From Halopiger djelfimassiliensis (GTDB lineage: Archaea > Halobacteriota > Halobacteria > Halobacteriales > Natrialbaceae): DNA of 64,000 nucleotides. The translations under genes were made by a program, and so were the position numbers. The notes beneath the pieces are model-generated. The model did no database searches. It was not told the DNA's origin and saw nothing but the letters and a program-made list of their open reading frames with translations. How positions within the stretch are numbered: position 1 is the stretch's first letter; each line of letters begins with the position of its first letter. The DNA is taken from NCBI RefSeq assembly GCF_000455365.1, contig NZ_HG315684.1, positions 581,611-645,610 of the forward strand, written 5' to 3'. Of this stretch, positions 1 through 64,000 are shown one piece after another.

Positions 1-660
1 GCCGTCAGTTCTCTCTCACCCATTCACTGGGAGAGGCCGGTGAACCGGTAAAACAGTTCTGCCCACTCCGTTGACGAATATCGTCGCGACGAACGGGCTC
101 ACGAGTCCAGCGTTTCCGGATAGAGGACACGACGCGCTACAGCACTCGAGTGAAAGGGGGGAGTTGCGAGAGCGGTGATGGGAGTGTGCTCACCGCAGAC
201 CCAGCCGCGAGCGTCGTTTCACTGGGGGGTGGATTGACAAGCGGATGGGGGGATGGAATGCCTCCAGACGATAGCTCGTCTGGATGGGCATGCTGTAGTT
301 ATTGGTGATAACTAATAATGCTTTGGAAGACGGATGTCTGACGTGGAGTGTATTTTCGAGGAAGAGACGAGTACAACCGAGCCGAAGATCACTATTCATT
401 TATTTTTCTTTCGCGCACGAATAGCCAAACCCCGAATAGATATATTATTTGATTAGAAGATACTATTGTTATCTCAGCAGTCGTTATTTCTTGTTCTAAA
501 GTGTAATAACAGAAGACTTATGCCGGCGACGGAATGATCTCACGAATACCCCACCCGGGAGAACCGTGTCGGAACTAGCGATGATCATGTCGGACGGATG
601 CCGATGGTCGTCTCCGTTGACCGTGCGCTAACCAACCAAAGCAGACAACACTCACAACAC
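1..660. other. intergenic region upstream of the S-layer gene
   Basis: No convincing gene is seen here. A short open frame runs off the left edge of the window in + frame 3 for about 24 codons (ending near 74), too little to identify. From about 400 the sequence is AT-rich, with TATA-like strings near 439-447 and 500-510 that could drive the S-layer gene. This suits the long untranslated leaders known for haloarchaeal S-layer genes, but the transcription start cannot be read from sequence. Confidence 0.5.
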
Positions 661-3549
661 ATGACAAACGAAGCAACATATCGTGAAAAGGGACGTGCAG
701 TGTTCCTGGCAGCGATTATGGTCCTGTCCGTTGTCGCCATGTCGACCGCATTCGCGGGATCGGTGGCAGCGAACGAGGACCTCGACCTTCAGATCACCAA
801 CGCCGATGAACTCGAGACGGTGTCTGAAGGAACTACGATCGACGTTGCGGTAGACGTATCGAACACTGGAAGCGAAAACGTAACCGAGACGGTCGAACTC
901 GAAGTCGACGGTGAAACCGAAGACTCCGAAGAGGTCACCGTCGAAGGCGAGACAACCGAATCCGTCACCCTCTCGTACGACACCAGCAACATGGCTGGTG
1001 AGGAGCTGACGCTCCAGGCCACCGCCGGCTCCGTCACGTCCGACGAAGTGACGATGTCCGTCACCGGTGAGCTCGACTTCAACCCGCCGTACTCGGAGTC
1101 CCGCGTCTACGAGGGTGACACGCTCTACGCCTACCCGGGCGAGGAGATCGACACCGAGAACAACGACTATCAGGTCCGTCGCGTCACCGACAAATCCGAC
1201 GGTAAGGTCACCGACAGCAAACACAAAACCGACCTCACCTCGGACGACCTGGTGGAGTACAAAAACACCGGTATCGAAGTGTTCGAGATCGATACCGAAG
1301 GGTTCGAGGACGACGACTACTTCGTCCGTAGCAGCGGTGACGACTTCGCGTACCAGCCCGACACCAGAGACACCTTCGAGGTCGGCGGTCAGACGCTCAA
1401 CGTCGAACTCGAGGACGACGAAGTGAGCAATGAACCGCCGCTGGCGACGACCGACCTCGACATCGAATCCAACCGTGGTCCGTTCAGCGTGCTCGTCGGT
1501 GCCGAAGGCGACCTCGACAACGAGGAACTGTTCAACATCTTCACGAACGGTCCCGAATCCGGCCCTGCCTACGACGACGACGAGGTCTACAAGGCCACCG
1601 AGGACGAACTCAACGACCTCGACGGGGACGTCGGTGTCGGTCCGTTCAACGCCGTCCTCCTCGAAGACGGCGAGGACGACTCGGACGAGAAGATCGCACT
1701 CGTCGGTCTCAGCGACCGCGAAAAGGCGCTCAACTTCACGGACATCGACGAAGACGTGTACAACCTCGAGTTCGAAGCTCCGAACACGAACGCTGAAGCG
1801 TCCGCCGAGATCGAGGTCACGGAACTCGACGTCGACGGTGGCTTCTCCGAGGGTGTTTACACCCAGACCGCCGGTGACTACGTCCAGGTCTCCCTCGAGC
1901 TCGAAGACACCGACGACACGTACATCCAGTTCGGTAACGCAGAGTCCCAATTCGTCGACATCCTCCACCTCGACGATGACGACGAAAACGACGAAGTGAG
2001 CTTCTGGATCAACACCCGTACGCTCGGTGACGACAAGTTCACGGACAGTACCGACGACGTGTACTACTCCGAGGACGACGAGATCGAAAGTCTCGTCCAC
2101 GGTGACGACTTCGAGGTCAACTTCTGGGACGAAGAAGTCGACAACGGAAACGAACTCGACGGCTTCGGCGAGTACCTCGAAGAGCTCGATCTGGTCAACA
2201 GTGCAGAGGACTGGGAGGACGGTGACGAGTACCAGCTCTCCCGACCGCTGCAGCCGACCGAGTACGAGCTAACGGCTTCTTCCAACGGTGACTTCATCGT
2301 CAACGACGACGGTGAAGCCGAGATCGACAACGAGATCGACCAGTCGATGGTCAATCTGGAGCCGCCAAGCGTCGAATCGATCAAGACCCACGCCACGCCG
2401 GCTGAATCCGCCGACGACAACGACCTCGAAGAGCTTCTCGGTGACGAGGTCACGCTGACCGAAAAGACCGAGATCGCCGAGGAGGACCGTCTGGTCATCG
2501 AAGCCGAAGCGAGCGGCTTCATCGGTGCACTGGCAGCCGCCTCCGGTGACGGCGTCGACGTCGTTACCGACGGCACCAGCGCCGACGGTCTCTACGCACT
2601 TACCGACAAGAAAGCCGAAGGTGAACACGGCCTCTCCTGGGAAGGTGAAGGTATCAACTTCGAGGTCACCGCCGACGACTCCGTCGGCAACCAGGACCCG
2701 ACCAGTCTCGCTCTCGAGGACGCGAACGACAAGGACGTTTACGTCCTCGCTGACAACGACGAGGGCGCCCTCTACGTGGTCGTCGACACCAGCACGAGCC
2801 GTGCCTGGGACGGCAGCCTCGAGCCCGACCACGAGTTCACCGCCGAACTCGAGTACGAGACTCACGACGAGGAACGCTACCACTTCGACGACCGTGGTGC
2901 CGAGGACACTGGCGGCGACGCAGCCTACCCGTACTTCGCGGCTGAGTCGACCGAGTCCGTGACCAAGGACTTCTCGATCGTCGAGCCCGCGGTCACGTTC
3001 GACCACCTCAACGAGGACGACGAAGTCGTCGTCCCGATCTCCGAGGATGCCGAAATCTCCGGGACGACGAACGTCGCGCCCGGTGCGGAGGCCAGCCTCC
3101 GACTGGCTGCCGACGAAGGCGTCGAGCCAGCGTTCCACAACACCCACGACCTCGAGATTGAGGACGACGGTGAGTTTACGCTGACCGCCGACTACGGCGA
3201 CCAGTCCGAAGGCGACACCGGTGAGGCTACCTTCCGCGCCTACGGTAGCAGCATCGACACCAACGATCTCGTCTTCGCCGAAGAGCTTCCGGGCGACGAA
3301 GAACCGGAGAACGGCGTCGAGAACGGTGACGAGAACGGCGACGAAAACGGTGACGAGAACGGCGTCGAGAACGGTGACGAGAACGGCGACGAAAACGGTG
3401 ACGAGAACGGCGTCGAGAACGGTGACGAGAACGGCGACGAAAACGGCGGCGAAGACGAGGGCGACGACGGCATGCCCGGCTTCGGCGTCGCAGTCGCGCT
3501 CGTTGCGCTCCTCGGTGCCGCGATGCTCGCGAGCCGTCGCCAGCACTAA
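661..3549 (+). CDS. csg: S-layer surface glycoprotein with PGF-CTERM anchor
   Basis: Major cell-surface glycoprotein, 962 aa from the chosen start. I start at the ATG at 661 rather than the in-frame ATG at 598 because residues 1-37 then form the typical haloarchaeal surface-glycoprotein signal peptide (basic YREKGR, then a hydrophobic stretch ending near FAGSVAAN). Residues about 40-140 look like an adhesion-type beta domain; the central part is very acidic and beta-rich. The C-terminus has an Asn/Gly/Asp/Glu spacer, the PGF motif (MPGFG), one transmembrane helix and a basic SRRQH tail. This is the archaeosortase (ArtA) processing and lipid-anchoring signal in known relatives. I find only two N-glycosylation sequons (N73-V-T and N358-F-T), and the usual Thr-rich spacer is missing. 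Confidence 0.93.
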   Translation: MTNEATYREKGRAVFLAAIMVLSVVAMSTAFAGSVAANEDLDLQITNADELETVSEGTTIDVAVDVSNTGSENVTETVELEVDGETEDSEEVTVEGETTESVTLSYDTSNMAGEELTLQATAGSVTSDEVTMSVTGELDFNPPYSESRVYEGDTLYAYPGEEIDTENNDYQVRRVTDKSDGKVTDSKHKTDLTSDDLVEYKNTGIEVFEIDTEGFEDDDYFVRSSGDDFAYQPDTRDTFEVGGQTLNVELEDDEVSNEPPLATTDLDIESNRGPFSVLVGAEGDLDNEELFNIFTNGPESGPAYDDDEVYKATEDELNDLDGDVGVGPFNAVLLEDGEDDSDEKIALVGLSDREKALNFTDIDEDVYNLEFEAPNTNAEASAEIEVTELDVDGGFSEGVYTQTAGDYVQVSLELEDTDDTYIQFGNAESQFVDILHLDDDDENDEVSFWINTRTLGDDKFTDSTDDVYYSEDDEIESLVHGDDFEVNFWDEEVDNGNELDGFGEYLEELDLVNSAEDWEDGDEYQLSRPLQPTEYELTASSNGDFIVNDDGEAEIDNEIDQSMVNLEPPSVESIKTHATPAESADDNDLEELLGDEVTLTEKTEIAEEDRLVIEAEASGFIGALAAASGDGVDVVTDGTSADGLYALTDKKAEGEHGLSWEGEGINFEVTADDSVGNQDPTSLALEDANDKDVYVLADNDEGALYVVVDTSTSRAWDGSLEPDHEFTAELEYETHDEERYHFDDRGAEDTGGDAAYPYFAAESTESVTKDFSIVEPAVTFDHLNEDDEVVVPISEDAEISGTTNVAPGAEASLRLAADEGVEPAFHNTHDLEIEDDGEFTLTADYGDQSEGDTGEATFRAYGSSIDTNDLVFAEELPGDEEPENGVENGDENGDENGDENGVENGDENGDENGDENGVENGDENGDENGGEDEGDDGMPGFGVAVALVALLGAAMLASRRQH
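3307..3447 (+). repeat. 48-bp tandem repeat encoding VENG(DENG)3
   Basis: Inside the S-layer gene, a 48-bp unit recurs with GTC valine codons at 3316, 3364 and 3412. It encodes VENG followed by DENG repeats, about 2.7 copies. The protein spacer just before the PGF anchor is therefore a low-complexity, highly charged string able to expand or contract in whole units. The equivalent region in well-studied haloarchaeal S-layer proteins is Thr-rich and O-glycosylated. Confidence 0.9.
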
Positions 3550-3568
3550 CAGCACCACCCGCTAACTA

Positions 3569-3602
3569 CCGGCTCACGCCGGCCGTACGATCGTTCTTTT
3601 TT
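3569..3602 (+). terminator. putative terminator of the S-layer gene
   Basis: Starting 19 bases after the S-layer stop, a short GC hairpin (ccgg-ctcacg-ccgg) is followed by a T-rich run (ttctttttt). T-runs after structured GC DNA are the usual archaeal termination signal, and a very highly expressed gene would need one. Confidence 0.5.
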
Positions 3603-3952
3603 GGATACCTTCGATTGGCGGCTCAGCGATCGATACCGCTCTCGCCGCATCGGTACGGCAGCACAACCCGACACACCGCGTTGAATCCGAAACAGCCCGT
3701 TGACGGAATTTTGTAGGGTAACTACAGCATCTCGGCCCACGACGAGGCGCTAGGAACGCGGTCCGTTTCGAACGGCCGTCCCTCAAGAGATAGCGGTTCG
3801 CAGGCGCTACTGTGACTGCTCCTCACTGATAGCCCATACCCGTTCTAACACGTCCGATACTTCGATGTCGGTGTATCTCGCTCCTGTGAATGGAATCCGA
3901 TTGCAGTAGTGGGCTTCGTGCTGTCCCCTGTTGTGACTTTCCACCGCTTGGA
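3603..3952. other. intergenic stretch with a truncated gene tail
   Basis: There is no intact gene. On the minus strand one frame stays open from the insertion-sequence edge (3950) to a stop at 3807, giving 47 residues that end in a protein-like acidic tail (VLERVWAISEEQSQ). This may be the 3' end of a gene cut by the IS6 element next to it. I could not identify the family, and no matching 5' half is apparent beyond the other end of the element. Confidence 0.3.
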
Positions 3953-4649
3953 GGCATTGTTCAGATTAGCTGATTCCAGCAGTATGCGTAGCTCTGCAAC
4001 CATGTTTCTGCAGTTGCCGGATCGGCGTTTCTGAAGCAGTTTCCAAACTGAGAGGTACGTCGTTTTATATCTTGAAAGAGACGTTCGACAGCGTTCCGAT
4101 TTCCGTGTTTTTCGTAGCGAAATCGGAGGCTGAGATTGTGGAGTGCCGCTTTGAGCCATGGTGCTGAATCGACGAGAAACACGGCATCTTCGACGTCGTG
4201 TTTCTCTCTCAGTTCGCGGAGAAACATCTCAGTAAGTGCGGTTGTACGCGTTGAATAGAGCTTGACGTGGAGGAATTCGTTCGTTTCGGGATCGATAGCC
4301 GCGTACAGCCAGTAGCGCTGAGCATCGAGTTGGACCACGGTTTCGTCGAGCGCAACGTGATCCGGCTGTTTATCAGCTGTCGGCTGTAGATCGGCTTTCT
4401 GCACCCACTTATGGATCGTCGATCGTGCTCGTTCGACACCGAATCTCTCTAAGACAGAAACAGTATCCGAAAGTGATAATCCAGACAGATGGAGCTGGAT
4501 ACTCAGTCGCATTAGCTCGCGCGGTGTCGCCTCACGCTCCACAAAATCTAATTGAATCCCGGTACTAGAGCCGGTGAGGCGGCTGGATTCTGGCATGGAT
4601 ACCTAGAATTCTGACCGCCTCGCTTTTCAGACCTTATCTGAACAGCGCC
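3953..4649. mobile_element. complete IS6-family insertion sequence (ISH14/15-like)
   Basis: A 697-bp element carries one transposase gene. The two ends read inward as ggcattgttcagatta (from 3953, plus strand) and ggcgctgttcagataa (from 4649, minus strand), matching at 13 of 16 positions, which are the expected terminal inverted repeats. The flanking octamers (cgcttgga and atacccgt) do not match, so no target-site duplication remains. That fits an old copy, a deletion between two copies, or a cointegrate product. Size and single-ORF layout are normal for haloarchaeal IS6 elements. Confidence 0.85.
3961..4596 (-). CDS. IS6-family DDE transposase
   Basis: The 211-aa transposase fills almost the whole IS6 element and appears intact. 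The catalytic DDE residues are visible: first Asp in LDETVV, second Asp in LVDSAPW, Glu in NAVERLFQDIKRR. The N-terminal part contains the expected helix-turn-helix-like segment (SLSDTVSVLERFGVERARSTIHKW). IS6 enzymes move by replicative transposition through cointegrates. Length is typical for the archaeal branch. The reading frame is free of stops and both terminal repeats are present, so the element could still be mobile. Confidence 0.93.
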   Translation of the reverse strand: MPESSRLTGSSTGIQLDFVEREATPRELMRLSIQLHLSGLSLSDTVSVLERFGVERARSTIHKWVQKADLQPTADKQPDHVALDETVVQLDAQRYWLYAAIDPETNEFLHVKLYSTRTTALTEMFLRELREKHDVEDAVFLVDSAPWLKAALHNLSLRFRYEKHGNRNAVERLFQDIKRRTSQFGNCFRNADPATAETWLQSYAYCWNQLI

Positions 4650-5045
4650 ATACCCGTGTCTTCAGGCGCGGGTCGAGCGATAGGCCCGGCTGGACAATCA
4701 CAGCCGGCGGCCGGACTAGATTTCTACTGTTATCATTTTGATGTAGCCCGTCGTAACATGGGTTGCTACGAATACCGTGAGAAGCCGGTCCCGAACAGAC
4801 AAGGGACAGTGACGACCGCAGTCTGTTCGTCACACGGCGATGACATGGTATTCGATGGGGCCTCATTGACCGGCTACAGCCCTATAAAGGGAGGAAACGA
4901 GAGTTCCACCGGTATACTGCCGGTTTCCTGTGAGTGCGAGTTGGAATCTTGAACGCTACAGCCGGCGGAAATTCGCTGGTCAGATTCCATGTCCTTCAGG
5001 GCGCGGAGGTTGTCATAGCCTTCAGTTATGCCATATGAATATTGT
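4650..5045. other. gene-poor stretch with possible mobile-element debris
   Basis: No intact gene is assigned. Both strands stay open for unusual lengths: 98 codons on + from a GTG at 4656, and 72 codons on - ending at 4874. The string acagccggcgg occurs twice, near 4700 and 4958. The segment ending near 5015 (ccttcagggcgcggaggttgtc) recalls, from memory only, the conserved right ends of haloarchaeal IS200/IS605-type elements where the tnpB 3' end and its guide RNA lie. A decayed tnpB-type end next to the IS6 element is plausible but unproven. Confidence 0.2.
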
Positions 5046-5597
5046 CTATTCTTCGAATCTATAGGTAATACTACTGTTTCCGCTATCACCATGAGTTTCG
5101 AACTCGTTCATTGGACCGTCTGTACTGAACGTATGGGTATCATTGTATTCGAGCGTTCCAGTATAGGGATTGTCTACCTTTTTTCCATCTTTCCAGAGAT
5201 AGTTCGTGGCACCAACCGAGTAATCCGTCTTTGATCCTTCGACAGTAATGTCTCCATAGACGTGCTCATTATCGTACGTCCATCCTGACAGGTCTCCAGT
5301 TAGTCTCAGAGTTGAGACGTATCCATCATAATATACCTTATGTTTTCCACCGTTGATTGTACTTTCGACCCACGTTTCATCCCGATATTCTTTGTTATCA
5401 ACAGAATCGGCGTCGTCAGAGGTTGCATCTCCATCAGTAACGATGGCTAAGTATTCGCCGGTCCCCCTGAGCGTAAGCTCCCCATCGTTAGACGCACCAA
5501 CTGGCTGGGAACTGGCGAGCAGCGTCCCTCCGATACTTCCAGCAACGGCGCTCCGTTTGAGAAACGACCTCCGGAACTGCGGATCTTTTTCCACCAT
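5046..5597 (-). CDS. Tat-exported hypothetical protein
   Basis: A 183-aa protein with a clear twin-arginine signal: RRSFLKRSAVAG followed by a hydrophobic stretch and a small-residue cleavage region near VGAS (about residue 35). It should be folded in the cytoplasm and exported, as is common in haloarchaea. The mature part is rich in Asp, Thr, Tyr and Gly with alternating beta-type patterning and carries no catalytic motif I recognise. Two sequons (NDT, NSS) are possible glycosylation sites. It is a single gene between IS debris and a tRNA; the function is unknown. Confidence 0.7.
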   Translation of the reverse strand: MVEKDPQFRRSFLKRSAVAGSIGGTLLASSQPVGASNDGELTLRGTGEYLAIVTDGDATSDDADSVDNKEYRDETWVESTINGGKHKVYYDGYVSTLRLTGDLSGWTYDNEHVYGDITVEGSKTDYSVGATNYLWKDGKKVDNPYTGTLEYNDTHTFSTDGPMNEFETHGDSGNSSITYRFEE

Positions 5598-5642
5598 TGC
5601 ATATTACCATTCGATATTTTTCTACTTATATCTTACTGGTAG

Positions 5643-5870
5643 CTATACGATATGATACGATAACAGAGGGGACGATACTGACAGTGATCGGCACACTTCT
5701 CTTTCGAACATAAGGCTGGTGCATCGGAGTCCATCCACGGTGCGTACGGCTGTTGCCCCTGTGGACTCCATTGGTCCCGCTCTCGAGTCGTCGCAGATGT
5801 AGCTGTTGCCGAACAGTTCCGTCGCTTCGGCTCCGCAGCGGAAACACTCCGCTGCCGTCACAGCGACCAC
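5643..5870 (-). pseudogene. small zinc-finger-like ORF, probably degraded
   Basis: From a GTG at 5870 this 75-aa frame begins VVAVTAAECFRCGAEATELF, then ICDD and later LRC. The CxxCG knuckle, the spacing to the next Cys and a later Cys resemble the two-knuckle zinc-finger microproteins common in haloarchaea. The second Cys of knuckle two is replaced (CDDS) and the C-terminal third is unlike the family. I read it as a decayed or frameshifted copy. It could also be a real divergent small protein. Confidence 0.3.
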
Positions 5871-5910
5871 CCTACTCGTTTTCGTGAGTGGCTTTGAACT
5901 TGAGGAAGGA

Positions 5911-5984
5911 AGCCGGTGGAGGGATTTGAACCCTCGACCTAATCCTTACGAAGGATTCGCTCTGCCAGTCTGAGCTACACCGGC
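5911..5984 (-). tRNA. tRNA-Thr (anticodon CGU)
   Basis: Read on the minus strand, 74 nt fold as a full cloverleaf: acceptor stem GCCGGTG/CACCGGC, D stem GCTC/GAGC, anticodon stem AATCC/GGATT around the loop TTCGTAA, T stem GAGGG/CCCTC with TTCAAAT, and discriminator U. The anticodon CGU reads ACG (Thr), and U73 is the normal archaeal Thr discriminator. CCA is not encoded and no intron is visible. Confidence 0.97.
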
Positions 5985-6078
5985 GCGTGCATTCATTCGT
6001 AGGGGCGATACCGGGCATAAGGATTGCGAATCGTCGCCGTCGTGTGACGGCATTGCGTGGCCCGGACACGGAGCCGCG

Positions 6079-7059
6079 TTACCGCTCGAGTCGCACGTCC
6101 AGACAGATGTTCAGTTCGTGTGGGGCGTAAGACCGGACCGTCCGCCGGGTTTCGACGCTGACATCGTATGCGGGTTCGGCCGCCGCACGGATCGCCCGTT
6201 CGCCCGGACCGAACGGATCGTCCTCGTGCTGGATGTCGTAGTAGTGGAGCAGGCAGTCGTCGCCGGCGATCGCCACGGCCGACTCGAGGAACTCGTCGGC
6301 GCTGTGGGGGAGGTTCATGACGAGCCGGTCGGCCCAGTCCTCGTACTCGGGGGCGATCTCGCGTACGTCGCCGCAAATCGCCGTCACGCGGTCTGTGACG
6401 TCGTTCCGGCGCGCGTTCTCGCGCAAATACTCGATCGCGGACGGGTTGACGTCCGTTCCGACCGCCTCCGCACCGCGTTTGGCGAAAGGAACGACGAACG
6501 GGCCGACGCCGGCGAACATGTCGAACGCGCGTTCGCCGTCGGCTACCTGTTCGACGACGCGGTTGCGCTCGGTCGCGAGCCGCGGCGAGAAGTAGACCTC
6601 CGCGAGGTCGAGCGCGAACTCGCAGCCGTACTCGCGGTGGACGACTTCAGTGTCCTCGCCCGCCAACAGCTCCCAGTCGCGAACTCGGGTCTCGCCTTTC
6701 ACCTTCGAGGCCTTGTTCAGGACCGTCTCGAGGGGGAGATCCGACTCGACGATGGCGTCGGCGATCTCCCTCGCACGTTCGTCGTCGTCCTCGTCGAGCA
6801 GCGCCGCCCGGCCGAGGCGCTCGTAAGAGGGATCGAATCCCAGCAGGTCGGCGGGCGTCGTCTGGGTCTCGCGTTCGGCGACGACGTGTGAGACGACCTC
6901 GAGATCGGCCGCCACGGCGTCGGGATCGGTAACCGGGATGTAGAGGTCACCGTCTTCGACGGCGATCTCGTAGTCGTCGTCGATCAGGTCCGCGTCGGCC
7001 AGTCGGCGGCGCGTGGCTTCGCCGTCCTCGCGCGACACGCGGACGCACGGCACTTCCAT
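6079..7059 (-). CDS. trm5: tRNA (guanine37-N1)-methyltransferase, Trm5 family
   Basis: Methylates G37 next to the tRNA anticodon with S-adenosylmethionine, which prevents +1 frameshifting. The 326-aa protein has the archaeal Trm5 architecture: an N-terminal recognition domain (about 1-100), a linker domain with the conserved YFSPRLATER segment, then a class I Rossmann methyltransferase with the SAM loop DMFAGVGPF, acidic motif GTDVNP and catalytic motif NLPHSA. The C-terminus holds the family's HYYDIQ and SYAPHE strings. The start gives the usual MEVPCVRV N-terminus. The gene is transcribed toward the tRNA-Thr gene, an Asn- and G37-context-type substrate class, though this proximity proves nothing. 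Confidence 0.93.
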   Translation of the reverse strand: MEVPCVRVSREDGEATRRRLADADLIDDDYEIAVEDGDLYIPVTDPDAVAADLEVVSHVVAERETQTTPADLLGFDPSYERLGRAALLDEDDDERAREIADAIVESDLPLETVLNKASKVKGETRVRDWELLAGEDTEVVHREYGCEFALDLAEVYFSPRLATERNRVVEQVADGERAFDMFAGVGPFVVPFAKRGAEAVGTDVNPSAIEYLRENARRNDVTDRVTAICGDVREIAPEYEDWADRLVMNLPHSADEFLESAVAIAGDDCLLHYYDIQHEDDPFGPGERAIRAAAEPAYDVSVETRRTVRSYAPHELNICLDVRLER

Positions 7060-7133
7060 ACCCCATAGTCGCCCTCGGGCCGCCGTAACGCTGACGTTTC
7101 GGGGGCGCTCGAGGACGCCGTTCGAACGCGGCC

Positions 7134-7346
7134 GTGTTCGACGGGGACGACTGGGTGGCGATCGGCCTCGTCGCCGCGTTCCTGCTCGTCGGGTCGATGC
7201 TCGCCGGGGCGATCGACGCGACGGTCACGATGGAGAACCCTGATCGACCGCCCGAGTTCGTCTGTGACACGCACGCAGCCGGTTCGGACTCCGCGTTCGC
7301 CGAGAACTGCGACGAACCCGAAACGATCGAGCGGGACGCGAGTTAG
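7134..7346 (+). CDS. small one-helix membrane protein
   Basis: 70 aa from a GTG start. Residues about 8-27 form one transmembrane helix (WVAIGLVAAFLLVGSMLAGAI), followed by a polar tail with two Cys (VCDTH, ENCDEP) that could bind metal or form a disulfide outside the cell. It lies 11 bp before the next small membrane-protein gene, which is followed closely by dph5, so the three may be co-transcribed. Regular coding composition supports it as real. No family is recognised and no function can be assigned. Confidence 0.5.
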   Translation: MFDGDDWVAIGLVAAFLLVGSMLAGAIDATVTMENPDRPPEFVCDTHAAGSDSAFAENCDEPETIERDAS

Positions 7347-7357
7347 TTCAGGAGACG

Positions 7358-7567
7358 ATGCGCGACTCCCTCTGGATCGCCCTGGTCAGCCCGATCGTCG
7401 TGTGGCTCGTCGGGGGTGCGGTGCTGTACGCCGTCGGCGTCCCGCTGGCGGTCTTCGCGCACTTGGGTATCGCATCGTCACTGCCGATCGGAGCGAAACC
7501 GAAGACGCTCGCCGCCATCCGGCCGGCTTCTCCGGGTCGCTCGAGGGAGCGACTCGAAACCTTATAA
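7358..7567 (+). CDS. small hydrophobic membrane protein
   Basis: 69 aa with a hydrophobic first half (about residues 5-40, enough for one long or two short membrane helices: WIALVSPIVVWLVGG and AVGVPLAVFAHLGIA) and a short basic C-terminus. Packed between the preceding one-helix protein and dph5, 24 bp ahead of the dph5 start, so it probably belongs to that transcript. It has no recognisable catalytic residues. It might partner the preceding membrane protein; this rests only on adjacency. Confidence 0.5.
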   Translation: MRDSLWIALVSPIVVWLVGGAVLYAVGVPLAVFAHLGIASSLPIGAKPKTLAAIRPASPGRSRERLETL

Positions 7568-7591
7568 CGGCGGCTCGGACTACGACACGCC

Positions 7592-8365
7592 ATGCTCACG
7601 TTCATCGGGCTGGGCCTCTACGACGAGCGCTCGATTACCGTCGCGGGCCAGGAGGCGCTGCGAAACGCCGACCGGGCTTACGCGGAGTTTTACACGAGCG
7701 AGCTGATCGGGACGTCCGTCACGGAGCTAGAGGAGTACCACGGCGTCGAGATCGAGGTCAGGGATCGAGCGGGCGTCGAACGAGACCCCGGGGACATCCT
7801 CGAAGCCGCCGCAGACGAGGACGTGGCCTTCCTGACGGCCGGGGATACGATGATCTCGACGACCCACGTCGACCTTCGGCTGCGAGCCCACGAGCGGGGC
7901 ATCGAGACGCGCGTGATCCACGGGGTCACCGCGCGGACGGCGACCAGCGCGCTGACCGGTCTTCAGAACTACCGCTTTGGCAAGGCGACGACGCTTCCGT
8001 TTCCGTACGCCCACGGGGCTGACGGGCTTCCCGCAAGCGTCACCGAGACGATCGACGACAACCGCGCGGACGGTCTCCACACGATCGTCTACCTCGATAT
8101 CAAGGCCGAACGCGAGGAGTACATGACCGCCGACGTCGGTGCCGAACTGCTCGCCGAAGAGTACCCCGACCTCGTCGGCGTCGTCGTCGCCCGCGCGGGC
8201 AGCCCGGACCCGCTCGTCGAGGCCGCGACGCTGACCGAACTCGCGGATCGGGAGTTCGGCGAGCCGCTTCACTTGCTCGTGATTCCCGGCGAGTGTCACC
8301 TGCTCGAGGCCGATGCACTGGTCGAACTCGCCGGTGCCGACCGGGAGACGCTCGAGATCAGCTAA
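7592..8365 (+). CDS. dph5: diphthine synthase
   Basis: SAM-dependent methyltransferase that methylates the amino group of the modified histidine of elongation factor aEF2 during diphthamide synthesis. The 257-aa sequence has the tetrapyrrole-methylase fold: N-terminal MLTFIGLGLYDERSIT, the glycine-rich TAGDTMISTTH loop, VIHGVTARTA, and the family's NYRFGKATTLPFPY segment. Length is normal (about 260 aa). The start is fixed by the strongly conserved N-terminus. Housekeeping gene for translation, fitting next to trm5 and a tRNA gene. Confidence 0.95.
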   Translation: MLTFIGLGLYDERSITVAGQEALRNADRAYAEFYTSELIGTSVTELEEYHGVEIEVRDRAGVERDPGDILEAAADEDVAFLTAGDTMISTTHVDLRLRAHERGIETRVIHGVTARTATSALTGLQNYRFGKATTLPFPYAHGADGLPASVTETIDDNRADGLHTIVYLDIKAEREEYMTADVGAELLAEEYPDLVGVVVARAGSPDPLVEAATLTELADREFGEPLHLLVIPGECHLLEADALVELAGADRETLEIS

Positions 8366-8448
8366 CGCGAGCCGTCGGGTCGGTACCGAGTCCCGACTGC
8401 GAACCGAACCGCCGACGTATTTACGGTCCGGGGGCGACACGCTGGCAC

Positions 8449-9252
8449 ATGAGTAGTCGGGAGGTCACGGACGGGTCGGCGGCTGCCGACGGATCGGAGA
8501 CGGCTGACGTTGCGGGCGAACTCGATCGGGAGACGTTCGAACTGGCCCGCGAGGAACTCCGCACGACGTTCGACTATCAGGTCGAGCGCATCCGGGAGAT
8601 CGACGCCAAGGCGATCGAGATCCTGAAGGCGAACCTCCTGTTGATCGGACTCGTCGTCACCGGCGGCTCGATCGTCGTCCAGACCGATCTCGACGTCGCA
8701 CCCTTCGTCAATCCCTTCACGGCCGCCGCCGGACTCCTGTTGCTGGTCTCGACGGGGCTAGCCGGGGTCACGTACACGGCCTCGAACCTCCGGGGCGGTA
8801 TCGACGCCGACGCGGTCGAAGTCGCGCTCGCAACGGGGTCGACGGCTCGAGCCGACGGCGAACCCGACCCGGATCGGTTCGAGGTACGACTGCTCAGAAG
8901 CTACGGCCGGTGGATCGAGTACAACGCGCGGGTGACGGCGGTCAATGACATGTTCGCGACGATCACCGTGCTCATGGTGATCGCCGCGTTCGTCTACGTC
9001 GTCGCCGGGATCGCCGTCGGCGCGCTCGATCCGGGGTCGGTCGTGTCGGGACTCGTCTTTCTCTCGCTTACGGCCGTCCTGTTGTGGCTCGCGAGGTTCG
9101 CCTACCACATGGATCACCTCGGCGCGAACGACGAGCGCTGGGACGGAACGTTCGACGGGGTCAGAATCTCGAAAGGCGTCACTCGAAAGCGGGGGCTGTC
9201 GACGCTCCTGACGATGCAAAGCGGGACCGACGAGGGCGAAAACGAGGAGTAG
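8449..9252 (+). CDS. four-helix membrane protein of unknown function
   Basis: 267 aa from the ATG at 8449; an in-frame ATG at 8293 lies inside dph5 and is unlikely. An acidic N-terminus and amphipathic helix (residues about 28-60, ending REIDAKAIEILKAN) lead into helix 1 (62-78) and helix 2 (90-108). A roughly 55-residue cytoplasmic part follows, then helices 3 and 4 (about 170-215) and a charged tail. The layout of a helix with an (I/A)DxKA-type motif running into two membrane spans recalls the membrane effectors of cyclic-nucleotide (Pycsar-type) defence, but no cyclase is encoded nearby, so this is only a resemblance. Confidence 0.7.
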   Translation: MSSREVTDGSAAADGSETADVAGELDRETFELAREELRTTFDYQVERIREIDAKAIEILKANLLLIGLVVTGGSIVVQTDLDVAPFVNPFTAAAGLLLLVSTGLAGVTYTASNLRGGIDADAVEVALATGSTARADGEPDPDRFEVRLLRSYGRWIEYNARVTAVNDMFATITVLMVIAAFVYVVAGIAVGALDPGSVVSGLVFLSLTAVLLWLARFAYHMDHLGANDERWDGTFDGVRISKGVTRKRGLSTLLTMQSGTDEGENEE

Positions 9253-9267
9253 CCCGCGGAACGGTCG

Positions 9268-10359
9268 TCAGCCGTTCAGGACCGACTCGAGTCGGTCCCG
9301 AAAATCCCCGGGGACCTCGAGGTGGGGCGTGTGGCCGGTGTTTCCGAAGACGACTTCCTCGAACTCGCCGCCGGCATCAGCATACTCCGTCAAGACTGCT
9401 CGGGTCTGGTCGACCATCGGCTGTGGCGGGAAGACGTCCTCGCCGGGCCAGTCGGGAATCTCGCCCATGCGGCCGAGCGTCCCGACGTCGAACAGCGACT
9501 CGTTGGAGACGATCTGATCCGAGTCGCCGCGGATCCACGTCACGGGTGGTTTGTCGGCGGGGTCGACGTCGGTGATCTCGGCGAGCGAGCAGTACTTCGG
9601 CGAAACTGCGTTGTTCACGCCGGTCTCGCCCGGTGCGATGCCGGGCCAGTTCTCGCTGGGGGTCGCGTCGCCGGGATAGTGATCGTCGCCGGTAGCGGTG
9701 TCGAGCATCCCCGTCAGATACGACTCTTCGCGTTCCGAATCGAACTCGTGGGTCGGGTCGACGTAGTACGTCCGCAGGATCTTCCGCGGGGAGGCTTCGC
9801 CGTCCTCGCTGCGATCGCGCTCCGCGAGGGCCGTGACGAACGCGTCGTTGCCGATCCCGCCGCCGGAGCCGGCGTAATCGTCGAAACAGGGCGTACCGTC
9901 CGTATCCTTCGTCCCGCCGAACCCGTACGGCGACACCGGATTGACGAGCACGAGCGAGTCGACGGCACCGGGGTTGTCGATCGTATACCGCATTGCGACC
10001 CCGCCGCCGTTCGACCACCCGACGAGCGTCACCGGCTCTTCGAGATCGAGTGCGGTCAGCAACGCCCGGAGATCCGCCGCGAAGTCGCCGAGCCCGTTCG
10101 TCGCGTCGACGGGTTTCGCCTCGGAGTCGCCGTAGCCCCGCATGTCGGGAGCGATCGCGCGATAGCGAGCCGGCAGATCGGCGACGATATCCTCGAAAAA
10201 TCGGGAGGAAGAGACGTTTCCGTGGAGAAAGACGACGGAGCCGCCCCCATCGATCGCCCCGTTTCGGCCGCCGGACTCGAGGAAGTGTGTTTCGAGCCGA
10301 TCGGTGTCGAGAACCCGGGAATCGACGCCGGCGAGGGTGTCGTCTCGAGTACGAGCCAT
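9268..10359 (-). CDS. alpha/beta hydrolase
   Basis: A 363-aa cytoplasmic hydrolase with a complete catalytic triad: nucleophile Ser in GWSNGGG, acid probably Asp in RGDSDQIV, and His in GNTGHTPHLE. The oxyanion segment HGNVSSSRFF and the RGYGDSEAK loop are also normal for the fold. A long cap region (about 155-250) separates the two halves of the core. I place the start at the ATG at 10359 because the upstream extension is not protein-like. Substrate unknown: esterase, epoxide hydrolase or haloperoxidase-type activity are all possible. Its 3' end converges on the preceding membrane-protein gene. Confidence 0.85.
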   Translation of the reverse strand: MARTRDDTLAGVDSRVLDTDRLETHFLESGGRNGAIDGGGSVVFLHGNVSSSRFFEDIVADLPARYRAIAPDMRGYGDSEAKPVDATNGLGDFAADLRALLTALDLEEPVTLVGWSNGGGVAMRYTIDNPGAVDSLVLVNPVSPYGFGGTKDTDGTPCFDDYAGSGGGIGNDAFVTALAERDRSEDGEASPRKILRTYYVDPTHEFDSEREESYLTGMLDTATGDDHYPGDATPSENWPGIAPGETGVNNAVSPKYCSLAEITDVDPADKPPVTWIRGDSDQIVSNESLFDVGTLGRMGEIPDWPGEDVFPPQPMVDQTRAVLTEYADAGGEFEEVVFGNTGHTPHLEVPGDFRDRLESVLNG

Positions 10360-10438
10360 GGCCGGCGCTACCACGTTATCGATGTTAATTCTGCGGCCGC
10401 GAACAGGACCGGCCACTCTGCCCGATCGCGGGACCGAT

Positions 10439-11419
10439 CTATAGCCGGTCGATGATCGCGTCCGTCACGTCGTCGGTCGTGGCGTCGCCGCCCAGATCCG
10501 GCGTCCGCGGGCCGTGCTCGAGGGTCGCCTCGACCGCCGTCCGGACGGCGTCGCCCGCCTCGTCGTACCCGAGGTACTCGAGCAGCATGGCGGCGGAGAT
10601 GATCGTCGCGGCCGGGTTCGCGACGCCCTCGCCGGCGATGTCGGGCGCGGTGCCGTGAACGGGTTCGAACAGCGCGCGTTCGGGGCCGACGTTGGCGCTC
10701 GGCAGCAGGCCGAGGCCGCCGACGAGCCCAGCGGCCAGATCCGAAAGGACGTCGCCCGCGAGGTTCGGACAGACGACGACGCCGAACTGCTCGGGGTCGA
10801 GACAGACCCGGGTCGCGAAGGCGTCCATCAACACTTGGTCGGTCTCGACGCCGTTCTTTTCGGCGACCTCGCGGACCGTATCGCGAAAGCGGCCGTCCGT
10901 CTCGCGCATGACGTTTGCCTTGTGGACGATCGTGAACCCGTCGTGTTCGTCGCCGGAGACGTAGTCGCAGGCGAACTCGGCGAGCCGTTCCGAGGCCGAC
11001 TCGGTGACGACCCGGGTCAGCGTCGAGACGTCTTCGGTCAGTCGGTCCTCGTGGCCCGCGTAGACGCCCTCGGTGTTCTCACGCAGGAAGACGAGATCCG
11101 TCTCGGGACGGACGGCGTCGATTCCGGGGTAGGACTTCGCGGGCCGAATGTTCACGAACGAGTCGACCGCCTCCCGGAGCGGCAGGATGACATCGGCCGC
11201 GGTGTCGCCGGCCGCCCCGAACAGCGTCGCGTCGGCCGATGCCGCGAGGTCGTACGTTTCCCGGGGGAGCGCCTCGCCCGTTTCCTCCTCGACCGCGTCG
11301 CCGGCCTCGGCCTCGACGAACTCGAAGTCGATCTCGAGGGCCTCGAGGACCTCGACCGCGGCGGGAGTGACTTCTTGACCGATTCCGTCGCCCGGGATGA
11401 CGGCGATCTCGTGTGTCAT
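10439..11419 (-). CDS. leuB: 3-isopropylmalate dehydrogenase
   Basis: Oxidatively decarboxylates 3-isopropylmalate to 2-oxoisocaproate with NAD in leucine synthesis. The 326-aa sequence has the whole isocitrate/isopropylmalate dehydrogenase signature: N-terminal [17 protein letters not shown], substrate segment [11 protein letters not shown], catalytic Tyr/Lys context [13 protein letters not shown], metal-binding Asp segment [19 protein letters not shown] and cofactor loop [13 protein letters not shown]. The ATG at 11419 gives the conserved N-terminus. It belongs functionally to the leu/ilv operon at 15.9-23.4 kb but is separated from leuD by an accessory segment. Confidence 0.94.
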
Positions 11420-11654
11420 ACCCACCCATCGACGCGGCGCTGAAAAGAGGGTATCGATACCGTCCGCAAGCCCCGTCGAGCGTATTCCGAGGAAACCGGG
11501 CCGGACGAACCCGAAGGTAACTGGTGACAACGCCAGTGATGCTGTCGGAGGCTCCGTGCAGCCAACAGTCCCCGAGCCGGATGGACAGGAACAGAGCCCT
11601 AAACTGACTCGAGAAAAGGGGGGTAGTCGTCAACCGATCCGAATCGCCGACCGG

Positions 11655-11873
11655 TCACCGATCCTCGGCGATCACCGTCACCTCGTCGGGGTGAGGGCCG
11701 ATCACGACGCGGTAGCCCTCGTACTCGAAGCGAACGGTAACGTCCGCGTTCGACTCGAGCACCGTGGTCAGCGCCTCGGGATCGATGGCATCGTACAGCG
11801 GTGGTAACGCCGTCCGATCGCGGTCTTCATGGGCCGCGATTCGTGTGAGTACTGTGGCGAGTGCTGAATGCAT
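11655..11873 (-). CDS. HalOD1-domain protein, copy A
   Basis: 72 aa that consist almost only of a HalOD1 (haloarchaeal output domain 1): helix SALATVLTRIAA, the hallmark LPPLYDAIDPEAL, and the beta end VRFEYEGYRVVIG. HalOD1 domains are thought to be output modules in haloarchaeal signalling proteins; stand-alone copies are frequent. The start codon lies inside the 3' end of a zinc-ribbon microprotein gene (47-bp overlap, different frame), so translation is likely coupled. Copy B at 14218 has the same layout and about 80-85% similar sequence. Confidence 0.75.
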   Translation of the reverse strand: MHSALATVLTRIAAHEDRDRTALPPLYDAIDPEALTTVLESNADVTVRFEYEGYRVVIGPHPDEVTVIAEDR

Positions 11874-12006
11874 CGTGATCGTCGGGGGAGACGGTAAGCG
11901 TCAGTGTGTACGTCGTCTCGCAGTTCGAACACGTTGCCGGTTCGTCTGGCGTTGCGATACGAACATCGGTGCCACAATCGCAGTGGATCGTTATTCTCGA
12001 GGCCAT
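11827..12006 (-). CDS. zinc-ribbon microprotein, copy A
   Basis: 59 aa too short to be picked up easily: MASRITIHCDCGTDV, then ATCSNCETTY. CDC and CSNC give four Cys in a C-x-C ... C-x2-C pattern that should hold one zinc ion in a short beta ribbon. The C-terminus (STRHSTHTNRGP) overlaps the start of the HalOD1 gene. A nearly identical copy (one visible residue change, R16 to G, plus tail changes) exists at 14387. Retention of both the Cys ligands and the overlap in both copies supports a real translated gene. The function is unknown; it may act with HalOD1. Confidence 0.7.
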   Translation of the reverse strand: MASRITIHCDCGTDVRIATPDEPATCSNCETTYTLTLTVSPDDHDAFSTRHSTHTNRGP

Positions 12007-12254
12007 GATTTTGGGTTACAGGCCCCAACGCAGCGAAGCGCAATCCAGCAAGCGACGCAGCGGCAGCTACGACTGGTTCGGCGGGACGTCGGCAGGTCTT
12101 TATTTCGCCAGCGTCAATGATGGATTGCTCCCGCCACGCGGGGGCATCAGCGAGCCGGAGTGCTAGGTTGGAGCTGGGCACTCCGGCTCTTGCGCACTTT
12201 CGTGCGCGTTTCTGCGTTACGCAAGCAACCCTAAAGAACGTTAGGATACTAACC
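12007..12254 (-). other. hairpin-rich leader and promoter of the copy A unit
   Basis: About 250 bp upstream of the zinc-ribbon gene are strongly conserved with the leader of copy B (14567-14816), though no protein frame is shared. The element holds a 5' inverted repeat gttag-tatc-ctaac (12241-12254), a 6-bp stem with a GAAA tetraloop on the minus strand, a perfect 12-bp stem (12152-12189) and a small cccgc/gcggg stem. A TATA-like cttta lies beside the inverted repeat, so the hairpins would be in the transcript. Could be a regulatory leader or part of a mobile unit. Confidence 0.5.
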
Positions 12255-12279
12255 GGTTGGCGCTCCGGCCCGAGACTCC

Positions 12280-13026
12280 TTACGGAACGTTCGACAGTTG
12301 TGCTTCGAGTTCGTCCGTCGTCGTCCACGAAAAGCACTGGTCCAGCGACTCGAGGTGGAGAAGGGAATCGGTTATCACGCCGCTGTACGACGGCGTGCGA
12401 CCGCCGAGTTCGGACTCCAGATAGGACTCGAGGTCCCGTGTCGAGATGTCCAGTCCGTGGTCGCAGGCGTGGTCGGCGAGCGCAGCGAGTTCCTCGTCGA
12501 GAGCATCGGCATGATACGCCAACTCCACGGCGCGGGCGAGTATCGCGTCTCGCGTCGTCAGTACGGACTCGTCATCGTAGCGTTCCGCCTGCGACCGCGG
12601 GAAGAGATACGTGCGCTCGAGCAGCGTCGGGCGTTCGACGCGTCCGAACTCGGCGACCGCCCCGCCGGTGTCGTGCTCGAGGATCAGCGGAATCGCGTCC
12701 GCGTAGAGGGCGTGGAGAAAGAACTTGACTTTGAGATCGGGGACGTCAGCCGACACGTCGAGGTCGGGCTGGGTGGCGAGCAGGTACGCATAGGCGTCGT
12801 GCCGGTGGTTCAACACGTCGAGCGCCTCGTCGAGGCGGTACTTGAACGGCGGTTCGTAGCTTCCCAGCACGAAATACGTCGAATGCGGCCCGAAGAGGTG
12901 TTCGTGTCGCTCTCGCATGTACGAGAGCAGCCGTTCGCTATCGACCGGATCGAGTTCGACGCCGTAGAGAACGTCCTCGAGGATGAACTCCGTGAGTTCC
13001 TCGGTGTTCTCCGGTATCTTCGCCAT
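12280..13026 (-). CDS. uncharacterised protein, possible TIR/deoxyribosyltransferase-like fold
   Basis: 248 aa, no sure family. Residues 49-60 (STYFVLGSYEPP) look like a first beta strand with a G-S-Y loop. DAYAYLLATQPD (77-88) and KVKFFLHALYADAIPLILEHD (99-119) follow, then GGAVAEFG (121-128) with a Glu at 126. Such an order (strand-loop, then a hydrophobic strand and GG...E-x-G) is typical of nucleoside deoxyribosyltransferase-like and TIR-type folds, where the Glu is catalytic. This assignment is my inference. The gene is divergent from a wHTH regulator and its start codon overlaps a palindromic operator, so expression is probably repressed by that regulator. Confidence 0.7.
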   Translation of the reverse strand: MAKIPENTEELTEFILEDVLYGVELDPVDSERLLSYMRERHEHLFGPHSTYFVLGSYEPPFKYRLDEALDVLNHRHDAYAYLLATQPDLDVSADVPDLKVKFFLHALYADAIPLILEHDTGGAVAEFGRVERPTLLERTYLFPRSQAERYDDESVLTTRDAILARAVELAYHADALDEELAALADHACDHGLDISTRDLESYLESELGGRTPSYSGVITDSLLHLESLDQCFSWTTTDELEAQLSNVP

Positions 13027-13066
13027 ACTAACCAGTATGGAAATATAGCCAGATAACCATACTGGT
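13023..13066. promoter_or_regulatory. palindromic operator between the divergent genes
   Basis: Three copies of one half-site lie here: ccatact (13023-13029), agtatgg (13034-13040) and ccatact (13057-13063). The first two form an inverted repeat with a 4-bp gap over the start codon of the minus-strand gene. The second and third form a perfect 10-bp inverted repeat (accagtatgg/ccatactggt) with a 16-bp gap. A dimeric wHTH protein encoded just downstream on the plus strand is the obvious candidate ligand. Confidence 0.7.
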
Positions 13067-13126
13067 CTAACGTAGATAAGTCAATCCCGTGTGCTTATGT
13101 GAGCCGCCGGCGTACAGCCAGTTACG

Positions 13127-13600
13127 ATGGCCGACATCTCCGCACCGTCTCCCGCCGACCGCGAGGAAAACCCCTTAGAGCGCCAGCGGGAGCTGATGGA
13201 ACTGCTGTCACAGGAAACGCGACACAGCATCGTGCAGGCGCTTCTGGGGCACCCGAAACTCCTCGCGTCGGCGGCCGAACTCAACCATTTCGTCCCGAGT
13301 AAATCGAAAAAGACCGTCGAGGAGCAACTGGGCGTACTCGTCGACGCGGACATCCTCGCATGCTACGAGTATCCCCCGAACGAGGAAAAGCGCGGCTTGC
13401 CGTGGAAATTCTACGGCTTTACCGAGTACGGCGCTGACGTCCTCGGGGACTTCAACTATCTCGAGGGCGTCCCGATGGCACGCGCCGTCCACCGGAAAAC
13501 GCGAAAGCCCGAGCAAATCGAGCGACACGAAACGGCCCCACGTCCGCCCCTTCCGGAACCGGTCCGTGCGACGTTCCGGCTCGACGAGGAAACGGACTAA
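13127..13600 (+). CDS. winged-helix (ArsR-like) transcriptional regulator
   Basis: 157 aa. After a disordered acidic N-terminus, residues about 15-110 form a winged helix: LLSQETRHSIVQALLGHP (helices 1-2), a recognition region around SKSKKTVEEQLGVLVDADIL, and a wing near EKRGLPWKFYGFTEYGADVL. The C-terminus is basic then acidic. This order is typical of haloarchaeal ArsR/PadR-like regulators. It is transcribed away from the TIR-like gene with a strong palindrome in between, so it probably controls that gene and perhaps itself. No metal-binding Cys cluster is present, so a metal signal is unlikely. Confidence 0.8.
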   Translation: MADISAPSPADREENPLERQRELMELLSQETRHSIVQALLGHPKLLASAAELNHFVPSKSKKTVEEQLGVLVDADILACYEYPPNEEKRGLPWKFYGFTEYGADVLGDFNYLEGVPMARAVHRKTRKPEQIERHETAPRPPLPEPVRATFRLDEETD

Positions 13601-13784
13601 CCGGGAGGAGAGATCCGAACTGGCGTTCCGACTGCGCCGATGTCGGCTTGCATTCGAGTGGATTTCAGCAAATCAATCACGGATATTCAGTCATTATATT
13701 AGATTATATTCTATCCCTTCCGAAAGGTCTCCTGTCACTCCACTAGCGAAGGTACTTCCGCATCCTCCGTGTTTTGATAGACAA

Positions 13785-13964
13785 ATGACTATGAAATCAG
13801 AAATACATTGCCCATGCTGCAAACGGTCAATCACGAAGGAGGAAAACCTACGGTTCCACCTCATGACGAAGCATCATCGGAGTGAACTGAGCAGCGCCGT
13901 CATCGAACTCCTGCAGGCACAGCGAGCCCACATCCGTGACGAAGAGCCAACGCCGGTGGTGTGA
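13785..13964 (+). CDS. C2H2-type zinc-finger microprotein
   Basis: 59 aa from the ATG at 13785. HCPCCKRSITKEENLRFHLMTKHH has Cys9 and Cys12 followed by His25 and His30/31 in classical C2H2 spacing, then an amphipathic helix and acidic tail. Single-finger C2H2 proteins of this size are frequent in haloarchaea and may bind DNA or protein partners. It sits 184 bp after the wHTH gene in the segment between the two direct repeats. No precise function can be given. Confidence 0.6.
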   Translation: MTMKSEIHCPCCKRSITKEENLRFHLMTKHHRSELSSAVIELLQAQRAHIRDEEPTPVV

Positions 13965-14169
13965 TTCTGTACTTTGGACGGCCGATCAGCGACACGAGCG
14001 TTCCGCGTTCGTCGATGCCCGTCCCGTCCCCTACCTGCGGGCAGCGGGGATCGAGTCTCTCTCCGCGTTCGACGCCGATTTCGACGCTGGGGCACTCGAG
14101 AGCGCAACGCACCCGTTCGCGCTCGAGAACGGCCGTGCTCGCCCGGTCTTCCAACGGATCAGGCGATAA
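13965..14169 (+). pseudogene. C-terminal fragment of a PIN-domain (VapC-type) toxin
   Basis: The frame reads VLWTADQRHERSAFVDA then LRAAGIESLSAFDADFDA. The Ser-Phe-Val-Asp segment, a helix, and the terminal strand ending in F-D-x-D-F-D are characteristic of the last third of PIN-domain ribonucleases of VapBC pairs. The N-terminal two thirds with the first catalytic Asp residues are missing and no antitoxin is adjacent, so this is a remnant. It supports the view that the segment between the repeats is accessory DNA with toxin-antitoxin debris. Confidence 0.5.
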
Positions 14170-14217
14170 CGGCTCGAGGAAAGCGGGTGTCGTCGAGCGA
14201 TACAGATCGGCGACCCG

Positions 14218-14433
14218 TTACCGATCCCCGTCGATCACAGCCACCGTGGGGTCGGAGCCAACCACGACGCGGTAGCCGCCGTACTCGAACCGAACGGTAA
14301 CGTCGGCGTTCGACTCGAGCACGGCGGCCAGCGCCTCGGGGTCGACGGCCTCGTACAGCGGTGGCAACGCCGTCCGATCGCAGCCCTCACCGGCCGCGAT
14401 TCGTGTAAGTGCCGTGGCGAGTGCTGAATGCAT
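14218..14433 (-). CDS. HalOD1-domain protein, copy B
   Basis: 71-aa paralogue of the HalOD1 gene at 11655, in the second direct repeat. It keeps the LPPLYEAVDPEAL hallmark and FEYGGYRVVVG strand but changes several residues (for example CDRTALP against DRTALP context and a different C-terminal VAVIDGDR). The start again lies within the end of the zinc-ribbon gene, in a shifted frame. HalOD1 proteins are inferred signalling outputs; whether the two copies differ in partner is unknown. Confidence 0.75.
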   Translation of the reverse strand: MHSALATALTRIAAGEGCDRTALPPLYEAVDPEALAAVLESNADVTVRFEYGGYRVVVGSDPTVAVIDGDR

Positions 14434-14566
14434 CGTGATCGTCGGGGGAGACGGTAAGCGTCAGTGTGTACGTCGTCTCGCAGTTCGAACACGTTGCCGG
14501 TTCGTCTGGCGTTGCGATACCAACATCGGTGCCACAATCGCAGTGGATCGTTATTCTCGAGGTCAT
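14387..14566 (-). CDS. zinc-ribbon microprotein, copy B
   Basis: 59-aa partner of the copy at 11827, with identical Cys ligands (CDC, CSNC) and near-identical DNA. I place the start at the ATG at 14566 to match copy A; an in-frame upstream extension to 14602 (MFRCVGACNPII) would fall in the conserved leader. The 3' end overlaps the HalOD1 start by 47 bp as in copy A. That both members of the duplicated pair keep the same overlapping architecture points to selection on both products. Confidence 0.7.
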   Translation of the reverse strand: MTSRITIHCDCGTDVGIATPDEPATCSNCETTYTLTLTVSPDDHDAFSTRHGTYTNRGR

Positions 14567-14816
14567 GATTATCGGGTTACAGGCCCCGACGCAGCGGAAC
14601 ACACTCCAGCGAGCGACACAGCGATAGCTACGACTGGTTCGGCGGGACGTCGGCAGGTCTTTATTTCGCCAGCGTCAATGGTGGATTGCTCCCGCTACGC
14701 GGGGGCCGCGTGTGAGCCGGAGTGCTAGCTTGGACACTTGGACTCCGGCTCTTTGCGCGCTTTCGTGCGCGTTTCTGCGTTACGCAAGCAACCCTAAAGA
14801 ACGTTAGGATACTAAC
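14567..14816 (-). other. hairpin-rich leader and promoter of the copy B unit
   Basis: Counterpart of 12007-12254. It carries a 10-bp stem (14714-14751, gagccggagt/actccggctc), the cccgc/gcggg mini-stem, the gcgcgc-tttc-gtgcgc stem and the terminal gttaggatactaac inverted repeat. The loop sequences differ from copy A while stems are mostly kept. The G-for-A change in the 6-bp stem keeps a G-U pair on plus-strand RNA but makes an A-C mismatch on minus-strand RNA, so the transcribed strand of this hairpin is uncertain. Confidence 0.5.
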
Positions 14817-15197
14817 TAGTTGGGCAGCGTTATCGCTTCGAGGGCGGGATCAAGATGCACTTTTCTCGGGACAGAAGCCACGATGTTCCTGCGGGGCAGG
14901 GTAACTGCACGGTGTCCGGAACGTGCTGCGCCAGTGCAACGATGGGCCGGCCGGTTCGAAACGGTAGAGCGATGCCCGCACTGGGATGATGGGTGGGACC
15001 CTCAATAACTCGTCTTGTCGAATGTGCTTCAGAGAGAGGGTTCGACCATCCCACGCGGTACACACGGCCGCTGAGTGGAGGAATCCCCCTCAGATGAAAT
15101 AATATCCGGAGATCAGCATATTTTGAGTTGAAACAGCCGAAGAGATATTGTGATTGACACCAATACGGTTTAATATATCTGTTGAATAGATATCTCT
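14817..15197. other. non-coding stretch before a small membrane-protein gene
   Basis: I see no supported gene. Short open frames on both strands lack codon bias or known motifs. The last 40 bp hold a TATA-like taatatatct (15171-15180) placed about 20-27 bp before the ATG at 15198, consistent with a leaderless promoter for the membrane-protein gene. Confidence 0.5.
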
Positions 15198-15581
15198 ATG
15201 GTCTCCCTTCGCCGATTGGTCTCGGTGTGGTCCTATCTCCACATCTCTATCGGTAGTGGCCTGATGGCGATCACTCAAGCGCTCCTCGAGCGAGCAGTGA
15301 AGGTCCCGCTGTTGGTTGGAGCCGTCGGCGCGTTGCTGACAGCAGGCATCCTTCTCCGTCGATCCCCCGAACTCGACACCAGTGTGGTCAGGCGCTTTGG
15401 ACTGCTGACCCTCGTGCTGTTCATCACCGGACACGTCCTCGTAGCCGACGGCTTCAAGGTACCCCCCGGCGAGAGTTCACCGCTCACGATCGGATTGCTC
15501 TGGATCGCCTCCATGGCGGTCGCCTATGAATTGAGCGCCGGAGGGCTGGGAGCACCTATCGTCATAGACGAAAAGCAGTAA
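15198..15581 (+). CDS. small integral membrane protein
   Basis: 127 aa with about four hydrophobic segments (around residues 10-30, 36-53, 67-84 and 97-115) and very short loops, so nearly the whole chain is in the membrane. The start at 15198 has a TATA box at leaderless distance. No charged catalytic cluster or transporter motif is seen; family not recognised. It is in the accessory segment that separates leuD from leuB and is transcribed opposite to the amino acid operon. Confidence 0.65.
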   Translation: MVSLRRLVSVWSYLHISIGSGLMAITQALLERAVKVPLLVGAVGALLTAGILLRRSPELDTSVVRRFGLLTLVLFITGHVLVADGFKVPPGESSPLTIGLLWIASMAVAYELSAGGLGAPIVIDEKQ

Positions 15582-15753
15582 AAAGCCAAATAGAACGATA
15601 CTCTCCGGTTGTATTCATATCGTCGCAACGGCGTTCCGTTGGACTCTCCGATCGAGCCGCCCGGGAATAGACGACTCCGAGAACTCGAGCAGCCGGCGGC
15701 TGATGCCGACAAGCCAGGCGATGTGATCTGGTCGATCAACTCGAGGCTGACGA

Positions 15754-15900
15754 TCATTTCAGTTCTATTTCAGAGGTCGCGGTCGAAACGTACCGCTGAC
15801 CGCCGTCGAATACGTGGCCGGTGATGCTGGTTGCGTCAGGGCTGCGGTCGAGTACCGGGTCCGATCCGCTCTTCAGCGGGTCGTCTCGAGCGAAAACGCG
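15754..15900 (-). pseudogene. C-terminal remnant of a short-chain dehydrogenase
   Basis: In the 350-bp gap after leuD, one minus-strand frame reads ARDDPLKSGSDPVLDR, then SPDATSITGHVFDGGQRYV and stops at 15754. The S-P-D-A-x-x-I-T-G-x-V ... D-G-G string is the conserved C-terminal signature of short-chain dehydrogenases such as 3-oxoacyl-ACP reductases. Everything upstream (Rossmann loop, catalytic Tyr-Lys) is missing, so only a scar remains. The rest of 15582-15935 holds nothing I can support. Confidence 0.45.
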
Positions 15901-15935
15901 TGTGTATAATCGGATTTGGAGAACGGTACCGATGA

Positions 15936-16580
15936 TCAGTCCGCAGCGTCGGGAACCTGACTCCCTTCGACGTACGGCAACTCCTCGGCTTTTTTCCGGA
16001 CTTCGCCGGCGTTTGACTTCATCAGCGCCGTCGTGTCCCAGACGCCCTCGACCAGAGCCTTCCGCTGGGCCTCGTCGACGGTGACGTCGATCGTCTCGTC
16101 CCCGTAGGTCACTTCCTCGGCCTCGATGTCGATCTCGAGGTCGCCGTTGGGGTGTTCGTCGACCCAGTCCTGCAGGGCTTCGATCGTCTCGGCGTCCGCC
16201 GTGACGGTCGGGATACCCAGCGCCAGACAGTTGCCCGCGAAAATCTCGGCGAAGCTCTCGCCGATCAGGGCGTCGATGCCCCAGCGCATCAGCGCCTGCG
16301 GGGCGTGCTCGCGCGAGGAGCCGCAGCCGAAATTGTTGTTGACGACCATCACCGACGAATCTCGGTAGCGATCCTCGTTCATCGGGTGGTCCTTGGGGTT
16401 GTCGTCGTCGTCGAACCGGACGTCGAAGAACGCGAACTCGCCCAGCCCGTCGAAGGTGACGACCTTCATGAACCGCGCGGGGATGATCTGATCGGTGTCG
16501 ATGTCGTTGCCCCGGATCGGGATGCCCGATCCCGAGACGGAGTCGACTTCGGGAATCTCGACTGCATCAGCATCGGCCAT
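15936..16580 (-). CDS. leuD: 3-isopropylmalate dehydratase, small subunit
   Basis: Works with LeuC to convert 2-isopropylmalate to 3-isopropylmalate in leucine synthesis. The 214-aa sequence has the swivel-domain features: RGNDIDTDQIIPARF near the N-terminus, NFGCGSSREHAPQAL, and FAGNCLALGIPTV. Length is at the usual 160-215 range. The start overlaps the leuC stop by one base, so the two subunits are translationally coupled. The gene is the last of the contiguous leu/ilv operon. Confidence 0.94.
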   Translation of the reverse strand: MADADAVEIPEVDSVSGSGIPIRGNDIDTDQIIPARFMKVVTFDGLGEFAFFDVRFDDDDNPKDHPMNEDRYRDSSVMVVNNNFGCGSSREHAPQALMRWGIDALIGESFAEIFAGNCLALGIPTVTADAETIEALQDWVDEHPNGDLEIDIEAEEVTYGDETIDVTVDEAQRKALVEGVWDTTALMKSNAGEVRKKAEELPYVEGSQVPDAAD

Positions 16581-18004
16581 TAGGCGGTCACCTCCGCTTC
16601 CGGCAGTTCGCGTACGTCGGTCACTTCCCCGGTGATCGCCGCCGCGGCGACCATCCGCGGGTTCATCAACACCGTCCGGCCGTCCTTGCTGCCCTGCCGG
16701 CCGACGAAGTTCCGGTTTGAGGAGGAGGCACAGGCCTCGTCACCCTCGAGCTGGTCCTCGTTCATGCCCAGACACATCGAACAGCCGGCGTTTCGCCACT
16801 CGAAGCCGGCCTCCTCGAAGACGGCTTTCAGCCCTTCCTCCTCGGCGGCACGCTGGACGCGCTGGCTGCCGGGCACGACCATCGCGCGGACGTCGTCGTG
16901 GACCTCTCGTCCCGCAACGACTCGAGCCGCGCGGCGCAGGTCCGGCAGGCGGGCGTTCGTACAGGAGCCGAGGAAGGCCACGTCGATCCCGTAGCCGTCC
17001 ATCGTGTCGCCGGGCTCGACGCGCATGTGCTCCTGTGCGCGCCGGGCGGTGTCCTGCTTGTCCTCGGGCAGCTCCTCCGGTGCCGGGATCGGCTCGGTGA
17101 TGCCGACGCCCTGTCCGGGGGTGGTCCCCCACGTCACGACGGGTTCGAGTTCGTCGGCGTCGATCCGAACGACGTCGTCGTACTCGGCGTCCGCGTCCGA
17201 GCGGATCGACTCCCAGTAGGGTTTGAGTTCCTCGAACTGCTCAGGGTTCTCCTGGAAGTAGTCGGTCTTCTCGAGCCACTCGTAGGTGGTCTCGTCGGGG
17301 TTGACGTAACCCGCGCGGGCACCGCCCTCGATGGACATGTTACAGATCGACATCCGTCCCTCCATGCCCAGCGACTCGATGGCGGAGCCGGCGTACTCGT
17401 AGACGTAGCCGACGCCGCCTTCCGTACCGAGACGACGGATGATCTCGAGGATGACGTCCTTGGCCTCGACGCCGTCGCCGAGTTCGCCGTCGACTTGGAT
17501 CTTGCGGACCTGCTGTTTCTCCATGGCGACGGTCCCCGTCGCGAGGACGTCCCGGATCTGGGAGGTTCCGATACCGAACGCGAGCGCGCCGAAGGCACCG
17601 TGGGTCGAGGTGTGGGAGTCGCCACAGACGATCGTCTTGCCCGGCTGGGTGAGTCCCTGCTCCGGCCCGATGACGTGGACGATCCCCTGATCGCCCGTCG
17701 TCGGGTCCGAGAACTCGATCCCCGCCTCGCGGACGTTGCGCTCGAGTTCGGCCATCATTTCCTCGGCCGCGTCCTCCTCGTAGGGTCGGGACTGGTCGGC
17801 CGTCGGGACGATGTGATCGACCGTCGCGTGGGTCAGGTCGGGGTAGGCGACCTCGAGGTCGCGTTCGCGGAGCATCCCGAACGCCTGCGGGCTGGTCACC
17901 TCGTGGATGAGGTGGAGGCCGACGAACAGCTGGTCCTGTCCGGTCGGCAGCGTGGTCACCGTGTGGCGATCCCAGACCTTGTCGTACAGCGTGCCCTCGC
18001 TCAT
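16580..18004 (-). CDS. leuC: 3-isopropylmalate dehydratase, large subunit
   Basis: 474-aa aconitase-superfamily subunit carrying the [4Fe-4S] cluster and the active site. Seen directly: [23 protein letters not shown], the Cys ligands in [12 protein letters not shown] and [14 protein letters not shown], and [16 protein letters not shown] near the end. The N-terminus ([11 protein letters not shown]) matches the bacterial-type LeuC, longer than the roughly 420-aa archaeal HACN-type. It overlaps the stop of the upstream 93-aa gene by 4 bp (ATGA) and the start of leuD by 1 bp. Confidence 0.95.
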
Positions 18005-18282
18005 TCCTCGTCCTCTACGGGGTCGGAATCGGCGTTTCGGCCGCGCTCGAAGACGCGATTGGCGTCGTCGGCGTCGTGTGGCGGCGTGTGCGGGACGTCT
18101 TTCATGGTCTGTTTTCGGTCACCGTCGTCGTCATCGGCTGGCGTCGAATCCGCCGCGGCCCGTTCACCGCCGTCGGCGACGACGATCGGCCCGCGGCTGA
18201 ACAGCTGGCCGGCCGTTTCGCCGGTGTAGGGGTTCGTGTGGTCGATCTCTGCCATCGTATCGGTGGTATCGTTGTCGGTCAT
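18001..18282 (-). CDS. 93-aa acidic protein in the leu/ilv operon
   Basis: A short, strongly acidic protein between ilvC and leuC, overlapping the leuC start by ATGA. After a polar N-terminus it reads [25 protein letters not shown], then a low-complexity Asp/Ala stretch and [12 protein letters not shown] near the middle of the tail. An internal ATG (MAEIDHT) could be the true start. The coupling to leuC and the ordered HTNPYTGE segment argue for a real gene, perhaps an accessory or assembly factor for the dehydratase; that role is a guess. Confidence 0.7.
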
Positions 18283-18321
18283 GGTCTCGTGTAGTGTCGG
18301 TATAGTCGTGGTTCTCGGTCG

Positions 18322-19374
18322 TCAGTCGTCCGCCGGCACCCCGGCATCGGCGGACTCGGTTTCGTCCTGTTGTTCGGCCCAGGCGAACAGGTCGCGCAGT
18401 CGCTCGCCGACGGCCTCGATCTCGTGGTCCTTCTCGGCCTGTCGAAGCTGCGTGTAGCTCGGGCGGCCGGCCTGGTTCTCGAGAATCCACTCGCGCGTGA
18501 ACTCGCCGTTCTGAATCCCCTCGAGGGTCTCCTCCATGTTCTCGCGGACGTGTTCGTCGACGATCTCGTCGCCGCGGGTCAGCCCGCCGTACTCGGCGGT
18601 ATCCGAAACCGAATCCCACATCTCGCCGAGCCCGCCTTCGTACATCAGATCGACGATCAGTTTGAGCTCGTTCAGACACTCGAAGTAGGCGATCTCGGGC
18701 GAATAGCCGGCGTCGACGAGCGTCTCGTAGCCGTGCTTGACCAGCGAGGTGACCCCGCCACAGAGCACCGCCTGCTCGCCGAACAGGTCCGACTCGACCT
18801 CCTCCCGGAACGTCGTCTCGATGACGCCGGCGCGGGTACAGCCGATTCCCTTCGCGTACGCGAGGGCGCGGTCGTGTGCGTCGCCGGTCTCGTCCTGATA
18901 GACCGCCAACAGTCCGGGCGTCCCTTCGTCGTTCTCGTAGTTGCGACGGACGAGATGCCCCGGACTCTTCGGGGCGACCATCGTCACGTCGACGCCCTCG
19001 GGCGGGTTGATCTGGTTGTAGTGGATGTTCAGTCCGTGGGCGAACTGCAGCGTGTCACCCGACTCGAGGTTCGGTTCGATGGCGTTCTCGTAGACCGCCG
19101 GCTGGACGGTGTCGGGAACGAGCACCGAGACGTAGCTCGCCTTCGCGGCCGCCTCGTCGGGGGTCGCGACCTCGAGCCCGTCGGCTTCGGCAGCGTCTCT
19201 CGAGGCGGAGTCCTCGCGCAGGCCGACGACCACGTCGACGCCGCTCTCGTGGAGGTTCAGCGCGTGGGCGTGGCCCTGGCTTCCGTAGCCGAGGACGGCT
19301 ACCGTCTCGTCGTCGATGGTCGATACGTCCGCGTCGTCGTCGTAGTAGATGTCGGTGGTGAATTCGTCAGTCAT
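18322..19374 (-). CDS. ilvC: ketol-acid reductoisomerase
   Basis: Isomerises and reduces acetolactate or acetohydroxybutyrate, the second common step to valine, leucine and isoleucine. The 350-aa class I enzyme has the Rossmann loop [28 protein letters not shown], and the Mg-binding helices with [12 protein letters not shown] and [17 protein letters not shown]. Length is normal. Start ATG at 19374 lies within the end of ilvN (8-bp overlap), so ilvB, ilvN and ilvC form a tightly coupled run. Confidence 0.95.
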
Positions 19375-20047
19375 CGGTGGCTGTATACTGTTGATCGGCG
19401 GTTCGGTTCGCCTCGTCGGCGGACTGTTCCACGGCGCTCGGTGCGGCCGTCTCGTCGGTGCCGCGGGCCAGCGCCGTCGTTCCGGTCCGGGAGATCTCCC
19501 GGATGCCGAACCGGCTGAAGGTCGCGATCGCGGCTTCGATCTTCTGGCGCGCGCCGGTGATCTCGAACGTCGCCGTCTCGGGACTCGAGTCGACGGTCGT
19601 CGCGTCGTACATGTCCGCGACGGCGTTGACCGCGGCCGGCTCCTCGGCGTCGACTTTCACGAGCGCCAGCTCCCGGCGCATGGCGTCCGGCTCGAGTTCG
19701 CGCACGGCGATGACCGGCACCAGTTTCCGCAGCTGCTTTTTGATCTGGTCGATCCCGGGATCGGGCTCCTCGACGACCAGCGTGATCCGCGCGCGGTTTT
19801 CGTCCGTCGTCGGGCCGACGGTCAGGCTCTCGATGTTGAACTGCCGCCGCGAGAACAGCCCCGAAACGTCCGAGAGCACGCCCGGTTCGTGTTCGACCAG
19901 CGCCGAGATGACGGTCCGACGGGGTTCGTGGGTCGCCTCGACCTCGGGGTCGATGCGGATCCCCTGCCGGTTTCGCCGTCCGCTCGGCGACGGTCGTTCC
20001 TCCGGCGGCGGCCCTTCCAGTCCGCGCTGGCGGTCGTCGCTCGTCAT
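19367..20047 (-). CDS. ilvN: acetolactate synthase, small regulatory subunit
   Basis: 226 aa that bind the end-product amino acid and activate IlvB. After a basic, disordered N-terminus (about 50 residues) comes the ACT domain [24 protein letters not shown] with [10 protein letters not shown], then the second ferredoxin-like domain (REL..VKV..., [29 protein letters not shown]). I choose the ATG at 20047 because it overlaps the ilvB stop by 4 bp; the longer open frame upstream is antisense-like material inside ilvB. The C-terminal 40 residues are an acidic extension. Confidence 0.92.
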
Positions 20048-21852
20048 AGCTGGTCCTCCGTCAGTGCGAACTGGCCGTTGTCGCCGCCGCTTGGCACCAT
20101 CGGGTAGACGTTGGCCTGCGGATCGATGTGGACGTCGATCACCGACGGGCCGTCGTACTCGAGTGCGGCCTCGATGGTGTCGGCGACCTCGTCGTAGTCG
20201 TCGATCCGGTACCCCTGTGCGCCGAAGGCCTCGGCGAGCTTGTCGAACTCGGGCATCCAGTTGTACTCCGAGGCGGCGTGGCGGCCCTCGAAGAAGGCGT
20301 CCTGCCACTGCCGGACCATGCCGATGTACTCGTTGTTGAGCACGGCGACCGTGATATCGAGGTTCTCGCGGACGGCCACGGACAGCCCCTGCATCGTCAT
20401 CAGGAACGAGCCGTCGCCGTCGATACAGACGACGTCCTGCTCGTCGTCGGCCGCCAGCCGCGCGCCGATGGCGGCGGGCAGCCCGTACCCCATCGTGCCG
20501 AGACCGTGACTCGAGACCCATGTCCGCGGCTCGGTGAAGGTCCAGTACTGGCAGGCCCACATCTGGTGTTGGCCGACGCCGGTGGTCACGATGGTGTCGT
20601 CGTCGGTGGCCTCGTCCAAGGCCTCGACGACGAACTCCGGCTGCACGGGTTCGTCCTCGGGCGCGTCGTAGGCCATCGAGTAGTCCGATTTCCACTGCTG
20701 GCACTGGGCACGCCACTTCGTCGCCTGTGGCGACTCCTCGACTGCCGCGGCCAGTTGCTCAACGACGGTTTCTGCGTCCCCGACCAGCGGGTAGTCCGCG
20801 TGGATGTTCTTCGAGATCTCGGCGGGATCGATGTCGACGTGGATGACCTCCGCGTCGGGCGCGAAGGTCTCGATGCCGCCGGTCAACCGGTCGTCGAACC
20901 GGGTGCCGATCCCGATCAGCGTATCACAGTGGGTGATCGCCATGTTGGCGTAGCCGGTCCCGTGCATCCCCGCCATCTCCAGCGAGAGTTCGTGGTCCTC
21001 GGGGAACGCGCCGAGGCCGGGCATCGTGGTGATGACCGGGATCTCGTGTTCGACGGCGAACGCCCGGCAGGCCTCGCTGGCCTCGCCTTTGATGACGCCG
21101 CCGCCCAGCAGCATGACTGGTTTGTTCGCGTTCTCGATGCGCTCGGCCGCCGCCGCGACGATCTCCGGGTTCGCCCGCTCCTGGACCTCGTAGGTGTCGG
21201 GCGTTTTCGGCTCGTCCGGCTCGCTGTCCGTCTCGGCGTTGGTGACGTCTTTGGGCAGGTCGACGAGCGTCGGACCGGGCCGTCCCTCGCGGGCCAGCGC
21301 CAGCGCCTCGCTGACGTCGGTTCCGACCCGATCGGGTTCGGCCGAGAACGTGTTGTCCTTCGTGATCGGCGTCGTGACGCCGGTCGTATCTGTTTCCTGG
21401 AAGGCGTCGTTGCCGACGAACGCCGTCGGAACCTGTCCCGTCAGCGCGAGCATCGGGTCCGAGTCCATGTCGGCGTCGGCGATCCCCGTCACGAGGTTCG
21501 TCGCGCCCGGCCCGGACGTCGCCAGACAGATCCCCGGTTCGCCGGAGACGATGCCGTAGGCGTCGGCCGCGTGGGCCGCGCCCTGCTCGTGGGCCATCGT
21601 CACGTGGTAGATGTCGGAATCGTAGAGAGCGTCGTAGACGGGCATGATCGCTCCGCCCTGAACGCCGAAGGCGTACTCGACGCCCGCGTTCTCGAGGGCG
21701 CGAACGACGGCCTCGGCACCGTTGGTGACCGGCTTCGGCGTCGTCTCCGACCGCGCCTCGGCGTCGGTTTCCGTGGCCGTCTCGTCGGTAAACTGCTCGT
21801 GTTCCTGTTCCTCCGTGTCGGCTGGAGTGACCTTTGCTGCGCGTTCGCTCAT
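20044..21852 (-). CDS. ilvB: acetolactate synthase, large catalytic subunit
   Basis: 602-aa thiamine-diphosphate enzyme that condenses pyruvate with a second 2-oxo acid. Domains in order: an acidic extension (1-40), TPP-PYR domain with the catalytic Glu (MAHEQGAAHAADAYG), central FAD-associated domain (MLLGGGVIKGEAS, GIGTRFDDRLTG), and TPP-binding domain with the GDGSFLMTMQGLSVAVRENLDI ... NNEYIGMV metal motif. It follows leuA after a 344-bp gap and overlaps ilvN by 4 bp. Confidence 0.95.
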   Translation of the reverse strand: MSERAAKVTPADTEEQEHEQFTDETATETDAEARSETTPKPVTNGAEAVVRALENAGVEYAFGVQGGAIMPVYDALYDSDIYHVTMAHEQGAAHAADAYGIVSGEPGICLATSGPGATNLVTGIADADMDSDPMLALTGQVPTAFVGNDAFQETDTTGVTTPITKDNTFSAEPDRVGTDVSEALALAREGRPGPTLVDLPKDVTNAETDSEPDEPKTPDTYEVQERANPEIVAAAAERIENANKPVMLLGGGVIKGEASEACRAFAVEHEIPVITTMPGLGAFPEDHELSLEMAGMHGTGYANMAITHCDTLIGIGTRFDDRLTGGIETFAPDAEVIHVDIDPAEISKNIHADYPLVGDAETVVEQLAAAVEESPQATKWRAQCQQWKSDYSMAYDAPEDEPVQPEFVVEALDEATDDDTIVTTGVGQHQMWACQYWTFTEPRTWVSSHGLGTMGYGLPAAIGARLAADDEQDVVCIDGDGSFLMTMQGLSVAVRENLDITVAVLNNEYIGMVRQWQDAFFEGRHAASEYNWMPEFDKLAEAFGAQGYRIDDYDEVADTIEAALEYDGPSVIDVHIDPQANVYPMVPSGGDNGQFALTEDQL

Positions 21853-22196
21853 CGATAGTCTCCCGCCGCAGTGCGGCGATCCGTGACTGTATAGTGTGGT
21901 GTCATCTGCTGGGTTGCTGGTCGCTGTGAGAACGGTGCGACGAATCCGGATTCGAGGTGTAGGACTAGATGAGGGGCGAGAGCGCCCCTACAATACGGAT
22001 CGAAGCGAACGCGCTGCTGCCGACGACGGGCGTGCAGGTCGGCAACGAAGCGCGAACCGTCATTACTGATACCATACACCGTTCCAGGGATATAATGCTT
22101 CCGAGTCCCATGGGTCGGGCAAATCTTGCCGCGCGGCTGGGAGCGCGATAGCCGGCGCTCGCGAGCGGGTGGAAACGGGCTCGAGGAGGTCATCGC
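21853..22196 (-). promoter_or_regulatory. leuA-ilvB intergenic region with hairpin
   Basis: A 344-bp gap in an otherwise tightly packed operon. A perfect 7-bp stem with a 4-base loop (aggggcg-agag-cgcccct) occurs at 21970-21987. No T-run follows on the minus strand, so it is not an obvious terminator. AT-rich strings near 22085-22105 could be a second promoter for ilvB. No gene is supported. Confidence 0.4.
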
Positions 22197-23436
22197 CTAG
22201 ACGCGCACCTCCTCGTCCTCTCGGGTCCGCTGGCGCTCGACGTCGGCCTCCTCGGCGAATCGCTCGAGGTCGCTGACCGTAACGCGGCGCTTCTGGGCTC
22301 CGTAGTCCTTTACCCGACGGGTGACCGCACGGACCTGCTCGTCGGTGGGGTCGAACCCACACTCATGGAGGCGTTCCCGGACCGAGTGGGTGCCGGTGTG
22401 TTTCCCCATGACGAGTCGGCGCTTGGCACCGACCATCTCCGGGGTCATGACGCCGGGTTCGAAGGTGTCGGAGTTCTCGATGACGCCGGCGGCGTGGATG
22501 CCGCTCTCGTGGGAGAAGGCGTTGTCGCCGACGACGGGCTTGTTGCCCGGCGTCGCCATCCCGCTTTTCTCCTCGACGACGTTCGAGAGTTCGGTGATGC
22601 GCGTCGTATCGATCCCCGTCTCGGTCTGGTAGAGCGATTCGACGGCCATCACGAACTCCTCGTAGGCGGCATTACCCGCGCGTTCGCCGATGGAGTTGAC
22701 CGACACCTGCGCTTGGTCGGCCCCCGCTTCGATACCGGCCAGCGCATTGGCCGTGGCCAGCCCGAAGTCGTCGTGGGTGTGGACGTCGATCCGCGCGTCG
22801 GTGTGTGCCGAGATCTTCTCGATCATCTCCCGGAACCGACCCGGCGTGGCGACGCCACACGTGTCGGGAACGTTGATCCAGTCGGTTCCCGCCTCGGTGA
22901 CCGCCTCGATCACCTCGAGCAGGAACGCCTCGTCGGTTCGGGTCGCGTCCATCGGCGAGAACATACAGGTCGCTCCCGCCTCCGTGATGCGTTCGACCGA
23001 CTCGACTGCGCGCTGTACGACCTCGTCCCGCGTGGCGTGCATCGAATCCTCGATCTGGACGTCGCTGGTGGATACGAACGTATGCACCATCTCGACGCCG
23101 GAGTCCAGCGCCGCTTCGATGTCGGCGTCGACGACGCGGGCTAACCCGCAGGTGGTCGTCGACGTCGAAGACGCGATGTCACGAACGGCCTCGAACTCCG
23201 CGTCGGAGTTGACGGGGAACCCGGCCTCGATGACGTGGGTCCCCATCTCGTCTAGGATCGAGGCGATCTGCCGTTTGTCGTCGTACGAGAACGAAGTTCC
23301 GGGCGACTGTTCACCATCCCGGAGGGTGGTATCGAAGACACGTGCTGACTCGATTTCGTCAGTAGAATCTAACGTGCCCTGGAAGAACTCGACCCCCCTG
23401 ACTGGTATCAGAGGATGGGCTGTCTTGTGAAGACAT
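22197..23436 (-). CDS. leuA: 2-isopropylmalate/citramalate synthase, frameshifted near start
   Basis: HMGL-like TIM-barrel enzyme that condenses acetyl-CoA with a 2-oxo acid. From EFFQGTL on, the sequence is intact: DTTLRDGEQSPGTSF (catalytic Arg and metal Asp), HTHDDFGLATANALAG (metal-binding HxH), GERAGNAAYEE, and HESGIHAAGV. The predicted start (ATG at 23436, MSSQDSPSS) has a TATA box 25 bp upstream, but it is out of frame with the enzyme: a G6 run at 23393-23398 would need to be G5 or G8 to join them. The first in-frame ATG (23246) would omit the catalytic motif. The LeuA C-terminal allosteric domain is absent, so a citramalate synthase is possible. Confidence 0.85.
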
Positions 23437-23460
23437 TGTATCCGAATTCCAGGCGGGATG

Positions 23461-23470
23461 CCATATATAA
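23461..23470 (-). promoter_or_regulatory. TATA box of the leu/ilv operon
   Basis: On the minus strand ttatatatgg ends 25 bp before the ATG at 23436. This spacing puts transcription start at or next to the start codon, the normal leaderless arrangement in haloarchaea. It supports 23436 as the genuine leuA start despite the frameshift. Confidence 0.6.
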
Positions 23471-23838
23471 CTCTTGTGGTGAATGAACTGCGCTATTAGA
23501 CCATGAACGATGATGATGGTAGTGACGGGATCAAAACCGCAGGACATCAACGCCATGAATGCATATATATTCCCTATTATCATACAACCCTGCGGAGCAC
23601 GAGCGCCGTAATCTACCCGGCAGTGGAACGCGATAGCGGGCTGACCCGCCCCGAAACCATCGGCGAATCGCTGGCGCGCACCTTGCAGTGGACGGTCGAC
23701 CACTCGAGGAGATGTTAGACGGACTGACGTTAACATACGTTCGATTACCTCCCCTTCGAGAATACATCCTCGAACAAGAGCGTCGATCGTGACACAATGT
23801 GTCCCGGTAGCTCGTCGAGACGAGCGAGTCGAAACCCG
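23471..23838. other. leu operon upstream region with possible leader frame
   Basis: Between the leuA promoter and the Lrp gene no full gene is supported. On the minus strand an ATG at 23583 opens a 49-codon frame running in phase into the leuA start codon; its middle reads VTTIIIVHGLIA, dense in Ile, Val and Leu codons. A second TATA-like string (aatatatatgc) lies at about 23560-23570. A leader peptide sensing branched-chain aminoacyl-tRNA is conceivable but speculative. Confidence 0.3.
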
Positions 23839-24432
23839 TTACTCGAGTGCGTCCCGATGTGACTCGTACCGGCTCAGATACCGCTTCTCACAGGACGGAC
23901 AACAGAACGCCTTGATCTCGCCGTCGACGGTCGCCGTCACGCCGTCGTCGGTGATCGTCTTCCCACAGACGATACATTCGAGCGAGAACCCGTCGGCCGA
24001 GAGGCCGACGATCCGATCCGAACGGGCGAGCAACGTCCCGTCGTACCCCGTCAGGTCCGCCAGATCGAGTCGGGACTCGAGCCACGAGCGGACGCTGGCG
24101 TCGGGGACGGTCGCGTGGACGATCACCCGGCCGTCCATCCCCTCGAAGAGTTCCTCGACGCCGTCGAGGTCCGCTGCGGCCGCGTAGACGTCGTCGACAG
24201 CATCCGGTTTCGGCTCGAGTTCGACCAGCACCGGCGTATCCCCGCGCAGTTTCTCCCGATCGACGTCGATCGTAAACCCCTGAATGATCCCTTGCTCCTC
24301 GAGCCGCGAAATCCGATCGGAGACGGCCGGCGGGGTCAGCCCGACGTGGTCCGCGATTTCCTTGTACGGCCGCCGGGCATCGGCGGTCAGTAACTCGAGG
24401 ATCTCGAGATCGGTGTCGTCGAGTTCTCGCAT
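23839..24432 (-). CDS. Lrp/AsnC-type regulator with C-terminal TRASH domain
   Basis: 197 aa. Residues 1-60 form the AsnC helix-turn-helix (LDDTDLEILELLTADARRPYKEIADHVGLTPPAVSDRISRLEE, read in parts). A ligand-binding region follows, then a TRASH zinc/copper-binding domain at about 150-185 (CIVCGKTI ... CCPSCEKRY). In haloarchaea this Lrp-TRASH combination is known for copper-responsive regulators. I use the ATG at 24432, which gives the normal MRELDDTD start; the longer frame upstream is not protein-like. No copper ATPase gene is adjacent here, so the metal and targets stay open. It also lies directly upstream of the leu/ilv operon. Confidence 0.88.
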   Translation of the reverse strand: MRELDDTDLEILELLTADARRPYKEIADHVGLTPPAVSDRISRLEEQGIIQGFTIDVDREKLRGDTPVLVELEPKPDAVDDVYAAAADLDGVEELFEGMDGRVIVHATVPDASVRSWLESRLDLADLTGYDGTLLARSDRIVGLSADGFSLECIVCGKTITDDGVTATVDGEIKAFCCPSCEKRYLSRYESHRDALE

Positions 24433-24647
24433 GCCCGGCGGTTGGAACGGCGCGACAAAGAGTGTATCCCGCCGACACGCGCCGGGGTGGCAGAACGGTC
24501 CTCCGGTCGCGGTCACCACGCGATGGCGACCGACGAGACCACCGCCCGGCTGGCGGGCCGGCTCTCGACCCGAACACACCTCGTCTCTGAGAGACAGGTC
24601 GAGGCTCGAGGCGAACGTTTTTCTCGTCACACTTCGAGGAAGGGCAC

Positions 24648-24938
24648 ATGAGCGACTTCGACCTCGATCTCCGAACGGTCGAGGAACACATCGACGAAGA
24701 ACTCGATATCGAGGGGAGTATCGTCCTGGGCGTCCTCGATGGGACGACCCCGGCCGACGACTGGCTCGAGGCGATCTCGAAGGGGAACGTGCTCGTGCTC
24801 TGTGTCGACGGTGACGTCAACGAACTGGCCGCCGGCTTCGCCCGCGACGTCAGGGAAGCTGGCGGCAACCTCGTCCACTTCCGTGGCTTTCTGCTCGTGA
24901 CGCCGCCGGGCGTGGACGTGAACACGGATCGACTCTGA
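24648..24938 (+). CDS. DUF5779-type small haloarchaeal protein
   Basis: 96 aa with a single alpha/beta domain: DLDLRTVEEHIDEELDIEGSIVLGVLDG and GNVLVLCVDGDVNELAAGFARDV, then LVHFRGFLLVTPPGVDV. From memory this matches a haloarchaea-specific family of unknown function (DUF5779). It is transcribed divergently from the Lrp-TRASH gene with about 215 bp between them. The sequence is ordered and well conserved in character, which suggests a cytosolic core function, but none is known. Confidence 0.75.
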   Translation: MSDFDLDLRTVEEHIDEELDIEGSIVLGVLDGTTPADDWLEAISKGNVLVLCVDGDVNELAAGFARDVREAGGNLVHFRGFLLVTPPGVDVNTDRL

Positions 24939-25046
24939 GCTCACCGGTTTGTTTTCGGGTTTGTGCCGATCTTCGAGGGGCCGTCGGGATCGATCGCGTT
25001 TTCCCGGCGGTCCCGCTCGCCCTGCCGCCGTCGTCGGGAACGAGAC

Positions 25047-25730
25047 CTACGTCGTAAACGTAAGGACGTGTCCGTCGGGATCGCGAACGACGACCCGTTC
25101 GTCGTCGACGCGGTCGACGCGGGCGACGCGATCCGAAACCGCCTCGAGCGCCCCGGTCGGCTCGCTGGTTTCGAACCCCAGATCGACGTGGACCCCGCCA
25201 CGGGCGTCCGCGATCCCCAACTGGGGCTCCCACAACTCGAGTGCCATCGGTCCAGCCATCCGGACGCGGTTCCGGTCGTCGCCGGCGTCGACCGTCTCGA
25301 ACCCCAGCTCGGTATAAAACGACGCCGCACGCTCTATCTCCTCGACCTCGAGGACCACCTCGAAGATCCCGTCGATCCCCGGGCCGGCGACGTCCTGCTG
25401 TCCGAGTTCGACGCAGTTGCGGTCGGGATCGTACAGGTACAGCGACTTCGCCGGACCGAACTGGGCTTGCTCGAGGTCGTACTCGTCCTCGAGGCGGTCC
25501 CACCACTCGTCGTACTCCGCGGCCGGAATCGAGAACGCGTAGTGGGTGTGCAACCCGCCGCGGGGAACCCCGTCCGGCCGCCGGCAGACGAGGTCCGTTT
25601 CGCCCGCCGCAAAAACGAGTTCCGTCTCGCCCTGCGTCCGGAGATCGAGCCCCAGCGTCTCGCCGTAGAACGCCCGCGCCGACTCGAGATACTTGACCTC
25701 GAGTGCGAGCCAGGACAGCCCGGTGAGCAT
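25047..25730 (-). CDS. VOC-superfamily (glyoxalase/dioxygenase-like) protein
   Basis: 227 aa made of two vicinal-oxygen-chelate modules. Module 1 (about 1-115) starts LSWLALEVKYLESARAFYGETLGLDLR and ends LYLYDPDRNCVELGQQ. Module 2 (about 122-227) begins FEVVLEVEEIERAASFYTELGFETV and ends RVVVRDPDGHVLTFTT. The repeated FY-x-LGF and DPDxxxxE/T motifs mark the fold. Candidate metal ligands include His62 and Glu residues at module ends. Exact reaction unknown: extradiol dioxygenase-like or glyoxalase-like activity are the family options. Confidence 0.82.
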   Translation of the reverse strand: MLTGLSWLALEVKYLESARAFYGETLGLDLRTQGETELVFAAGETDLVCRRPDGVPRGGLHTHYAFSIPAAEYDEWWDRLEDEYDLEQAQFGPAKSLYLYDPDRNCVELGQQDVAGPGIDGIFEVVLEVEEIERAASFYTELGFETVDAGDDRNRVRMAGPMALELWEPQLGIADARGGVHVDLGFETSEPTGALEAVSDRVARVDRVDDERVVVRDPDGHVLTFTT

Positions 25731-25857
25731 ACCTCACCCTACTCGGGGCAAGGGCATAAGCGTCGGCGGTCACGGTGACGAGAACACCCAGTTGCCGATC
25801 GGCGGCGATGCACGCCTCTACTGACACGTTTATACTCCGAGCGAGCCAACGAGGCGT

Positions 25858-26562
25858 ATGAGCTTTCGGATCGACGAGTCATCGACCGAGTTCGCCGAGA
25901 TCGATCGCTTCGACGGCGGCGTCGGCTGGATCGCCCATCCCGACGAACGGATGCAACGAGCGAGCCACGCGCTCGTCGTCGACGGCGACAAAACGGCCGG
26001 CGACGGCGACGTCTGGCTCTTCGATCCCATCGACGTCGAGGGACTTGACGAGTTGCTCGCGGAGTTCGGGACGGTCGCCGGCGTCGCGGTGCTTCTCGAT
26101 CGCCACGTCCGCGACGCCGACGAGATCGCGAGTCGTCACAACGTCCCCGTCTACCTCCCCGACTTCTTCGAGGGCGTGACCGGGGGGATCGACTCCCCGG
26201 TCGCCCGGTTTTCCGACGAACTCTCCGATACCGGTCTCGAAGCACACACGGTGATCGACAACCGCTTCTGGCAGGAAACGGCCATCTACGACCCCGAAGG
26301 CGGAACGCTGCTGGTCCCCGAATCGGTCGGAACGGCCGAATATTTCCGCGCCGGCGACGAACGGCTCGGCGTCCACCCGATGTGCCGACCCGTGCCACCA
26401 CGCGGAGTACTCGAGCGGTTCGCGCCCGATCGCGTGCTCGTCGGTCACGGCCCGGGTATCACCGACCGCGCGCCCGCCGCGCTCGAGAGCGCGCTCTCGA
26501 ACGCGCGTCGACGGTCGCCCCGCCTGTATGCGGGGCTCGTCCGACAGGCCCTGCCGATCTAG
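25858..26562 (+). CDS. MBL-fold-like protein lacking the metal motif
   Basis: 234 aa conserved-looking cytosolic protein. The order IGW-type N-terminus, SHALVVDGD, WLFDP, VAVLLDRHVRDADEIAS, VPVYLPDFFEGV, LLVPESVG and finally DRVLVGHGPGITD follows the strand order of metallo-beta-lactamase-fold proteins, but the HxHxDH metal motif is replaced (DRHVRDADE). It is therefore either an inactive binding protein or a divergent hydrolase. Its stop is 51 bp from the next gene on the same strand, so the two may be co-transcribed. Confidence 0.6.
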   Translation: MSFRIDESSTEFAEIDRFDGGVGWIAHPDERMQRASHALVVDGDKTAGDGDVWLFDPIDVEGLDELLAEFGTVAGVAVLLDRHVRDADEIASRHNVPVYLPDFFEGVTGGIDSPVARFSDELSDTGLEAHTVIDNRFWQETAIYDPEGGTLLVPESVGTAEYFRAGDERLGVHPMCRPVPPRGVLERFAPDRVLVGHGPGITDRAPAALESALSNARRRSPRLYAGLVRQALPI

Positions 26563-26612
26563 CGCCCGGTGACGGACTCGACTCGCGTTCGAGCCCGGAC
26601 ACCGGCCACGGC

Positions 26613-27086
26613 ATGAAACTCACGGGGCATACACCTAACTACGAGCTACCCGTAGCCCACACCGTGGTCTATATCACGCGCGCCCTCGTCGACGTCTTGC
26701 TCGATCTGGCCCGCGAGGCCGACCCGGACCGCGTGGCGACCGGCGTCTCGGTTACCCCTGCGAGGGATCTCGAGGGAGCCGAGGCGTTACCCCCCGACGC
26801 GCCGGTCTTTACCGACTTCCTTCTCCCCGATCCCGGCAATTCGGTCAACGCCGTCTTCGGCGTCGACCTCTCGACGCCCGCACGGGAGGCACAGGGGCGG
26901 TTCGTCTCCCATCCCATCCGGAAACTCGAGGTGACGAAACGGGACGATCTCGCACAGGTCGTCTTCGTCGCCGTGCCGCCGTGGCAGGATCGCCCGGAGT
27001 CGTTTGCCGCGTTCGATCGGGCCGGTAACCGACAGCCACTCGAGATCGTCGACGCCGAACCGACGACGCAGTCGCTCTCGCGGTGA
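26613..27086 (+). CDS. conserved haloarchaeal hypothetical protein
   Basis: 157 aa from the ATG at 26613; the longer open frame upstream overlaps the preceding gene. MKLTGHTPNYELPVAHTVVYITRALVD, a helix with LLDLAREADPDRV, FTDFLLPDPGNSVNAVFGVDLS and GRFVSHPI ... FVAVPPW are well-ordered segments. The family is not recognised by me. The protein has alternating strands and helices, no signal peptide and no membrane segments. It lies on the same strand right after the MBL-like gene, which may hint at a shared pathway. Confidence 0.65.
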   Translation: MKLTGHTPNYELPVAHTVVYITRALVDVLLDLAREADPDRVATGVSVTPARDLEGAEALPPDAPVFTDFLLPDPGNSVNAVFGVDLSTPAREAQGRFVSHPIRKLEVTKRDDLAQVVFVAVPPWQDRPESFAAFDRAGNRQPLEIVDAEPTTQSLSR

Positions 27087-27116
27087 CGGCCGCCTCGAAA
27101 AACGGTGTCGAGATAG

Positions 27117-27242
27117 CTACCCGGTCGGCGATGGCCAGTTTCCGTCGTCGATAATGCGGTCGATGATGCTCCCGCGGTTTCGATTCCGATCGTCGTCCTC
27201 GCCGTCTCGGTCAGGCGATGGGAAGTCCGGAATGTGTGGCAT
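27117..27242 (-). CDS. 41-aa microprotein
   Basis: Reads MPHIPDFPSPDRDGEDDD followed by RNRNRGSIIDRIIDDGNWPSPTG. The composition (acidic and polar with a short amphipathic helix) and an ATG start are plausible for a haloarchaeal small protein, and it fills an otherwise empty gap. There is no second line of support such as a ribosome-binding site or known relatives, so treat it as tentative. Confidence 0.3.
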   Translation of the reverse strand: MPHIPDFPSPDRDGEDDDRNRNRGSIIDRIIDDGNWPSPTG

Positions 27243-27358
27243 ATCTCGCCCCCGGGCCTAGCTAGATGCGTCGAGACGGAAAATAACCCGGGCGACGACT
27301 CGCCGGCCGCCGACCGCCACTCACGGTTCGGGCGGCCGGTTTCGGACGGCCGAACCGC

Positions 27359-27568
27359 TCACTCGAGGTAGCCGAGTCCGCGAAGCTGTTCGGTGATCTC
27401 TTCGAACTCCGCTTCGGTGAGGTGGCCTTCCTTCTGGTGTTGGATGACGATACTTCGAAGCAGGAACCGAACGAGATCGCTCGTACTCTGGAAACTGGTG
27501 CCTTCGATCGTCTCCTCGACGCGATCGGCGAGATCCTTCGGGATCGAAACCGTGGTGTATTCGGTCAT
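27359..27568 (-). CDS. ribbon-helix-helix (CopG-like) regulator
   Basis: 69 aa. MTEYTTVSIPKDLADRVEETIEGTSFQSTSDLVRFLLRSIV has the strand (TTVSIP) and two helices of an RHH DNA-binding domain, where paired strands enter the DNA major groove. The C-terminal acidic helix (LTEAEFEEITEQLRGLGYLE) may bind a partner. I start at the ATG at 27568; the longer frame upstream is antisense to the next gene. No toxin gene is beside it, so it is more likely a small regulator than an antitoxin. It is divergent from the DUF5789-type gene across 99 bp. Confidence 0.8.
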   Translation of the reverse strand: MTEYTTVSIPKDLADRVEETIEGTSFQSTSDLVRFLLRSIVIQHQKEGHLTEAEFEEITEQLRGLGYLE

Positions 27569-27640
27569 ACTGAATACTCCGTCGCAGGACCCAAATGCGT
27601 GTCGACAGGGACGACGACTCCGCCGTCTTCGTAGCGGTTT

Positions 27641-27650
27641 TTTATATTCG
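27641..27650 (+). promoter_or_regulatory. TATA box of the DUF5789-type gene
   Basis: tttatattcg ends 17 bp before the ATG at 27668, and the same AT-run begins a few bases earlier. It is followed by a cgcctgcgaataactgcg stretch. The position fits a promoter with no or almost no leader. Confidence 0.45.
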
Positions 27651-27667
27651 CCTGCGAATAACTGCGT

Positions 27668-27997
27668 ATGGGAGTCCGGCCACCATCGAGCGGAGACGAC
27701 GACGAACCCGAGAGTATCGAATTCGGTATCGCCGCCGTCGACGCCCGCCTCAAGGACGCTGACCTTTCCTTTCCGGCGACGAAAGACGACGTCGCGGCAG
27801 CACTCGGCCACGAACACATCCCTTACGACGTGCACGGAAACGATGTCGCCCTCGGCGAGGTTCTCGAGGCGGTCGACGCCGAGGAGTTTCAGTCCCGACA
27901 GGAGCTACTGAACGAACTCCACGAACCCTTCGAGGAGTACCGACGGCACCACTCGGGTGGCGTGTTCCAACAGGTTCGGTCGATGCTTCCCTTCTAG
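27668..27997 (+). CDS. DUF5789-type small haloarchaeal protein
   Basis: 109 aa. The N-terminus is acidic; the core reads ESIEFGIAAVDARLKDADLSFPATKDDVAAALG then VALGEVLEAVDAEEFQSRQELL. From memory this resembles a haloarchaeal family of unknown function (DUF5789), small helical proteins in which a DARL...FPA motif is conserved. The 3' end overlaps the convergent glycosyltransferase gene by 4 bp. The role is unknown. Confidence 0.7.
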   Translation: MGVRPPSSGDDDEPESIEFGIAAVDARLKDADLSFPATKDDVAAALGHEHIPYDVHGNDVALGEVLEAVDAEEFQSRQELLNELHEPFEEYRRHHSGGVFQQVRSMLPF

Positions 27998-29040
27998 GTG
28001 TCGTCGTTTCGGTCTCGCTCTCCCGTCTCGCGTGTGATCCGTTCGAGTCGGCGTCGTTGTTCCCGGTGTAAGGTCACGAGCAGGTCCGAGAGCACGCCGA
28101 ACATCAACAACTGGACGCCGAGCAACACCGCAGCGGCCGAGACGACCGCGAGGATTTCGTGGCCCTGCTGGTACTGGATCCATTCCCAGAGAACGTACGT
28201 CGCAACGAAGCCGCCCGCGAGAATACCGGTCACGCCGAGGCTTCCAAAGTAAAACAGCGGGTTGTTGGTCTTTGCCAGCGAGTACAGTGCCAGAACGATC
28301 GTCCCGCCGTCCTTGAGCGGGTGAAGGTTCGTCTCCGATTCGTCGGGCCGGGCGCTGTAACTGATCGGGACGACCGTCGTCTCGACGCCGTGTTTTACGC
28401 ACTCGACGGCGAGTTCGGTCTCGATCGTGAAGCCGTCCGAATCGAGCGACAGGCGCTCGAAGGAGTCGACGGTAAACGCTCGGTAGCCGGACAGAATGTC
28501 CTCGTAGTCGGCCCCGTGAATGACACGGAACGCCCGATTGATCATCCGGTTGCCAAAGCCGTTGAGCGCACGCATCGCGTCGTCGTCCATGTCCGCAAAC
28601 CGGTTCCCGATGACGTGGTCGTAGCCCCGCGAGAGGGGCTCGAGCATCCGATCCGCGTCGGCCGGATCGTAGGTGCCGTCGCCGTCGAGCATCAGGACGT
28701 ACGGGACGGTGATGTACTCGACCGCCTCTCGAACGGCTTGACCTTTCCCGTCGCCGGACTGGGTCAGGACCTGCGCCCCGTGTTCGCTTGCGATCTCGCG
28801 CGTCTCGTCGTCCGAACCGCCGTCGATGACGACGACGTTCGTGTAGCCGTGCTCGTGAAAGCCGTCGATAACGTCGCCGATCGTCGCTGCCTCGTTCAGC
28901 GTCGGAATGAGGATACAGACCTCGTCGGCAGAGATCTCGCGCGTCCGCTCGCTCGCGGTCATGGCGACGACCTCTCCGCTGTGAGTGGTCGTTTCCGCGC
29001 GAGTCCCATCGTTCTCCATCGCCAGCCACTCATCGGTCAT
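27994..29040 (-). CDS. aglJ: AglJ-like dolichol-phosphate glycosyltransferase
   Basis: Family 2 glycosyltransferase likely adding the first sugar to dolichol phosphate on the cytoplasmic side. The GT-A domain (about 38-250) has ILIPTLNEAATIGDVI, VIDGGSDDETREIA, and the metal site MLDGDGTYDPAD (DxD-like). DILSGYRAFTVDSF and ETELAVECVKHG are typical of the dolichyl-phosphate mannose synthase group. Two C-terminal membrane helices (about 270-330) anchor it. Starts are possible at 29040 or at 28962 (MTASERTRE); the second fits known relatives better. It marks the left end of the N-glycosylation island. Confidence 0.82.
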   Translation of the reverse strand: MTDEWLAMENDGTRAETTTHSGEVVAMTASERTREISADEVCILIPTLNEAATIGDVIDGFHEHGYTNVVVIDGGSDDETREIASEHGAQVLTQSGDGKGQAVREAVEYITVPYVLMLDGDGTYDPADADRMLEPLSRGYDHVIGNRFADMDDDAMRALNGFGNRMINRAFRVIHGADYEDILSGYRAFTVDSFERLSLDSDGFTIETELAVECVKHGVETTVVPISYSARPDESETNLHPLKDGGTIVLALYSLAKTNNPLFYFGSLGVTGILAGGFVATYVLWEWIQYQQGHEILAVVSAAAVLLGVQLLMFGVLSDLLVTLHREQRRRLERITRETGERDRNDDT

Positions 29041-29144
29041 CCCGCAAAAGCGTACTGATAGGCGGTGCCGTTCGAGCGCGGAACTGCCCGGTGTGTCGTC
29101 GGTGGAAGCAACTCACCCGTTTCGAGTGTAACGAAAGCACGGGA

Positions 29145-30440
29145 TCACCAGGTCAGACCCTCGTACACCTCGAGTTCGTCCTCGTCGACGGCGATTCGAC
29201 GACCGTCGGCGACGATACGACGGGCCATCCCTTCGAACGCGAGGTCGTCGAACTCCGGCCAGCCGGTCGCGACGACCGCGCCGTCGGCCCCCTCGAGTGC
29301 GTCGTCGGCCGACTCGGCGTACTCGATGTCGAGGTCGGGATACCGTTCGCGAACGTTCACCATCGCGACCGGATCGTACGCCACGACCTCGGCACCGCGC
29401 TCGCGGAGATCCCGGATCACGTCCAGCGCACGCGATTTCCGGATGTCGTCGGTTCCCGGCTTGAACGCCAGCCCGAGGACGGCGATACGGCTCCTCTCGA
29501 GTGCGACGTGGGTCGCCAACAAGTCGACGAGTCGTCGAGGTTGTCCGTCGTTGACCGCGACGACCGCATCGAGCAAGTCGGGATCGTATCCCTGCTCGCG
29601 GGCACCCGCTCTGAGTGCGTTGACGTCCTTCGGAAAACACGATCCGCCCCAGCCCAGTCCCGACCGCATGAACCGGTCGGAGATCCGGTCGTCGAGTCCC
29701 ACGGCCTCGAGCACGTCGTAGGCGTCAGCGCCGTACGCTTTGGCGATGTTGCCGAGTTCGTTGACCAACGAGACTTTCGACGCGAGGAAGGCGTTGTTCG
29801 CGTACTTGATGAGTTCGGCCTCTCGAACGCCGGTCTCGACGAGAGCGGTCTCCTCGCGCTCGAGAAGCGGGGCATAGAGGCTACGGAGTGTGGCCGCGGC
29901 GTCGTCGGTCGTCGCGCCGATGACGACCTTGTCCGGTTCGAGGAAGTCCTCGACCGCCGTCCCCATCCGCAGGAACTCCGGGTTCATTGCCAGTTCGATA
30001 CCGTCACCGACCGCTGTCCCGGACTCGGTCTCGAGGATCGGCCCGACGACGTCCTCGGTCGTGCCCGGCAAAACCGTACTCTTGACGACGACGAGATGCT
30101 CGTCGCGTTTGTCCGCGAGTGCCCGACCGAGCGATTCCGCGCCGACCTGCATCGGTGCCAGATCGAGACTGCCGTCCGCGGTCTGGGGCGTGGGTAGACA
30201 GAGAAACGTCACGTCAGTCCCGCGAACTTCGCTATAGTCGGTAGTCGCACGGAGGGTCGTACCCGCGTGGCTCTCGATCCGTTCCTCGAGACCCGACTCG
30301 TGGATCGGCGCGTCGCCGGCGTTGATCGTGGCGACGACCTCCTCGTCGATTTCGACGTTGACGACGTGATGCCCGAGATCAGCGAGGCACGCGGCGACGG
30401 TGGTTCCGACATAGCCGCTGCCGACGATAGAAACGTCCAT
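29145..30440 (-). CDS. aglM: UDP-glucose/UDP-sugar 6-dehydrogenase (AglM-like)
   Basis: Oxidises the C6 of a UDP-hexose to the uronic acid in two NAD-linked steps. The 431-aa protein has the N-terminal Rossmann loop SIVGSGYVGTTVAACLADLGH, catalytic Lys region YANNAFLASKVSLVNELGN, active-site Cys in GWGGSCFPKDVNAL, and the C-terminal UDP-binding domain (LGLAFKPGTDDIRKSRALDVI). I choose the ATG at 30440, which gives the standard MDVSIVGSGYVG. UDP-glucuronate would be the donor for AglG-type transferases in the same island. A UDP-ManNAc dehydrogenase is the alternative. Confidence 0.85.
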   Translation of the reverse strand: MDVSIVGSGYVGTTVAACLADLGHHVVNVEIDEEVVATINAGDAPIHESGLEERIESHAGTTLRATTDYSEVRGTDVTFLCLPTPQTADGSLDLAPMQVGAESLGRALADKRDEHLVVVKSTVLPGTTEDVVGPILETESGTAVGDGIELAMNPEFLRMGTAVEDFLEPDKVVIGATTDDAAATLRSLYAPLLEREETALVETGVREAELIKYANNAFLASKVSLVNELGNIAKAYGADAYDVLEAVGLDDRISDRFMRSGLGWGGSCFPKDVNALRAGAREQGYDPDLLDAVVAVNDGQPRRLVDLLATHVALERSRIAVLGLAFKPGTDDIRKSRALDVIRDLRERGAEVVAYDPVAMVNVRERYPDLDIEYAESADDALEGADGAVVATGWPEFDDLAFEGMARRIVADGRRIAVDEDELEVYEGLTW

Positions 30441-30561
30441 AGCGTTCGGCCCAACAGACAGCGCAAGAGGCTTAGTCGTTTTTGGTTCCGTCCGGACCGG
30501 GATCGGACCGTTCGTGATTCGTCCTCGAGACCTCGGTGTTACGCGATCGGCGTACACATCG

Positions 30562-31941
30562 TTAGCCGTCGAGAATGGTCGCGATGTGCTGTCGCATCCG
30601 CGAACCGATCGGAATGTTCGCACAGCGATCGTCGAGGCCGATCGTCTGCAAGAGAAGACTCGAGTCGTCGAGCAAGGAAAGTTGCAGATACGTTCCTTCC
30701 CGGTAGCCGTCGCTCGTCCGGGTCATATCGATTATTTTCAACGTCTCGTACTCGCGGAGTTGATCGGTGATTCGTTTTTTCCCGAGGACGTTCGCGTCGA
30801 TCGCCTCGGCGAACGCCCGATAGACCCGATACATCTCGGTCGCCTTGAACGCCGACCGGTCGGTAAACTCGTCCATCGTCGCGAGGGCGGCGATCGCGAT
30901 CTTCGCCTGCGTCGGACAGCCCCGAATCAGGTCCTGAATCCGGGTGACCTCCGCGTCGTCGTTTGCTACGCGGACGTGTTCTTCCCGAACGCGCTCGGCG
31001 TCGTTCTCTCGAGCGACCTCGCCGGCGAGCCGAAAGAGATCGATCGCGCGCCGTGCGTCGCCGTGTTCCTGTGCGGAGAACGCAGAACAGAGCGGAACGA
31101 CGTCATCCGTGAGGACGTCGTCGCGGTATGCGTCGCGCCGACGATTCAAGATGTCTCCGAGTTGGTTCGCGTCGTACGCCGGGAAGACGATCTCGTCGGG
31201 GGAGAACGAACTCTCGACGCGAGTATCGAGTCGGTCGCCGTACTTGAGGTCGTTGCTGATGCCGACGACCGTGATGCTCGCCTCGACGTCGTTTTCCTCC
31301 CCGGCTCGCGAGAGCTGCATGAGGAGTTTGCTGTCGTCGGCTTCCTCGGGGGGAACGTTCTGGACGTCATCGGGCGGTGCGAGCCGATCGATCTCGTCGA
31401 GGACGACGATGATCGCGTCGTACAGGTCGTCGATGACCGCCCAGAGTCGATCGTAGTACGCTCCGGTCGAGATACCCGAGTGTGGGATCGTGATCCCGGT
31501 TTCGTCGGGATCGTTGAGGCTCTTTGCGAGGTGGATTACGGTCTGGACCTCCGAGCGGCGTTGGGCGCAGTCGATGACCGCTCGTCCGATTCGGACCCCG
31601 TTTTCCTCGCCGCGCTCGACGACTTCGCGGCTGACGTACCGCGTAACGAGGGTCTTTCCCGATCCGGATTTCCCGAGCAGGAGGGTTCCCTTTCCCGTCC
31701 CGCCGGAGATGGTCGGCTTGAGACGACGGGCAACGGTTTCGATCTGATTGTTTCGACCGACGATCTTGTTCTGATCCGGAACGTGATCGATACGAAGTAA
31801 ATCCTCGTTGGCGAAAATCCGGTCTTTCTCGTCGAGAACCGACAGCGGATCGTCGCGGGATTCGGAGCGAGAATGGGCAACGGCCCCATGCTCGGCGGCG
31901 TACTCGCCGAGCGATCGCAGTCCCTCCGTTCGTAAAGACAT
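30562..31941 (-). CDS. orc1/cdc6: Orc1/Cdc6-family replication initiator
   Basis: 459-aa AAA+ protein that binds origin recognition boxes and loads the MCM helicase. Features: Walker A LLGKSGSGKTLVTRY (about 90), Walker B VVLDEIDRLAPP (about 185), sensor 1 VVGISNDLKYGDRLDTRVESSF, sensor 2 GDARRAIDLFRLAGEVA, and a C-terminal winged helix (about 350-440). The start ATG at 31941 directly abuts an origin-box repeat, so the protein probably represses its own gene. The origin with six repeats lies immediately upstream. Confidence 0.94.
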   Translation of the reverse strand: MSLRTEGLRSLGEYAAEHGAVAHSRSESRDDPLSVLDEKDRIFANEDLLRIDHVPDQNKIVGRNNQIETVARRLKPTISGGTGKGTLLLGKSGSGKTLVTRYVSREVVERGEENGVRIGRAVIDCAQRRSEVQTVIHLAKSLNDPDETGITIPHSGISTGAYYDRLWAVIDDLYDAIIVVLDEIDRLAPPDDVQNVPPEEADDSKLLMQLSRAGEENDVEASITVVGISNDLKYGDRLDTRVESSFSPDEIVFPAYDANQLGDILNRRRDAYRDDVLTDDVVPLCSAFSAQEHGDARRAIDLFRLAGEVARENDAERVREEHVRVANDDAEVTRIQDLIRGCPTQAKIAIAALATMDEFTDRSAFKATEMYRVYRAFAEAIDANVLGKKRITDQLREYETLKIIDMTRTSDGYREGTYLQLSLLDDSSLLLQTIGLDDRCANIPIGSRMRQHIATILDG

Positions 31942-32632
31942 ACACCGCGTTTCAAATGAAATCGTCTTAGTCCTTTCCTTCCACCCACACCCGCCGTTCG
32001 AATCCCACTACTCGACCGGCGTTTGAATCCGACACCGGATTTCGGATGAAAGATCGCACGACCGAAGGCGGGACGGTCATCGGTCCCACACCGGATTTCA
32101 GATGATTTCGCCAACGAACGGCCTCGTGGGACCGGTGCGGTCACGCCCACACCGTATTTCAAATGAAATCGGTCGGAACCGAAGTGACAGTTCGGGAGGC
32201 CCATGAAGCGAGAAGACACCGTTCAAGTACTCGAGAACGGACGAGTTGCCGATCGGAAGCGGTCGGTCGCCGAAATCATCTGAAATCCGGTGTCGAACAC
32301 ACCTCGCTTCCACCGACCGACCGAACGAGCGTCCGGAGACACGACAGCGAACGTCACCGGGTAAACTTAAATAGGGTTCGGATATCCTACCGATCTTCGT
32401 ATTCGGCCATTTCAGTGCCGAAATCGCATTCTGATCATCGGACTCTTCCACATATATTACCTATACAGTAATAGTTATAATATAAAACAAACGGGGTCGT
32501 CGGTCACACCGGATGGAACCATCCCGAATCAGCCTGCAATAGCTTTCTCGAGCCGGATATCCGTTCTTGCTTTCCCCTCTCCGTTCTCTCCCTCCCCTGT
32601 TCGATAGGCCGAAATCATCTGAAATCCGGTGT
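31942..32632. other. oriC: replication origin (ORB repeats and unwinding element)
   Basis: Six copies of a 23-bp box with core ACACCGGATTTCAnATGA occur: forward at 31942, 32032, 32088 and 32149, and inverted at 32271-32293 and 32610-32632. They surround an AT-rich run at 32451-32491 (catatattacctatacag ... tataatataaaac), the likely duplex-unwinding element. Boxes pointing toward the AT-rich run from both sides next to an orc1/cdc6 gene are the defining layout of haloarchaeal origins. The box differs from the commonest haloarchaeal ORB, so it probably belongs to this particular Orc. Confidence 0.85.
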
Positions 32633-32719
32633 GGGAGGGAGAGGAACCCACCAGTACGCTACCGAACCCGGACAGTAACAGTTCGAAACACAGAACCAGC
32701 CCAATACGTCGACGGAAGC

Positions 32720-33454
32720 CTACTCGGCCGGCGTCGCTACTTCGCCGTCCTCGATCCGTGTTTCCGCTTCGTCTCGGTCCTCGGGATAGCCGACGTCGAT
32801 CCGCCACCCGTCCATCCGGATCGCGTCGATTGTTCGCCCGGACTGAATGAGCAGATCGATCGCGTCGGGGAGTTCGTACTCCCCGCGAGCGGACGGCTGC
32901 ACGAGGTGACACGCATGAAAGATCGCAGGCGTAAACGTATAGAAGCCGGTCATAACCAGGTTAGACGGCGGCTCGTCCGGTTTCTCCATGACCTCGACGA
33001 TCTCACCGTACTCGTTGGTGTCGAGAACGCCGTACCTGGACGCCTCCTCGTAGGGAACTTCCTCGACGAGAAACGCCGCATCGGCCCGGTCTTCGCGCTG
33101 TCGGTTGATAACGTCCCCGAGGTTGGCCCGGAAGACGTTGTCCCCGAGCATGAGGACGAAATCGTCGTCGACGTGTGGTTCCGCCTGTAGGATGGCGTGT
33201 GCCAGCCCCAACTGTTCGCGCTGGTGGGCGTAGGTTATCGGCACCCCCTCGTACTCGTCGCCGTATCGTTCGATAATCTGTTCTTTCTGATAGCCGACGA
33301 CGACGATGAACTCGGTTACACCGATCTCGAGGAGATTATCGAAGACGTCCTCGATGAGGGGTTTGCCGTCGACTTCAACGAGGACCTTGGGTTTGTCCTC
33401 GGTGAGCGGCCGAAGGCGCGTCCCTTTGCCTGCGGCCAACACGACTGCTTGCAT
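32720..33454 (-). CDS. aglF: sugar-1-phosphate nucleotidylyltransferase (AglF-like)
   Basis: Makes an NDP-sugar (probably UDP-glucose) from NTP and sugar-1-phosphate. 244 aa with the nucleotide-binding signature AVVLAAGKGTRLRPLTEDKPK, the metal Asp in MLGDNVFRANL, EKPDEPPSNLVMTGFY, and the final WRIDVGYPEDRDEA segment containing the second metal ligand. The ATG at 33454 places M-Q-A-V-V at the N-terminus; a TATA-like tatatatt lies at about 33479-33488. The C-terminal left-handed helix domain of longer homologues is missing, as usual for this group. Confidence 0.87.
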   Translation of the reverse strand: MQAVVLAAGKGTRLRPLTEDKPKVLVEVDGKPLIEDVFDNLLEIGVTEFIVVVGYQKEQIIERYGDEYEGVPITYAHQREQLGLAHAILQAEPHVDDDFVLMLGDNVFRANLGDVINRQREDRADAAFLVEEVPYEEASRYGVLDTNEYGEIVEVMEKPDEPPSNLVMTGFYTFTPAIFHACHLVQPSARGEYELPDAIDLLIQSGRTIDAIRMDGWRIDVGYPEDRDEAETRIEDGEVATPAE

Positions 33455-33592
33455 ACTGGTGTGCATTTTATTCGCACAATATATACTTTCGGGGACAGCG
33501 ATTCGTGGACAGATACTGGTAATGCACTATTATACCGGTGCGAAGCGTCCGTGGTCGTTTGCCATCCGTTGTTAATCCACTAGCCCGAACCG

Positions 33593-33600
33593 TTTTTACA
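33593..33600 (+). promoter_or_regulatory. TATA box of the first epimerase gene
   Basis: tttttaca ends 21 bp before the ATG at 33622, giving a leaderless or near-leaderless transcript. It lies in the divergent gap between the AglF-like gene and the plus-strand sugar-gene run. Confidence 0.45.
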
Positions 33601-33621
33601 TGGGGACGGAAAAACGCAGAT

Positions 33622-34539
33622 ATGCGTAATCAACGTATTCTTGTAACGGGTGGAGCGGGTTTTATTGGCTCGAACCTCGCTAACGAATTAGCGAAAGAAA
33701 ACGATGTGATCGCACTCGATGACTGTTATCTCGGCACGCCCAACCACCTCTCGGAGGAAGTCGAGTTTGTCGAAGCGAGCGTGGTTGATACTGAGCTGCC
33801 GACCGATGTTGATGTGGTGTTTCATCTCGCAGCGCTGTCTTCCTACGCGATGCATGAGGACAATCCCACTCTTGGAGCCCGCGTGAACGTCGAAGGGTTC
33901 GTGAACGTCGTCGAACAGGCACGCAAATCTGGCTGTGATACCGTCGTCTACGCCTCGACCTCTTCAATCTATGGAACGCGGACTGAGCCGTCGCCAGAAG
34001 ATATGGATGTAGCGGTAAATACCGGCTACGAAGCATCGAAAATGGCCCGTGAGCGGTACGGAGAATACTTCTCAAACCATTATGAGATGACAATGTGTGG
34101 AATGCGATTCTTTTCGGTCTATCAGGGGTACGATGGTGCCGAAGAACACAAAGGAGAGTTCGCAAACGTTATCGCACAGTTCGCCGACGACATCGCAAAC
34201 GGTCGCTCTCCAAAACTCTATGGGGACGGTTCACAGACTCGGGATTTCACTCACGTCTCCGATGTCGTTCGTGCCCTGACGGCAGCTGCTGAGAACCGAC
34301 TCGACGGAACGTACAATGTCGGAACCGGTGAACGGTACTCGTTCAATACGGTCGTGGAGTTGCTCAACGAGGAGTTGGGTCAGAGCGTGGAACCGGAGTA
34401 CGTCGAGAATCCCATTCCCGATGACGTGTACGTCCACGATACGTGCGCTGATTTCTCGAAGTTACATACAGCAACGGGATGGGAACCTAAAATATCGTTT
34501 GAAGAAGGAATCCGCCGTGTGTGTAGCCAGTACGACTAG
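33622..34539 (+). CDS. NAD-dependent sugar epimerase/dehydratase 1
   Basis: 305-aa extended SDR acting on a nucleotide sugar. NAD loop LVTGGAGFIGSNLANELA, FHLAALSSYAM, catalytic Ser/Tyr-x3-Lys in ASTSSIYGT and GYEASKMARERY, and the substrate end segment GDGSQTRDFTHVSDVVRAL and NVGTGERYSFN. Closest in character to UDP-glucose 4-epimerase/GDP-sugar dehydratase groups; the exact sugar cannot be told. First of a plus-strand run of glycan genes. Start chosen at 33622 because of the TATA box and normal N-terminus. Confidence 0.85.
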   Translation: MRNQRILVTGGAGFIGSNLANELAKENDVIALDDCYLGTPNHLSEEVEFVEASVVDTELPTDVDVVFHLAALSSYAMHEDNPTLGARVNVEGFVNVVEQARKSGCDTVVYASTSSIYGTRTEPSPEDMDVAVNTGYEASKMARERYGEYFSNHYEMTMCGMRFFSVYQGYDGAEEHKGEFANVIAQFADDIANGRSPKLYGDGSQTRDFTHVSDVVRALTAAAENRLDGTYNVGTGERYSFNTVVELLNEELGQSVEPEYVENPIPDDVYVHDTCADFSKLHTATGWEPKISFEEGIRRVCSQYD

Positions 34540-34690
34540 TCTGTCAAACTACTCGAGGACCTCCGACCACAGGTATCCCAGCCGCCCGCTACGGAACGAT
34601 ACTATTAGCTTGGCCTCGATCGGTTCGAGACCACTCGTCCCGCTATCTTTTTGTATCGGTCGCGGAGAGAACCAACAAGCAACCCCTATT

Positions 34691-35803
34691 ATGGCAACAG
34701 ACCGTTCAGAAATAGTGTTATTAGGCGACTATGACTATGATTACCCTCGTGAAACGAACATTCGAGAAGGATTGAACCATCACGATGTCGAGGTCGTCGA
34801 TTGCCAATTTTCCGAAAAGCAGCGGTTTATCGGTCCGCTAAAGGCGCTTTTGATGCCGCTGTTTTTTGTTCGTATCGTAAGACGAATGCGGACGATCCGT
34901 CGTGACCACGACCCGGACGCGATTTTCGTGACGAAATTCAACCCGCTCGTACTTCCACTCGCATGGGTGTATGCCCGGAAAATCGGCTGTCCGCTCGTCT
35001 ACGACCTGTTCGTTTCACTCCATAGAACTGCAGAAATGCGGGATGTTCATCCCCTACTCGTCAAACTAGTATACCTGCTCGAGTACGGTTCGCTCAGACT
35101 CCCAGATTATCATACAGTCGGGACGAACCAATTTATCGAGCTTTATTCTTCGATGTACTCGCTTCCGAAACACCGGTTCATTCGTCTGCCTCCGGGTGCT
35201 GACGAAGAGTGGTACTATCCGCTAGAGAAATCGAACCGGGAAGAGTTTACTGCACTTTACTGGGGCAACTTCCTCCCCCATCATGGTGTTGAGACGATTA
35301 TTGACGCTGCCGAGATATTACAACGCCGCGATGTTGACGACGTCTCTATCGTTTTCGTTGGCACCGGTCCTCGAAAAGAGTGGGCTGAAGCGGCAGTCGA
35401 AAAACGCGGCTTGGACAACGTCCAGTTCGAAGGATTCGTCGAGATGGACGTTCTCCAGAACTGGATCGCCACCTCTCACGTTTGTTTAGGTGTTTTCTCG
35501 TCGGACAAGCGAGCGATGGCGAGTATCACCAACAAGGTCAGTGAGGGCGTTGCGATGGCAAAGGCAGTTATCACCGAACGATCGCCGGCTATCGAAGAAT
35601 GGTTCGAACACGAGGAAAACATCTATCTCGTTCCGCCAGACGACGGCGACGCGCTTGCGGAGGCCATCCTCGACTGCAAGGAAAACCCTGCCCTTATTGA
35701 AAGGCTCGAGGAAGAATCGTACGAGGTCTTCGAGTCAGCGTTCTCCCAAGAAGAAATCGGAAGAATCCTCGTCGCGGAGCTGTCCCTCCGTTCGAATTCG
35801 TAA
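34691..35803 (+). CDS. glycosyltransferase, GT-B fold (family 4-like)
   Basis: 370 aa. N-terminal acceptor domain with LLGDYDYDYPRETNIREGL and an amphipathic membrane-binding helix (LKALLMPLFFVRIVRRMRTI). C-terminal nucleotide-sugar domain with LYWGNFLPHHGVETIIDAAEIL, FVGTGPRKEW, and the donor-binding region TNKVSEGVAMAKAVITERSPAIEEWF. Acts on the cytoplasmic face in growth of the lipid-linked glycan; sugar unknown. The ATG at 34691 gives MATDRSEIVLLG; the frame upstream runs into the preceding gene. Confidence 0.85.
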   Translation: MATDRSEIVLLGDYDYDYPRETNIREGLNHHDVEVVDCQFSEKQRFIGPLKALLMPLFFVRIVRRMRTIRRDHDPDAIFVTKFNPLVLPLAWVYARKIGCPLVYDLFVSLHRTAEMRDVHPLLVKLVYLLEYGSLRLPDYHTVGTNQFIELYSSMYSLPKHRFIRLPPGADEEWYYPLEKSNREEFTALYWGNFLPHHGVETIIDAAEILQRRDVDDVSIVFVGTGPRKEWAEAAVEKRGLDNVQFEGFVEMDVLQNWIATSHVCLGVFSSDKRAMASITNKVSEGVAMAKAVITERSPAIEEWFEHEENIYLVPPDDGDALAEAILDCKENPALIERLEEESYEVFESAFSQEEIGRILVAELSLRSNS

Positions 35804-35842
35804 TCGCCGGGCATACCGTTCCGGTGAGTATAAGGGATCGTC

Positions 35843-36868
35843 ATGCGCACTGCTGGTATGGACTGGGCTAACTCCACAGTTCTCGTGACCGGTGGCGCGG
35901 GATTTATCGGTAGCCACCTGGTCGATGAACTACTTCGCCGTGACGCAGATGTCGTCGTCGCAGACGATCTTTCTCGGGGCAGTCTCGAAAACATAGACCA
36001 CGTCGTCGACGATATCGATCTCCGACCGGTTGATCTCACTACCCAAACCGGCGCGCTCCGGGCGACCGAGGGCGTCGATCACGTTTTCCATCTGGCAGCG
36101 AGCGTCGGCGGTATTCACTACATCCAGCGGGAGAACGTCGGTGGGCTCACACCGAGCGTGCTGATGAACCAGCAACTGCTCGAGGCTGCACGAATCAATG
36201 ACGTCGAGACGTTCCTGTTTGCCTCGAGTGCGTGCATTTATCGACAGGAGCACGACGAGCTGAATCGGTTCTCCGAGGAGCAAGCGATTCCAGCCGATCC
36301 ACACAGCACGTACGGCTGGGCGAAGGTCCTCGGCGAGGTCGCGTGTCAGGCGTATCACGACGATTGCGACATCGATACCGCAATGGTTCGGATCTTCAAC
36401 TGCTACGGACCCCGCGAAAGCCTCGATCCGGATAGTAGTCACGTTATTCCTTCCCTCTGCCGGAAGGTTATCGAGGAACCCGACGGCGGGTCGATAGAGC
36501 TGTTCGGTGACGGCACCCAGGAACGTGGCTTTATTTACGTGACGGATCTCGTCAACGGCATGATCCGGACAATCGAATCGAAAGCGGACGGCGATCCGAT
36601 TAACCTCGGGAACGGCCAAGAAGTCGTTACGATCAACGAGCTTGCAGAGACGATAATCGAAATCAGTGGCAAGGACATCAGTATCGAACACGATCTCTCT
36701 ATGCCGACCGGAACCGACAAATACGCGGCTGACACAGCGAAAATGGAACAGGCCCTCGACTGGTCGCCGACTACGACGCTCGAGTCCGGACTCAGCGATG
36801 TCTATGAATGGGCAGCAGAAGAACTCGACGCGAAAGATCAAGCGTTCGCTGAGGTGACCTCCGAATGA
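35843..36868 (+). CDS. NAD-dependent epimerase similar to GDP-mannose 3,5-epimerase
   Basis: 341-aa extended SDR. LVTGGAGFIGSHLVDELL is the NAD site. FHLAASVGGIHYIQRENVG, then FASSACIYRQE and STYGWAKVLGE supply the catalytic residues, and the S-S-A-C-I-Y motif with a following Glu is typical of GDP-mannose 3,5-epimerases. GDGTQERGFIYVTDLVNGM and LGNGQEVVTINELAETI close the substrate site. Its stop overlaps the next epimerase start by 4 bp. An internal ATG six codons in (MDWANST) could also be the start. Confidence 0.83.
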   Translation: MRTAGMDWANSTVLVTGGAGFIGSHLVDELLRRDADVVVADDLSRGSLENIDHVVDDIDLRPVDLTTQTGALRATEGVDHVFHLAASVGGIHYIQRENVGGLTPSVLMNQQLLEAARINDVETFLFASSACIYRQEHDELNRFSEEQAIPADPHSTYGWAKVLGEVACQAYHDDCDIDTAMVRIFNCYGPRESLDPDSSHVIPSLCRKVIEEPDGGSIELFGDGTQERGFIYVTDLVNGMIRTIESKADGDPINLGNGQEVVTINELAETIIEISGKDISIEHDLSMPTGTDKYAADTAKMEQALDWSPTTTLESGLSDVYEWAAEELDAKDQAFAEVTSE

Positions 36869-37881
36869 GCTTCCAAAACGATACCGTTCTGGTTACGGGC
36901 GGCGCATCGTTTATCGGAAGCCACCTCGTCGAAGAACTCGTTGCAGCGGATGCTGACGTTCGCGTTGCAGACGATCTCTCGAGCGGTGAAACCGACAATC
37001 TCTCGGCCGTCCGTGACGAAATCGAGTTTCTCAACGGAAACCTCAAAGATCGTTCGTTTGCCGACCGAGCGACGGACGACATCGATCGGCTCTTTCATCT
37101 CGCTGCCGATCACGGCGGCCGCGGCTACATTTCGAACTATCCGGCGAACTGTGCGACGAACATGGCCCTCGATAATATCGTCTTCGAATCCGCCGTCCAA
37201 AACGGCGTCGAGAAGATCACGTTCGCCTCGAGTGCCTGTACGTATCCGACCGACATCCAACAGGAACGGCAACGTCTCCAGGAGGATATGGTCAGTTTCG
37301 ACGAGCGCGGCGGTGCATACGCCGACGAGACATACGGATGGGCGAAACTCATGGGTGAACGGTCACTTCAAGCCTTCCACGACCAGTATGGCGTCGACGC
37401 AAGCGCCGTCCGGATCTTCACTGCATACGGGCCCCGAGAGAACGAAACCCACGCTATCGTCGCGCTTATCGCGAAAGCGTACGCAGAACAAGACCCCTAT
37501 CAGATCTGGGGTGACGGCGAACAGACACGGAACTTCACCTACGTAAAAGACATCACGAAGGCACTTCGGCTGGCCAACGAAACCATTACCGACGCCACTC
37601 CAGTCAACGCAGGTATCTCCGAATATATCTCCATCAACGATGTCGCGGATGCGATCTTCGCCGAACTCGGCTGGGAACCGGACTCAATCAACCACATGAC
37701 CGACAAGCCGGTCGGCGTTCGACACCGCGCCGCTGATACCACCCGCGCGAAAGAACTTCTGGGTTGGGAACCCGAGTACACGCTCGAGAAGGGACTCGCC
37801 GAAACCATCGACTGGTACACCGACCACCGCGACAAAGACTACGTACGCGAGAACCTCGAGACGCTACTGCACGAACGGTAA
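36865..37881 (+). CDS. NAD-dependent epimerase, second GME-like paralogue
   Basis: 338-aa SDR translated from an ATGA overlap with the preceding paralogue, so the two are made together. NAD loop LVTGGASFIGSHLVEEL; FHLAADHGGRGYISNYP; catalytic FASSACTYPTD and ADETYGWAKLMGE; GDGEQTRNFTYVKDITKAL near the end. It keeps the S-S-A-C-x-Y signature but differs enough from its neighbour that the two could catalyse successive steps or form a heteromer. The exact sugar product is unknown. Confidence 0.83.
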   Translation: MSFQNDTVLVTGGASFIGSHLVEELVAADADVRVADDLSSGETDNLSAVRDEIEFLNGNLKDRSFADRATDDIDRLFHLAADHGGRGYISNYPANCATNMALDNIVFESAVQNGVEKITFASSACTYPTDIQQERQRLQEDMVSFDERGGAYADETYGWAKLMGERSLQAFHDQYGVDASAVRIFTAYGPRENETHAIVALIAKAYAEQDPYQIWGDGEQTRNFTYVKDITKALRLANETITDATPVNAGISEYISINDVADAIFAELGWEPDSINHMTDKPVGVRHRAADTTRAKELLGWEPEYTLEKGLAETIDWYTDHRDKDYVRENLETLLHER

Positions 37882-38011
37882 CTGACTGTTCCATTGGATC
37901 CACTCGGTTGAACGCCCGACTACTCCCACGACGCAGTCGAAATACGTTTCCCGATATAGAGAGCCAAGTTTATCTGGAAACTGCGAAATTATGACATAAG
38001 GATCGCTACTC

Positions 38012-39448
38012 ATGAAACTCGGTCAAAAATCCATCATTCACTTTCTCTCCAAGATTCTAGCGTCCGCTCTCGGATTTATCGCCACTGTGTATATTGCTCG
38101 ATTGCTTGGTGCTGAAGCCCTCGGCATTTATTCGGTAGCGCTTGCAGTCGTATCCTGGTTAGGTGTCGTCGGTAGTATGGGGATTACGGCAGCAGTGAAG
38201 AAACGAGTGAGCGAACTAGAAGAGCCGTCGGCATACGCGCTCGCCGGTGTACTGATCATGGCAAGCCTGTTTGCCATCCTTGCCACCGGTGTGCTTTTGC
38301 TCAGAGACTACGTGAATAGTTACGTCGGCTTTCCAGCGGCCGGATTCATCGTCGTCATGTTAGCGGTTTCATTAGGGTTCAATCTGATCACGGCAATTCT
38401 AAACGGGCAGCATCTGGTACATATCTCTGGATTGTTTGCACCGATTAAAACCGGGACCCGAGCCGGATTACAGATCGGGGCATTGTTTTTGAGTCTCGAA
38501 CTCGTCGGATTGTTCAGCGGCTATATCGCCGGTTACCTGCTCGTTATCGTACTCGGTTCCGTAATCATCGTTCGGAACTTCGAACGATTCACGATACCGA
38601 AGAAGTACCATTTTCGACGGATTCTCTCGTATGGCAAATTCTCGTGGCTCGGGGGGCTTCAGTCTCGAGCGTTCAACTGGGTGGATATAGTTGTTCTTCG
38701 ATTTTTCGTCAACAGTTCGTTGATCGGTTTCTACACGGCAGCGTGGAATATCGCCATGTTTCTCATCCTCTTTGGGACATCGTTGAGTCAGACCCTTTTC
38801 CCCGAAATGAGCAAAATCTCCGCACAGCAGGATCTCGAGTCTGTATCTGATCTTTTCACTACGGCACTCACTTATGCAGGATTGTTTCTGATTCCTGGTC
38901 TGGTCGGGGGGACAATACTCGGGGGACGTATTTTGCGTATTTACGGGAACGATTTTGCACAAGCTCGAATCGTCCTATCGATACTCATCCTCGCAGCTCT
39001 CATACAAGCATACCAAAATCAATTCACGAACACGCTCAACGCTACTGATCACCCTGAACTCGCGTTCCGGGTGAACGCCATCTTCATCGTCACGAATGTC
39101 TTTCTAAATGTGATTTTAATATACCTGTACGGCTGGATCGGCGCTGCCGTCGCAACCGCTGGTTCCGTTGCAGTTAGTCTCTGTATGGCCCATTACTATT
39201 TGTCAACATTAATGGATTTAAGAATCCCAGTGAAAAAAATATCTATTCAGTGGCTTGCTGCAGCAGTTATGGGTGGATTCATACTCGTCGGCAACCAGGT
39301 CGAGAACACCTATCTTAACATTCAACCCGATGCCGTAGCTGTTTTAGGGCTGGTTGGTTTCGGAGCCACCACCTATTTTGTTACATTGTTTGTATTATCA
39401 GCACAATTCCGTACGACCGTCACACAGAATATCTCTATTAATATTTGA
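38012..39448 (+). CDS. oligosaccharide flippase (MATE/MOP superfamily)
   Basis: 478 aa with about 14 hydrophobic segments over the full length and short loops. The first helix pair (IIHFLSKILASALGFIATVYIARLLGAEALGIYSVALAVVSWLG, in parts) matches Wzx/RfbX-type polysaccharide flippases. Its role would be to move the dolichol-linked glycan across the membrane to the outside, where AglB acts; in Haloferax AglR has this proposed job. The AT content begins to rise from this gene on. No signal beyond the membrane pattern identifies the substrate. Confidence 0.88.
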   Translation: MKLGQKSIIHFLSKILASALGFIATVYIARLLGAEALGIYSVALAVVSWLGVVGSMGITAAVKKRVSELEEPSAYALAGVLIMASLFAILATGVLLLRDYVNSYVGFPAAGFIVVMLAVSLGFNLITAILNGQHLVHISGLFAPIKTGTRAGLQIGALFLSLELVGLFSGYIAGYLLVIVLGSVIIVRNFERFTIPKKYHFRRILSYGKFSWLGGLQSRAFNWVDIVVLRFFVNSSLIGFYTAAWNIAMFLILFGTSLSQTLFPEMSKISAQQDLESVSDLFTTALTYAGLFLIPGLVGGTILGGRILRIYGNDFAQARIVLSILILAALIQAYQNQFTNTLNATDHPELAFRVNAIFIVTNVFLNVILIYLYGWIGAAVATAGSVAVSLCMAHYYLSTLMDLRIPVKKISIQWLAAAVMGGFILVGNQVENTYLNIQPDAVAVLGLVGFGATTYFVTLFVLSAQFRTTVTQNISINI

Positions 39449-39511
39449 ATTCACTACTTTCTTCGGACAGCATTCTTATATACTATGGTCGGTAATGCAT
39501 GACCTACAGCG

Positions 39512-40441
39512 ATGTCCGACCTACCATTCTCAAAGCGACTGAAACTATGGATCTCGAATTTTCCGTTACGGGCAAACCAGGCATATTTCAGTAGATTTGG
39601 ACAGCGTTTATTTAACACCCGTGGTGTCGATGTCTTCTCAGAAGATTGGGACAATTTGCTCATACTAGACGCGTGTCGCTATGATGTCTTTGAGAATCTG
39701 TCTGATCTCCCTGGAGACCTCGAAAAACGAGAATCTCGTGCCTCAACGACCGACGAATTCATGCAGGCAAATGTCGGGACGAAAGATCTCACAGATACTG
39801 TTTATATCACGGCTTCGCCGAGCGTCCATGTAACTGACGGAGTCGATCCAAAGTTCCACGATATAATTGATTTGTGGAAGAAAAACTGGGACGACGACTT
39901 ACGGACAGTTCATCCGGAGGTTGTAGCGGAAGCGGCAAAAGAGGCAAGCAAACAGTATCCAAATAAACGATTACTTATTCACTTTTTACAGCCACACTAC
40001 CCCTTCATCGGTGAAACGGGTCGAAAGCACTTCAATTATGTCGGCCTGGATGACCCGATCGAATCAGACGAAATCGATGAAAAATTCTGGGATACCGTTG
40101 GGACTCGTATCAACGATGTATCCGAATCGGTCGTTCGGGAAGCATATCGAGAAAACCTCGAGGTAACGCTCCCGCATGTCGAAGAGCTCCTTAGATCGAT
40201 CCAAGGAAAGACGGTCGTCACTGCTGACCACGGGGAGATGCTGAACGACTGGATGAAACCTATTCCATGGCCGATTTATGGACATCCAGCAGGTCTATAT
40301 ACACAGGAGTTGGTTGAGGTTCCGTGGCACGAGTATACCAATGGGGGGCGTCGAACAATAAAACGGGCTGCACCCACGAAATCCAAAACCGTTGATGCAG
40401 ATATCGTCAAAGATCGACTCCGCGATCTCGGCTATGCATGA
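39512..40441 (+). CDS. AlkP-fold sulfatase-like protein 1
   Basis: 309 aa. NLLILDACRYDVFENL carries the first metal Asp, LLIHFLQPHYPFIG a substrate His segment, and VVTADHGEML the paired Asp-His metal ligands of the alkaline-phosphatase superfamily. The C-terminus ends in LRDLGYA, typical of sulfatase-like enzymes in archaeal glycan islands. The Cys/Ser-x-Pro-x-Arg formylglycine motif is absent, so it may be a phosphatase or phospho-transferase rather than a sulfatase. It is short for the family, mainly by loss of the C-terminal subdomain. Confidence 0.75.
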   Translation: MSDLPFSKRLKLWISNFPLRANQAYFSRFGQRLFNTRGVDVFSEDWDNLLILDACRYDVFENLSDLPGDLEKRESRASTTDEFMQANVGTKDLTDTVYITASPSVHVTDGVDPKFHDIIDLWKKNWDDDLRTVHPEVVAEAAKEASKQYPNKRLLIHFLQPHYPFIGETGRKHFNYVGLDDPIESDEIDEKFWDTVGTRINDVSESVVREAYRENLEVTLPHVEELLRSIQGKTVVTADHGEMLNDWMKPIPWPIYGHPAGLYTQELVEVPWHEYTNGGRRTIKRAAPTKSKTVDADIVKDRLRDLGYA

Positions 40442-40483
40442 ATACCAGAGAAAATAATTACTCCTACCATCTATAGAGACAAG

Positions 40484-41944
40484 ATGAAAGAGAAAACCCG
40501 GAAAAACGTCGTTCTCGTTGTATGTGATACTCTCCGTCCCGACGTTCTTTCCTGTTATGGTGGTCCAGTCGAAACACCAGGTTTCGATAAAATAGCTAAA
40601 AACGGAACACTTTTCGAACGTGCATATGCGGCAGGTCCCGGTTCTTCGATCTCTCATGGAGCACTCTTTACCGGTCAGTATCCTTCAGAATCGGGAATCG
40701 TTGGACAAACTGAAGTTCCTCACGATGTCCCGCTAATAGCGGAACACCTCCAAAGTCGAGGATATAACACATTCGGAATTCCCGGCCCTGCCCGTATCGG
40801 TTCTGACTGGGGATACGACCGGGGATTCGAACAGTACCTCGAAAAATGGCATGATATTCCTTCTTCTCCAACGCTGACAGATTTACGAAAAGCTATTGAA
40901 GACCCCACTCTTGTCAAACCAATGCCGCGACACTTTCTACGAATGGCCAAACAGGGAGATGATAAACATACAGGATATCTATTCGACGTATTTATGCGCA
41001 AACTACAGGATGACTTCGACGAACCTTTCTTTGGATTTGCTAATTTCCCGTTTGTCCATGCTCCTTACGATCCGCCTCGGCCCTTTAAAGAGGAGGCAAC
41101 GCCTGGGCTCAGTAGAGGATCCTTCGGGTTAACCGACTTTCTTCCATGGATGGAGGAAACTCTTGATATCGAGGGAGTACGAGAAGATCGTGTCTACGAA
41201 GCCCAGACCGGACGGGGAGATCCGCAGTTTTTTGCTAACAACGACTGGCTGTCGGAGGCGGAACTTGACATACTGTGGTCGTGGTACTGTGCCTCTGTAA
41301 AATATCTTGATACGCATATACAGCGGCTATGGAAATGGTTCGAGGATACAGGGCATATTGAGGACACCATATTTGTTGTACTCGCTGACCACGGAGAGTA
41401 CTTCGGTGAACATGGACTTTTAAAGCACATGTACTTTCATTTCGAAGAGGCGCTTCATGTTCCACTGCTCATCGCCGGGCCAGGTGTCCCAAAGAACGAA
41501 CGTCGATCACAGTTTGTCTCCCTAGTCGACATCTTCGATACGATTTGCGATGCTGCTGGCATTGCGGCACCCAACGAGACGTCCGGCCGGTCGGTTTTCA
41601 GTGACGATCAACGAACTGCTGTCTTTGCTGAAAACGGAATACGTGATGTTCCCGACTTCTATGCAGATCATATGAGTAGCAGTCAGATTAAGAACTTCGA
41701 ACGGGGACGGAAATCGATCCGATCCGAGAATGCTCTGTTAGTATTGGATTCAGAAGGCGAAGTCTCGCTCTATGATCGACCAAACGAACAGAAAGTAACG
41801 GATATGGACGATAGCAGAACCTCTGAACTATACGATCGTCTTATCTCAACGTTAGGCGACGAATTCACCACGGCTGAAGGATATGGTGATGACCTCGACG
41901 AATCCGTCATGGATAACCTTCGAGAGTTAGGTTATATGGAATAA
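40484..41944 (+). CDS. AlkP-fold sulfatase-like protein 2
   Basis: 486 aa. VVLVVCDTLRPDVLSCYGG (metal Asp15), AAGPGSSISHGALFTGQYPSESG (nucleophile region, residues 49-71), FGFANFPFVHAPYDPP, and VVLADHGEYFGEHG with the Asp-His pair followed by HMYFHFEEALHVPLLIAGPG. The fold is certainly sulfatase-like, but C-x-P-x-R is replaced by a Ser-rich S-S-I-S-H, so the nucleophile is probably Ser or Thr. Could remove or transfer sulfate or phosphate on the glycan; no signal peptide, so it acts inside the cell. Ends in LRELGYME. Confidence 0.82.
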   Translation: MKEKTRKNVVLVVCDTLRPDVLSCYGGPVETPGFDKIAKNGTLFERAYAAGPGSSISHGALFTGQYPSESGIVGQTEVPHDVPLIAEHLQSRGYNTFGIPGPARIGSDWGYDRGFEQYLEKWHDIPSSPTLTDLRKAIEDPTLVKPMPRHFLRMAKQGDDKHTGYLFDVFMRKLQDDFDEPFFGFANFPFVHAPYDPPRPFKEEATPGLSRGSFGLTDFLPWMEETLDIEGVREDRVYEAQTGRGDPQFFANNDWLSEAELDILWSWYCASVKYLDTHIQRLWKWFEDTGHIEDTIFVVLADHGEYFGEHGLLKHMYFHFEEALHVPLLIAGPGVPKNERRSQFVSLVDIFDTICDAAGIAAPNETSGRSVFSDDQRTAVFAENGIRDVPDFYADHMSSSQIKNFERGRKSIRSENALLVLDSEGEVSLYDRPNEQKVTDMDDSRTSELYDRLISTLGDEFTTAEGYGDDLDESVMDNLRELGYME

Positions 41945-41947
41945 CTC

Positions 41948-43144
41948 TTACTCTCCCTGAACCGCATCGATGGCGGTCAGAAGTTCGTCCACGTTAACAT
42001 GCAGGTGTTCGTCTACTGCCTCACACTCAACGCAAGCATAGTCATGACCGAACCCTTCCGACATTTCGTAGTAGACGGGAACGAAATGTGATGCAAACAG
42101 TTCGATTATAGCGGCATCTTCCATATACATAAGTTCCGTTAGCCCTGCACCGTGAGTAGCAACTATCAGATCTGCGTCTTTGACCAGGCATTTCTGTTCT
42201 CGGAATGTTAAATTGCTAAACGAGACCGTGCAGAATCCGCGTTCGTGAAGTGCTGACTCTACTTCTTCCCAGTTCACTATCCGACGGGTATCCGCATCTT
42301 TTTCTCGAGAAACAAGTATCTTCGAAGTTGAATCGGTCTGCTTACAGTCGGTCTTCGACCATACTTGATCGCGCAACCACTCTAGAGCAAAGGGTTCCCG
42401 AAGATAGTCATCCGAAGTATCGCTCAAGCACCGTCGAACAGATGGGAGAACTAATCGATCTACATGTCCTCGATAGTTTTCCCCCCACTCGACGTATTGA
42501 CCCTCATATCCCAATAAATCGAGCGAATCAGTTACGAAAGATGGTGGATTTGGTGGGATGATCAACACTGGTTCTTCTCCAGTTTCTCGAATATAGTGCT
42601 CAATACCTTCCAGCTGTGTCAAACATTCCTCAGTCCAATGGCTATAATTCGTTCCCCACCTCTTCAGTAACGGAACAGCCAAATCATAACTGACATCGTG
42701 AGTATTAGATCGAGAAAATTTCCACGTGCCATAGCTCAAAGCTTCGACGATATCATAAGAGAGTTCCTGAGACGAGCGTTCATTAGCTGACTGCCAGTAG
42801 TTATACACGGCGAACTCGTTGGACGATGTAAGCTTGATACCCGGGTAGCCCACTAGCTCAACGTCCAAGACTTCAATTACGAATGGTGGATGGCGTTCGT
42901 GAGACCCGATAAGAGCCTCTATTTCGGGCGGTAGTTCGTTGTAGAACGTAGGTTCCTCAAACGTGAACGAACGACGGTCTCCGAATCGCCAGTATCTCGC
43001 TCGACCCTGATCAACTAAGTCCCGGTACGAGACTACACGATCAGCGAACAGGTTTTGACAGATCCGTCGTGCAATATTTTTCGATTGCTCTGGAGCATAT
43101 CGCTCTGCAATCGAACGGAGGGTGAGATCAGCACCGAATTTCAT
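41948..43144 (-). CDS. glycosyltransferase family 61-like protein
   Basis: 398 aa. The C-terminal half has GT61 (DUF563) marks: NYSHWTEECLTQLEGIEHYI, LIIPPNPPSFVTDSLDLLG, ILVSREKDADTRRIVNWEEVE and ATHGAGLTELMYMEDAAIIELF. GT61 enzymes transfer xylose, arabinose or GlcNAc in known cases. A UDP-xylose synthase-like gene lies 52 bp upstream on the same strand, so xylosyl transfer is an attractive guess. It converges with the sulfatase-like gene; only 3 bp separate the two stops. Confidence 0.8.
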   Translation of the reverse strand: MKFGADLTLRSIAERYAPEQSKNIARRICQNLFADRVVSYRDLVDQGRARYWRFGDRRSFTFEEPTFYNELPPEIEALIGSHERHPPFVIEVLDVELVGYPGIKLTSSNEFAVYNYWQSANERSSQELSYDIVEALSYGTWKFSRSNTHDVSYDLAVPLLKRWGTNYSHWTEECLTQLEGIEHYIRETGEEPVLIIPPNPPSFVTDSLDLLGYEGQYVEWGENYRGHVDRLVLPSVRRCLSDTSDDYLREPFALEWLRDQVWSKTDCKQTDSTSKILVSREKDADTRRIVNWEEVESALHERGFCTVSFSNLTFREQKCLVKDADLIVATHGAGLTELMYMEDAAIIELFASHFVPVYYEMSEGFGHDYACVECEAVDEHLHVNVDELLTAIDAVQGE

Positions 43145-43196
43145 TCATGATCTCTCATTTTAGTTCCCAAACAGGAGGTAATACGCCTAGCCATGA

Positions 43197-44138
43197 TTAA
43201 ATTTGGTCCTCGAAGTACTCAAGAGTCTTCCGGAGTCCCTCACGCAACTCGACTTCGGTTTCATAATCGAGGATTTGACGAGCCTTGGATAGATCAGGAC
43301 GTCGACGACTAGGATCGTCTTCGGGTAAAGGTTCGTGCGTAATGCCACTTTCCGTCCCGGAAATGTCGATGATAGTTTCTGCTAGCTCATGAATTGTCCT
43401 CTCATCTTCGTTGCCTAGATTAATGACCTCACCAGCCAATCCATCTGCTTGCATCGTTTTCTCGATTCCTCGAATGAGATCGGAAACATAGCAGAATGAG
43501 CGTGTCTGTGATCCATCACCATAGACAGTCAAATCTTCGCCTTTGAGCGCTTGTGTGATGAAATTCGGAACAACACGGCCATCGTCCATGTGCATTCTCG
43601 GTCCATATGTATTGAAAATACGGACAGTCCGAACATCAAGATCGTGTTTGTTATTATACGCTACTGTCAGGGTTTCACCGAACCGCTTAGATTCATCATA
43701 GCAACCCCTTGGCCCTCGAATATTTACGTTACCGTTATATGATTCATTTTGTGGATGGACCTCCGGATCGCCGTATACTTCACTGGTAGAGGCAAAGAGC
43801 ATCTTCGCGTCGTGTTCGACTGCATAGTCGAGAAGGTTTCTTGTCCCCTTAGTATTTGCTAATGCAATTCGGACAGGGTATTTCTGGAAATCCTTCGGTG
43901 AAGCCCGGGAAGCAAGATGATAGATTTCGTCGACTGGTGGTAGATCGAGTGGTTCACGTATATCTGCTTCGATAACTTCAAAATTGCCGCTCGAGGTTAG
44001 GTGGGATATATTTTCCCTACTACCACTCCCAAAATTATCTATACAAAATACATCGTAACCATCGTTTAGAAGTGACTCGCATAGATGGCTCCCAACAAAG
44101 CCGCTGCCACCGGCTACAAGGGCAGACTGAGATTTCAT
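43197..44138 (-). CDS. UDP-glucuronate decarboxylase-like SDR (UDP-xylose synthase)
   Basis: 313 aa. [19 protein letters not shown] (NAD site), [68 protein letters not shown] (Tyr-x3-Lys) and [12 protein letters not shown] match UXS enzymes motif by motif. It would decarboxylate UDP-glucuronate, itself the product of the AglM-like dehydrogenase, to UDP-xylose. The only oddity is N in place of W in the YWG-x-VN motif (YNGNVN). Probably co-transcribed with the GT61-like gene. Confidence 0.86.
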
Positions 44139-44223
44139 ACCACGATTAACTCAGTCCTGGTACTTATCCCGTTCGAAAAGCCAAAGACAATTCTTTTTGC
44201 CATTCCAGAATTCACCTACATAT

Positions 44224-45324
44224 ATGGCAGGATCTCTTCGAGTGCTTCTCGTAACACTAAACTATCCGCCACCGCCGGGTGGAATTCAAACTATCGTAAA
44301 AAATCTTGAAAGAGGGCTAAAAGAACTCGGGCACGAAGTGGAAGTTCTCCATATAGACAGGAGCGACTTCGACTGGTCGATTAGCGACTTACTCCCGAAA
44401 CCACGCTGGTACTACTCCGTTGAGGGATTCACTTCCCGAGATTACGTTTATATGAATGCCGTCTACCGCCAAACCGTTGAGGCCATTAGAACATTCGAAC
44501 CAGACGTTGTCCACGCTATGCACGTGAAGGATTGGCCCGCGATTGTCGCTGCTCAAGAACGAGATATTCCGACTGCACTCTCAACATATGCGCTGGAGTT
44601 AGGAAATCGACCTCTCGCCTCTCGAGCGATCCGAGATGTAGATGTCGTGCATGCCCTCACTGAGTTCACAGAATCGTTGATAGATGACGTTGCACCGGAT
44701 CACGTCAAAACGGAAATCATTCCTCCATCAATCGATATCGATGAATACCATCGTGCAGTACGGAGGATAAACGGAAACGAACGAGGTGATGTGGTAACTA
44801 TGTCTCGGTTTGTTGATCGAAAGAACCTCGAGACGATAATTAGAGCTTGGAAACAGCTTGAAGACGATGTTCGAGGTAAGAGAGAACTAGTTGTAGCAGG
44901 AGATGGAGAAAACCGAAACGAATTAGAGCGACTCGCTTCCGATACGGACGATATCCATTTCCCTGGCTGGGTTAACGGTAAAGAGAAACGTGAATTACTT
45001 GCCAAATCCGACGTGTTCGCGATGGTTCCACGTCGAAACGGGTACGACGTGGAAGGTTTTGGAATTGTATATATCGAAGCCCAAGCTGCCAAAACTCCCG
45101 TGATAGGATCGAAACACGGGGGGGCGCCGGAAGCCATTGATGATGCAGGTATTATCGTCGACAATGAAAACGATCCCAAAGAAGTCGCCGAGGCCATTCG
45201 CACGTTGATCGCAGACGAAGAAATCCGAGAGACAAAGCTCTCAAACGCCGCTGAACGGATTCGCAACTTCGACATTCCGCACGTCGCAGAACGCCATGTT
45301 GAAATGTACAATCGCGTTCGATAA
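44224..45324 (+). CDS. glycosyltransferase family 4
   Basis: 366 aa. N-terminal LLVTLNYPPPPGGIQTIVKNLERGLKELGHEVEVL, acceptor-domain VVHAMHVKDWP, and the donor domain VVTMSRFVDRKNLETIIRAW, LVVAGDGENRNELE, DVFAMVPRRNGYDVEGFGIVYIEAQA with the E-x7-E retaining motif (EGFGIVYIE). I start at the ATG at 44224; an in-frame ATG at 44197 would add nine residues. The donor sugar is unknown. Divergent from the UXS-like gene. Confidence 0.87.
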   Translation: MAGSLRVLLVTLNYPPPPGGIQTIVKNLERGLKELGHEVEVLHIDRSDFDWSISDLLPKPRWYYSVEGFTSRDYVYMNAVYRQTVEAIRTFEPDVVHAMHVKDWPAIVAAQERDIPTALSTYALELGNRPLASRAIRDVDVVHALTEFTESLIDDVAPDHVKTEIIPPSIDIDEYHRAVRRINGNERGDVVTMSRFVDRKNLETIIRAWKQLEDDVRGKRELVVAGDGENRNELERLASDTDDIHFPGWVNGKEKRELLAKSDVFAMVPRRNGYDVEGFGIVYIEAQAAKTPVIGSKHGGAPEAIDDAGIIVDNENDPKEVAEAIRTLIADEEIRETKLSNAAERIRNFDIPHVAERHVEMYNRVR

Positions 45325-45370
45325 ATCGATAAGCAGTACGCTTATTTGTCTTAGTTCCGGTCGTTCTCAT

Positions 45371-46429
45371 ATGAGTCGGCCTTCACATATTTTGGTCACC
45401 GGTGGTGCGGGGTTCGTAGGTAGTCACGCTGCGGAATTCTACGCTGAGCGGGGAGCCAAAGTAACTGTGTACGACAATATGAGCCGTGTTTCGTCCCTCG
45501 AGACGGCCGATGAAACGAGAAATACTGCGTCTTTTAACCGAGACTACCTCGAAGAGAACTATCCAGAGATATCATTCATCGATGGTGATGTACGCAACCG
45601 TAAACGTCTTTTCGATGTCGTTGAAGGCCACGATGCTATCGTTCATACCGCTGGACAAGTGGCTGTAACTGCCTCTTTGAACGATCCACATTATGATTTT
45701 CAGGTTAATGCAGAGGGGACGTTTAACATCTTAGATGCCGCTTCGGCGGCGGAAAGCGATCCAGCAGTTGTATTCGCCTCAACTAATAAAGTGTATGGCG
45801 ACAATGTTAACGAAATCCCAGTTAAAGAAGTGAACAGTAGGTACTGGTACGATAGCCCAGAATACAATGACGGCATACCTGAATCACTCTCTATTGATGA
45901 TTGTGAACACACTCCTTATGGCGTATCGAAATTAGCCGGTGATCTCTACGTACAAGACTATGCGGCGCGGAATGAGGTTGATGCAGCTGCGTTCAGAATG
46001 AGTTGTATATACGGACCCCGTCAGTTTGGGAATGAGGATCAAGGATGGGTTGCTCATTTCGCAATTAGTGCAAAACGAGATGAACCAATTACGGTTTTTG
46101 GAGATGGGAAACAAGTCCGAGATGTACTATATGTGACTGATCTGATTGATGCTTACGATTCATTCCTCTCTGATCCAACAAATAAACCAGCCGTATTCAA
46201 CATGGGAGGTGGACCAGAGAACACAACAAGTCTTCTTGAGCTATTGGAAATCCTAGGGGAAAACCACGGTTGGGAAGCGGATGTCACTTATGATGAGTGG
46301 CGGGAAGGAGACCAGAAGGTATACGTCTCAGATATTTCTCGTGCAAAGGAACATTTAAATTGGAAACCTAAAGTAGATTTTAATGAAGGTGTTGAGCGGT
46401 ATGCAGAATGGCTATCAACTATCGAATAA
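45371..46429 (+). CDS. CDP-paratose/tyvelose 2-epimerase-like SDR
   Basis: 352-aa extended SDR. ILVTGGAGFVGSHAAEFYAERG; HTAGQVAVTASLNDPHYDFQVNAEGTFN; FASTNKVYGDNVNEIP; TPYGVSKLAGDLYVQDYA; MSCIYGPRQFGNEDQGWVAHFAI. This run of motifs is characteristic of CDP-paratose 2-epimerase (RfbE) and relatives, which invert C2 of CDP-3,6-dideoxyhexoses. Whether this enzyme works on a dideoxy sugar here is unproven because the CDP-dideoxyhexose pathway genes (rfbFGH, rfbS) are not in the window. Confidence 0.8.
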   Translation: MSRPSHILVTGGAGFVGSHAAEFYAERGAKVTVYDNMSRVSSLETADETRNTASFNRDYLEENYPEISFIDGDVRNRKRLFDVVEGHDAIVHTAGQVAVTASLNDPHYDFQVNAEGTFNILDAASAAESDPAVVFASTNKVYGDNVNEIPVKEVNSRYWYDSPEYNDGIPESLSIDDCEHTPYGVSKLAGDLYVQDYAARNEVDAAAFRMSCIYGPRQFGNEDQGWVAHFAISAKRDEPITVFGDGKQVRDVLYVTDLIDAYDSFLSDPTNKPAVFNMGGGPENTTSLLELLEILGENHGWEADVTYDEWREGDQKVYVSDISRAKEHLNWKPKVDFNEGVERYAEWLSTIE

Positions 46430-46432
46430 TAT

Positions 46433-47347
46433 ATGCCATCGTTAAACAGTCCGGTTGCTATCTTTGTGTTTAACCGACCTGAGACGACTAAGAAGGTTTT
46501 TGAGATGATTCGAGATGTAGAGCCTGACACACTTTACGTTGTGGCTGATGGTCCGCGTGCTGATATCGAGAGTGATCAAGAAAAATGTCGACGAACACGT
46601 GCAATAACCGAAAACGTTGATTGGAACTGTACAGTTCATCGCGAATACGCAGTAGAAAATCTGGGTCTAAAGAGACGCTTCGTTACCGGCCTTGAGACGA
46701 TTTTTTCGAATGAAGACCGTGCGATTATTCTGGAAGACGATTGTGTTCCAAACCACGATTTCTTCATATTTTGCGATGAAATGCTAGAAAGATACGAAGA
46801 CGATATGCGAGTTTGGGATATCAGTGGCACAAACTATCTGGGGGAGTGGAAGCCTGAGCAACAGGATTACCACTTCTCGTATTATGGCGGTATATGGGGC
46901 TGGGCAACCTGGCGACGGGCATGGATGAAATACGATCCAAAAATGCGTCTTTGGACCGAAGAAGGGGTACAACATCGACTGAAAGATGTTCTTGCTAGTA
47001 AAAGTCAATATGAGTATCTTCGAACAGTATATGATCGTACCTATCAAGGCGTGATCGAAACATGGGACTATCAGTGGGGGTTCGCGAGACACGTTAATTC
47101 TGGTCTCTCTGTTGTTCCCTCTCGAAATCTAGTTACAAACGTGGGATTTGGAGATCATGCAACGAACACTACTAACGAGGGGTCAAACATGGCCAATATT
47201 CCCAGAGGAAAAATCGATTTTCCCTTGGATTTTCACGACTATGTAGCTGTCGATCGTACATTCGACGAAGAATTTCACAAATTACGAACGTCTTGGTGGG
47301 AACGAAATCCTGTTCTGAGGCGCCTTTCGGATACTGTTTTACGCTGA
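46433..47347 (+). CDS. GT-A-fold sugar transferase
   Basis: 304 aa. IFVFNRPETTKKVFEMI, LYVVADGPRAD, and RAIILEDDCVPNHDFFIFCDEML hold the nucleotide site and metal-binding acidic motif of GT-A enzymes. GGIWGWATWRRAW is a conserved segment in a group of bacterial and archaeal glycosyltransferases close to the O-antigen/HpnI-like sets. It starts 3 bp after the preceding epimerase stop, so the two are coupled and the transferase may use that epimerase's product. Converges with the FkbM gene, overlapping by 9 bp. Confidence 0.78.
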   Translation: MPSLNSPVAIFVFNRPETTKKVFEMIRDVEPDTLYVVADGPRADIESDQEKCRRTRAITENVDWNCTVHREYAVENLGLKRRFVTGLETIFSNEDRAIILEDDCVPNHDFFIFCDEMLERYEDDMRVWDISGTNYLGEWKPEQQDYHFSYYGGIWGWATWRRAWMKYDPKMRLWTEEGVQHRLKDVLASKSQYEYLRTVYDRTYQGVIETWDYQWGFARHVNSGLSVVPSRNLVTNVGFGDHATNTTNEGSNMANIPRGKIDFPLDFHDYVAVDRTFDEEFHKLRTSWWERNPVLRRLSDTVLR

Positions 47348-48034
47348 CTCTAATTCTTCGTCTGTCACTGCTGTCAGCACGTGAATTCCTCTGTCTTCGT
47401 ATTCCGTTTTTTTATCAACGACACTATATCCTGCATTGTTAAGTGCAGCACGAACATCGGACTCTGGCGAGCCGAAAACAGCATGTGTTTCGACAATTAT
47501 ATTCTCTGGCTTTTCATCAAGAGAGTTGATAATACTGATTTCCGCACCTTCACAATCAAGAATGAGTGTATCACAATTTGGTAGTTCATCTGCTGAGATC
47601 CTATCTGCATCTCCTGACTCTCCGTATATCTCTACCTTTTTAGATACAATTGCATGGTGAACCGTCGTCCATTCAGATACTTGAGCGAGTTCAAGCGTTT
47701 CGCGAACGAGTTTGACCTGATCGTGACTTCCTTCATACACCGTAACATGACCGGATGGTCCAGTGAGATTTGCGGCGACAGTACCAGAAACACCTCGCCC
47801 ACCACCGACAATGAGACATCTATCAGTAGTCGCAACGACATCTCGTAGAGCGGCAATGAGTGCACCCTCGTAATTTGGCTGTTCGTCAGTGATATCAAAA
47901 AGTGCTCGGTCTCGGACCGGAACGCCGTTGTATACACCAATCTTTCGTGGAAGTCGGGGCCGAAGATAATAATCATATATTCGACGTAGCATAGTATACA
48001 CTTTGAATCTCTCCAGAAACGTGGGTTGCTTCAT
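47339..48034 (-). CDS. FkbM-family methyltransferase
   Basis: 231 aa from the ATG at 48034 (a TTG 26 codons upstream overlaps the previous gene). CLIVGGGRGVSGTVAANLTGPSGHVTVYEG is a Rossmann-type SAM site, followed by DTLILDCEGAEISIINSL and NIIVETHAVFG. These motifs are those of FkbM-type O-methyltransferases, which methylate sugar hydroxyls. Methylated sugars are known in haloarchaeal N-glycans, so it may cap the glycan. Composition is AT-rich as in its neighbours. Confidence 0.8.
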   Translation of the reverse strand: MKQPTFLERFKVYTMLRRIYDYYLRPRLPRKIGVYNGVPVRDRALFDITDEQPNYEGALIAALRDVVATTDRCLIVGGGRGVSGTVAANLTGPSGHVTVYEGSHDQVKLVRETLELAQVSEWTTVHHAIVSKKVEIYGESGDADRISADELPNCDTLILDCEGAEISIINSLDEKPENIIVETHAVFGSPESDVRAALNNAGYSVVDKKTEYEDRGIHVLTAVTDEELESA

Positions 48035-48108
48035 AATGAATAGTCCAACAGTAACCAGATATTGATTCCTTCGGTCTATTACCCCAAGTGTTGATGTATT
48101 ATGATAAT

Positions 48109-49830
48109 TCAATCGAGATATTCTTGTAGCCAGATCTCGACTGTAGAGAGTTTTGCTAACGGATCAATATGGTTAGTTGTATGAGATTGATGTTGCTTCT
48201 TTAGTTCGTGTACTGCGGTACTATTTATAAATTCTCTCTCAGCTATATCATCAACATATTTATTCACGATATTACGAAGAGCACTACTTTCCCTATACCA
48301 GCGGGCATGTACGGGCTCATTTCCATTCCCAAACAAATCACTGGATTTGAATGAGATGTCGTGCATATATATGGATCGCTTTGGTGCTAAGTTGGTTCGT
48401 TCATACGGTATTTGGTCAATTCCATTATTATGCTGGCGAACAAGTTCCAATTTCAACTTTGAAGAGCTATGACTAAACATATTCATGTATTCGGTAACAG
48501 GACCCCACCGGTAAGCAGGTGGAACTGGAGTGGACTTCTCTATCACGTCACCGTCTGCATGTACACAACGAAACCCAGCAACGGTCCTTTCAATATTTCC
48601 TCTTGCATGGGCGTTTGAGTAATAATTACGGAAAATCAAATCTGTTGATTGTGTATATTTATTTTCATATTCGAAACGTTTATATTCGTCTTCGAAGGTT
48701 TCTCGAATGTTAGGAGTATTAGTCAAAACTCGCTCTGAAATATCAGAACCCCAGTACATAGTAAAGTTCTTCACAGGGTCACCCTGACAAAGATCGTAAG
48801 GTATGTCCTCACCGAATAACTCTCCTTGCCCTGCCCCCCAGAACACGACATTGAGTTCGTCTGGAAACCGTTCTAATTTCCCGGAGATACCGTGTAATTC
48901 ATGCCAAGATTGAAGTCCACTTGTCCGACGTATTGCTTCTTCAATATATTGGGAAGTTGATTCAGGACCATAATCAAGTATTTCATTCTCGACATTAAGG
49001 ACATCAGCTAATCGTCTCGCAGGTCCAATATTCACTCCACCGCCGGGGTTAGCATCATATGTATATGACGTGAGATTTATATCATATTCGGATAGTGCTC
49101 CACTCAATAACCGACTGTCAAGACCACCGGAAAGATACGTCCCTACACGAGAATTATCGGCAACTGTTTTTATAGCATGATCCGTAGCATCCATAAATGC
49201 ATTGTACACATCATTAACATAATTTTCATCGGGTGTCGAAGGACTAAACCTCCAGTACCGATGTGTTTCCATTGTTCCGTTACTCCAACGGAGGTAGGAA
49301 CCAACTGGGAGACACTTAATTCCTTGAATGAGGGTTTTCTTACCCCACGAAAAACCTGTTTGTAGCATCTCACTGATTGCTCTCACGTCAACGTTGGGAT
49401 CATCGAGTACAGGAACAAGTGCACCGGGATGTGTAGCGAATGCCCCCTCCTGTTCTGGAGTATAATAGATCGGTCTTGACCCAATTTTATCAGATGCAAC
49501 GATTAGTTCTTCATCTGTTGCAACAGCTAATACGAAAGAGCCGTTCAACTGAGAAAGATTTTCATTGGGATTGTCGATAATTTTTTCAAGATTCTCACTC
49601 AGACTCTTTGTTTCGTTTAGTCCAGTAATATAACCATATACCATCCCCTCGATAAGATCCGTCGAAATAACAGACCAGTCACCAGGATCATGATCACCGT
49701 GGTGATAGAATCCGAGTCGATACGTGTCCGTTTGGGATTCAGTGTACTCATACCATTGCTCGTACTTAAACCGATCACTGGACGAAAAGATACGGGATTT
49801 CCCTGAAGCGTCACCAAATAACTCAACCAT
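48109..49830 (-). CDS. asparagine-synthase-like amidotransferase
   Basis: 573 aa. N-terminal glutaminase-like half (LNGSFVLAVATDEELIVASDKIGSRPIYYT) followed by a synthetase domain with the ATP-binding PP-loop VGTYLSGGLDSRLLSGALSEY and a later GAGQGELFGED. The class II glutaminase Cys expected at position 2 is missing (protein begins MVELFG), so it cannot take nitrogen from glutamine in the usual way; it may use free ammonia or another nucleophile. In a glycan island the most likely role is amidation or acyl attachment to a uronic acid. Runs toward the FkbM gene on the same strand. Confidence 0.82.
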   Translation of the reverse strand: MVELFGDASGKSRIFSSSDRFKYEQWYEYTESQTDTYRLGFYHHGDHDPGDWSVISTDLIEGMVYGYITGLNETKSLSENLEKIIDNPNENLSQLNGSFVLAVATDEELIVASDKIGSRPIYYTPEQEGAFATHPGALVPVLDDPNVDVRAISEMLQTGFSWGKKTLIQGIKCLPVGSYLRWSNGTMETHRYWRFSPSTPDENYVNDVYNAFMDATDHAIKTVADNSRVGTYLSGGLDSRLLSGALSEYDINLTSYTYDANPGGGVNIGPARRLADVLNVENEILDYGPESTSQYIEEAIRRTSGLQSWHELHGISGKLERFPDELNVVFWGAGQGELFGEDIPYDLCQGDPVKNFTMYWGSDISERVLTNTPNIRETFEDEYKRFEYENKYTQSTDLIFRNYYSNAHARGNIERTVAGFRCVHADGDVIEKSTPVPPAYRWGPVTEYMNMFSHSSSKLKLELVRQHNNGIDQIPYERTNLAPKRSIYMHDISFKSSDLFGNGNEPVHARWYRESSALRNIVNKYVDDIAEREFINSTAVHELKKQHQSHTTNHIDPLAKLSTVEIWLQEYLD

Positions 49831-49911
49831 TTAGTCGAAAAGGTATTTGCTTGTTGTTAAAATTTTGGGCCCAAAGTCCGACATATGACACCACACTGTG
49901 GTAGTATTTAA

Positions 49912-51159
49912 TTACATTCCCCACATATCTTGGTAAATATTATAGTATTTATTTGCGACTTCTGTTTTCTTATACCTATCAACTGCTCGTTTTCGTGCTT
50001 TTTGACCGAGAATAGTGTTCCGTGCAGAATCCTCTATCACCCAATTAATTCCTTGTCGTAAACTTTCTATATCGTATGGTTCTGCGAGGTATCCGCTTTC
50101 TCTGTGGTCAATAATATCTTTTGGACCAGTCGCATCGAATGCAATGACGGGAGTTCCACATGCAAGTGATTCTGAAACGGTTTGGCCGAATCCCTCATAT
50201 CGTGACGGAACTACCATCGCATCAGCTGCACTATATAACAGCACTAAACTAGGATCGTCGTGAAGATAACCGACGTAATTCGATTGGAAGCCAAAATCCG
50301 GCGGGTCTTCAGGTTCTTCTGCCCCAAATATCACTAGCTCTAGGTCTACTGAAGTGGACAGTTCTTGGAGCGCCTCCTGGAGCAAGTCTGCGCCTTTTCG
50401 ATGGTCTCCCATCGGGTTTACGGCTCCAAAGAGTAGAAGTTGCTTGTCCTCCGGCAGATCGAACAACTCACGGCCCAGCATACTGTCTCGAGGCCTGTAG
50501 ACGTCGGTATCGAGTGCGTTCGGGATCACTTCGATTCGGTGATCGCCGAACAACGAACTCTTGCGGGCTTGGTCGGCGAGCCACGTGCTCGGCGTCACGA
50601 CAGTCAGATCGAGATCGTCCCAGTGGAAGTGCTTCCGATGCCATGTGAGTCGCGAGAGATCGTAGCTGGAATCGCTTCCGAGTTGTGGGCACGCCCCGCA
50701 CTTGTCTTCGAAGCCGTCACAGCCGTAGGCGTAGTGGCAGCCGCCGGTGAGCGCACTCATATCGGGAAGCCGCCAGACGAGGGGACGATCGATTTGACCG
50801 ATAGATCGAATGGACATCGCCCCGCGACCCAACCAGTTGAGGTGGACCACATCGGGGTCAATGCGTTCGATGGTCCGGTTCATCCGTTCCGGAAGCCAGT
50901 TGATCATAAATCCGCTCGATCGACCGTACCACCGAAGCGGTAGCATGTCCACGTGTGGACGGGCGAGACTCCATGCGGTCTCGAGTTTCGAGGACGGACC
51001 CGTTATTGTGGCGTCGTTCGTCGACTTTTCCTGAACGAGCATTCGTGAGTCGACGCCGATCGATCTGAGCGCGTGATGAATTCGTTTCGTCGCCGTCGCT
51101 GATCCGCCCGTATCCGAGGCGTTGACGAGAAGCGGACGAAGGTCTGTATTTCGAGTCAT
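49912..51159 (-). CDS. glycosyltransferase family 4, compositional mosaic
   Basis: 415 aa. N-terminal half: LLVNASDTGGSATATKRIHHALRSIGVDS, DVVHLNWLGRGAMS, and a Cys-rich insert GGCHYAYGCDGFEDKCGACPQLG that may bind zinc. C-terminal half: LLLFGAVNPMGDHRKGADLLQEAL, and PSRYEGFGQTVSESLACGTPVIAFDATG (E-x7-E). The Cys-rich WRLPDM...CGACPQL segment is typical of a GT4 subset. The DNA for the N-terminal half (above about 50.45 kb) is GC-rich like the chromosome and the C-terminal half is AT-rich, which suggests a recombination joint inside the gene. Confidence 0.87.
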   Translation of the reverse strand: MTRNTDLRPLLVNASDTGGSATATKRIHHALRSIGVDSRMLVQEKSTNDATITGPSSKLETAWSLARPHVDMLPLRWYGRSSGFMINWLPERMNRTIERIDPDVVHLNWLGRGAMSIRSIGQIDRPLVWRLPDMSALTGGCHYAYGCDGFEDKCGACPQLGSDSSYDLSRLTWHRKHFHWDDLDLTVVTPSTWLADQARKSSLFGDHRIEVIPNALDTDVYRPRDSMLGRELFDLPEDKQLLLFGAVNPMGDHRKGADLLQEALQELSTSVDLELVIFGAEEPEDPPDFGFQSNYVGYLHDDPSLVLLYSAADAMVVPSRYEGFGQTVSESLACGTPVIAFDATGPKDIIDHRESGYLAEPYDIESLRQGINWVIEDSARNTILGQKARKRAVDRYKKTEVANKYYNIYQDMWGM

Positions 51160-51296
51160 TGTCGAGACCGAAACGAGCAGCGGGATCGACTGCTGCTACG
51201 AGAAGCGTTCTCGGGTCTAACTAAAAACGTTCTCATCGAACGGATCGGTCGTCGAATAGACGCTACTGTTCCCGGTGTCTCGGTCAGTACTGAAAT

Positions 51297-51500
51297 TTAG
51301 AGATACCCGAGATTTTCGAGATGGGTTCGAGCACCCGTGTCGCGGGTTAGATCCGGTTCGATCGAGGGTTCGTAGGTCTCCTCATCTACATCGCTTGTGG
51401 TTACCGGGGGACGGGACAGTAGGGGGGGGGACTTTCCGTTGACGTATGCAGTCTTCGAGATTCGGTCCAGTATCGGTCTCGGAACGTGAGTAACATCCAT
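51297..51500 (-). pseudogene. C-terminal remnant of a sulfatase-like gene
   Basis: 67-codon frame ending THLENLGYL. The terminal L-x-x-LGY is shared with the two sulfatase-like genes of the island (LRDLGYA, LRELGYM), and the preceding acidic linker resembles sulfatase tails. No AlkP catalytic motif remains. Together with an even shorter open tail at 51523-51580 (ends FIDEVEAM) it marks the 440 bp between the GT4 and AglG-like genes as a graveyard of partly deleted genes. Confidence 0.35.
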
Positions 51501-51598
51501 TCGATAGTCGTACTACCGACGGACTACATCGCTTCTACCTCGTCGATGAACTCGTCTTCCTCTTGGGCGGCCTGCTGATTAGAGATTCATTATCTCGC

Positions 51599-52558
51599 TC
51601 AGTTGTTAACCACAGCGTCATTATCAACAGTCAAACTCGAGCGATCGACCGACAGCAGTCCGTACAGATACCCGAAACCAACTGCGGCGGTGAAAACGAA
51701 GATCGACAAAAGTTGTTTCGCTTTCGGTGCCGATGGTTGCCGAACGAGATGTGACAATCGTGATGGAACGAACTCGAGCATGAGTTGCTGTAGATACTCG
51801 TTTTTGTCCCCTTTTGCCTCGGGCAAGAGCAGATCCATGATCCGTTTCGAGTAGCCTTGCCAGAACGACCGAAAAACGAGCCAGCGGAAGTCGCCGCGGT
51901 AGTCGAACAGTTTGTGGTTCACCACGGCGTCGGTGTTGTAGATCACGCCTTTGCCGTACGCGTTGGCCATCCGGATACAGACGGGGGCTTCGTGTGCCTG
52001 AATGTGTTTATCTCCTTTCCGTCCGGTATTCTCGTCGTAGCCGCCGACGTTCAGAAACACGTCACGTCGAAACGAGATGTTTGATCCGTACGTGTTCCGG
52101 AGTTCCTCCATGTGTTCGCCCATGCCGCGCTCGTCACAGCCGACGAGCCAGTAGAACTCCGCGGGGAAGAAATCGGGTTTTTCGGTCACCCAGTCCGGCT
52201 TGGCGTGGCCACCGACGGCGATCGCATCGGTCTCGTCGTATACCCGAGCCAGTTCCGCAACCCAGTCCGGTTCCGCGACGGCGTCGTCGTCGATAAACGC
52301 GACCACCTCACCCGTCGCGAGTTCGGCACCGCGAGTTCGACTATAGGAAATACCCTGGTTTTCCTCGTTACAGTGAAGGACGACGTTCTCGAGGTCCCCG
52401 TAATCCTCGCAGACGCGATCGAAGACGTCTTCGTTGCCGTCGACGACGATAACGATCTCGAGTGGCTCGTACGTCTGTGCGAGAACGCTATCGACGCATT
52501 CGGAGAAGACGTCGTAGCGGTCCATCGCATACGTGCAAATGACGACGGAGACCTTCAT
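51599..52558 (-). CDS. aglG: AglG-like dolichol-linked glycosyltransferase
   Basis: 319-aa family 2 transferase. SVVICTYAMDRYDVFSECVDSVLAQTY, VVDGNEDVFDRV, then NQGISYSRTRGAELATGEVVAFIDDDAVAEPDWV with the DDD metal site; GCDERGMGEH and GSNISFRRDVFLNVGGYDENTG follow; one membrane helix near the C-terminus (about 285-305). This matches the AglG/AglI/AglE group that adds the second to fourth sugars; AglG (glucuronosyl) is the best fit. Divergent from aglB and shares an identical core promoter with it. Confidence 0.83.
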   Translation of the reverse strand: MKVSVVICTYAMDRYDVFSECVDSVLAQTYEPLEIVIVVDGNEDVFDRVCEDYGDLENVVLHCNEENQGISYSRTRGAELATGEVVAFIDDDAVAEPDWVAELARVYDETDAIAVGGHAKPDWVTEKPDFFPAEFYWLVGCDERGMGEHMEELRNTYGSNISFRRDVFLNVGGYDENTGRKGDKHIQAHEAPVCIRMANAYGKGVIYNTDAVVNHKLFDYRGDFRWLVFRSFWQGYSKRIMDLLLPEAKGDKNEYLQQLMLEFVPSRLSHLVRQPSAPKAKQLLSIFVFTAAVGFGYLYGLLSVDRSSLTVDNDAVVNN

Positions 52559-52581
52559 CGGGGATCGATTGCGGTGAACAC

Positions 52582-52715
52582 AGAATAAGCCTTTTCCTTC
52601 GAGAGGTCAGGACTGCCTCTCGACCGTGGTGATGACCGGATGAGATCCCGAACCGACCTCTCCCGTTACGGGTAGGGATATGAAGCTGCCGCGAATATAT
52701 GACAAGGCTTATTCT
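52582..52715. promoter_or_regulatory. divergent twin promoters of the aglG-like gene and aglB
   Basis: The string AAGGCTTATTCT occurs once facing each gene: on the minus strand at 52582-52593 and on the plus strand at 52704-52715. In both cases the element ends 23 bp before the ATG (52558 and 52739). That distance makes it the TATA/BRE core promoter of a leaderless transcript. Between the two lies a 7-bp hairpin (cgagagg/cctctcg) at about 52600-52622. Confidence 0.6.
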
Positions 52716-52738
52716 CCGTTTGGGTCTGGTGCAACCTA

Positions 52739-55678
52739 ATGAGTACCGATACCGAACGCATCGAGGAGGAGGCCGAGACATCCTCGTCTCTCCTCGAGAC
52801 GTTGGAAAACTGGTATCACGTCCCCGTCATCGGGGCCGTGATGCTGTTTATGATCTGGGTGCGGACCCAATCCTACAGTAACTTCGTCACCGAGGATGGG
52901 TCTCCGGCCCTGGCTGCAGTCGACTCGTGGTATCACTGGCGCACGGTACAGTGGACGGCGGAGAACTATCCCTATACGATGCCGTACGACATCTGGACCG
53001 GGTTCCCGACCGGGCGATACGTCGGCCAGTTCGGGACGCTGTTCGATCAGTTGATCGTCACGGCGGCGATGATCGTCGGGTTCGGCGATCCATCGACGGA
53101 AACGCTATATACCGTGTCCCTGCTCGCGGTGCCGGTGATGGCTGCACTCATCGCGATCCCGGTGTTTTACATGGGCCGACGACTCGGCGGGACGATCGGC
53201 GGGATCGTTGCGATTCTCGTGCTCGCGCTCGCTCGAGGGCAGTTCCTCTCGCGAACGAACGTGGGACAACTCCAGCACCACGTTGCGGAGGTCCTGTTCA
53301 TGGCGATCGCCGTGCTCGCGATGATGGTTGCGCTTCGGGTCGCCGAACGCGAAAAGCCGATCTACGAACTGGTTGCGGACGGTGACTGGGAGACGCTCCG
53401 CCGGCCGGCAATCTACAGTGTCCTTGCGGGGCTGGCCCTCTCACTGTACATCTGGGTGTGGCCACCGGGCGTCGTACTGATCGGGATCCTCGCGGTTTTC
53501 TTCACCGTACAGCTTTGTCTCGACTACGTCCGTAACGTGTCGCCGGACCACGTCGCCTTCGTCGGCGCGATCAGCCTCGGTCTCACGGCGCTCGTAACGG
53601 CGGTGTTGATCGAAGAGCCCGGAACGAGCGTGACGAGCTTCGGCTACCTGCAGCCACTCAGCGCGGCGCTCGTCGCGGGCGGCTGTGTGTTCATGGCCTG
53701 GTTGGCCCGGCAGTGGAACGACTACGGGGTCGATCGACGGTACTACCCGGTCGCAGTCGCCGGACTGATCGCCGCAACGTTCGGGGTCCTGTGGCTTGTC
53801 CTCCCGGACCTGTTCAGCACCATCACGAACAACCTGACCGGTCGGGTTCTTCCGTTTGGCGAGTCGGCGACCGATCTCACGATTCAGGAGGCGCAGCCGC
53901 CGAGCGACTTCCCCGGTCATGTAAGAGACGAGTTCGGCGCGGCGTTCTACACGATGCTCGCGGGTCTCGTCTTCCTCGTCGCACGCCCCTTCCTGGGGCG
54001 GGAATACCGTGCCGAATACACGCTGGTCATCGTTTGGTCGCTGTTTTTGACCAGCATGGCCGCGACCCAGATTCGGTTCTCGTACTATCTGGTGCTTGCC
54101 GTAGCGGTCGTCAACGCCGTCTTCGTCGCGGATGTCGTGCGACTGTTCAACCTGGATCTTTCGGGCGGGATCGAATCGCTCCGTCGTATCGAAACCTATC
54201 AGATCATCATCCTGTTCATGATCGTCATGCTGTTGTTCGCACCGCTGCTCCCGCCGATCGCCGCCGAAGGGACGACGGCATGGGAGCAGACCGACAACGC
54301 CCAACCGCATCCCGATGCCATGGTCTGGGAAGAGTCGAACCACTGGCTCGCCGAAAATACCCCCGAGCCCGGTAACTGGGGTGGGGCGGACAAGGCCGAC
54401 GAACTCGAGCTCTACGGCACGTACAATTACCCCGAGGACGGTGACTACGACTATCCCGACGGAACCTACGGCGTGATGTCGTGGTGGGACTACGGCCACC
54501 TGATAACGACACAGGCCAATCGGATACCCCACTCCAACCCGTTCCAGCAGAACGCTCGCTCGTCATCGGCGTTCCTGACCGCCGAATCCGAAGAGCGGTC
54601 CGAACTGATCCTCGATTCGATCGCGACGGGCGCATCCGTCAGCGGCAAGTCCAACGAGGAACTCGAGTCGATAATCGCGAACGAGGACGAATCGGACGAG
54701 GAGATCCGGTACGTGATGATCGACGACCAGATGGCCGGCGGGAAGTTCTCCGCGATCTCGACGTGGACTGGCCCCGGCTACGACCACTACACGACACCCG
54801 AGGATTACGAAGCGGGCGAGCAGATCAGCCGCGACGAGGTTAGAGAGCGGTTCGCCAACGTCCCGTACGACAATACGACGCTGTCCCGGCTGTACTTCGA
54901 CGACGCGGCCGGAATGGAACACTACCGGCTCGTACACGAAAACGACAAGCGAACATCGACGTTCATCAGCTATGCGGTCGTGCGGCAGGATAACGATCAG
55001 GTGCTGCTCGGGGAGGACGGGAGTCCGCAGGTGTTCGTGAACCAACAGGTGAACCAGTTGACCCAGGTGCGTCTCGCGCAGATCCAGCGGCATCAGAATC
55101 TGGATTACGAGATCATCGATCAACGGCAGGGTGCCGCAGTCAAGACCTACGAACGGGTCGAGGGGGCGACGATCACCGGGACGCTCGACGACGAGAACGT
55201 CACCGACGAGGACGTCACGGTGACCGCCTCGGTCGAACTCGAGACGAACGCGGATCGTGGCACGTTCAACTACACCCAGCGGGCCGAAGTCGACGACGAC
55301 GGCAGCTTCGAACTGACGGTCCCGTACGCGACGAACGACGAACTCGGCGTCGAGGACGGGTACACGAACAGCAGCGTCGAAGCGACCGGCGACTACAACG
55401 TGAGTGCCACCGTCTCGAACGAGAACGGATTCACCGTCTATCAGGGACAGACGTCGGTGCCGGAGACCACGGTTATCGAGGGTGAGACGGTCGACGTCGA
55501 CCTCGAGCAAGCCGAGGAAGTCGAGTTCAACGAATCCGGCAACGAAACCGAAGGCGAAAGCGACGAGGGCGCGGTCGACGGCGAGAACGCTGACGGCGAG
55601 AACGATACTGACAGCGGTGAGTCGGCCGACAACGAAACGGACGCGTCGCTCGCACCGATCGCCGAGCCGGCGCGGTAA
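52739..55678 (+). CDS. aglB: archaeal oligosaccharyltransferase
   Basis: 979-aa membrane enzyme that transfers the dolichol-linked glycan to Asn in N-x-S/T sequons outside the cell. About 12-13 membrane helices in the first 515 residues, with the first-loop acidic motif AVDSWYHWRTVQ and a later RTNVGQLQHHVAEV DxE-type-loop region. The soluble domain has the catalytic WWDYGHL (W582). The C-terminal part (about 800-979) is a beta domain and a very acidic Glu/Gly/Asn tail. Length and order match haloarchaeal AglB. Confidence 0.96.
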   Translation: MSTDTERIEEEAETSSSLLETLENWYHVPVIGAVMLFMIWVRTQSYSNFVTEDGSPALAAVDSWYHWRTVQWTAENYPYTMPYDIWTGFPTGRYVGQFGTLFDQLIVTAAMIVGFGDPSTETLYTVSLLAVPVMAALIAIPVFYMGRRLGGTIGGIVAILVLALARGQFLSRTNVGQLQHHVAEVLFMAIAVLAMMVALRVAEREKPIYELVADGDWETLRRPAIYSVLAGLALSLYIWVWPPGVVLIGILAVFFTVQLCLDYVRNVSPDHVAFVGAISLGLTALVTAVLIEEPGTSVTSFGYLQPLSAALVAGGCVFMAWLARQWNDYGVDRRYYPVAVAGLIAATFGVLWLVLPDLFSTITNNLTGRVLPFGESATDLTIQEAQPPSDFPGHVRDEFGAAFYTMLAGLVFLVARPFLGREYRAEYTLVIVWSLFLTSMAATQIRFSYYLVLAVAVVNAVFVADVVRLFNLDLSGGIESLRRIETYQIIILFMIVMLLFAPLLPPIAAEGTTAWEQTDNAQPHPDAMVWEESNHWLAENTPEPGNWGGADKADELELYGTYNYPEDGDYDYPDGTYGVMSWWDYGHLITTQANRIPHSNPFQQNARSSSAFLTAESEERSELILDSIATGASVSGKSNEELESIIANEDESDEEIRYVMIDDQMAGGKFSAISTWTGPGYDHYTTPEDYEAGEQISRDEVRERFANVPYDNTTLSRLYFDDAAGMEHYRLVHENDKRTSTFISYAVVRQDNDQVLLGEDGSPQVFVNQQVNQLTQVRLAQIQRHQNLDYEIIDQRQGAAVKTYERVEGATITGTLDDENVTDEDVTVTASVELETNADRGTFNYTQRAEVDDDGSFELTVPYATNDELGVEDGYTNSSVEATGDYNVSATVSNENGFTVYQGQTSVPETTVIEGETVDVDLEQAEEVEFNESGNETEGESDEGAVDGENADGENDTDSGESADNETDASLAPIAEPAR

Positions 55679-55870
55679 CACCTCGACGACGGCTCGCTGA
55701 CTGTTTTTTCAGCGCGGTCTCTGTGGCGACCGGGCTGTTGCACCTGAATTTGCCGTTCGTCCCCGTCCGAGAATCTTCGGTGGTCGAACCGATCCGAACG
55801 TCGCACGCTGTCTCAGAAGCGGTATCGAGGATAGGTGGCTTTTTGATCCGCGGTCGGACCGATACCAACG

Positions 55871-57130
55871 ATGGAACGACAGCGAGTGAGTCGACGGGGG
55901 ATCCTTCGGTCCGGGGGTGTCCTCGCGGCGATCGGAGCGGCGGGATGTGTCGACGACAAGAGTGAGGCAAAGCCGCAGACGGAGACGGGGAAAGACACCG
56001 ACGGAACGGAAACGCATGGCGCAAGCGAGATCGACGATCCCCCGGTCGCGGCCGAGGTGACGCCGGAAGACGGCGAGATCGGTGACCGATTCGGGGCGGC
56101 GATCGCACTCGAGGGGAGCACCTCCCTCGTTGGTGCTCCCGGCGACATCGATGCTACCGGATACCGTGTGGGCGCGGCGTACGGCTTCGATCGGACCGAT
56201 GACGAGTGGGTACAGCGCTCGGCACTGGCCCCGGACCGCGACGGTGTGGATATCGAGTTCGGGGCGGCCGTCGCGGTCGACGGCGACGCCGCGCTGGTTG
56301 GAGTCCCCTTCGACGAATCAGGTGGATTCGAGTCCGGATCGGCGTTCGTCTTCGAGCGCTCGGACGGGGACTGGCACCGGCAGGTAACCCTGTCACCCGA
56401 CGGCGGAACGAGCGGGGGGTGGTTCGGTGAGACCGTCGCGCTCGAGGGGTCGACCGCGCTCGTGGGCGCTCCCGGCGACGGCCCTGGCGTTGCGTACGCG
56501 TTCGAGCGAACGGATGGCGCTTGGGGACGATCGGCGACGCTCGAACCCGAAGCCGCCAAGCGCGGCGGCCGGTTCGGAACGGCGATCGCGCTCGAGGGGA
56601 CGACCGCGCTCGTGGGCGCTCCGGGCCCGGGTGTCGCGTACGCGTTCGAGCGGACGAACGGGGGCTGGCATCGGCGAGCGACGCTCGAACCGGCGGAGGG
56701 TGACAGCGCCGACGAGTTCGGTGCTGCGGTCGCGGTGGCGGACGACATCGCTCTCGTCGGCGCTCCTCGTCGCGAGTTCGCCGCGGACGGGACGGGAACG
56801 GCGTTCGTCTTCGAGCGCTCGGACGGGGACTGGCACGAACGGGCGATCCTCGAGCCCGACGGCGACGACCGCGGGTTCGGGACGGCGGTCGCGGTCGATG
56901 ACGGGATTGCGCTCGTCGGCGCACCAACTGAACGCTCCAACTCGGACGGGACGGGAGCGGCCCAGGCGTTCGAACGGCGTGACGGTACCTGGCACCGGCG
57001 AGCGATCCTCGCGCCCGAGACCCCCGACAGCAAAACAGGGTTCGGGAAGACCGTCGCACTCGAGGGGACGACTGCGCTCGTGGGCGCTCCCGACGACGGC
57101 CCGGGTGTCGCGTACGCGTTCGAGTTGTAG
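55871..57130 (+). CDS. Tat lipoprotein with FG-GAP-like propeller repeats
   Basis: 419 aa. The N-terminus is a twin-arginine lipoprotein signal (VSRRGILRSGG ... IGAAGC, lipid Cys near residue 27). The rest contains about seven repeats of 45-55 residues with the pattern (R/E)FGxAVALEGxTALVGAP ... GVAYAFER ... WHRRATLEP, as in FG-GAP/integrin-alpha-like beta-propellers. It should be exported folded and tethered outside the cell, perhaps for adhesion or ligand binding. The repeats are also very similar at DNA level, so the gene may expand by recombination. Located 192 bp after aglB. Confidence 0.85.
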   Translation: MERQRVSRRGILRSGGVLAAIGAAGCVDDKSEAKPQTETGKDTDGTETHGASEIDDPPVAAEVTPEDGEIGDRFGAAIALEGSTSLVGAPGDIDATGYRVGAAYGFDRTDDEWVQRSALAPDRDGVDIEFGAAVAVDGDAALVGVPFDESGGFESGSAFVFERSDGDWHRQVTLSPDGGTSGGWFGETVALEGSTALVGAPGDGPGVAYAFERTDGAWGRSATLEPEAAKRGGRFGTAIALEGTTALVGAPGPGVAYAFERTNGGWHRRATLEPAEGDSADEFGAAVAVADDIALVGAPRREFAADGTGTAFVFERSDGDWHERAILEPDGDDRGFGTAVAVDDGIALVGAPTERSNSDGTGAAQAFERRDGTWHRRAILAPETPDSKTGFGKTVALEGTTALVGAPDDGPGVAYAFEL

Positions 57131-57481
57131 CGACGCGCAGCGCGTCGGTGGGCGACTCGAGTGGCGCTCGGCAACCGAGAGCGCCCGTTAAGACTGTCAA
57201 TTGTCTTGACTAGTGACTGTACGGAATCAGCTGCAAAGACGAATAGGCCTCCGTAGTGGACAATTTGTGGGCCTAACAATAAGATCCCGTTATTCTCGTG
57301 AATTGAGGTCATCTATCATGTTTCTAGAGTATGAACGACTGCGGCAACGACTATATCTCCAAGGAATAATAATAGATAAGTATATTCCGATACATCTATC
57401 ACTACATTATACAATTATAAATAAAATTATCTGAAAATATAAGATAAATTTAATACCAGAGGTAACAACCATAGGGATGTG
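57131..57481. other. AT-rich non-coding stretch
   Basis: After the propeller gene the sequence turns strongly AT-rich, with runs such as ataattatagataagtat-type A/T strings at 57360-57450. No coding frame is supported. A TATA-like aatttaata at about 57448-57456 precedes the 44-aa peptide gene by roughly 26 bp. Such AT-rich stretches flank foreign or regulated genes in haloarchaea. Confidence 0.5.
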
Positions 57482-57616
57482 ATGTCCGCGAAAGACAGCA
57501 TGAAGGATTACCTCGCACAGCACCCACGAATGATCGGTGTCCTGTTCACGTTGTTCGTCCTGCTCAGTCAGGCGGGAACAGTCGTTGCAGGAACTAATAC
57601 CCAGGTCGGCCCGTAG
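57482..57616 (+). CDS. 44-aa single-helix membrane peptide
   Basis: MSAKDSMKDYLAQHPRMIG is a basic-acidic amphipathic head; VLFTLFVLLSQAGTVVAG is one membrane helix; the tail is TNTQVGP. From memory similar peptides of 40-45 aa with the same L-A-x-x-P-R-M-x-G-V-L-F-T...LLSQAG pattern recur in haloarchaea (DUF7503-like). It is too short for automatic calling but has a TATA box upstream and a stop well before the neighbour. It faces the CHAT protease gene tail-to-tail with a 55-bp gap. A role as a membrane-acting partner or substrate of the protease is my hypothesis. Confidence 0.7.
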   Translation: MSAKDSMKDYLAQHPRMIGVLFTLFVLLSQAGTVVAGTNTQVGP

Positions 57617-57671
57617 ATTAAAATCAATCTTACTGAATGTTATTGGTATAAAACATACGGTTTATCTGCAA

Positions 57672-59750
57672 TTATATTATAGCTGGTCCAACACCGTCAT
57701 TCCAGTGTAACTGGTCATCAATCAGTATTGGAAGTTCTATCCATATCAAGTATTCCTGGATTGAATCCGCTTCAACCCCAGAAAACGGTGTGAAGCCTGG
57801 CGTTAAATGACGGTCTGCAACCGACTTGAGATTTGATTCAGTTACCGAACCGAGTTTAAATTCTTTAGTCGAATAAGATCTAATTGAGAAACCAAATTCA
57901 TCTTCATTTCGCCTTTCAAGTTCAATAATTCCGGGTGCTCCATGATCCGTTTGAGCGATATCTACCGATCCGTCGCCGACGATGAGATACTGATCTCCGA
58001 GCGACGAGTTCTGTTGCGCGATCTCGAGCGCGCCCCGAAGCGGGAAACCGCGGTTGAGAAGTCGCGCCATCGTCTCGCCCGCTTCGACGGCGTCCTCGTT
58101 TGCGACGTCGCCGTACGTACTGACGCCGCCGAACGCGCCGCGGCGGGTGAGCGCGATTCCCTGTTCGTAGGAGCGACAGGCGTTCAGGAAGAACACACCC
58201 ACGTCGACCGACTCGAGGGATCGCACGTCGAGATCGGCGTCGGGACAGCGGAGGCCGTCTTCGGTCGCGTGACCGATGTAGTGGACGAAGTCGTAGCCGC
58301 CCTCGGAAAGCAACGACGCGAGCCGGTCCGAACTCACGCCGAACTCCGAGCGGATCTCGAAGGGCAGTTCCTCCCGGGTTCCGTAGGCTTCGTCGAGCAA
58401 ATCGTGCTCGTCGATCATGCGGGCATCGTTGCAGACGAGCAGGATCTCGATCGACTCGCTTCGCGCGCCGCGGTCGAGTTGGTTCCGGTAGGCCTCGATC
58501 GTCGCTTTCGACGCGTTCTGGGGCACGGCGTCGCCGAACCACGCGTGTTCCACTGATTCGTCGGTAACCGTCGGCACGACGAACTCCGAATCGCCGGTTA
58601 CCGACGGCGGCGAGCGTGTGGCCGCTGCCGAACGAACGAGTTGCGCGTTCGACGGGTCCGCGCTCGAAACGGCGTCCGCGACGGTCCCGGTCGCTTCGCG
58701 GACGAGGCCGAGTTCGTTGACGACGAACGGTATCAGTTCGATACTCTCCGGGTCGTCCGGAACGTGCGCCGTCAGCGGCCAGCGCGGTGCGTGGGAGTCG
58801 ATTACCTCGTAGGGAATCTCGAGGTACCGTTCCAGTCGTGCTGGCAGCGGCGTTTCGTACATCGATCCGAGGGCGAACGGCAACTCGTCTTCGAGAACCG
58901 ATAGCTCGAGCAGGTCGTACTGAAAGAACCCCTCGTTTCTGACGAGGCAGTCGAGGAAGAAAAAGCGCTTCAACAGCCTGGCGATGTCGTCGCCGAACGA
59001 GCGGGTGTCCGCCAGCGTGTACTCGAACTGGGGCGTCTCGAGTTTCGGTTCCGGTCCGGGACGGATCGTCGCGCCGAGAAAGAACGCCAGCGGCGCAGCC
59101 TGATAGAGCGGCAGATACTCCGGGGGCACCGTAACCGTGATCCCGTGGTCGTTATCCGGACGGTCGATGGAGTCCGGAACTTCGAGACGCTCCCCCAGTT
59201 CGATCAACGGCGGATGGCCACGCAGGGTCGGCCACGTCCGCTCCGGCGAGGTCGTCTTCAGCGCGGACGGCAACACCGAGATGGCGTCCATCATCGACTC
59301 GACGTCGGGCGGCGTCGTAATCGTCCCCGCCGGCCGATCGTGCAGCGATCTGGCACCGAGTTCGATCGTGGACTCCCGCTCGAGCGTGATGCGGATCGAT
59401 GTGAGCCCGATATCGACCGTCCCGGCGGTCTCGGTCCGACAGTACAGTTTGATCGGGCCGCTCAGGCCGACGAACTGGGTTCGCTCGTCGAGAGCAACCG
59501 TCTCACCGACGTCGAAGTTCGCTTCCGACCGACCCGTCCGATCGTGAAGCGTCACGGAAAAGAGCCGATCGAAGTAGAGTTCGTCCGTTTCGATCGTACA
59601 GGTCTTGTTTACCGGGAAACGGAACCCCTCGGGCTCGTCGGTTACTGACGAGACGACGCCGTCCGTCTTCACTTGGAGATGCCGTTGCTCGAGCGAGTCG
59701 TAGACCTCGAGCCCCGCAGGGTGAGTAGTTTCCTCGAAGGTAATCGTCAT
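57672..59750 (-). CDS. CHAT-domain (caspase-like) protease
   Basis: 692 aa from the ATG at 59750. The C-terminal CHAT domain (about 430-620) carries the catalytic dyad: His494 in YDFVHYIGHATEDG and Cys525 in GVFFLNACRSYEQG, then FGGVSTYGDVANEDAVEAG. CHAT proteases are clan CD peptidases that cut after a basic or acidic residue in defence and cell-death pathways (for example gasdermin-linked and Craspase systems). The N-terminal 430 residues are beta-rich and unrecognised; the last 70 residues are AT-rich in DNA and may be a sensor or substrate-binding tail. No signal peptide. Confidence 0.87.
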   Translation of the reverse strand: MTITFEETTHPAGLEVYDSLEQRHLQVKTDGVVSSVTDEPEGFRFPVNKTCTIETDELYFDRLFSVTLHDRTGRSEANFDVGETVALDERTQFVGLSGPIKLYCRTETAGTVDIGLTSIRITLERESTIELGARSLHDRPAGTITTPPDVESMMDAISVLPSALKTTSPERTWPTLRGHPPLIELGERLEVPDSIDRPDNDHGITVTVPPEYLPLYQAAPLAFFLGATIRPGPEPKLETPQFEYTLADTRSFGDDIARLLKRFFFLDCLVRNEGFFQYDLLELSVLEDELPFALGSMYETPLPARLERYLEIPYEVIDSHAPRWPLTAHVPDDPESIELIPFVVNELGLVREATGTVADAVSSADPSNAQLVRSAAATRSPPSVTGDSEFVVPTVTDESVEHAWFGDAVPQNASKATIEAYRNQLDRGARSESIEILLVCNDARMIDEHDLLDEAYGTREELPFEIRSEFGVSSDRLASLLSEGGYDFVHYIGHATEDGLRCPDADLDVRSLESVDVGVFFLNACRSYEQGIALTRRGAFGGVSTYGDVANEDAVEAGETMARLLNRGFPLRGALEIAQQNSSLGDQYLIVGDGSVDIAQTDHGAPGIIELERRNEDEFGFSIRSYSTKEFKLGSVTESNLKSVADRHLTPGFTPFSGVEADSIQEYLIWIELPILIDDQLHWNDGVGPAII

Positions 59751-59847
59751 GTCTCGTCCGTCGATGAGAGAAATATGCGAGCGCACAGTCAAAAAAGATA
59801 CCATTGTTCGAGTGTCCGCGCTTTCTCGTTGACGGGTGTCCCGGTGA

Positions 59848-61029
59848 TCACGTCCGGGATTCGGTTTCGGACCCGTTTTCGTCGGCCGCCGAACTGAGCG
59901 CCCGAAACACGATCGTCGGGAACCGCGGCTCGACCGTACTCGGGCGGCGACCGCTTCCGTTTGCCGGCAAGGGTACCCGCTCGATCACGCCGCGGTCGGC
60001 GAGTTCGTACAGGAACCGTTTGACCGTCCCGTCGGTCAGCGACGACCGATCGGCGATCTCGGTCGCGACCTCGCGGATCGGTTGCTCGGCCGTCTCGACC
60101 GAGACCAGATGCCACAGCACCTGCTGGCGCGTTTCCGAGAGCGCGAGCGCCCGGTCGACGTGGACGCCGTCCTCGGGGACGTCCGACTTTGCCCGCTCGA
60201 GATGTCGGTCGGCGACCCGCTCTGCGTCTGCCTCGCTGGCACATACCGCGGCTCCGAACAGCGCCGCGAGGGCGTCGTGGGCGTTTCCGTCGGCCCAGAC
60301 CGCCAGGTCGCGGACGGACTCGTGATCGAGCGCGCCCGCAGCCAGCCCGGTCGAGACGCGGTCCGTCACGACGTCGACGAGTTCGTGGTGGCGGTAGGCG
60401 GGGACGGTGACGGTCGTGCCGTCCCAGTCGTCGGGTTCGCGTTGGCCGACGGCGACGGTCGACGTGCTGTCCGCGACCGGAACCAGCAGTTCCCTGACCC
60501 GGTCGTACGACAACGTCTCGGGTTCGTCGTGGTGGTCGATCGCCACGACCGCACGCCGGTCGCGACGGCCGAGCAGGGCACCGAGTCGATCCCGCAGTTC
60601 GTCGGTCCCGATGCCGCTTTCGGGGACCGCGTCGGCCGAGACTACCGAAAGAACCGCACGATAGAAGGCGAACGCACTCTCGACGCGGCGGCCGTCGACG
60701 TAGACGAACCACGTCACCGGGCCGGTGCTGCCGGCCCGAGTCGTCGTGGCGATCGACCGGCTCGATTCGCCGAGTCGCTCGTTTAACGCATCGAACAGCG
60801 CAGTGACGATCGCGGACGTTCCCGACCCGGCCGGACCGACGACCGCAACCGGCGACGGTAACTCTCCGTTGAACACCGGCTCGAGCGCGTCGAGCAACTG
60901 CTCGAGAACGGGACCGCGACCGATCGGCTCCGGCCGGTGGACCACGGGACTGAGATGATCGCGGTCGACGATGACCGCTCTCCCCTGCTGTGCCGACCGC
61001 CGTCGTGCGATGCGCTCGTGGAGGTTCAT
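59848..61029 (-). CDS. Orc1/Cdc6-like ATPase with defective Walker A
   Basis: 393 aa. The AAA+ core begins PEPIGRGPVLEQLLDAL; the P-loop reads GPAGSGTSAIV (65-75), where the invariant Lys is Thr71. A Walker B-like VVAIDHHDE, and a C-terminal winged helix (SETRQQVLWHLVSVE ... DGTVKRFLYELADRGVIERV, about 300-365) follow. The layout is that of Orc1/Cdc6, but ATP use is doubtful, so it may be a DNA-binding regulator. Its ATG overlaps the glpC stop by one base, indicating translation coupled to glpC, and the CHAT gene follows 97 bp later on the same strand. Start at 61029 chosen for that overlap. Confidence 0.82.
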   Translation of the reverse strand: MNLHERIARRRSAQQGRAVIVDRDHLSPVVHRPEPIGRGPVLEQLLDALEPVFNGELPSPVAVVGPAGSGTSAIVTALFDALNERLGESSRSIATTTRAGSTGPVTWFVYVDGRRVESAFAFYRAVLSVVSADAVPESGIGTDELRDRLGALLGRRDRRAVVAIDHHDEPETLSYDRVRELLVPVADSTSTVAVGQREPDDWDGTTVTVPAYRHHELVDVVTDRVSTGLAAGALDHESVRDLAVWADGNAHDALAALFGAAVCASEADAERVADRHLERAKSDVPEDGVHVDRALALSETRQQVLWHLVSVETAEQPIREVATEIADRSSLTDGTVKRFLYELADRGVIERVPLPANGSGRRPSTVEPRFPTIVFRALSSAADENGSETESRT

Positions 61030-62357
61030 TACTTCGCGGACGGGTCGGGACCGACGAGGGCTGCTTCGAGTACCTCGAGCGTGTGGGTGATCTCGTAGCC
61101 GGTGCCGTGTTCCATCTGCATCGAACAGGTCGGACACTCCGTCAGACCCGTCCGGGCGTCGGCGTCCTCCATGTGATCGAACATCTCTTCACCGATTTTC
61201 ATGGATGTTTCGTAATTCTCCGCCTTCCATCCGTACGTTCCCGAAATCCCGGAACAGGAGTCCCCGACGTCGTGGGCGTCGACCCCGTCGATCGCGTCGA
61301 GCACTTCGAGCGTCTGGCCGTCGAGTCCCTGATTTCGGGAGTGACACGGCGCGTGATACGCGAAGTCGTCGAACTCGTCGCCGACGGACGTTCCCTCGAG
61401 TTCGCCCTCGAGGTCCTCGTGGACCCGGAGATACTCGATGGCGTCCCAGGTGTTTTCGGCGACGGTTTCGGTGCCGTCGAAGTCAAACAGTTCGGGGTAC
61501 TCCTGGCGAAGCGACATCGAACAGGAGCTACAGCCGGCGACGATGTCGGCCCCGTCCTCGATCGCCGCAGCGAGTTCGCGGACGTTCGTCTCGGCCGCCC
61601 GCCGGGCGTCCTCGAGCATCCCGTTTGCGAACATCGGCGTCCCGGAACAGGCTTGCTCGGGGACCATGACCTCGTAGCCGAAGTACTCGTAGACCCGGAC
61701 CAGTGCCTTCGCGACCTCCGGCGTGTTGTAGTTCGAGTAACAGCCGTGGAAGTAGGCGATCCGTTTCTCCTCGCTTTGGACCTTCGCGCCCCCGCGTTTG
61801 GTCCACCACTCGCGGAACGTCTCGGTCGCGAACTCGGGGAAGTCGCGCTCGCTCGTGATCCCGAGGAGTTTCTCACCCATCCACTTGGTTACGGAAAGCC
61901 CCATCACGAAGTTGGCCGTCCGCGGGAACATCGCGCCCAGCGGGGCGAGACGCCGGTAGTTCGCCAGTATTCTGTTCCGGAGGTATTCCCGGGAGAGTTT
62001 GCTCATGTTCTCGTCGACGTACTCCGCCCGGGCGGTGTTGTGCATCTGCGAGAGCGGCACCTCGGAGGGGCAAGCGCTATCACAGCGCATACAGTTCGAA
62101 CACTTCATCACCGAGTCGTCGATGTCGTGGTCGTCCTGACGCTTGAGCCGCCACTGCTCCGGCCCCTGAAACTTCGGCCCGGGGAACTCGTCGTCGACCT
62201 CCGCGACCGGACAGTTGGTGTCGCAGGTCGAACACTTGTAACAGTTGTCCGCGCCCGGTCGGAGGTCCATCTCCTCGGCCTCGGGGAACACCTGGATCGG
62301 TTCGAACTCCTCGTCTCCCGGTACGTGATCGTCGGTCGGTCGTTCTGCGTCGCTCAT
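61029..62357 (-). CDS. glpC: anaerobic glycerol-3-phosphate dehydrogenase, subunit C
   Basis: 442-aa membrane-associated electron-transfer subunit that passes electrons from GlpAB to the quinone pool. N-terminal two [4Fe-4S] motifs (CYKCSTCDTNCP and CSNCMRCDSACP), then two CCG-type cysteine-rich domains (YHAPCHSRNQG, GDSCSGISG, ECPTCSMQMEHG and GCSSCSMS). The ATG at 62357 starts MSDAERPTDDH. Forms the operon glpA-glpB-glpC on the minus strand, used by haloarchaea for glycerol metabolism. Confidence 0.93.
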   Translation of the reverse strand: MSDAERPTDDHVPGDEEFEPIQVFPEAEEMDLRPGADNCYKCSTCDTNCPVAEVDDEFPGPKFQGPEQWRLKRQDDHDIDDSVMKCSNCMRCDSACPSEVPLSQMHNTARAEYVDENMSKLSREYLRNRILANYRRLAPLGAMFPRTANFVMGLSVTKWMGEKLLGITSERDFPEFATETFREWWTKRGGAKVQSEEKRIAYFHGCYSNYNTPEVAKALVRVYEYFGYEVMVPEQACSGTPMFANGMLEDARRAAETNVRELAAAIEDGADIVAGCSSCSMSLRQEYPELFDFDGTETVAENTWDAIEYLRVHEDLEGELEGTSVGDEFDDFAYHAPCHSRNQGLDGQTLEVLDAIDGVDAHDVGDSCSGISGTYGWKAENYETSMKIGEEMFDHMEDADARTGLTECPTCSMQMEHGTGYEITHTLEVLEAALVGPDPSAK

Positions 62358-62397
62358 CGAATCACCTGAATCTGTCGTGAGATCATACTCGAGTCGC

Positions 62398-63687
62398 TCA
62401 TTCGCTCCCCTCCTCGCCGGCGCGCGTGCCGGCGACGTATCCGGTCGCCAGCGAGACGCCCCCGCCGGATTTCTCCGCCGCGAAGTCGTAGCCGCCGAGG
62501 ACGGCACCCGCCGCTCGCAGGTTCGAATACTCCGGGTTCTCCCCCGCATCGAGCGGGCGAAGGTCGCGGTCGGGAACGAGACCGAACCGCGCGTAGGGGT
62601 GGTCGCCGAAGACGTCGTCGACGAACCAGTCGTAGCGGTCCGTGGCGTGTGGCACGTGACAGTCGAAGATCGGTTCGAACACCCGTTCGCGCTCGGATCG
62701 GACGCCCTTCCCGACCAGTCCGCCCGTCGCGAGGACGTACTGCTCGGCCCGATAAGGGATCTCCGTCCCGTTCCGGTCGACGACGACGTGATCGATCCGG
62801 TCGCCGCCGTCGTCGGTCTCGAAATCGATCACGGGAACGCCCGATGTCGTCCGGACGCCCGCCTCCTCGAGGGCGTCGTACAGCAACTCCTCGAGTCGGA
62901 TGCCCGGCAGGCTCGGCGGTCCCATCGGGACTTCGAATACCTCGACGCCGAGCGCGTCCGCGAGATCGGCCCGGACCGCCGCGGCGTGTTCGTCCCCCAA
63001 AATCGCGGGGAAGCCGACGCGGGTCTCGTCCTCGAGGTGGGGTTCGACGGCCGCGGCGAGTGCCTCGCGCGCGCCGGCCTCGCCGTCCCCGGTCGCGACG
63101 GTGTCGTCCCGGTCGAGCAGGTGGGCGTACCGCGTGACCTTCGCGTCGTCCCGGACGATGCCGGGAAACGAGAGGGTGACGCCGCGGGCCGCAAACGGCG
63201 CGCCGGCGGCCTCGAGGTGGGCGGCCGCAAGCGGGGCTTCGAAATCGGGCAGCGTCCCGAAGCCGACCAGCAGGGTGTCCCGGTCGTCGCTTGCCAGTCC
63301 GGCGGCCGTCGAGGCCGGATAGCGCGCGGTCGGCTTGACGGTGCCGCCGTGGGTCGGAACGAGCGCGTTGGCGTCGGTATGGCCGCCAGCGTAGCTATCG
63401 CCGGCCACGTCGTCGAAAAACGACAGTGCCTCTCGGACCGCCTCGACCCCGACGCGTTCGTAGGGATGGCCGTCCGGGAGGGCCGCCAGCGCGTCGAACG
63501 GATCGACCACCGGCCCCTCCCCGTCGGGCGTGTAGCCCAGCACGTCGATCAGGCCGCTGGCGTGTCGGAGCGTGCTCTGTTTGTACGTGACGAGCCGGAC
63601 CTGTCCGTCCCGTTCGGCGGCGGCGAGTGCGGCGGTCGCGCCGGCGAGGCCGCCGCCGATCACGAGCACGTCGTCTTCGATCGCCAT
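62398..63687 (-). CDS. glpB: anaerobic glycerol-3-phosphate dehydrogenase, subunit B
   Basis: 429-aa flavoprotein subunit. MAIEDDVLVIGGGLAGATAALAAAE is the FAD Rossmann site; LRHASGLIDVLGY, LPGIRLEELLYDALEEAGV, VLATGGLVGKGVRSE and the C-terminal LRAAGAVLGGYDFAAEKSGGGVSLATGYVAG complete the GlpB pattern. The start at 63687 follows the glpA stop after one base. Length matches haloarchaeal GlpB. Confidence 0.92.
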   Translation of the reverse strand: MAIEDDVLVIGGGLAGATAALAAAERDGQVRLVTYKQSTLRHASGLIDVLGYTPDGEGPVVDPFDALAALPDGHPYERVGVEAVREALSFFDDVAGDSYAGGHTDANALVPTHGGTVKPTARYPASTAAGLASDDRDTLLVGFGTLPDFEAPLAAAHLEAAGAPFAARGVTLSFPGIVRDDAKVTRYAHLLDRDDTVATGDGEAGAREALAAAVEPHLEDETRVGFPAILGDEHAAAVRADLADALGVEVFEVPMGPPSLPGIRLEELLYDALEEAGVRTTSGVPVIDFETDDGGDRIDHVVVDRNGTEIPYRAEQYVLATGGLVGKGVRSERERVFEPIFDCHVPHATDRYDWFVDDVFGDHPYARFGLVPDRDLRPLDAGENPEYSNLRAAGAVLGGYDFAAEKSGGGVSLATGYVAGTRAGEEGSE

Positions 63688-63688
63688 C

Positions 63689-64000
63689 TCAGTTCCCCCC
63701 GTCGAAGTTCGCGTACTCGATGTCACCGGGCGTGCCGGCGGGATCGGCGTCCCGGTTCATCGTGGTCGCGTGAAGCGCGTAGTTGAGCATCGCCTGCGAG
63801 AGCTGTTCGCCCCACAGCGCGTGTCGTTGGCCCTTCCAGCGTTCCTGAAAGAGTTCGTCGAGTGCCTCCCGGACCGTCGCCTCGTCGTACTCGGGGTGGA
63901 GTTCGTTGGCCATCTGCATGCTACAAAAGCCGCCCTGACAGTTGCCCATCGACGCCCGCGTGCGGATGCGAACCGCGTTCAGATCCGAGCCGGACTGTTC
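63689..64000 (-). CDS. glpA: anaerobic glycerol-3-phosphate dehydrogenase, subunit A (partial, 3' end)
   Basis: Only the last 103 codons are in the window; the gene continues past the right edge. The visible part contains the BFD-like [2Fe-2S] segment [17 protein letters not shown] and the tail [23 protein letters not shown], both typical of the GlpA C-terminus. GlpA is the catalytic FAD subunit that oxidises glycerol-3-phosphate to dihydroxyacetone phosphate. It is first in the glpABC operon. Confidence 0.9.

Follow-up and report, generated by a model that had tools for sequence, protein, structure and literature searches.

The module of about 2.07 kb that separates aglF from aglM in Halopiger djelfimassiliensis is probably a complete secondary chromosomal origin of a plasmid-type family, which would have been captured once between these two genes and kept since. 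It consists of an orc1/cdc6 gene and the 778-bp intergenic region that reaches up to aglF, and lies in the 64-kb stretch of DNA that was analysed (hereafter the window). Haloarchaeal origins associated with orc/cdc6 genes, their spread and their neighbourhood of polysaccharide genes are already described in print (PMC3528665, PMC7921747), and the predicted origin of the window is, as far as its sequence goes, of this known kind.

The initial annotation had described six ORB boxes, four forward and two inverted, and this layout was borne out (Table 1). Six copies of the 19-nt box CACACCGGATTTCAGATGA lie in the module with zero to four mismatches, four in forward and two in inverted orientation. 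With up to three mismatches, five copies were found in the window as compared with a mean of 0.02 in 100 shuffles of it, none of which reached five. The whole 3.78-Mb genome contains six such matches, five in the module and one elsewhere, and the reversed pattern gave no match in the same genome at the same threshold. The array starts at 31941, where ORB1 ends on the A of the orc1 start codon, and not at 31942 as first given. Despite its four mismatches we consider ORB1 to be real, because it occupies the same position relative to the orc1 ATG across copies, i.e., exactly -18 to 0 in 17/17 copies at the island (the window's included) and in 14 of 18 other copies. An AT-rich element had also been placed within the array, correctly so, but the stretch in question (28% GC at 32430-32489) is flanked by the two inverted boxes, ORB5 and ORB6, and does not separate the forward from the inverted set; ORB1 to ORB4 stand in the opposite orientation on one side.

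The layout is much alike in relatives: several boxes are grouped near orc1, usually a further pair faces the other way, and the AT-rich stretch lies among the latter. At least two such ORBs (up to five mismatches) are present in 34 of the 35 origins of the clade; locus L099 has one box and L100 has weak ones only. Among 30 loci recognised by the core pattern described below, 12 have other Orcs, and ORBs of the window's Orc family (up to four mismatches) were found in none of these 12. As in other orc/cdc6-associated haloarchaeal origins, the ORB sequence thus appears to be linked to the Orc family. In Haloarchaeobius sp. FL176 (L057:9467-10001, the same locus as L025), the ORB array has grown to eight same-facing boxes, six of which follow an exact period of 63 nt.

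Table 1. Features of the predicted origin and of the surrounding glycosylation genes, in window coordinates.
Feature	Position	Strand	Remarks
aglJ, S-layer glycoprotein N-glycosyltransferase	27994..29040	-	TIGR04182, 458 bits (cut-off 325)
aglM, UDP-glucose 6-dehydrogenase; downstream neighbour of the presumed insertion	29145..30440	-	NF041297, 689 bits (cut-off 670)
Box before aglM, CCAAAAACGACTAA	30472..30485	-	same kind of box before aglM in Natrialba and in origin-free loci
orc1/cdc6 initiator gene, 459 aa; predicted cognate initiator	30562..31941	-	TIGR02928, 382 bits (cut-off 181); PF22703, PF09079
ORB1	31941..31959	+	4 mismatches (weakest box); overlaps A of orc1 ATG; predicted autoregulatory operator
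Predicted orc1 promoter box, GGAAAGGACTAAG	31966..31978	-	upstream of ORB1; putative promoter role
ORB2	32031..32049	+	2 mismatches
ORB3	32087..32105	+	reference copy
ORB4	32148..32166	+	2 mismatches
ORB5, inverted	32276..32294	-	1 mismatch
AT-rich unwinding element; conserved 26-nt core, TATTATAACTATTACTGTATAGGTAA	32435..32487 (core 32457-32482)	-	matrix and pattern match
ORB6, inverted	32615..32633	-	0 mismatches; outer edge of the module
aglF, UTP-glucose-1-phosphate uridylyltransferase; upstream neighbour of the presumed insertion	32720..33466	-	NF041313, 436 bits (cut-off 400)
aglB, oligosaccharyltransferase; other end of the island	52739..55678	+	PF02516, PF22627, PF18079

The gene adjoining the array had been named orc1/cdc6, in agreement with its TIGR02928 score above the cut-off and its PF09079 and PF22703 matches. 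The encoded protein has the Walker A motif GKSGSGKT as well as Walker B and sensor motifs, and combines an AAA+ lid with a winged-helix domain; its nearest solved structures are those of archaeal Orc1/Cdc6 proteins (2v1u, 2qby). Four Orc genes of the genome exceed the family cut-off. On the 1.18-Mb contig that includes the window, no Orc gene other than this one was found; the best-scoring of the four, which is taken by its score to be of the oriC1 type, lies on another contig. Two copies in other genera seem to be frameshifted, one in Haladaptatus sp. DYF46 (L066:10001-11369) and one in Halalkalicoccus sp. FCH27 (L098:6001-7367), as judged from split or short matches; the latter copy has no annotated gene.

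Upstream of orc1, a AAAGAACTAA-type box precedes ORB1 by about 6 nt in 30 of 31 aligned copies (L052 differs). ORB1 is therefore flanked by a predicted promoter box and the ATG, which is the place of an operator and suggests that Orc1 may repress its own gene through ORB1. The boxes before orc1 (GGAAAGGACTAAG) and aglM (CCAAAAACGACTAA) are similar, both lie a few tens of nucleotides before the start codon, and they possibly belong to one promoter class.

The AT-rich stretches of the relatives contain a conserved element of 53 nt, TATTATAtATtTTACTnTAnnGGTAA, followed by TAG repeats. Its core has the form TATTATATAT-n-TTACTnTAnnGGTAA, and in most relatives the repeats come after it. A matrix built from 22 relatives, with the window and genome G093 left out, scored 37.4 bits on the window copy versus -3.6 bits for the next best site in 400 kb of the same genome, and 51.0 bits on the G093 copy versus 2.7 bits for the next best. 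The element is missing in three of the 35 origins of the family (L026, L064 and L099). TAG repeats of at least 9 nt accompany 14 of the 18 copies outside the island and 16 of the 17 island copies, on the other strand in four copies from Natrialba; repeats of at least 12 nt occur once in 1.2 Mb of background. The window is the exception among the island copies, as no TAG repeat of at least 9 nt was found upstream of its orc1, although the core is kept.

The model that we propose is that Orc1-ATP would bind to the ORBs flanking the AT-rich element, the DNA would open at the 26-nt core, and MCM would then be loaded so that replication could proceed in both directions. Self-repression of orc1 through ORB1 would limit initiation, and the neighbouring glycan genes, with an upstream box of their own, would be bystanders.

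The pattern of the 26-nt core was also searched alone in 392 genomes of the order. With up to three mismatches it gave 46 matches in 44 genomes, the window core among them, as compared with four for the reversed control. An Orc1/Cdc6 gene lies near 43 of the 46 matches, belonging to the window's family in 27 cases and to other families in 16, and the remaining three have no Orc nearby. Because several of the 16 other-family cases are near copies from one genus, they correspond to perhaps seven or eight independent ones. TAG-type repeats follow the core in six of 13 other-family loci tested. The core is not universal and is absent from 19 of 20 other Orc loci, the only exception being L266. This locus (near 2749-2801) represents another Orc family (G093 near 3.88 Mb; L277, L298-L301, L337-L339) that has the same core without window-type ORBs. 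Measured against a background of up to 17.8 bits, one of the three Orc loci of pNRC200 from Halobacterium reached 28.2 bits (L334 near 1221), with a related AT-rich element, and pHH400 gave 15.0 bits. Both Orc loci of pHME505, which we take to be the pHM500 replicon, stayed at background (6.5 and 2.1 bits). The oriP2 of pHM500 has been reported as active (PMC4595724). In viral contigs, a shortened core pattern marked 18 stretches, none of which had an Orc match.

We then turned to the genomic site. The naming of an N-glycosylation island with aglM and aglF beside the origin proved right, because aglJ, aglM and aglF all pass curated NCBIfam cut-offs and aglB is present at the other end; the position of the module inside this island is backed by its anatomy and conservation. 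The start of aglM was set where the NF041297 profile begins, at residue 62 of the open frame. The window also encodes, about 25 kb away from aglJ, a likely cell-surface glycoprotein of 983 aa (598-3549) that has DUF7827 and a PGF-CTERM sorting motif. Orc1 proteins with at least 75% identity to that of the window are found in 21 of 125 Natrialbaceae genomes, i.e., the window's own, 7/7 Natrialba, 9/9 Natronococcus and four scattered ones. The module occupies the aglF/aglM/aglJ site in all 17 genomes examined from Natrialba, Natronococcus and Halopiger (the window's). Natrialba shares the window's order, aglF-origin-orc1-aglM-aglJ. Natronococcus lacks aglM at the site, and in three genomes aglF as well; in G093, orc1 is followed by a stretch that, read by eye, resembles a decayed aglM start. 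Of the 17 genomes, 16 have aglJ on the orc1 contig, either next to orc1 or with aglM alone in between; the remaining one (G042) has a contig end on the aglJ side and aglF on the other.

For comparison, 107 genomes were considered that lack the island origin and have aglJ. At least 35 of them have aglF in the same orientation no more than 20 kb upstream of aglJ, and in at least 21, drawn from at least eight genera, the aglF-aglJ gap measures 1.2-2.6 kb and leaves room for aglM only. In 15 origin-free loci, picked for the closeness of the two genes, the aglF-aglM spacing is 39-411 nt in 12 and 1.3-2.8 kb in the other three. A CCAAAAACGACTAA-like box precedes aglM in origin-free loci, and in Natrialba as well as in the window this box is kept behind orc1, which places the module between aglF and the box that belongs to aglM. 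Capture of the origin into an older gene set is thus supported, and the earlier idea that the origin had arrived with the island is contradicted by these origin-free arrangements. A role of the origin in shaping the island, suggested at the same time, finds no backing either, since origin-free loci are also variable beside aglF and Orc genes do not lie near GT4 glycosyltransferases beyond chance. In seven complete genomes, five of 39 other Orc genes were within 25 kb of a GT4 gene (null mean 4.1, p 0.39, the chromosome length of G062 being entered as a rounded 3.8 Mb). This distance test also ruled out a general attraction of origins to glycan genes.

Outside the three genera, relatives of the window Orc1 at 79-87% identity occur in Haladaptatus, Haloferax, Haloarcula, Halalkalicoccus, Halorussus, Halobellus and others. 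A plasmid collection gave 410 records that match the window Orc1, seven of them at 80-84% identity, and parA lies near orc1 in four of six of these seven whose annotation was inspected. No parA match was found in the 64-kb window, where a parA belonging to orc1 was either lost or never captured. A tree of 38 Orc1 proteins unites the 17 island copies in one clade (100/99), which is nested within a diversity of relatives often found on plasmids. The earliest branches of the family lead to a copy from a Halobaculum plasmid, to that of G012 and to two from Halorussus (one on a plasmid), the deepest order being unsure as long branches join at the root. Given this nesting among relatives often carried on plasmids, some beside parA, the predicted origin is best described as a plasmid-type replicon that was captured; it is old and subject to purifying selection. 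That the origin itself was exchanged, which the initial annotation had considered, is supported by this nesting, and the Orc1 tree and the common site together support a single insertion at the site. No trace of an insertion mechanism was identified.

At four-fold sites, identity between the genera is 0.49-0.61 for orc1 versus 0.59-0.70 for three core genes, and the island Orc1 proteins are 91-95% identical to that of the window. The low four-fold-site identity together with the high protein identity indicates that orc1 is old and constrained and did not arrive recently; a recent transfer between the three genera was ruled out by the same comparison with the core genes. The island orc1 is under purifying selection, with no internal stops in 17/17 copies, one of them cut by a contig end. 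The genomes that hold the origin are not grouped in a species tree of three linked core genes (p-AU 0.048) or in the rpoB tree (p-AU 0.014), where they are basal and apart; both trees are poorly resolved. Nor are the holders grouped in the aglF, aglJ and aglM trees, yet there grouping is not rejected (p-AU 0.097, 0.059 and 0.42, respectively). Since the species trees do not group the holders, pure vertical descent after one insertion is uncertain, and spread of the origin by recombination of the island is an alternative.

The same trees bear on an origin that would be ancestral at this site in the family, the origin-free genomes having deleted it exactly between aglF and aglM. The basal and separate holders in the rpoB tree and their failure to form one clade in the three-gene tree would be compatible with such a history; we nevertheless find it unlikely, as the origin-free order seen in at least eight genera would demand many exact losses, and the island Orc1s form one clade inside a wider and often plasmid-borne diversity. 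For Haloarcula, Wu and colleagues (2012) proposed that island and origin were transferred together as one block, the origins there being described in divergent, polysaccharide-rich regions (PMC3528665), and a variable region of Haloferax gibbonsii holds orc10/orc11 with aglF/aglM (PMC7921747). In our case a joint transfer is highly improbable: the aglF-aglM-aglJ core exists without the origin in those eight or more genera, and none of 13 scanned non-island relatives (79-87% identity) has aglF, aglM or aglJ beside orc1, several of their flanks being cut by contig ends. We also considered that orc1, aglM and aglJ form one transcript that couples replication control to glycosylation. The genes share a strand, orc1 and aglM are 121 nt apart in the window, and short orc1-aglJ gaps occur in several Natronococcus genomes. 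Given that aglM has retained a box of its own upstream, behind orc1, and that TATA-like stretches precede aglJ in several Natronococcus genomes, we regard this coupling as quite unlikely and dropped it as the main reading.

Whether a captured origin still fires is a separate matter, and GC skew gives a mixed picture. The switch in GC skew that had been put forward as a check is absent at the origin in the window's genome, and also in G093. In N. magadii (G045), the cumulative GC skew over 400 kb peaks 1.4 kb from the origin point (G045:C1 938917), just past the aglF start. Skew therefore backs firing in one of three genomes at best. For Haloquadratum, predicted origins have been described near high points of the cumulative skew curve (PMC3119063). 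The distance between the island site and the best-scoring orc amounts to 0.25-0.36 of the chromosome in four complete genomes; in N. magadii this orc coincides with the major origin predicted in PMC3403918. In G094, the best-scoring orc occurs in two copies of equal score, one near each end of the chromosome contig (G094:C1 16466 and 3952758), which could be a real duplication or stem from overlapping assembly ends. A dormant or dead origin, i.e., a former replicon that does not fire and whose orc1 is kept for another reason, is a possibility to which we give some weight, though we doubt it. The missing TAG repeats, by which the window differs from every other island copy, would fit a weak or dormant origin, as does the lack of a skew signal in its genome, and a later-acquired origin of Haloferax mediterranei is reported to be dormant in the wild type (PMC4595724). 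Against dormancy stand the purifying selection on orc1 with its intact reading frames and the retention of both ORBs and core by an origin whose acquisition was not recent.

The preferred reading, a plasmid-type origin captured between aglF and aglM, can be set beside known systems. Like the haloarchaeal origins of Wu et al. 2012, as described in the accessible part of that paper (PMC3528665), it has an orc1/cdc6 gene and family-specific ORBs on both sides of an AT-rich region, and its distribution across chromosomes and plasmids is patchy. It differs from them in being fixed in a conserved gene set, at the same place in three genera, and not in a strain-specific region that diverges between close relatives as in Haloarcula; the conserved core in the AT-rich element has no mention in the same part of the paper. 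Closest are pHME132 of Haloferax mediterranei and pHG3 of Haloferax gibbonsii, with Orc1 proteins 83-84% identical to the window's, the same ORBs and the same unwinding element (75.8 bits for pHME132, which is a seed of the matrix, and 52.5 bits for pHG3). Unlike the window locus, these two are plasmid-borne and lie beside parA, without glycan genes in the stretch read.

The core itself recalls the ucm of Sulfolobales, which is bound by UBP and described as a short conserved motif in the unwinding element that is common to origins with different initiators (PMC12141716). The ucm is an 11-bp sequence, however, and the core is by eye dissimilar to the oligonucleotide printed in that paper, so that the likeness is one of role and position and not of sequence. 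The TAG repeats of most relatives resemble the DnaA-trio of bacterial oriC, where 5'-TAG-3' (3'-GAT-5') repeats also lie beside an AT-rich stretch (PMC8287927). In contrast to the DnaA-trio, the initiator here would be an archaeal Orc1 and not DnaA, the strand is flipped in four Natrialba, and the window has no repeats; moreover, those of the relatives lie more than 100 nt from the nearest ORB, as compared with a limit of about 16 nt to the initiator box given for the trio (PMC8287927). Neither this unwinding core nor, for archaeal origins, any trio-like repeats were found mentioned in the accessible parts of the literature searched, supplements aside. As a tentative proposal, and one that could well be wrong, the core may be an initiator-independent opening element of haloarchaeal origins and the euryarchaeal counterpart of ucm, recognised by a shared factor or, as a single strand, by MCM or Orc1; the TAG repeats might then work like the DnaA-trio as a landing strip for the AAA+ initiator.

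Taken as a captured replicon, the module offers a bounded case of how archaeal chromosomes may gain extra origins, in which a plasmid-type replicon would have entered a conserved group of genes and persisted there for long. It also provides the unwinding core, a cis element recognised from sequence alone that leads to origins of several Orc families and can serve as a concrete bait for further searches. For us, the most interesting part is this shared core, which is testable and reaches beyond the Orc family of the window.

Follow-up and report, generated by a model that had tools for sequence, protein, structure and literature searches.

A CHAT-type protease and a small Gly-Pro-tailed peptide encoded tail-to-tail: a putative two-gene module of Halobacteria

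In Halobacteria, the genes for a CHAT-type cysteine protease and for a small peptide lie tail-to-tail, and the available loci support a genetic pairing of the two that is almost without exception. This pairing is more than synteny, as the partner persists while the neighbouring genes change. Comparison of the sequences suggests that the pair forms a two-gene protease/partner module of this class, in which the CHAT protease would recognise its own peptide through a C-terminal Gly-Pro (GP) tail and the peptide would most likely be a cognate substrate or regulatory ligand; the probability of this reading is put at about 0.58. The linkage alone would be compatible with the peptide being a substrate, an inhibitor or an activator. 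The window, the whole stretch of DNA analysed, comprises 64,000 nucleotides from Halopiger djelfimassiliensis, and the features of the pair are collected in Table 1.

Tail-to-tail pairing of the protease and peptide genes

An earlier sequence-only reading had described a CHAT gene and a 44-aa peptide gene as convergent and 55 bp apart, and its coordinates, length, orientation and gap were found to be correct. The peptide (MSAKDSMKDYLAQHPRMIGVLFTLFVLLSQAGTVVAGTNTQVGP) is a member of DUF7503 (PF24335), with a score of 78.5 bits against a cut-off of 27 in the Pfam profile search. The Pfam entry gives neither a function nor a link to CHAT proteases. The single transmembrane helix read earlier corresponds to one hydrophobic stretch, residues 17-36. 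Across the peptide alignment, the DUF7503 layout consists of an [HN]P[RK] motif, a helix with the element LLSQAG(T/S) and a tail of 6-9 residues that mostly ends in Gly-Pro; one subclade ends in NGGTIS/Y, with no GP. All three regions are under purifying selection in 52 main-locus orthologues (pN/pS 0.10-0.16), with a value of 0.10 for the tail. The BRE/TATA-like element upstream is probably the promoter of the peptide gene. No promoter motif shared by the CHAT and peptide genes was found in 47 pairs, the best 16-mer scoring 10.7 within a genome versus 10.9 across genera.

Table 1. Coordinates in the window of the protease gene, the peptide gene and their parts
Feature	Position	Strand	Basis
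BRE/TATA-like element, putative promoter of the peptide gene, TAAGATAAATTTAATA	57440..57455	+	position conserved among orthologues' upstream regions
44-aa DUF7503 peptide gene	57482..57616, stop included	+	Pfam PF24335 match, orthologue constraint
His14-Pro15-Arg16 motif directly before the hydrophobic helix	57521..57529	+	peptide alignment; family-wide [HN]P[RK]
Hydrophobic helix, residues 17-36, with conserved LLSQAG(T/S) element	57530..57589	+	peptide alignment
C-terminal tail GTNTQVGP	57590..57613	+	Gly-Pro end common to nearly all partner peptides, TM-less ones included
AT-rich gap between the two stop codons, 55 bp	57617..57671	.	sequence
CHAT-type cysteine protease gene, 692 aa	57672..59750, stop included	-	alignment, AF2 model, Foldseek
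Catalytic Cys525 codon	58176..58178	-	conservation across CHATs
Catalytic His494 codon	58269..58271	-	conservation across CHATs
N-terminal region, residues 1-360, beta-rich then alpha/beta	58671..59750	-	AF2 pLDDT 90.8

The start of the CHAT gene at 59750, M19 of the longest open reading frame, is supported by the relatives, whose alignment begins there and some of which have stops just upstream. The AF2 model of the protease (pLDDT 86.5) has the CHAT/separase fold and matches structures of SAVED-CHAT, RgpB gingipain, separase and Craspase in Foldseek. The claim of an intact His494/Cys525 protease is borne out by this fold and by the alignment, in which both residues are invariant in 38/38 divergent representatives; in a larger set, 181 of 184 CHATs possess both. 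The window protease gave no match in Pfam, NCBIfam or PADLOC, nor any sequence match in the PDB. For Pfam PF12770, 6 of the 38 relatives match, the best at E 0.012, and the cut-off is not reached. As none of the Pfam models scores above its cut-off for this protein, fold and motif are the basis of the CHAT assignment, and membership is claimed for the CHAT fold and motif class, not for family PF12770. The N-terminal region contains an invariant RGHPP motif at residues 177-181.

Among solved structures, SAVED-CHAT, a type III CRISPR ancillary protease (PDB 8tl0, Foldseek 2.3e-8), comes nearest in fold to the CHAT domain. Unlike that protein, the window protease has no recognised SAVED sensor, and its N-terminal 360 residues matched no solved structure at E <= 0.001 in a fold search of the PDB. 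No CRISPR gene was seen among the conserved neighbours in a general comparison of 39 loci for shared genes. The Clan CD fold is shared, by Foldseek match, with separase/securin and TPR-CHAT (Craspase), whereas no TPR or separase regulatory domain was identified in the window CHAT.

The linkage was assessed for the best 150 DUF7503 matches in the host family. Among the matches listed, a CHAT match lay within 2 kb of 122, all of them tail-to-tail (122/122) and with a median gap of 66 bp. The remaining 28 comprise 23 that proved to be tail-to-tail when the loci were read, two at contig ends, two displaced and one that was not fetched. At least 145 of the best 150 are tail-to-tail, and the check proposed with the sequence-only reading, whether a CHAT gene lies within 2 kb of the 44-aa family, was passed; no other orientation was seen in this sample. 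Viewed from the CHAT side, DUF7503 lies tail-to-tail within 400 bp in 71 of 80 named GTDB loci, a figure that rises to 75 with the inclusion of GP-tailed peptides that the DUF7503 profile does not detect.

The two displaced peptides, ∼4.5 kb and ∼32 kb from the CHAT gene, are still intact, which implies action in trans. A link in cis, through convergent transcripts that regulate each other or through Gly-Pro-stop as a translation-arrest signal, would make the peptide product unimportant. Such a link would suit the fixed convergent orientation and the short gaps, and some known arrest peptides, such as SecM, end in GP. However, it is disfavoured and scarcely probable, since peptides that have been displaced remain intact and selection is seen at the protein level: the tail is constrained, the units of the Haloplanus repeat gene L155 (see below) have zero nonsynonymous differences at residues 2-13, and the proline codons vary.

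The Gly-Pro tail across divergent partners

A GP-ending open reading frame lies opposite 130 of 176 CHATs, versus 1.4% of open reading frames in the background. CHATs in genomes without DUF7503 are often opposite another small GP-ended frame, and several partner peptides fall outside the DUF7503 profile. The Halorubellus partner reads NNPQ-TM-...TTPGP, and TM peptides ending in TTPGP, GIGP, DRGP, HPGP or NSGP stand beside the multi-copy CHATs of genomes G217 and G383, where a few divergent peptides have 2-3 residues beyond the GP. These two genomes contain a large polymorphic family, with as many as 12 and 9 divergent CHAT matches, respectively (L173, L174, L184-L198), many with their own GP-tailed peptide.

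Other partners are without a helix. These are found in Halococcus (...GASACTYSGP), beside the second copies of Halorubellus (...DGSSSPYTGP) and beside the second CHATs of the source genome and its Natrialbaceae relatives (...AKR(V/I)STYGGP). Seven second-CHAT peptides that were compared are 95% identical over their last 11 residues (pN/pS 0.10) and 42% identical at the N-terminus. In the source genome, the second CHAT (L205, G000:C3:222608-224665) has its TM-less convergent peptide, ending RAKRISTYGGP, only 8 bp away, an arrangement conserved across Natrialbaceae. Haloplanus-type genomes have, in place of the helix, an amplified tail in which a 13-aa unit, for example YTADGNGGGISGP, is present 2-13 times, and two Haloplanus congeners retain the helix, with tails AISGP and ATSGP. 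Protein-level selection on the unit is strong: among the units of the 13-unit gene L155, residues 2-13 show a pS of 0.58 and not a single nonsynonymous difference; over the same residues, seven compared units of the 10-unit gene L159 give a pN/pS of 0.05. In a tree of the CHATs, GP partners occur on both sides of the deepest fork and TM-less partners in three separate places; some TM peptides were wrongly classed as TM-less by a simple cut-off on hydrophobicity, and the tree kept clear cases only. Since GP peptides without a helix are found in three distinct CHAT clades, it is the tail and not the helix that the partners have in common, and the helix is dispensable.

This distribution does not favour the minimal pore suggested by the sequence-only reading. 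Related CHATs in Haloplanus, in Halococcus and at the second locus of the source genome lie opposite peptides that have no TM helix and retain the GP tail alone, and membrane insertion therefore cannot be the general function; with the tail as the shared element, a minimal pore is disfavoured. The other part of that suggestion, an anchor controlled by the protease, is possible for the TM form. CHAT proteases activate gasdermins, which are membrane-pore proteins, in bacterial defence. Analogous to these systems, a CHAT-type protease is genetically paired with a protein containing a hydrophobic segment. In contrast to them, the haloarchaeal partner is usually ∼40-50 aa, far below gasdermin size, its gene is convergent rather than co-directional, and it is TM-less in some lineages. 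The 44-aa peptide matches DUF7503 only, and not a gasdermin fold, and related loci have TM-less partners. The likeness thus holds only as a CHAT protease with a partner.

In a gasdermin-like scheme, as in the earlier idea, CHAT would free a pore-forming or toxic helix by cutting the peptide, for instance behind the Arg/Lys of [HN]P[RK]. The motif lies directly before the one hydrophobic helix, in which polar residues (SQxG) are conserved, and separase and RgpB, both fold matches, cleave after Arg. Nevertheless, the partners in three separate clades have neither helix nor HPR and keep the tail, and the scheme is considered very unlikely; the intact peptides that adjoin frameshifted CHAT open reading frames (e.g., L246 and L236) carry little weight either way. 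Cleavage with Arg at P1 of the HPR motif was downgraded as a candidate because the TM-less partners are without the motif. Alternatively, the helix could be a Sec signal and the tail (8-9 aa with a GP end) a signal released outside the cell, the Haloplanus concatemer being a multi-copy precursor. The layout of the peptide does resemble that of a signal peptide, an AxA-type end preceding the tail, and the tandem repeats resemble pheromone precursors. However, the TM-less versions contain no recognisable export signal, the CHAT sequence is without a signal sequence, and the helix is strongly conserved, unlike typical signal peptides; a secreted signal is accordingly held to be highly improbable.

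Catalytic dyad and proposed mechanism

The catalytic dyad is intact in 135/135 CHATs with a GP-ending open reading frame opposite, and the three CHATs without the catalytic residues have no recognisable partner. The association gives a Fisher p of 0.003 from approximate counts, and represents a single evolutionary event since the three dead CHATs form one clade. One of these three, the third CHAT relative of the source genome (L206, G000:C3:867531-869501), has both the catalytic His and Cys replaced, and no partner peptide was seen beside it.

The linkage of the peptide to catalytically intact CHATs would also fit a role as inhibitor or tether, in which the peptide, as a pseudosubstrate in the manner of securin toward separase, would block the protease until stress removes it, the TM form doing so at the membrane. 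Separase is among the closest folds, and a tail with a free C-terminus would be apt for an inhibitor that resembles the product. Yet several catalytically intact CHAT clades are without a recognisable peptide, and an obligatory inhibitor is therefore not needed there; moreover, the internal GP repeats of Haloplanus misfit a mechanism that needs a free C-terminus. Such a role is judged unlikely. One separate clade with an intact dyad and no recognisable peptide comprises L165, L171, L172 and L175-L181, and among those checked a co-directional gene for an HTH-type regulator of ∼280 aa follows CHAT in L165, L172, L175, L177-L179 and L181. Such peptide-less CHATs are also relevant to a comparison with toxin-antitoxin modules, in which one product would be toxic and the other neutralising. 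Many CHAT columns separate GP from non-GP tails, and these were not used because they are confounded by clade.

In the preferred reading of a protease with its cognate GP-tailed partner, the CHAT protease would work with its own small peptide, made from the separate convergent gene, and recognise the Gly-Pro tail at its C-terminus. The common form would have this tail placed at the membrane by the single hydrophobic helix; in the other forms, a soluble carrier or a tandem concatemer would present it. A stimulus may be sensed, perhaps by the N-terminal region of CHAT, upon which the protease would engage or cut the tail and so change the state of the peptide or of the protease itself.

Distribution, genomic setting and possible role

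DUF7503 is present in 121 of 125 genomes of the host family and a CHAT relative in all 125. Across the class, 336 of 392 surveyed genomes contain DUF7503 (86%) and 366 contain CHAT (93%), and all 26 genomes without CHAT are also without DUF7503 (Fisher p = 2e-25 for co-occurrence in the 392 genomes, a value that ignores phylogeny). DUF7503 was not found outside Halobacteria in a sample of the phylum; a distant CHAT relative occurs there in four genomes of one other family, with no convincing GP peptide beside it. A prevalence of 86% for DUF7503 and 93% for CHAT would be more typical of core physiology or a stress response than of a patchy defence system, and a role in defence or cell death is hypothetical. 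PADLOC gave no defence-system match for the peptide. The main locus is syntenic at glpABC/aglB and does not lie in a defence island. At 13 of the 39 compared loci, the pair has glp genes near its protease end and, past the peptide gene, an oligosaccharyltransferase-type locus; none of the other genes recurs at all 39. CHAT/peptide pairs also recur as paralogues within single genomes, and some lie on haloarchaeal megaplasmids; no relative was found in viral contigs.

Haloferax volcanii has a high basal, salt-stress-linked caspase-like activity for which the gene is not known, and archaeal genomes are said to be without clear caspase homologues (PMC3615174). The CHAT protease is a candidate gene for this orphan activity. 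DUF7503 is present in H. volcanii, which served as a control, and the CHAT/peptide pair was seen in four other Haloferax species, so the question of the missing gene is directly testable in a tractable strain. A broader proposal, in which each haloarchaeal CHAT reads a cognate C-terminal GP tail on a membrane helix, soluble carrier or concatemer, and this new class of protease signalling underlies the stress-linked caspase-like activity, is possible and is put forward tentatively. No paper describing the pair was found in the open-access library searched, nor any on DUF7503, on a CHAT protease in haloarchaea or on a CHAT domain in H. volcanii. An unannotated peptide family of ∼86% of sampled haloarchaeal genomes thereby gains a function-bearing context, as does a caspase-fold protease that is mostly a "hypothetical protein" in the plasmid records seen, in a pair conserved in nearly all salt-loving archaea. 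With the tail constant and its carrier naturally exchanged, these comparisons point to the part of the peptide that merits study.

Elsewhere in the window, the strand of the peptide gene also encodes, upstream of it, an FG-GAP repeat protein with a possible lipobox (55871-57130). Adjoining the CHAT gene is a gene for an AAA+/winged-helix protein (59848-61137) that is Orc1/Cdc6-like, below the family cut-off. The region 38000-50000 has a low GC content, 0.40-0.50 versus 0.60-0.70 elsewhere, and is possibly an integrated element.
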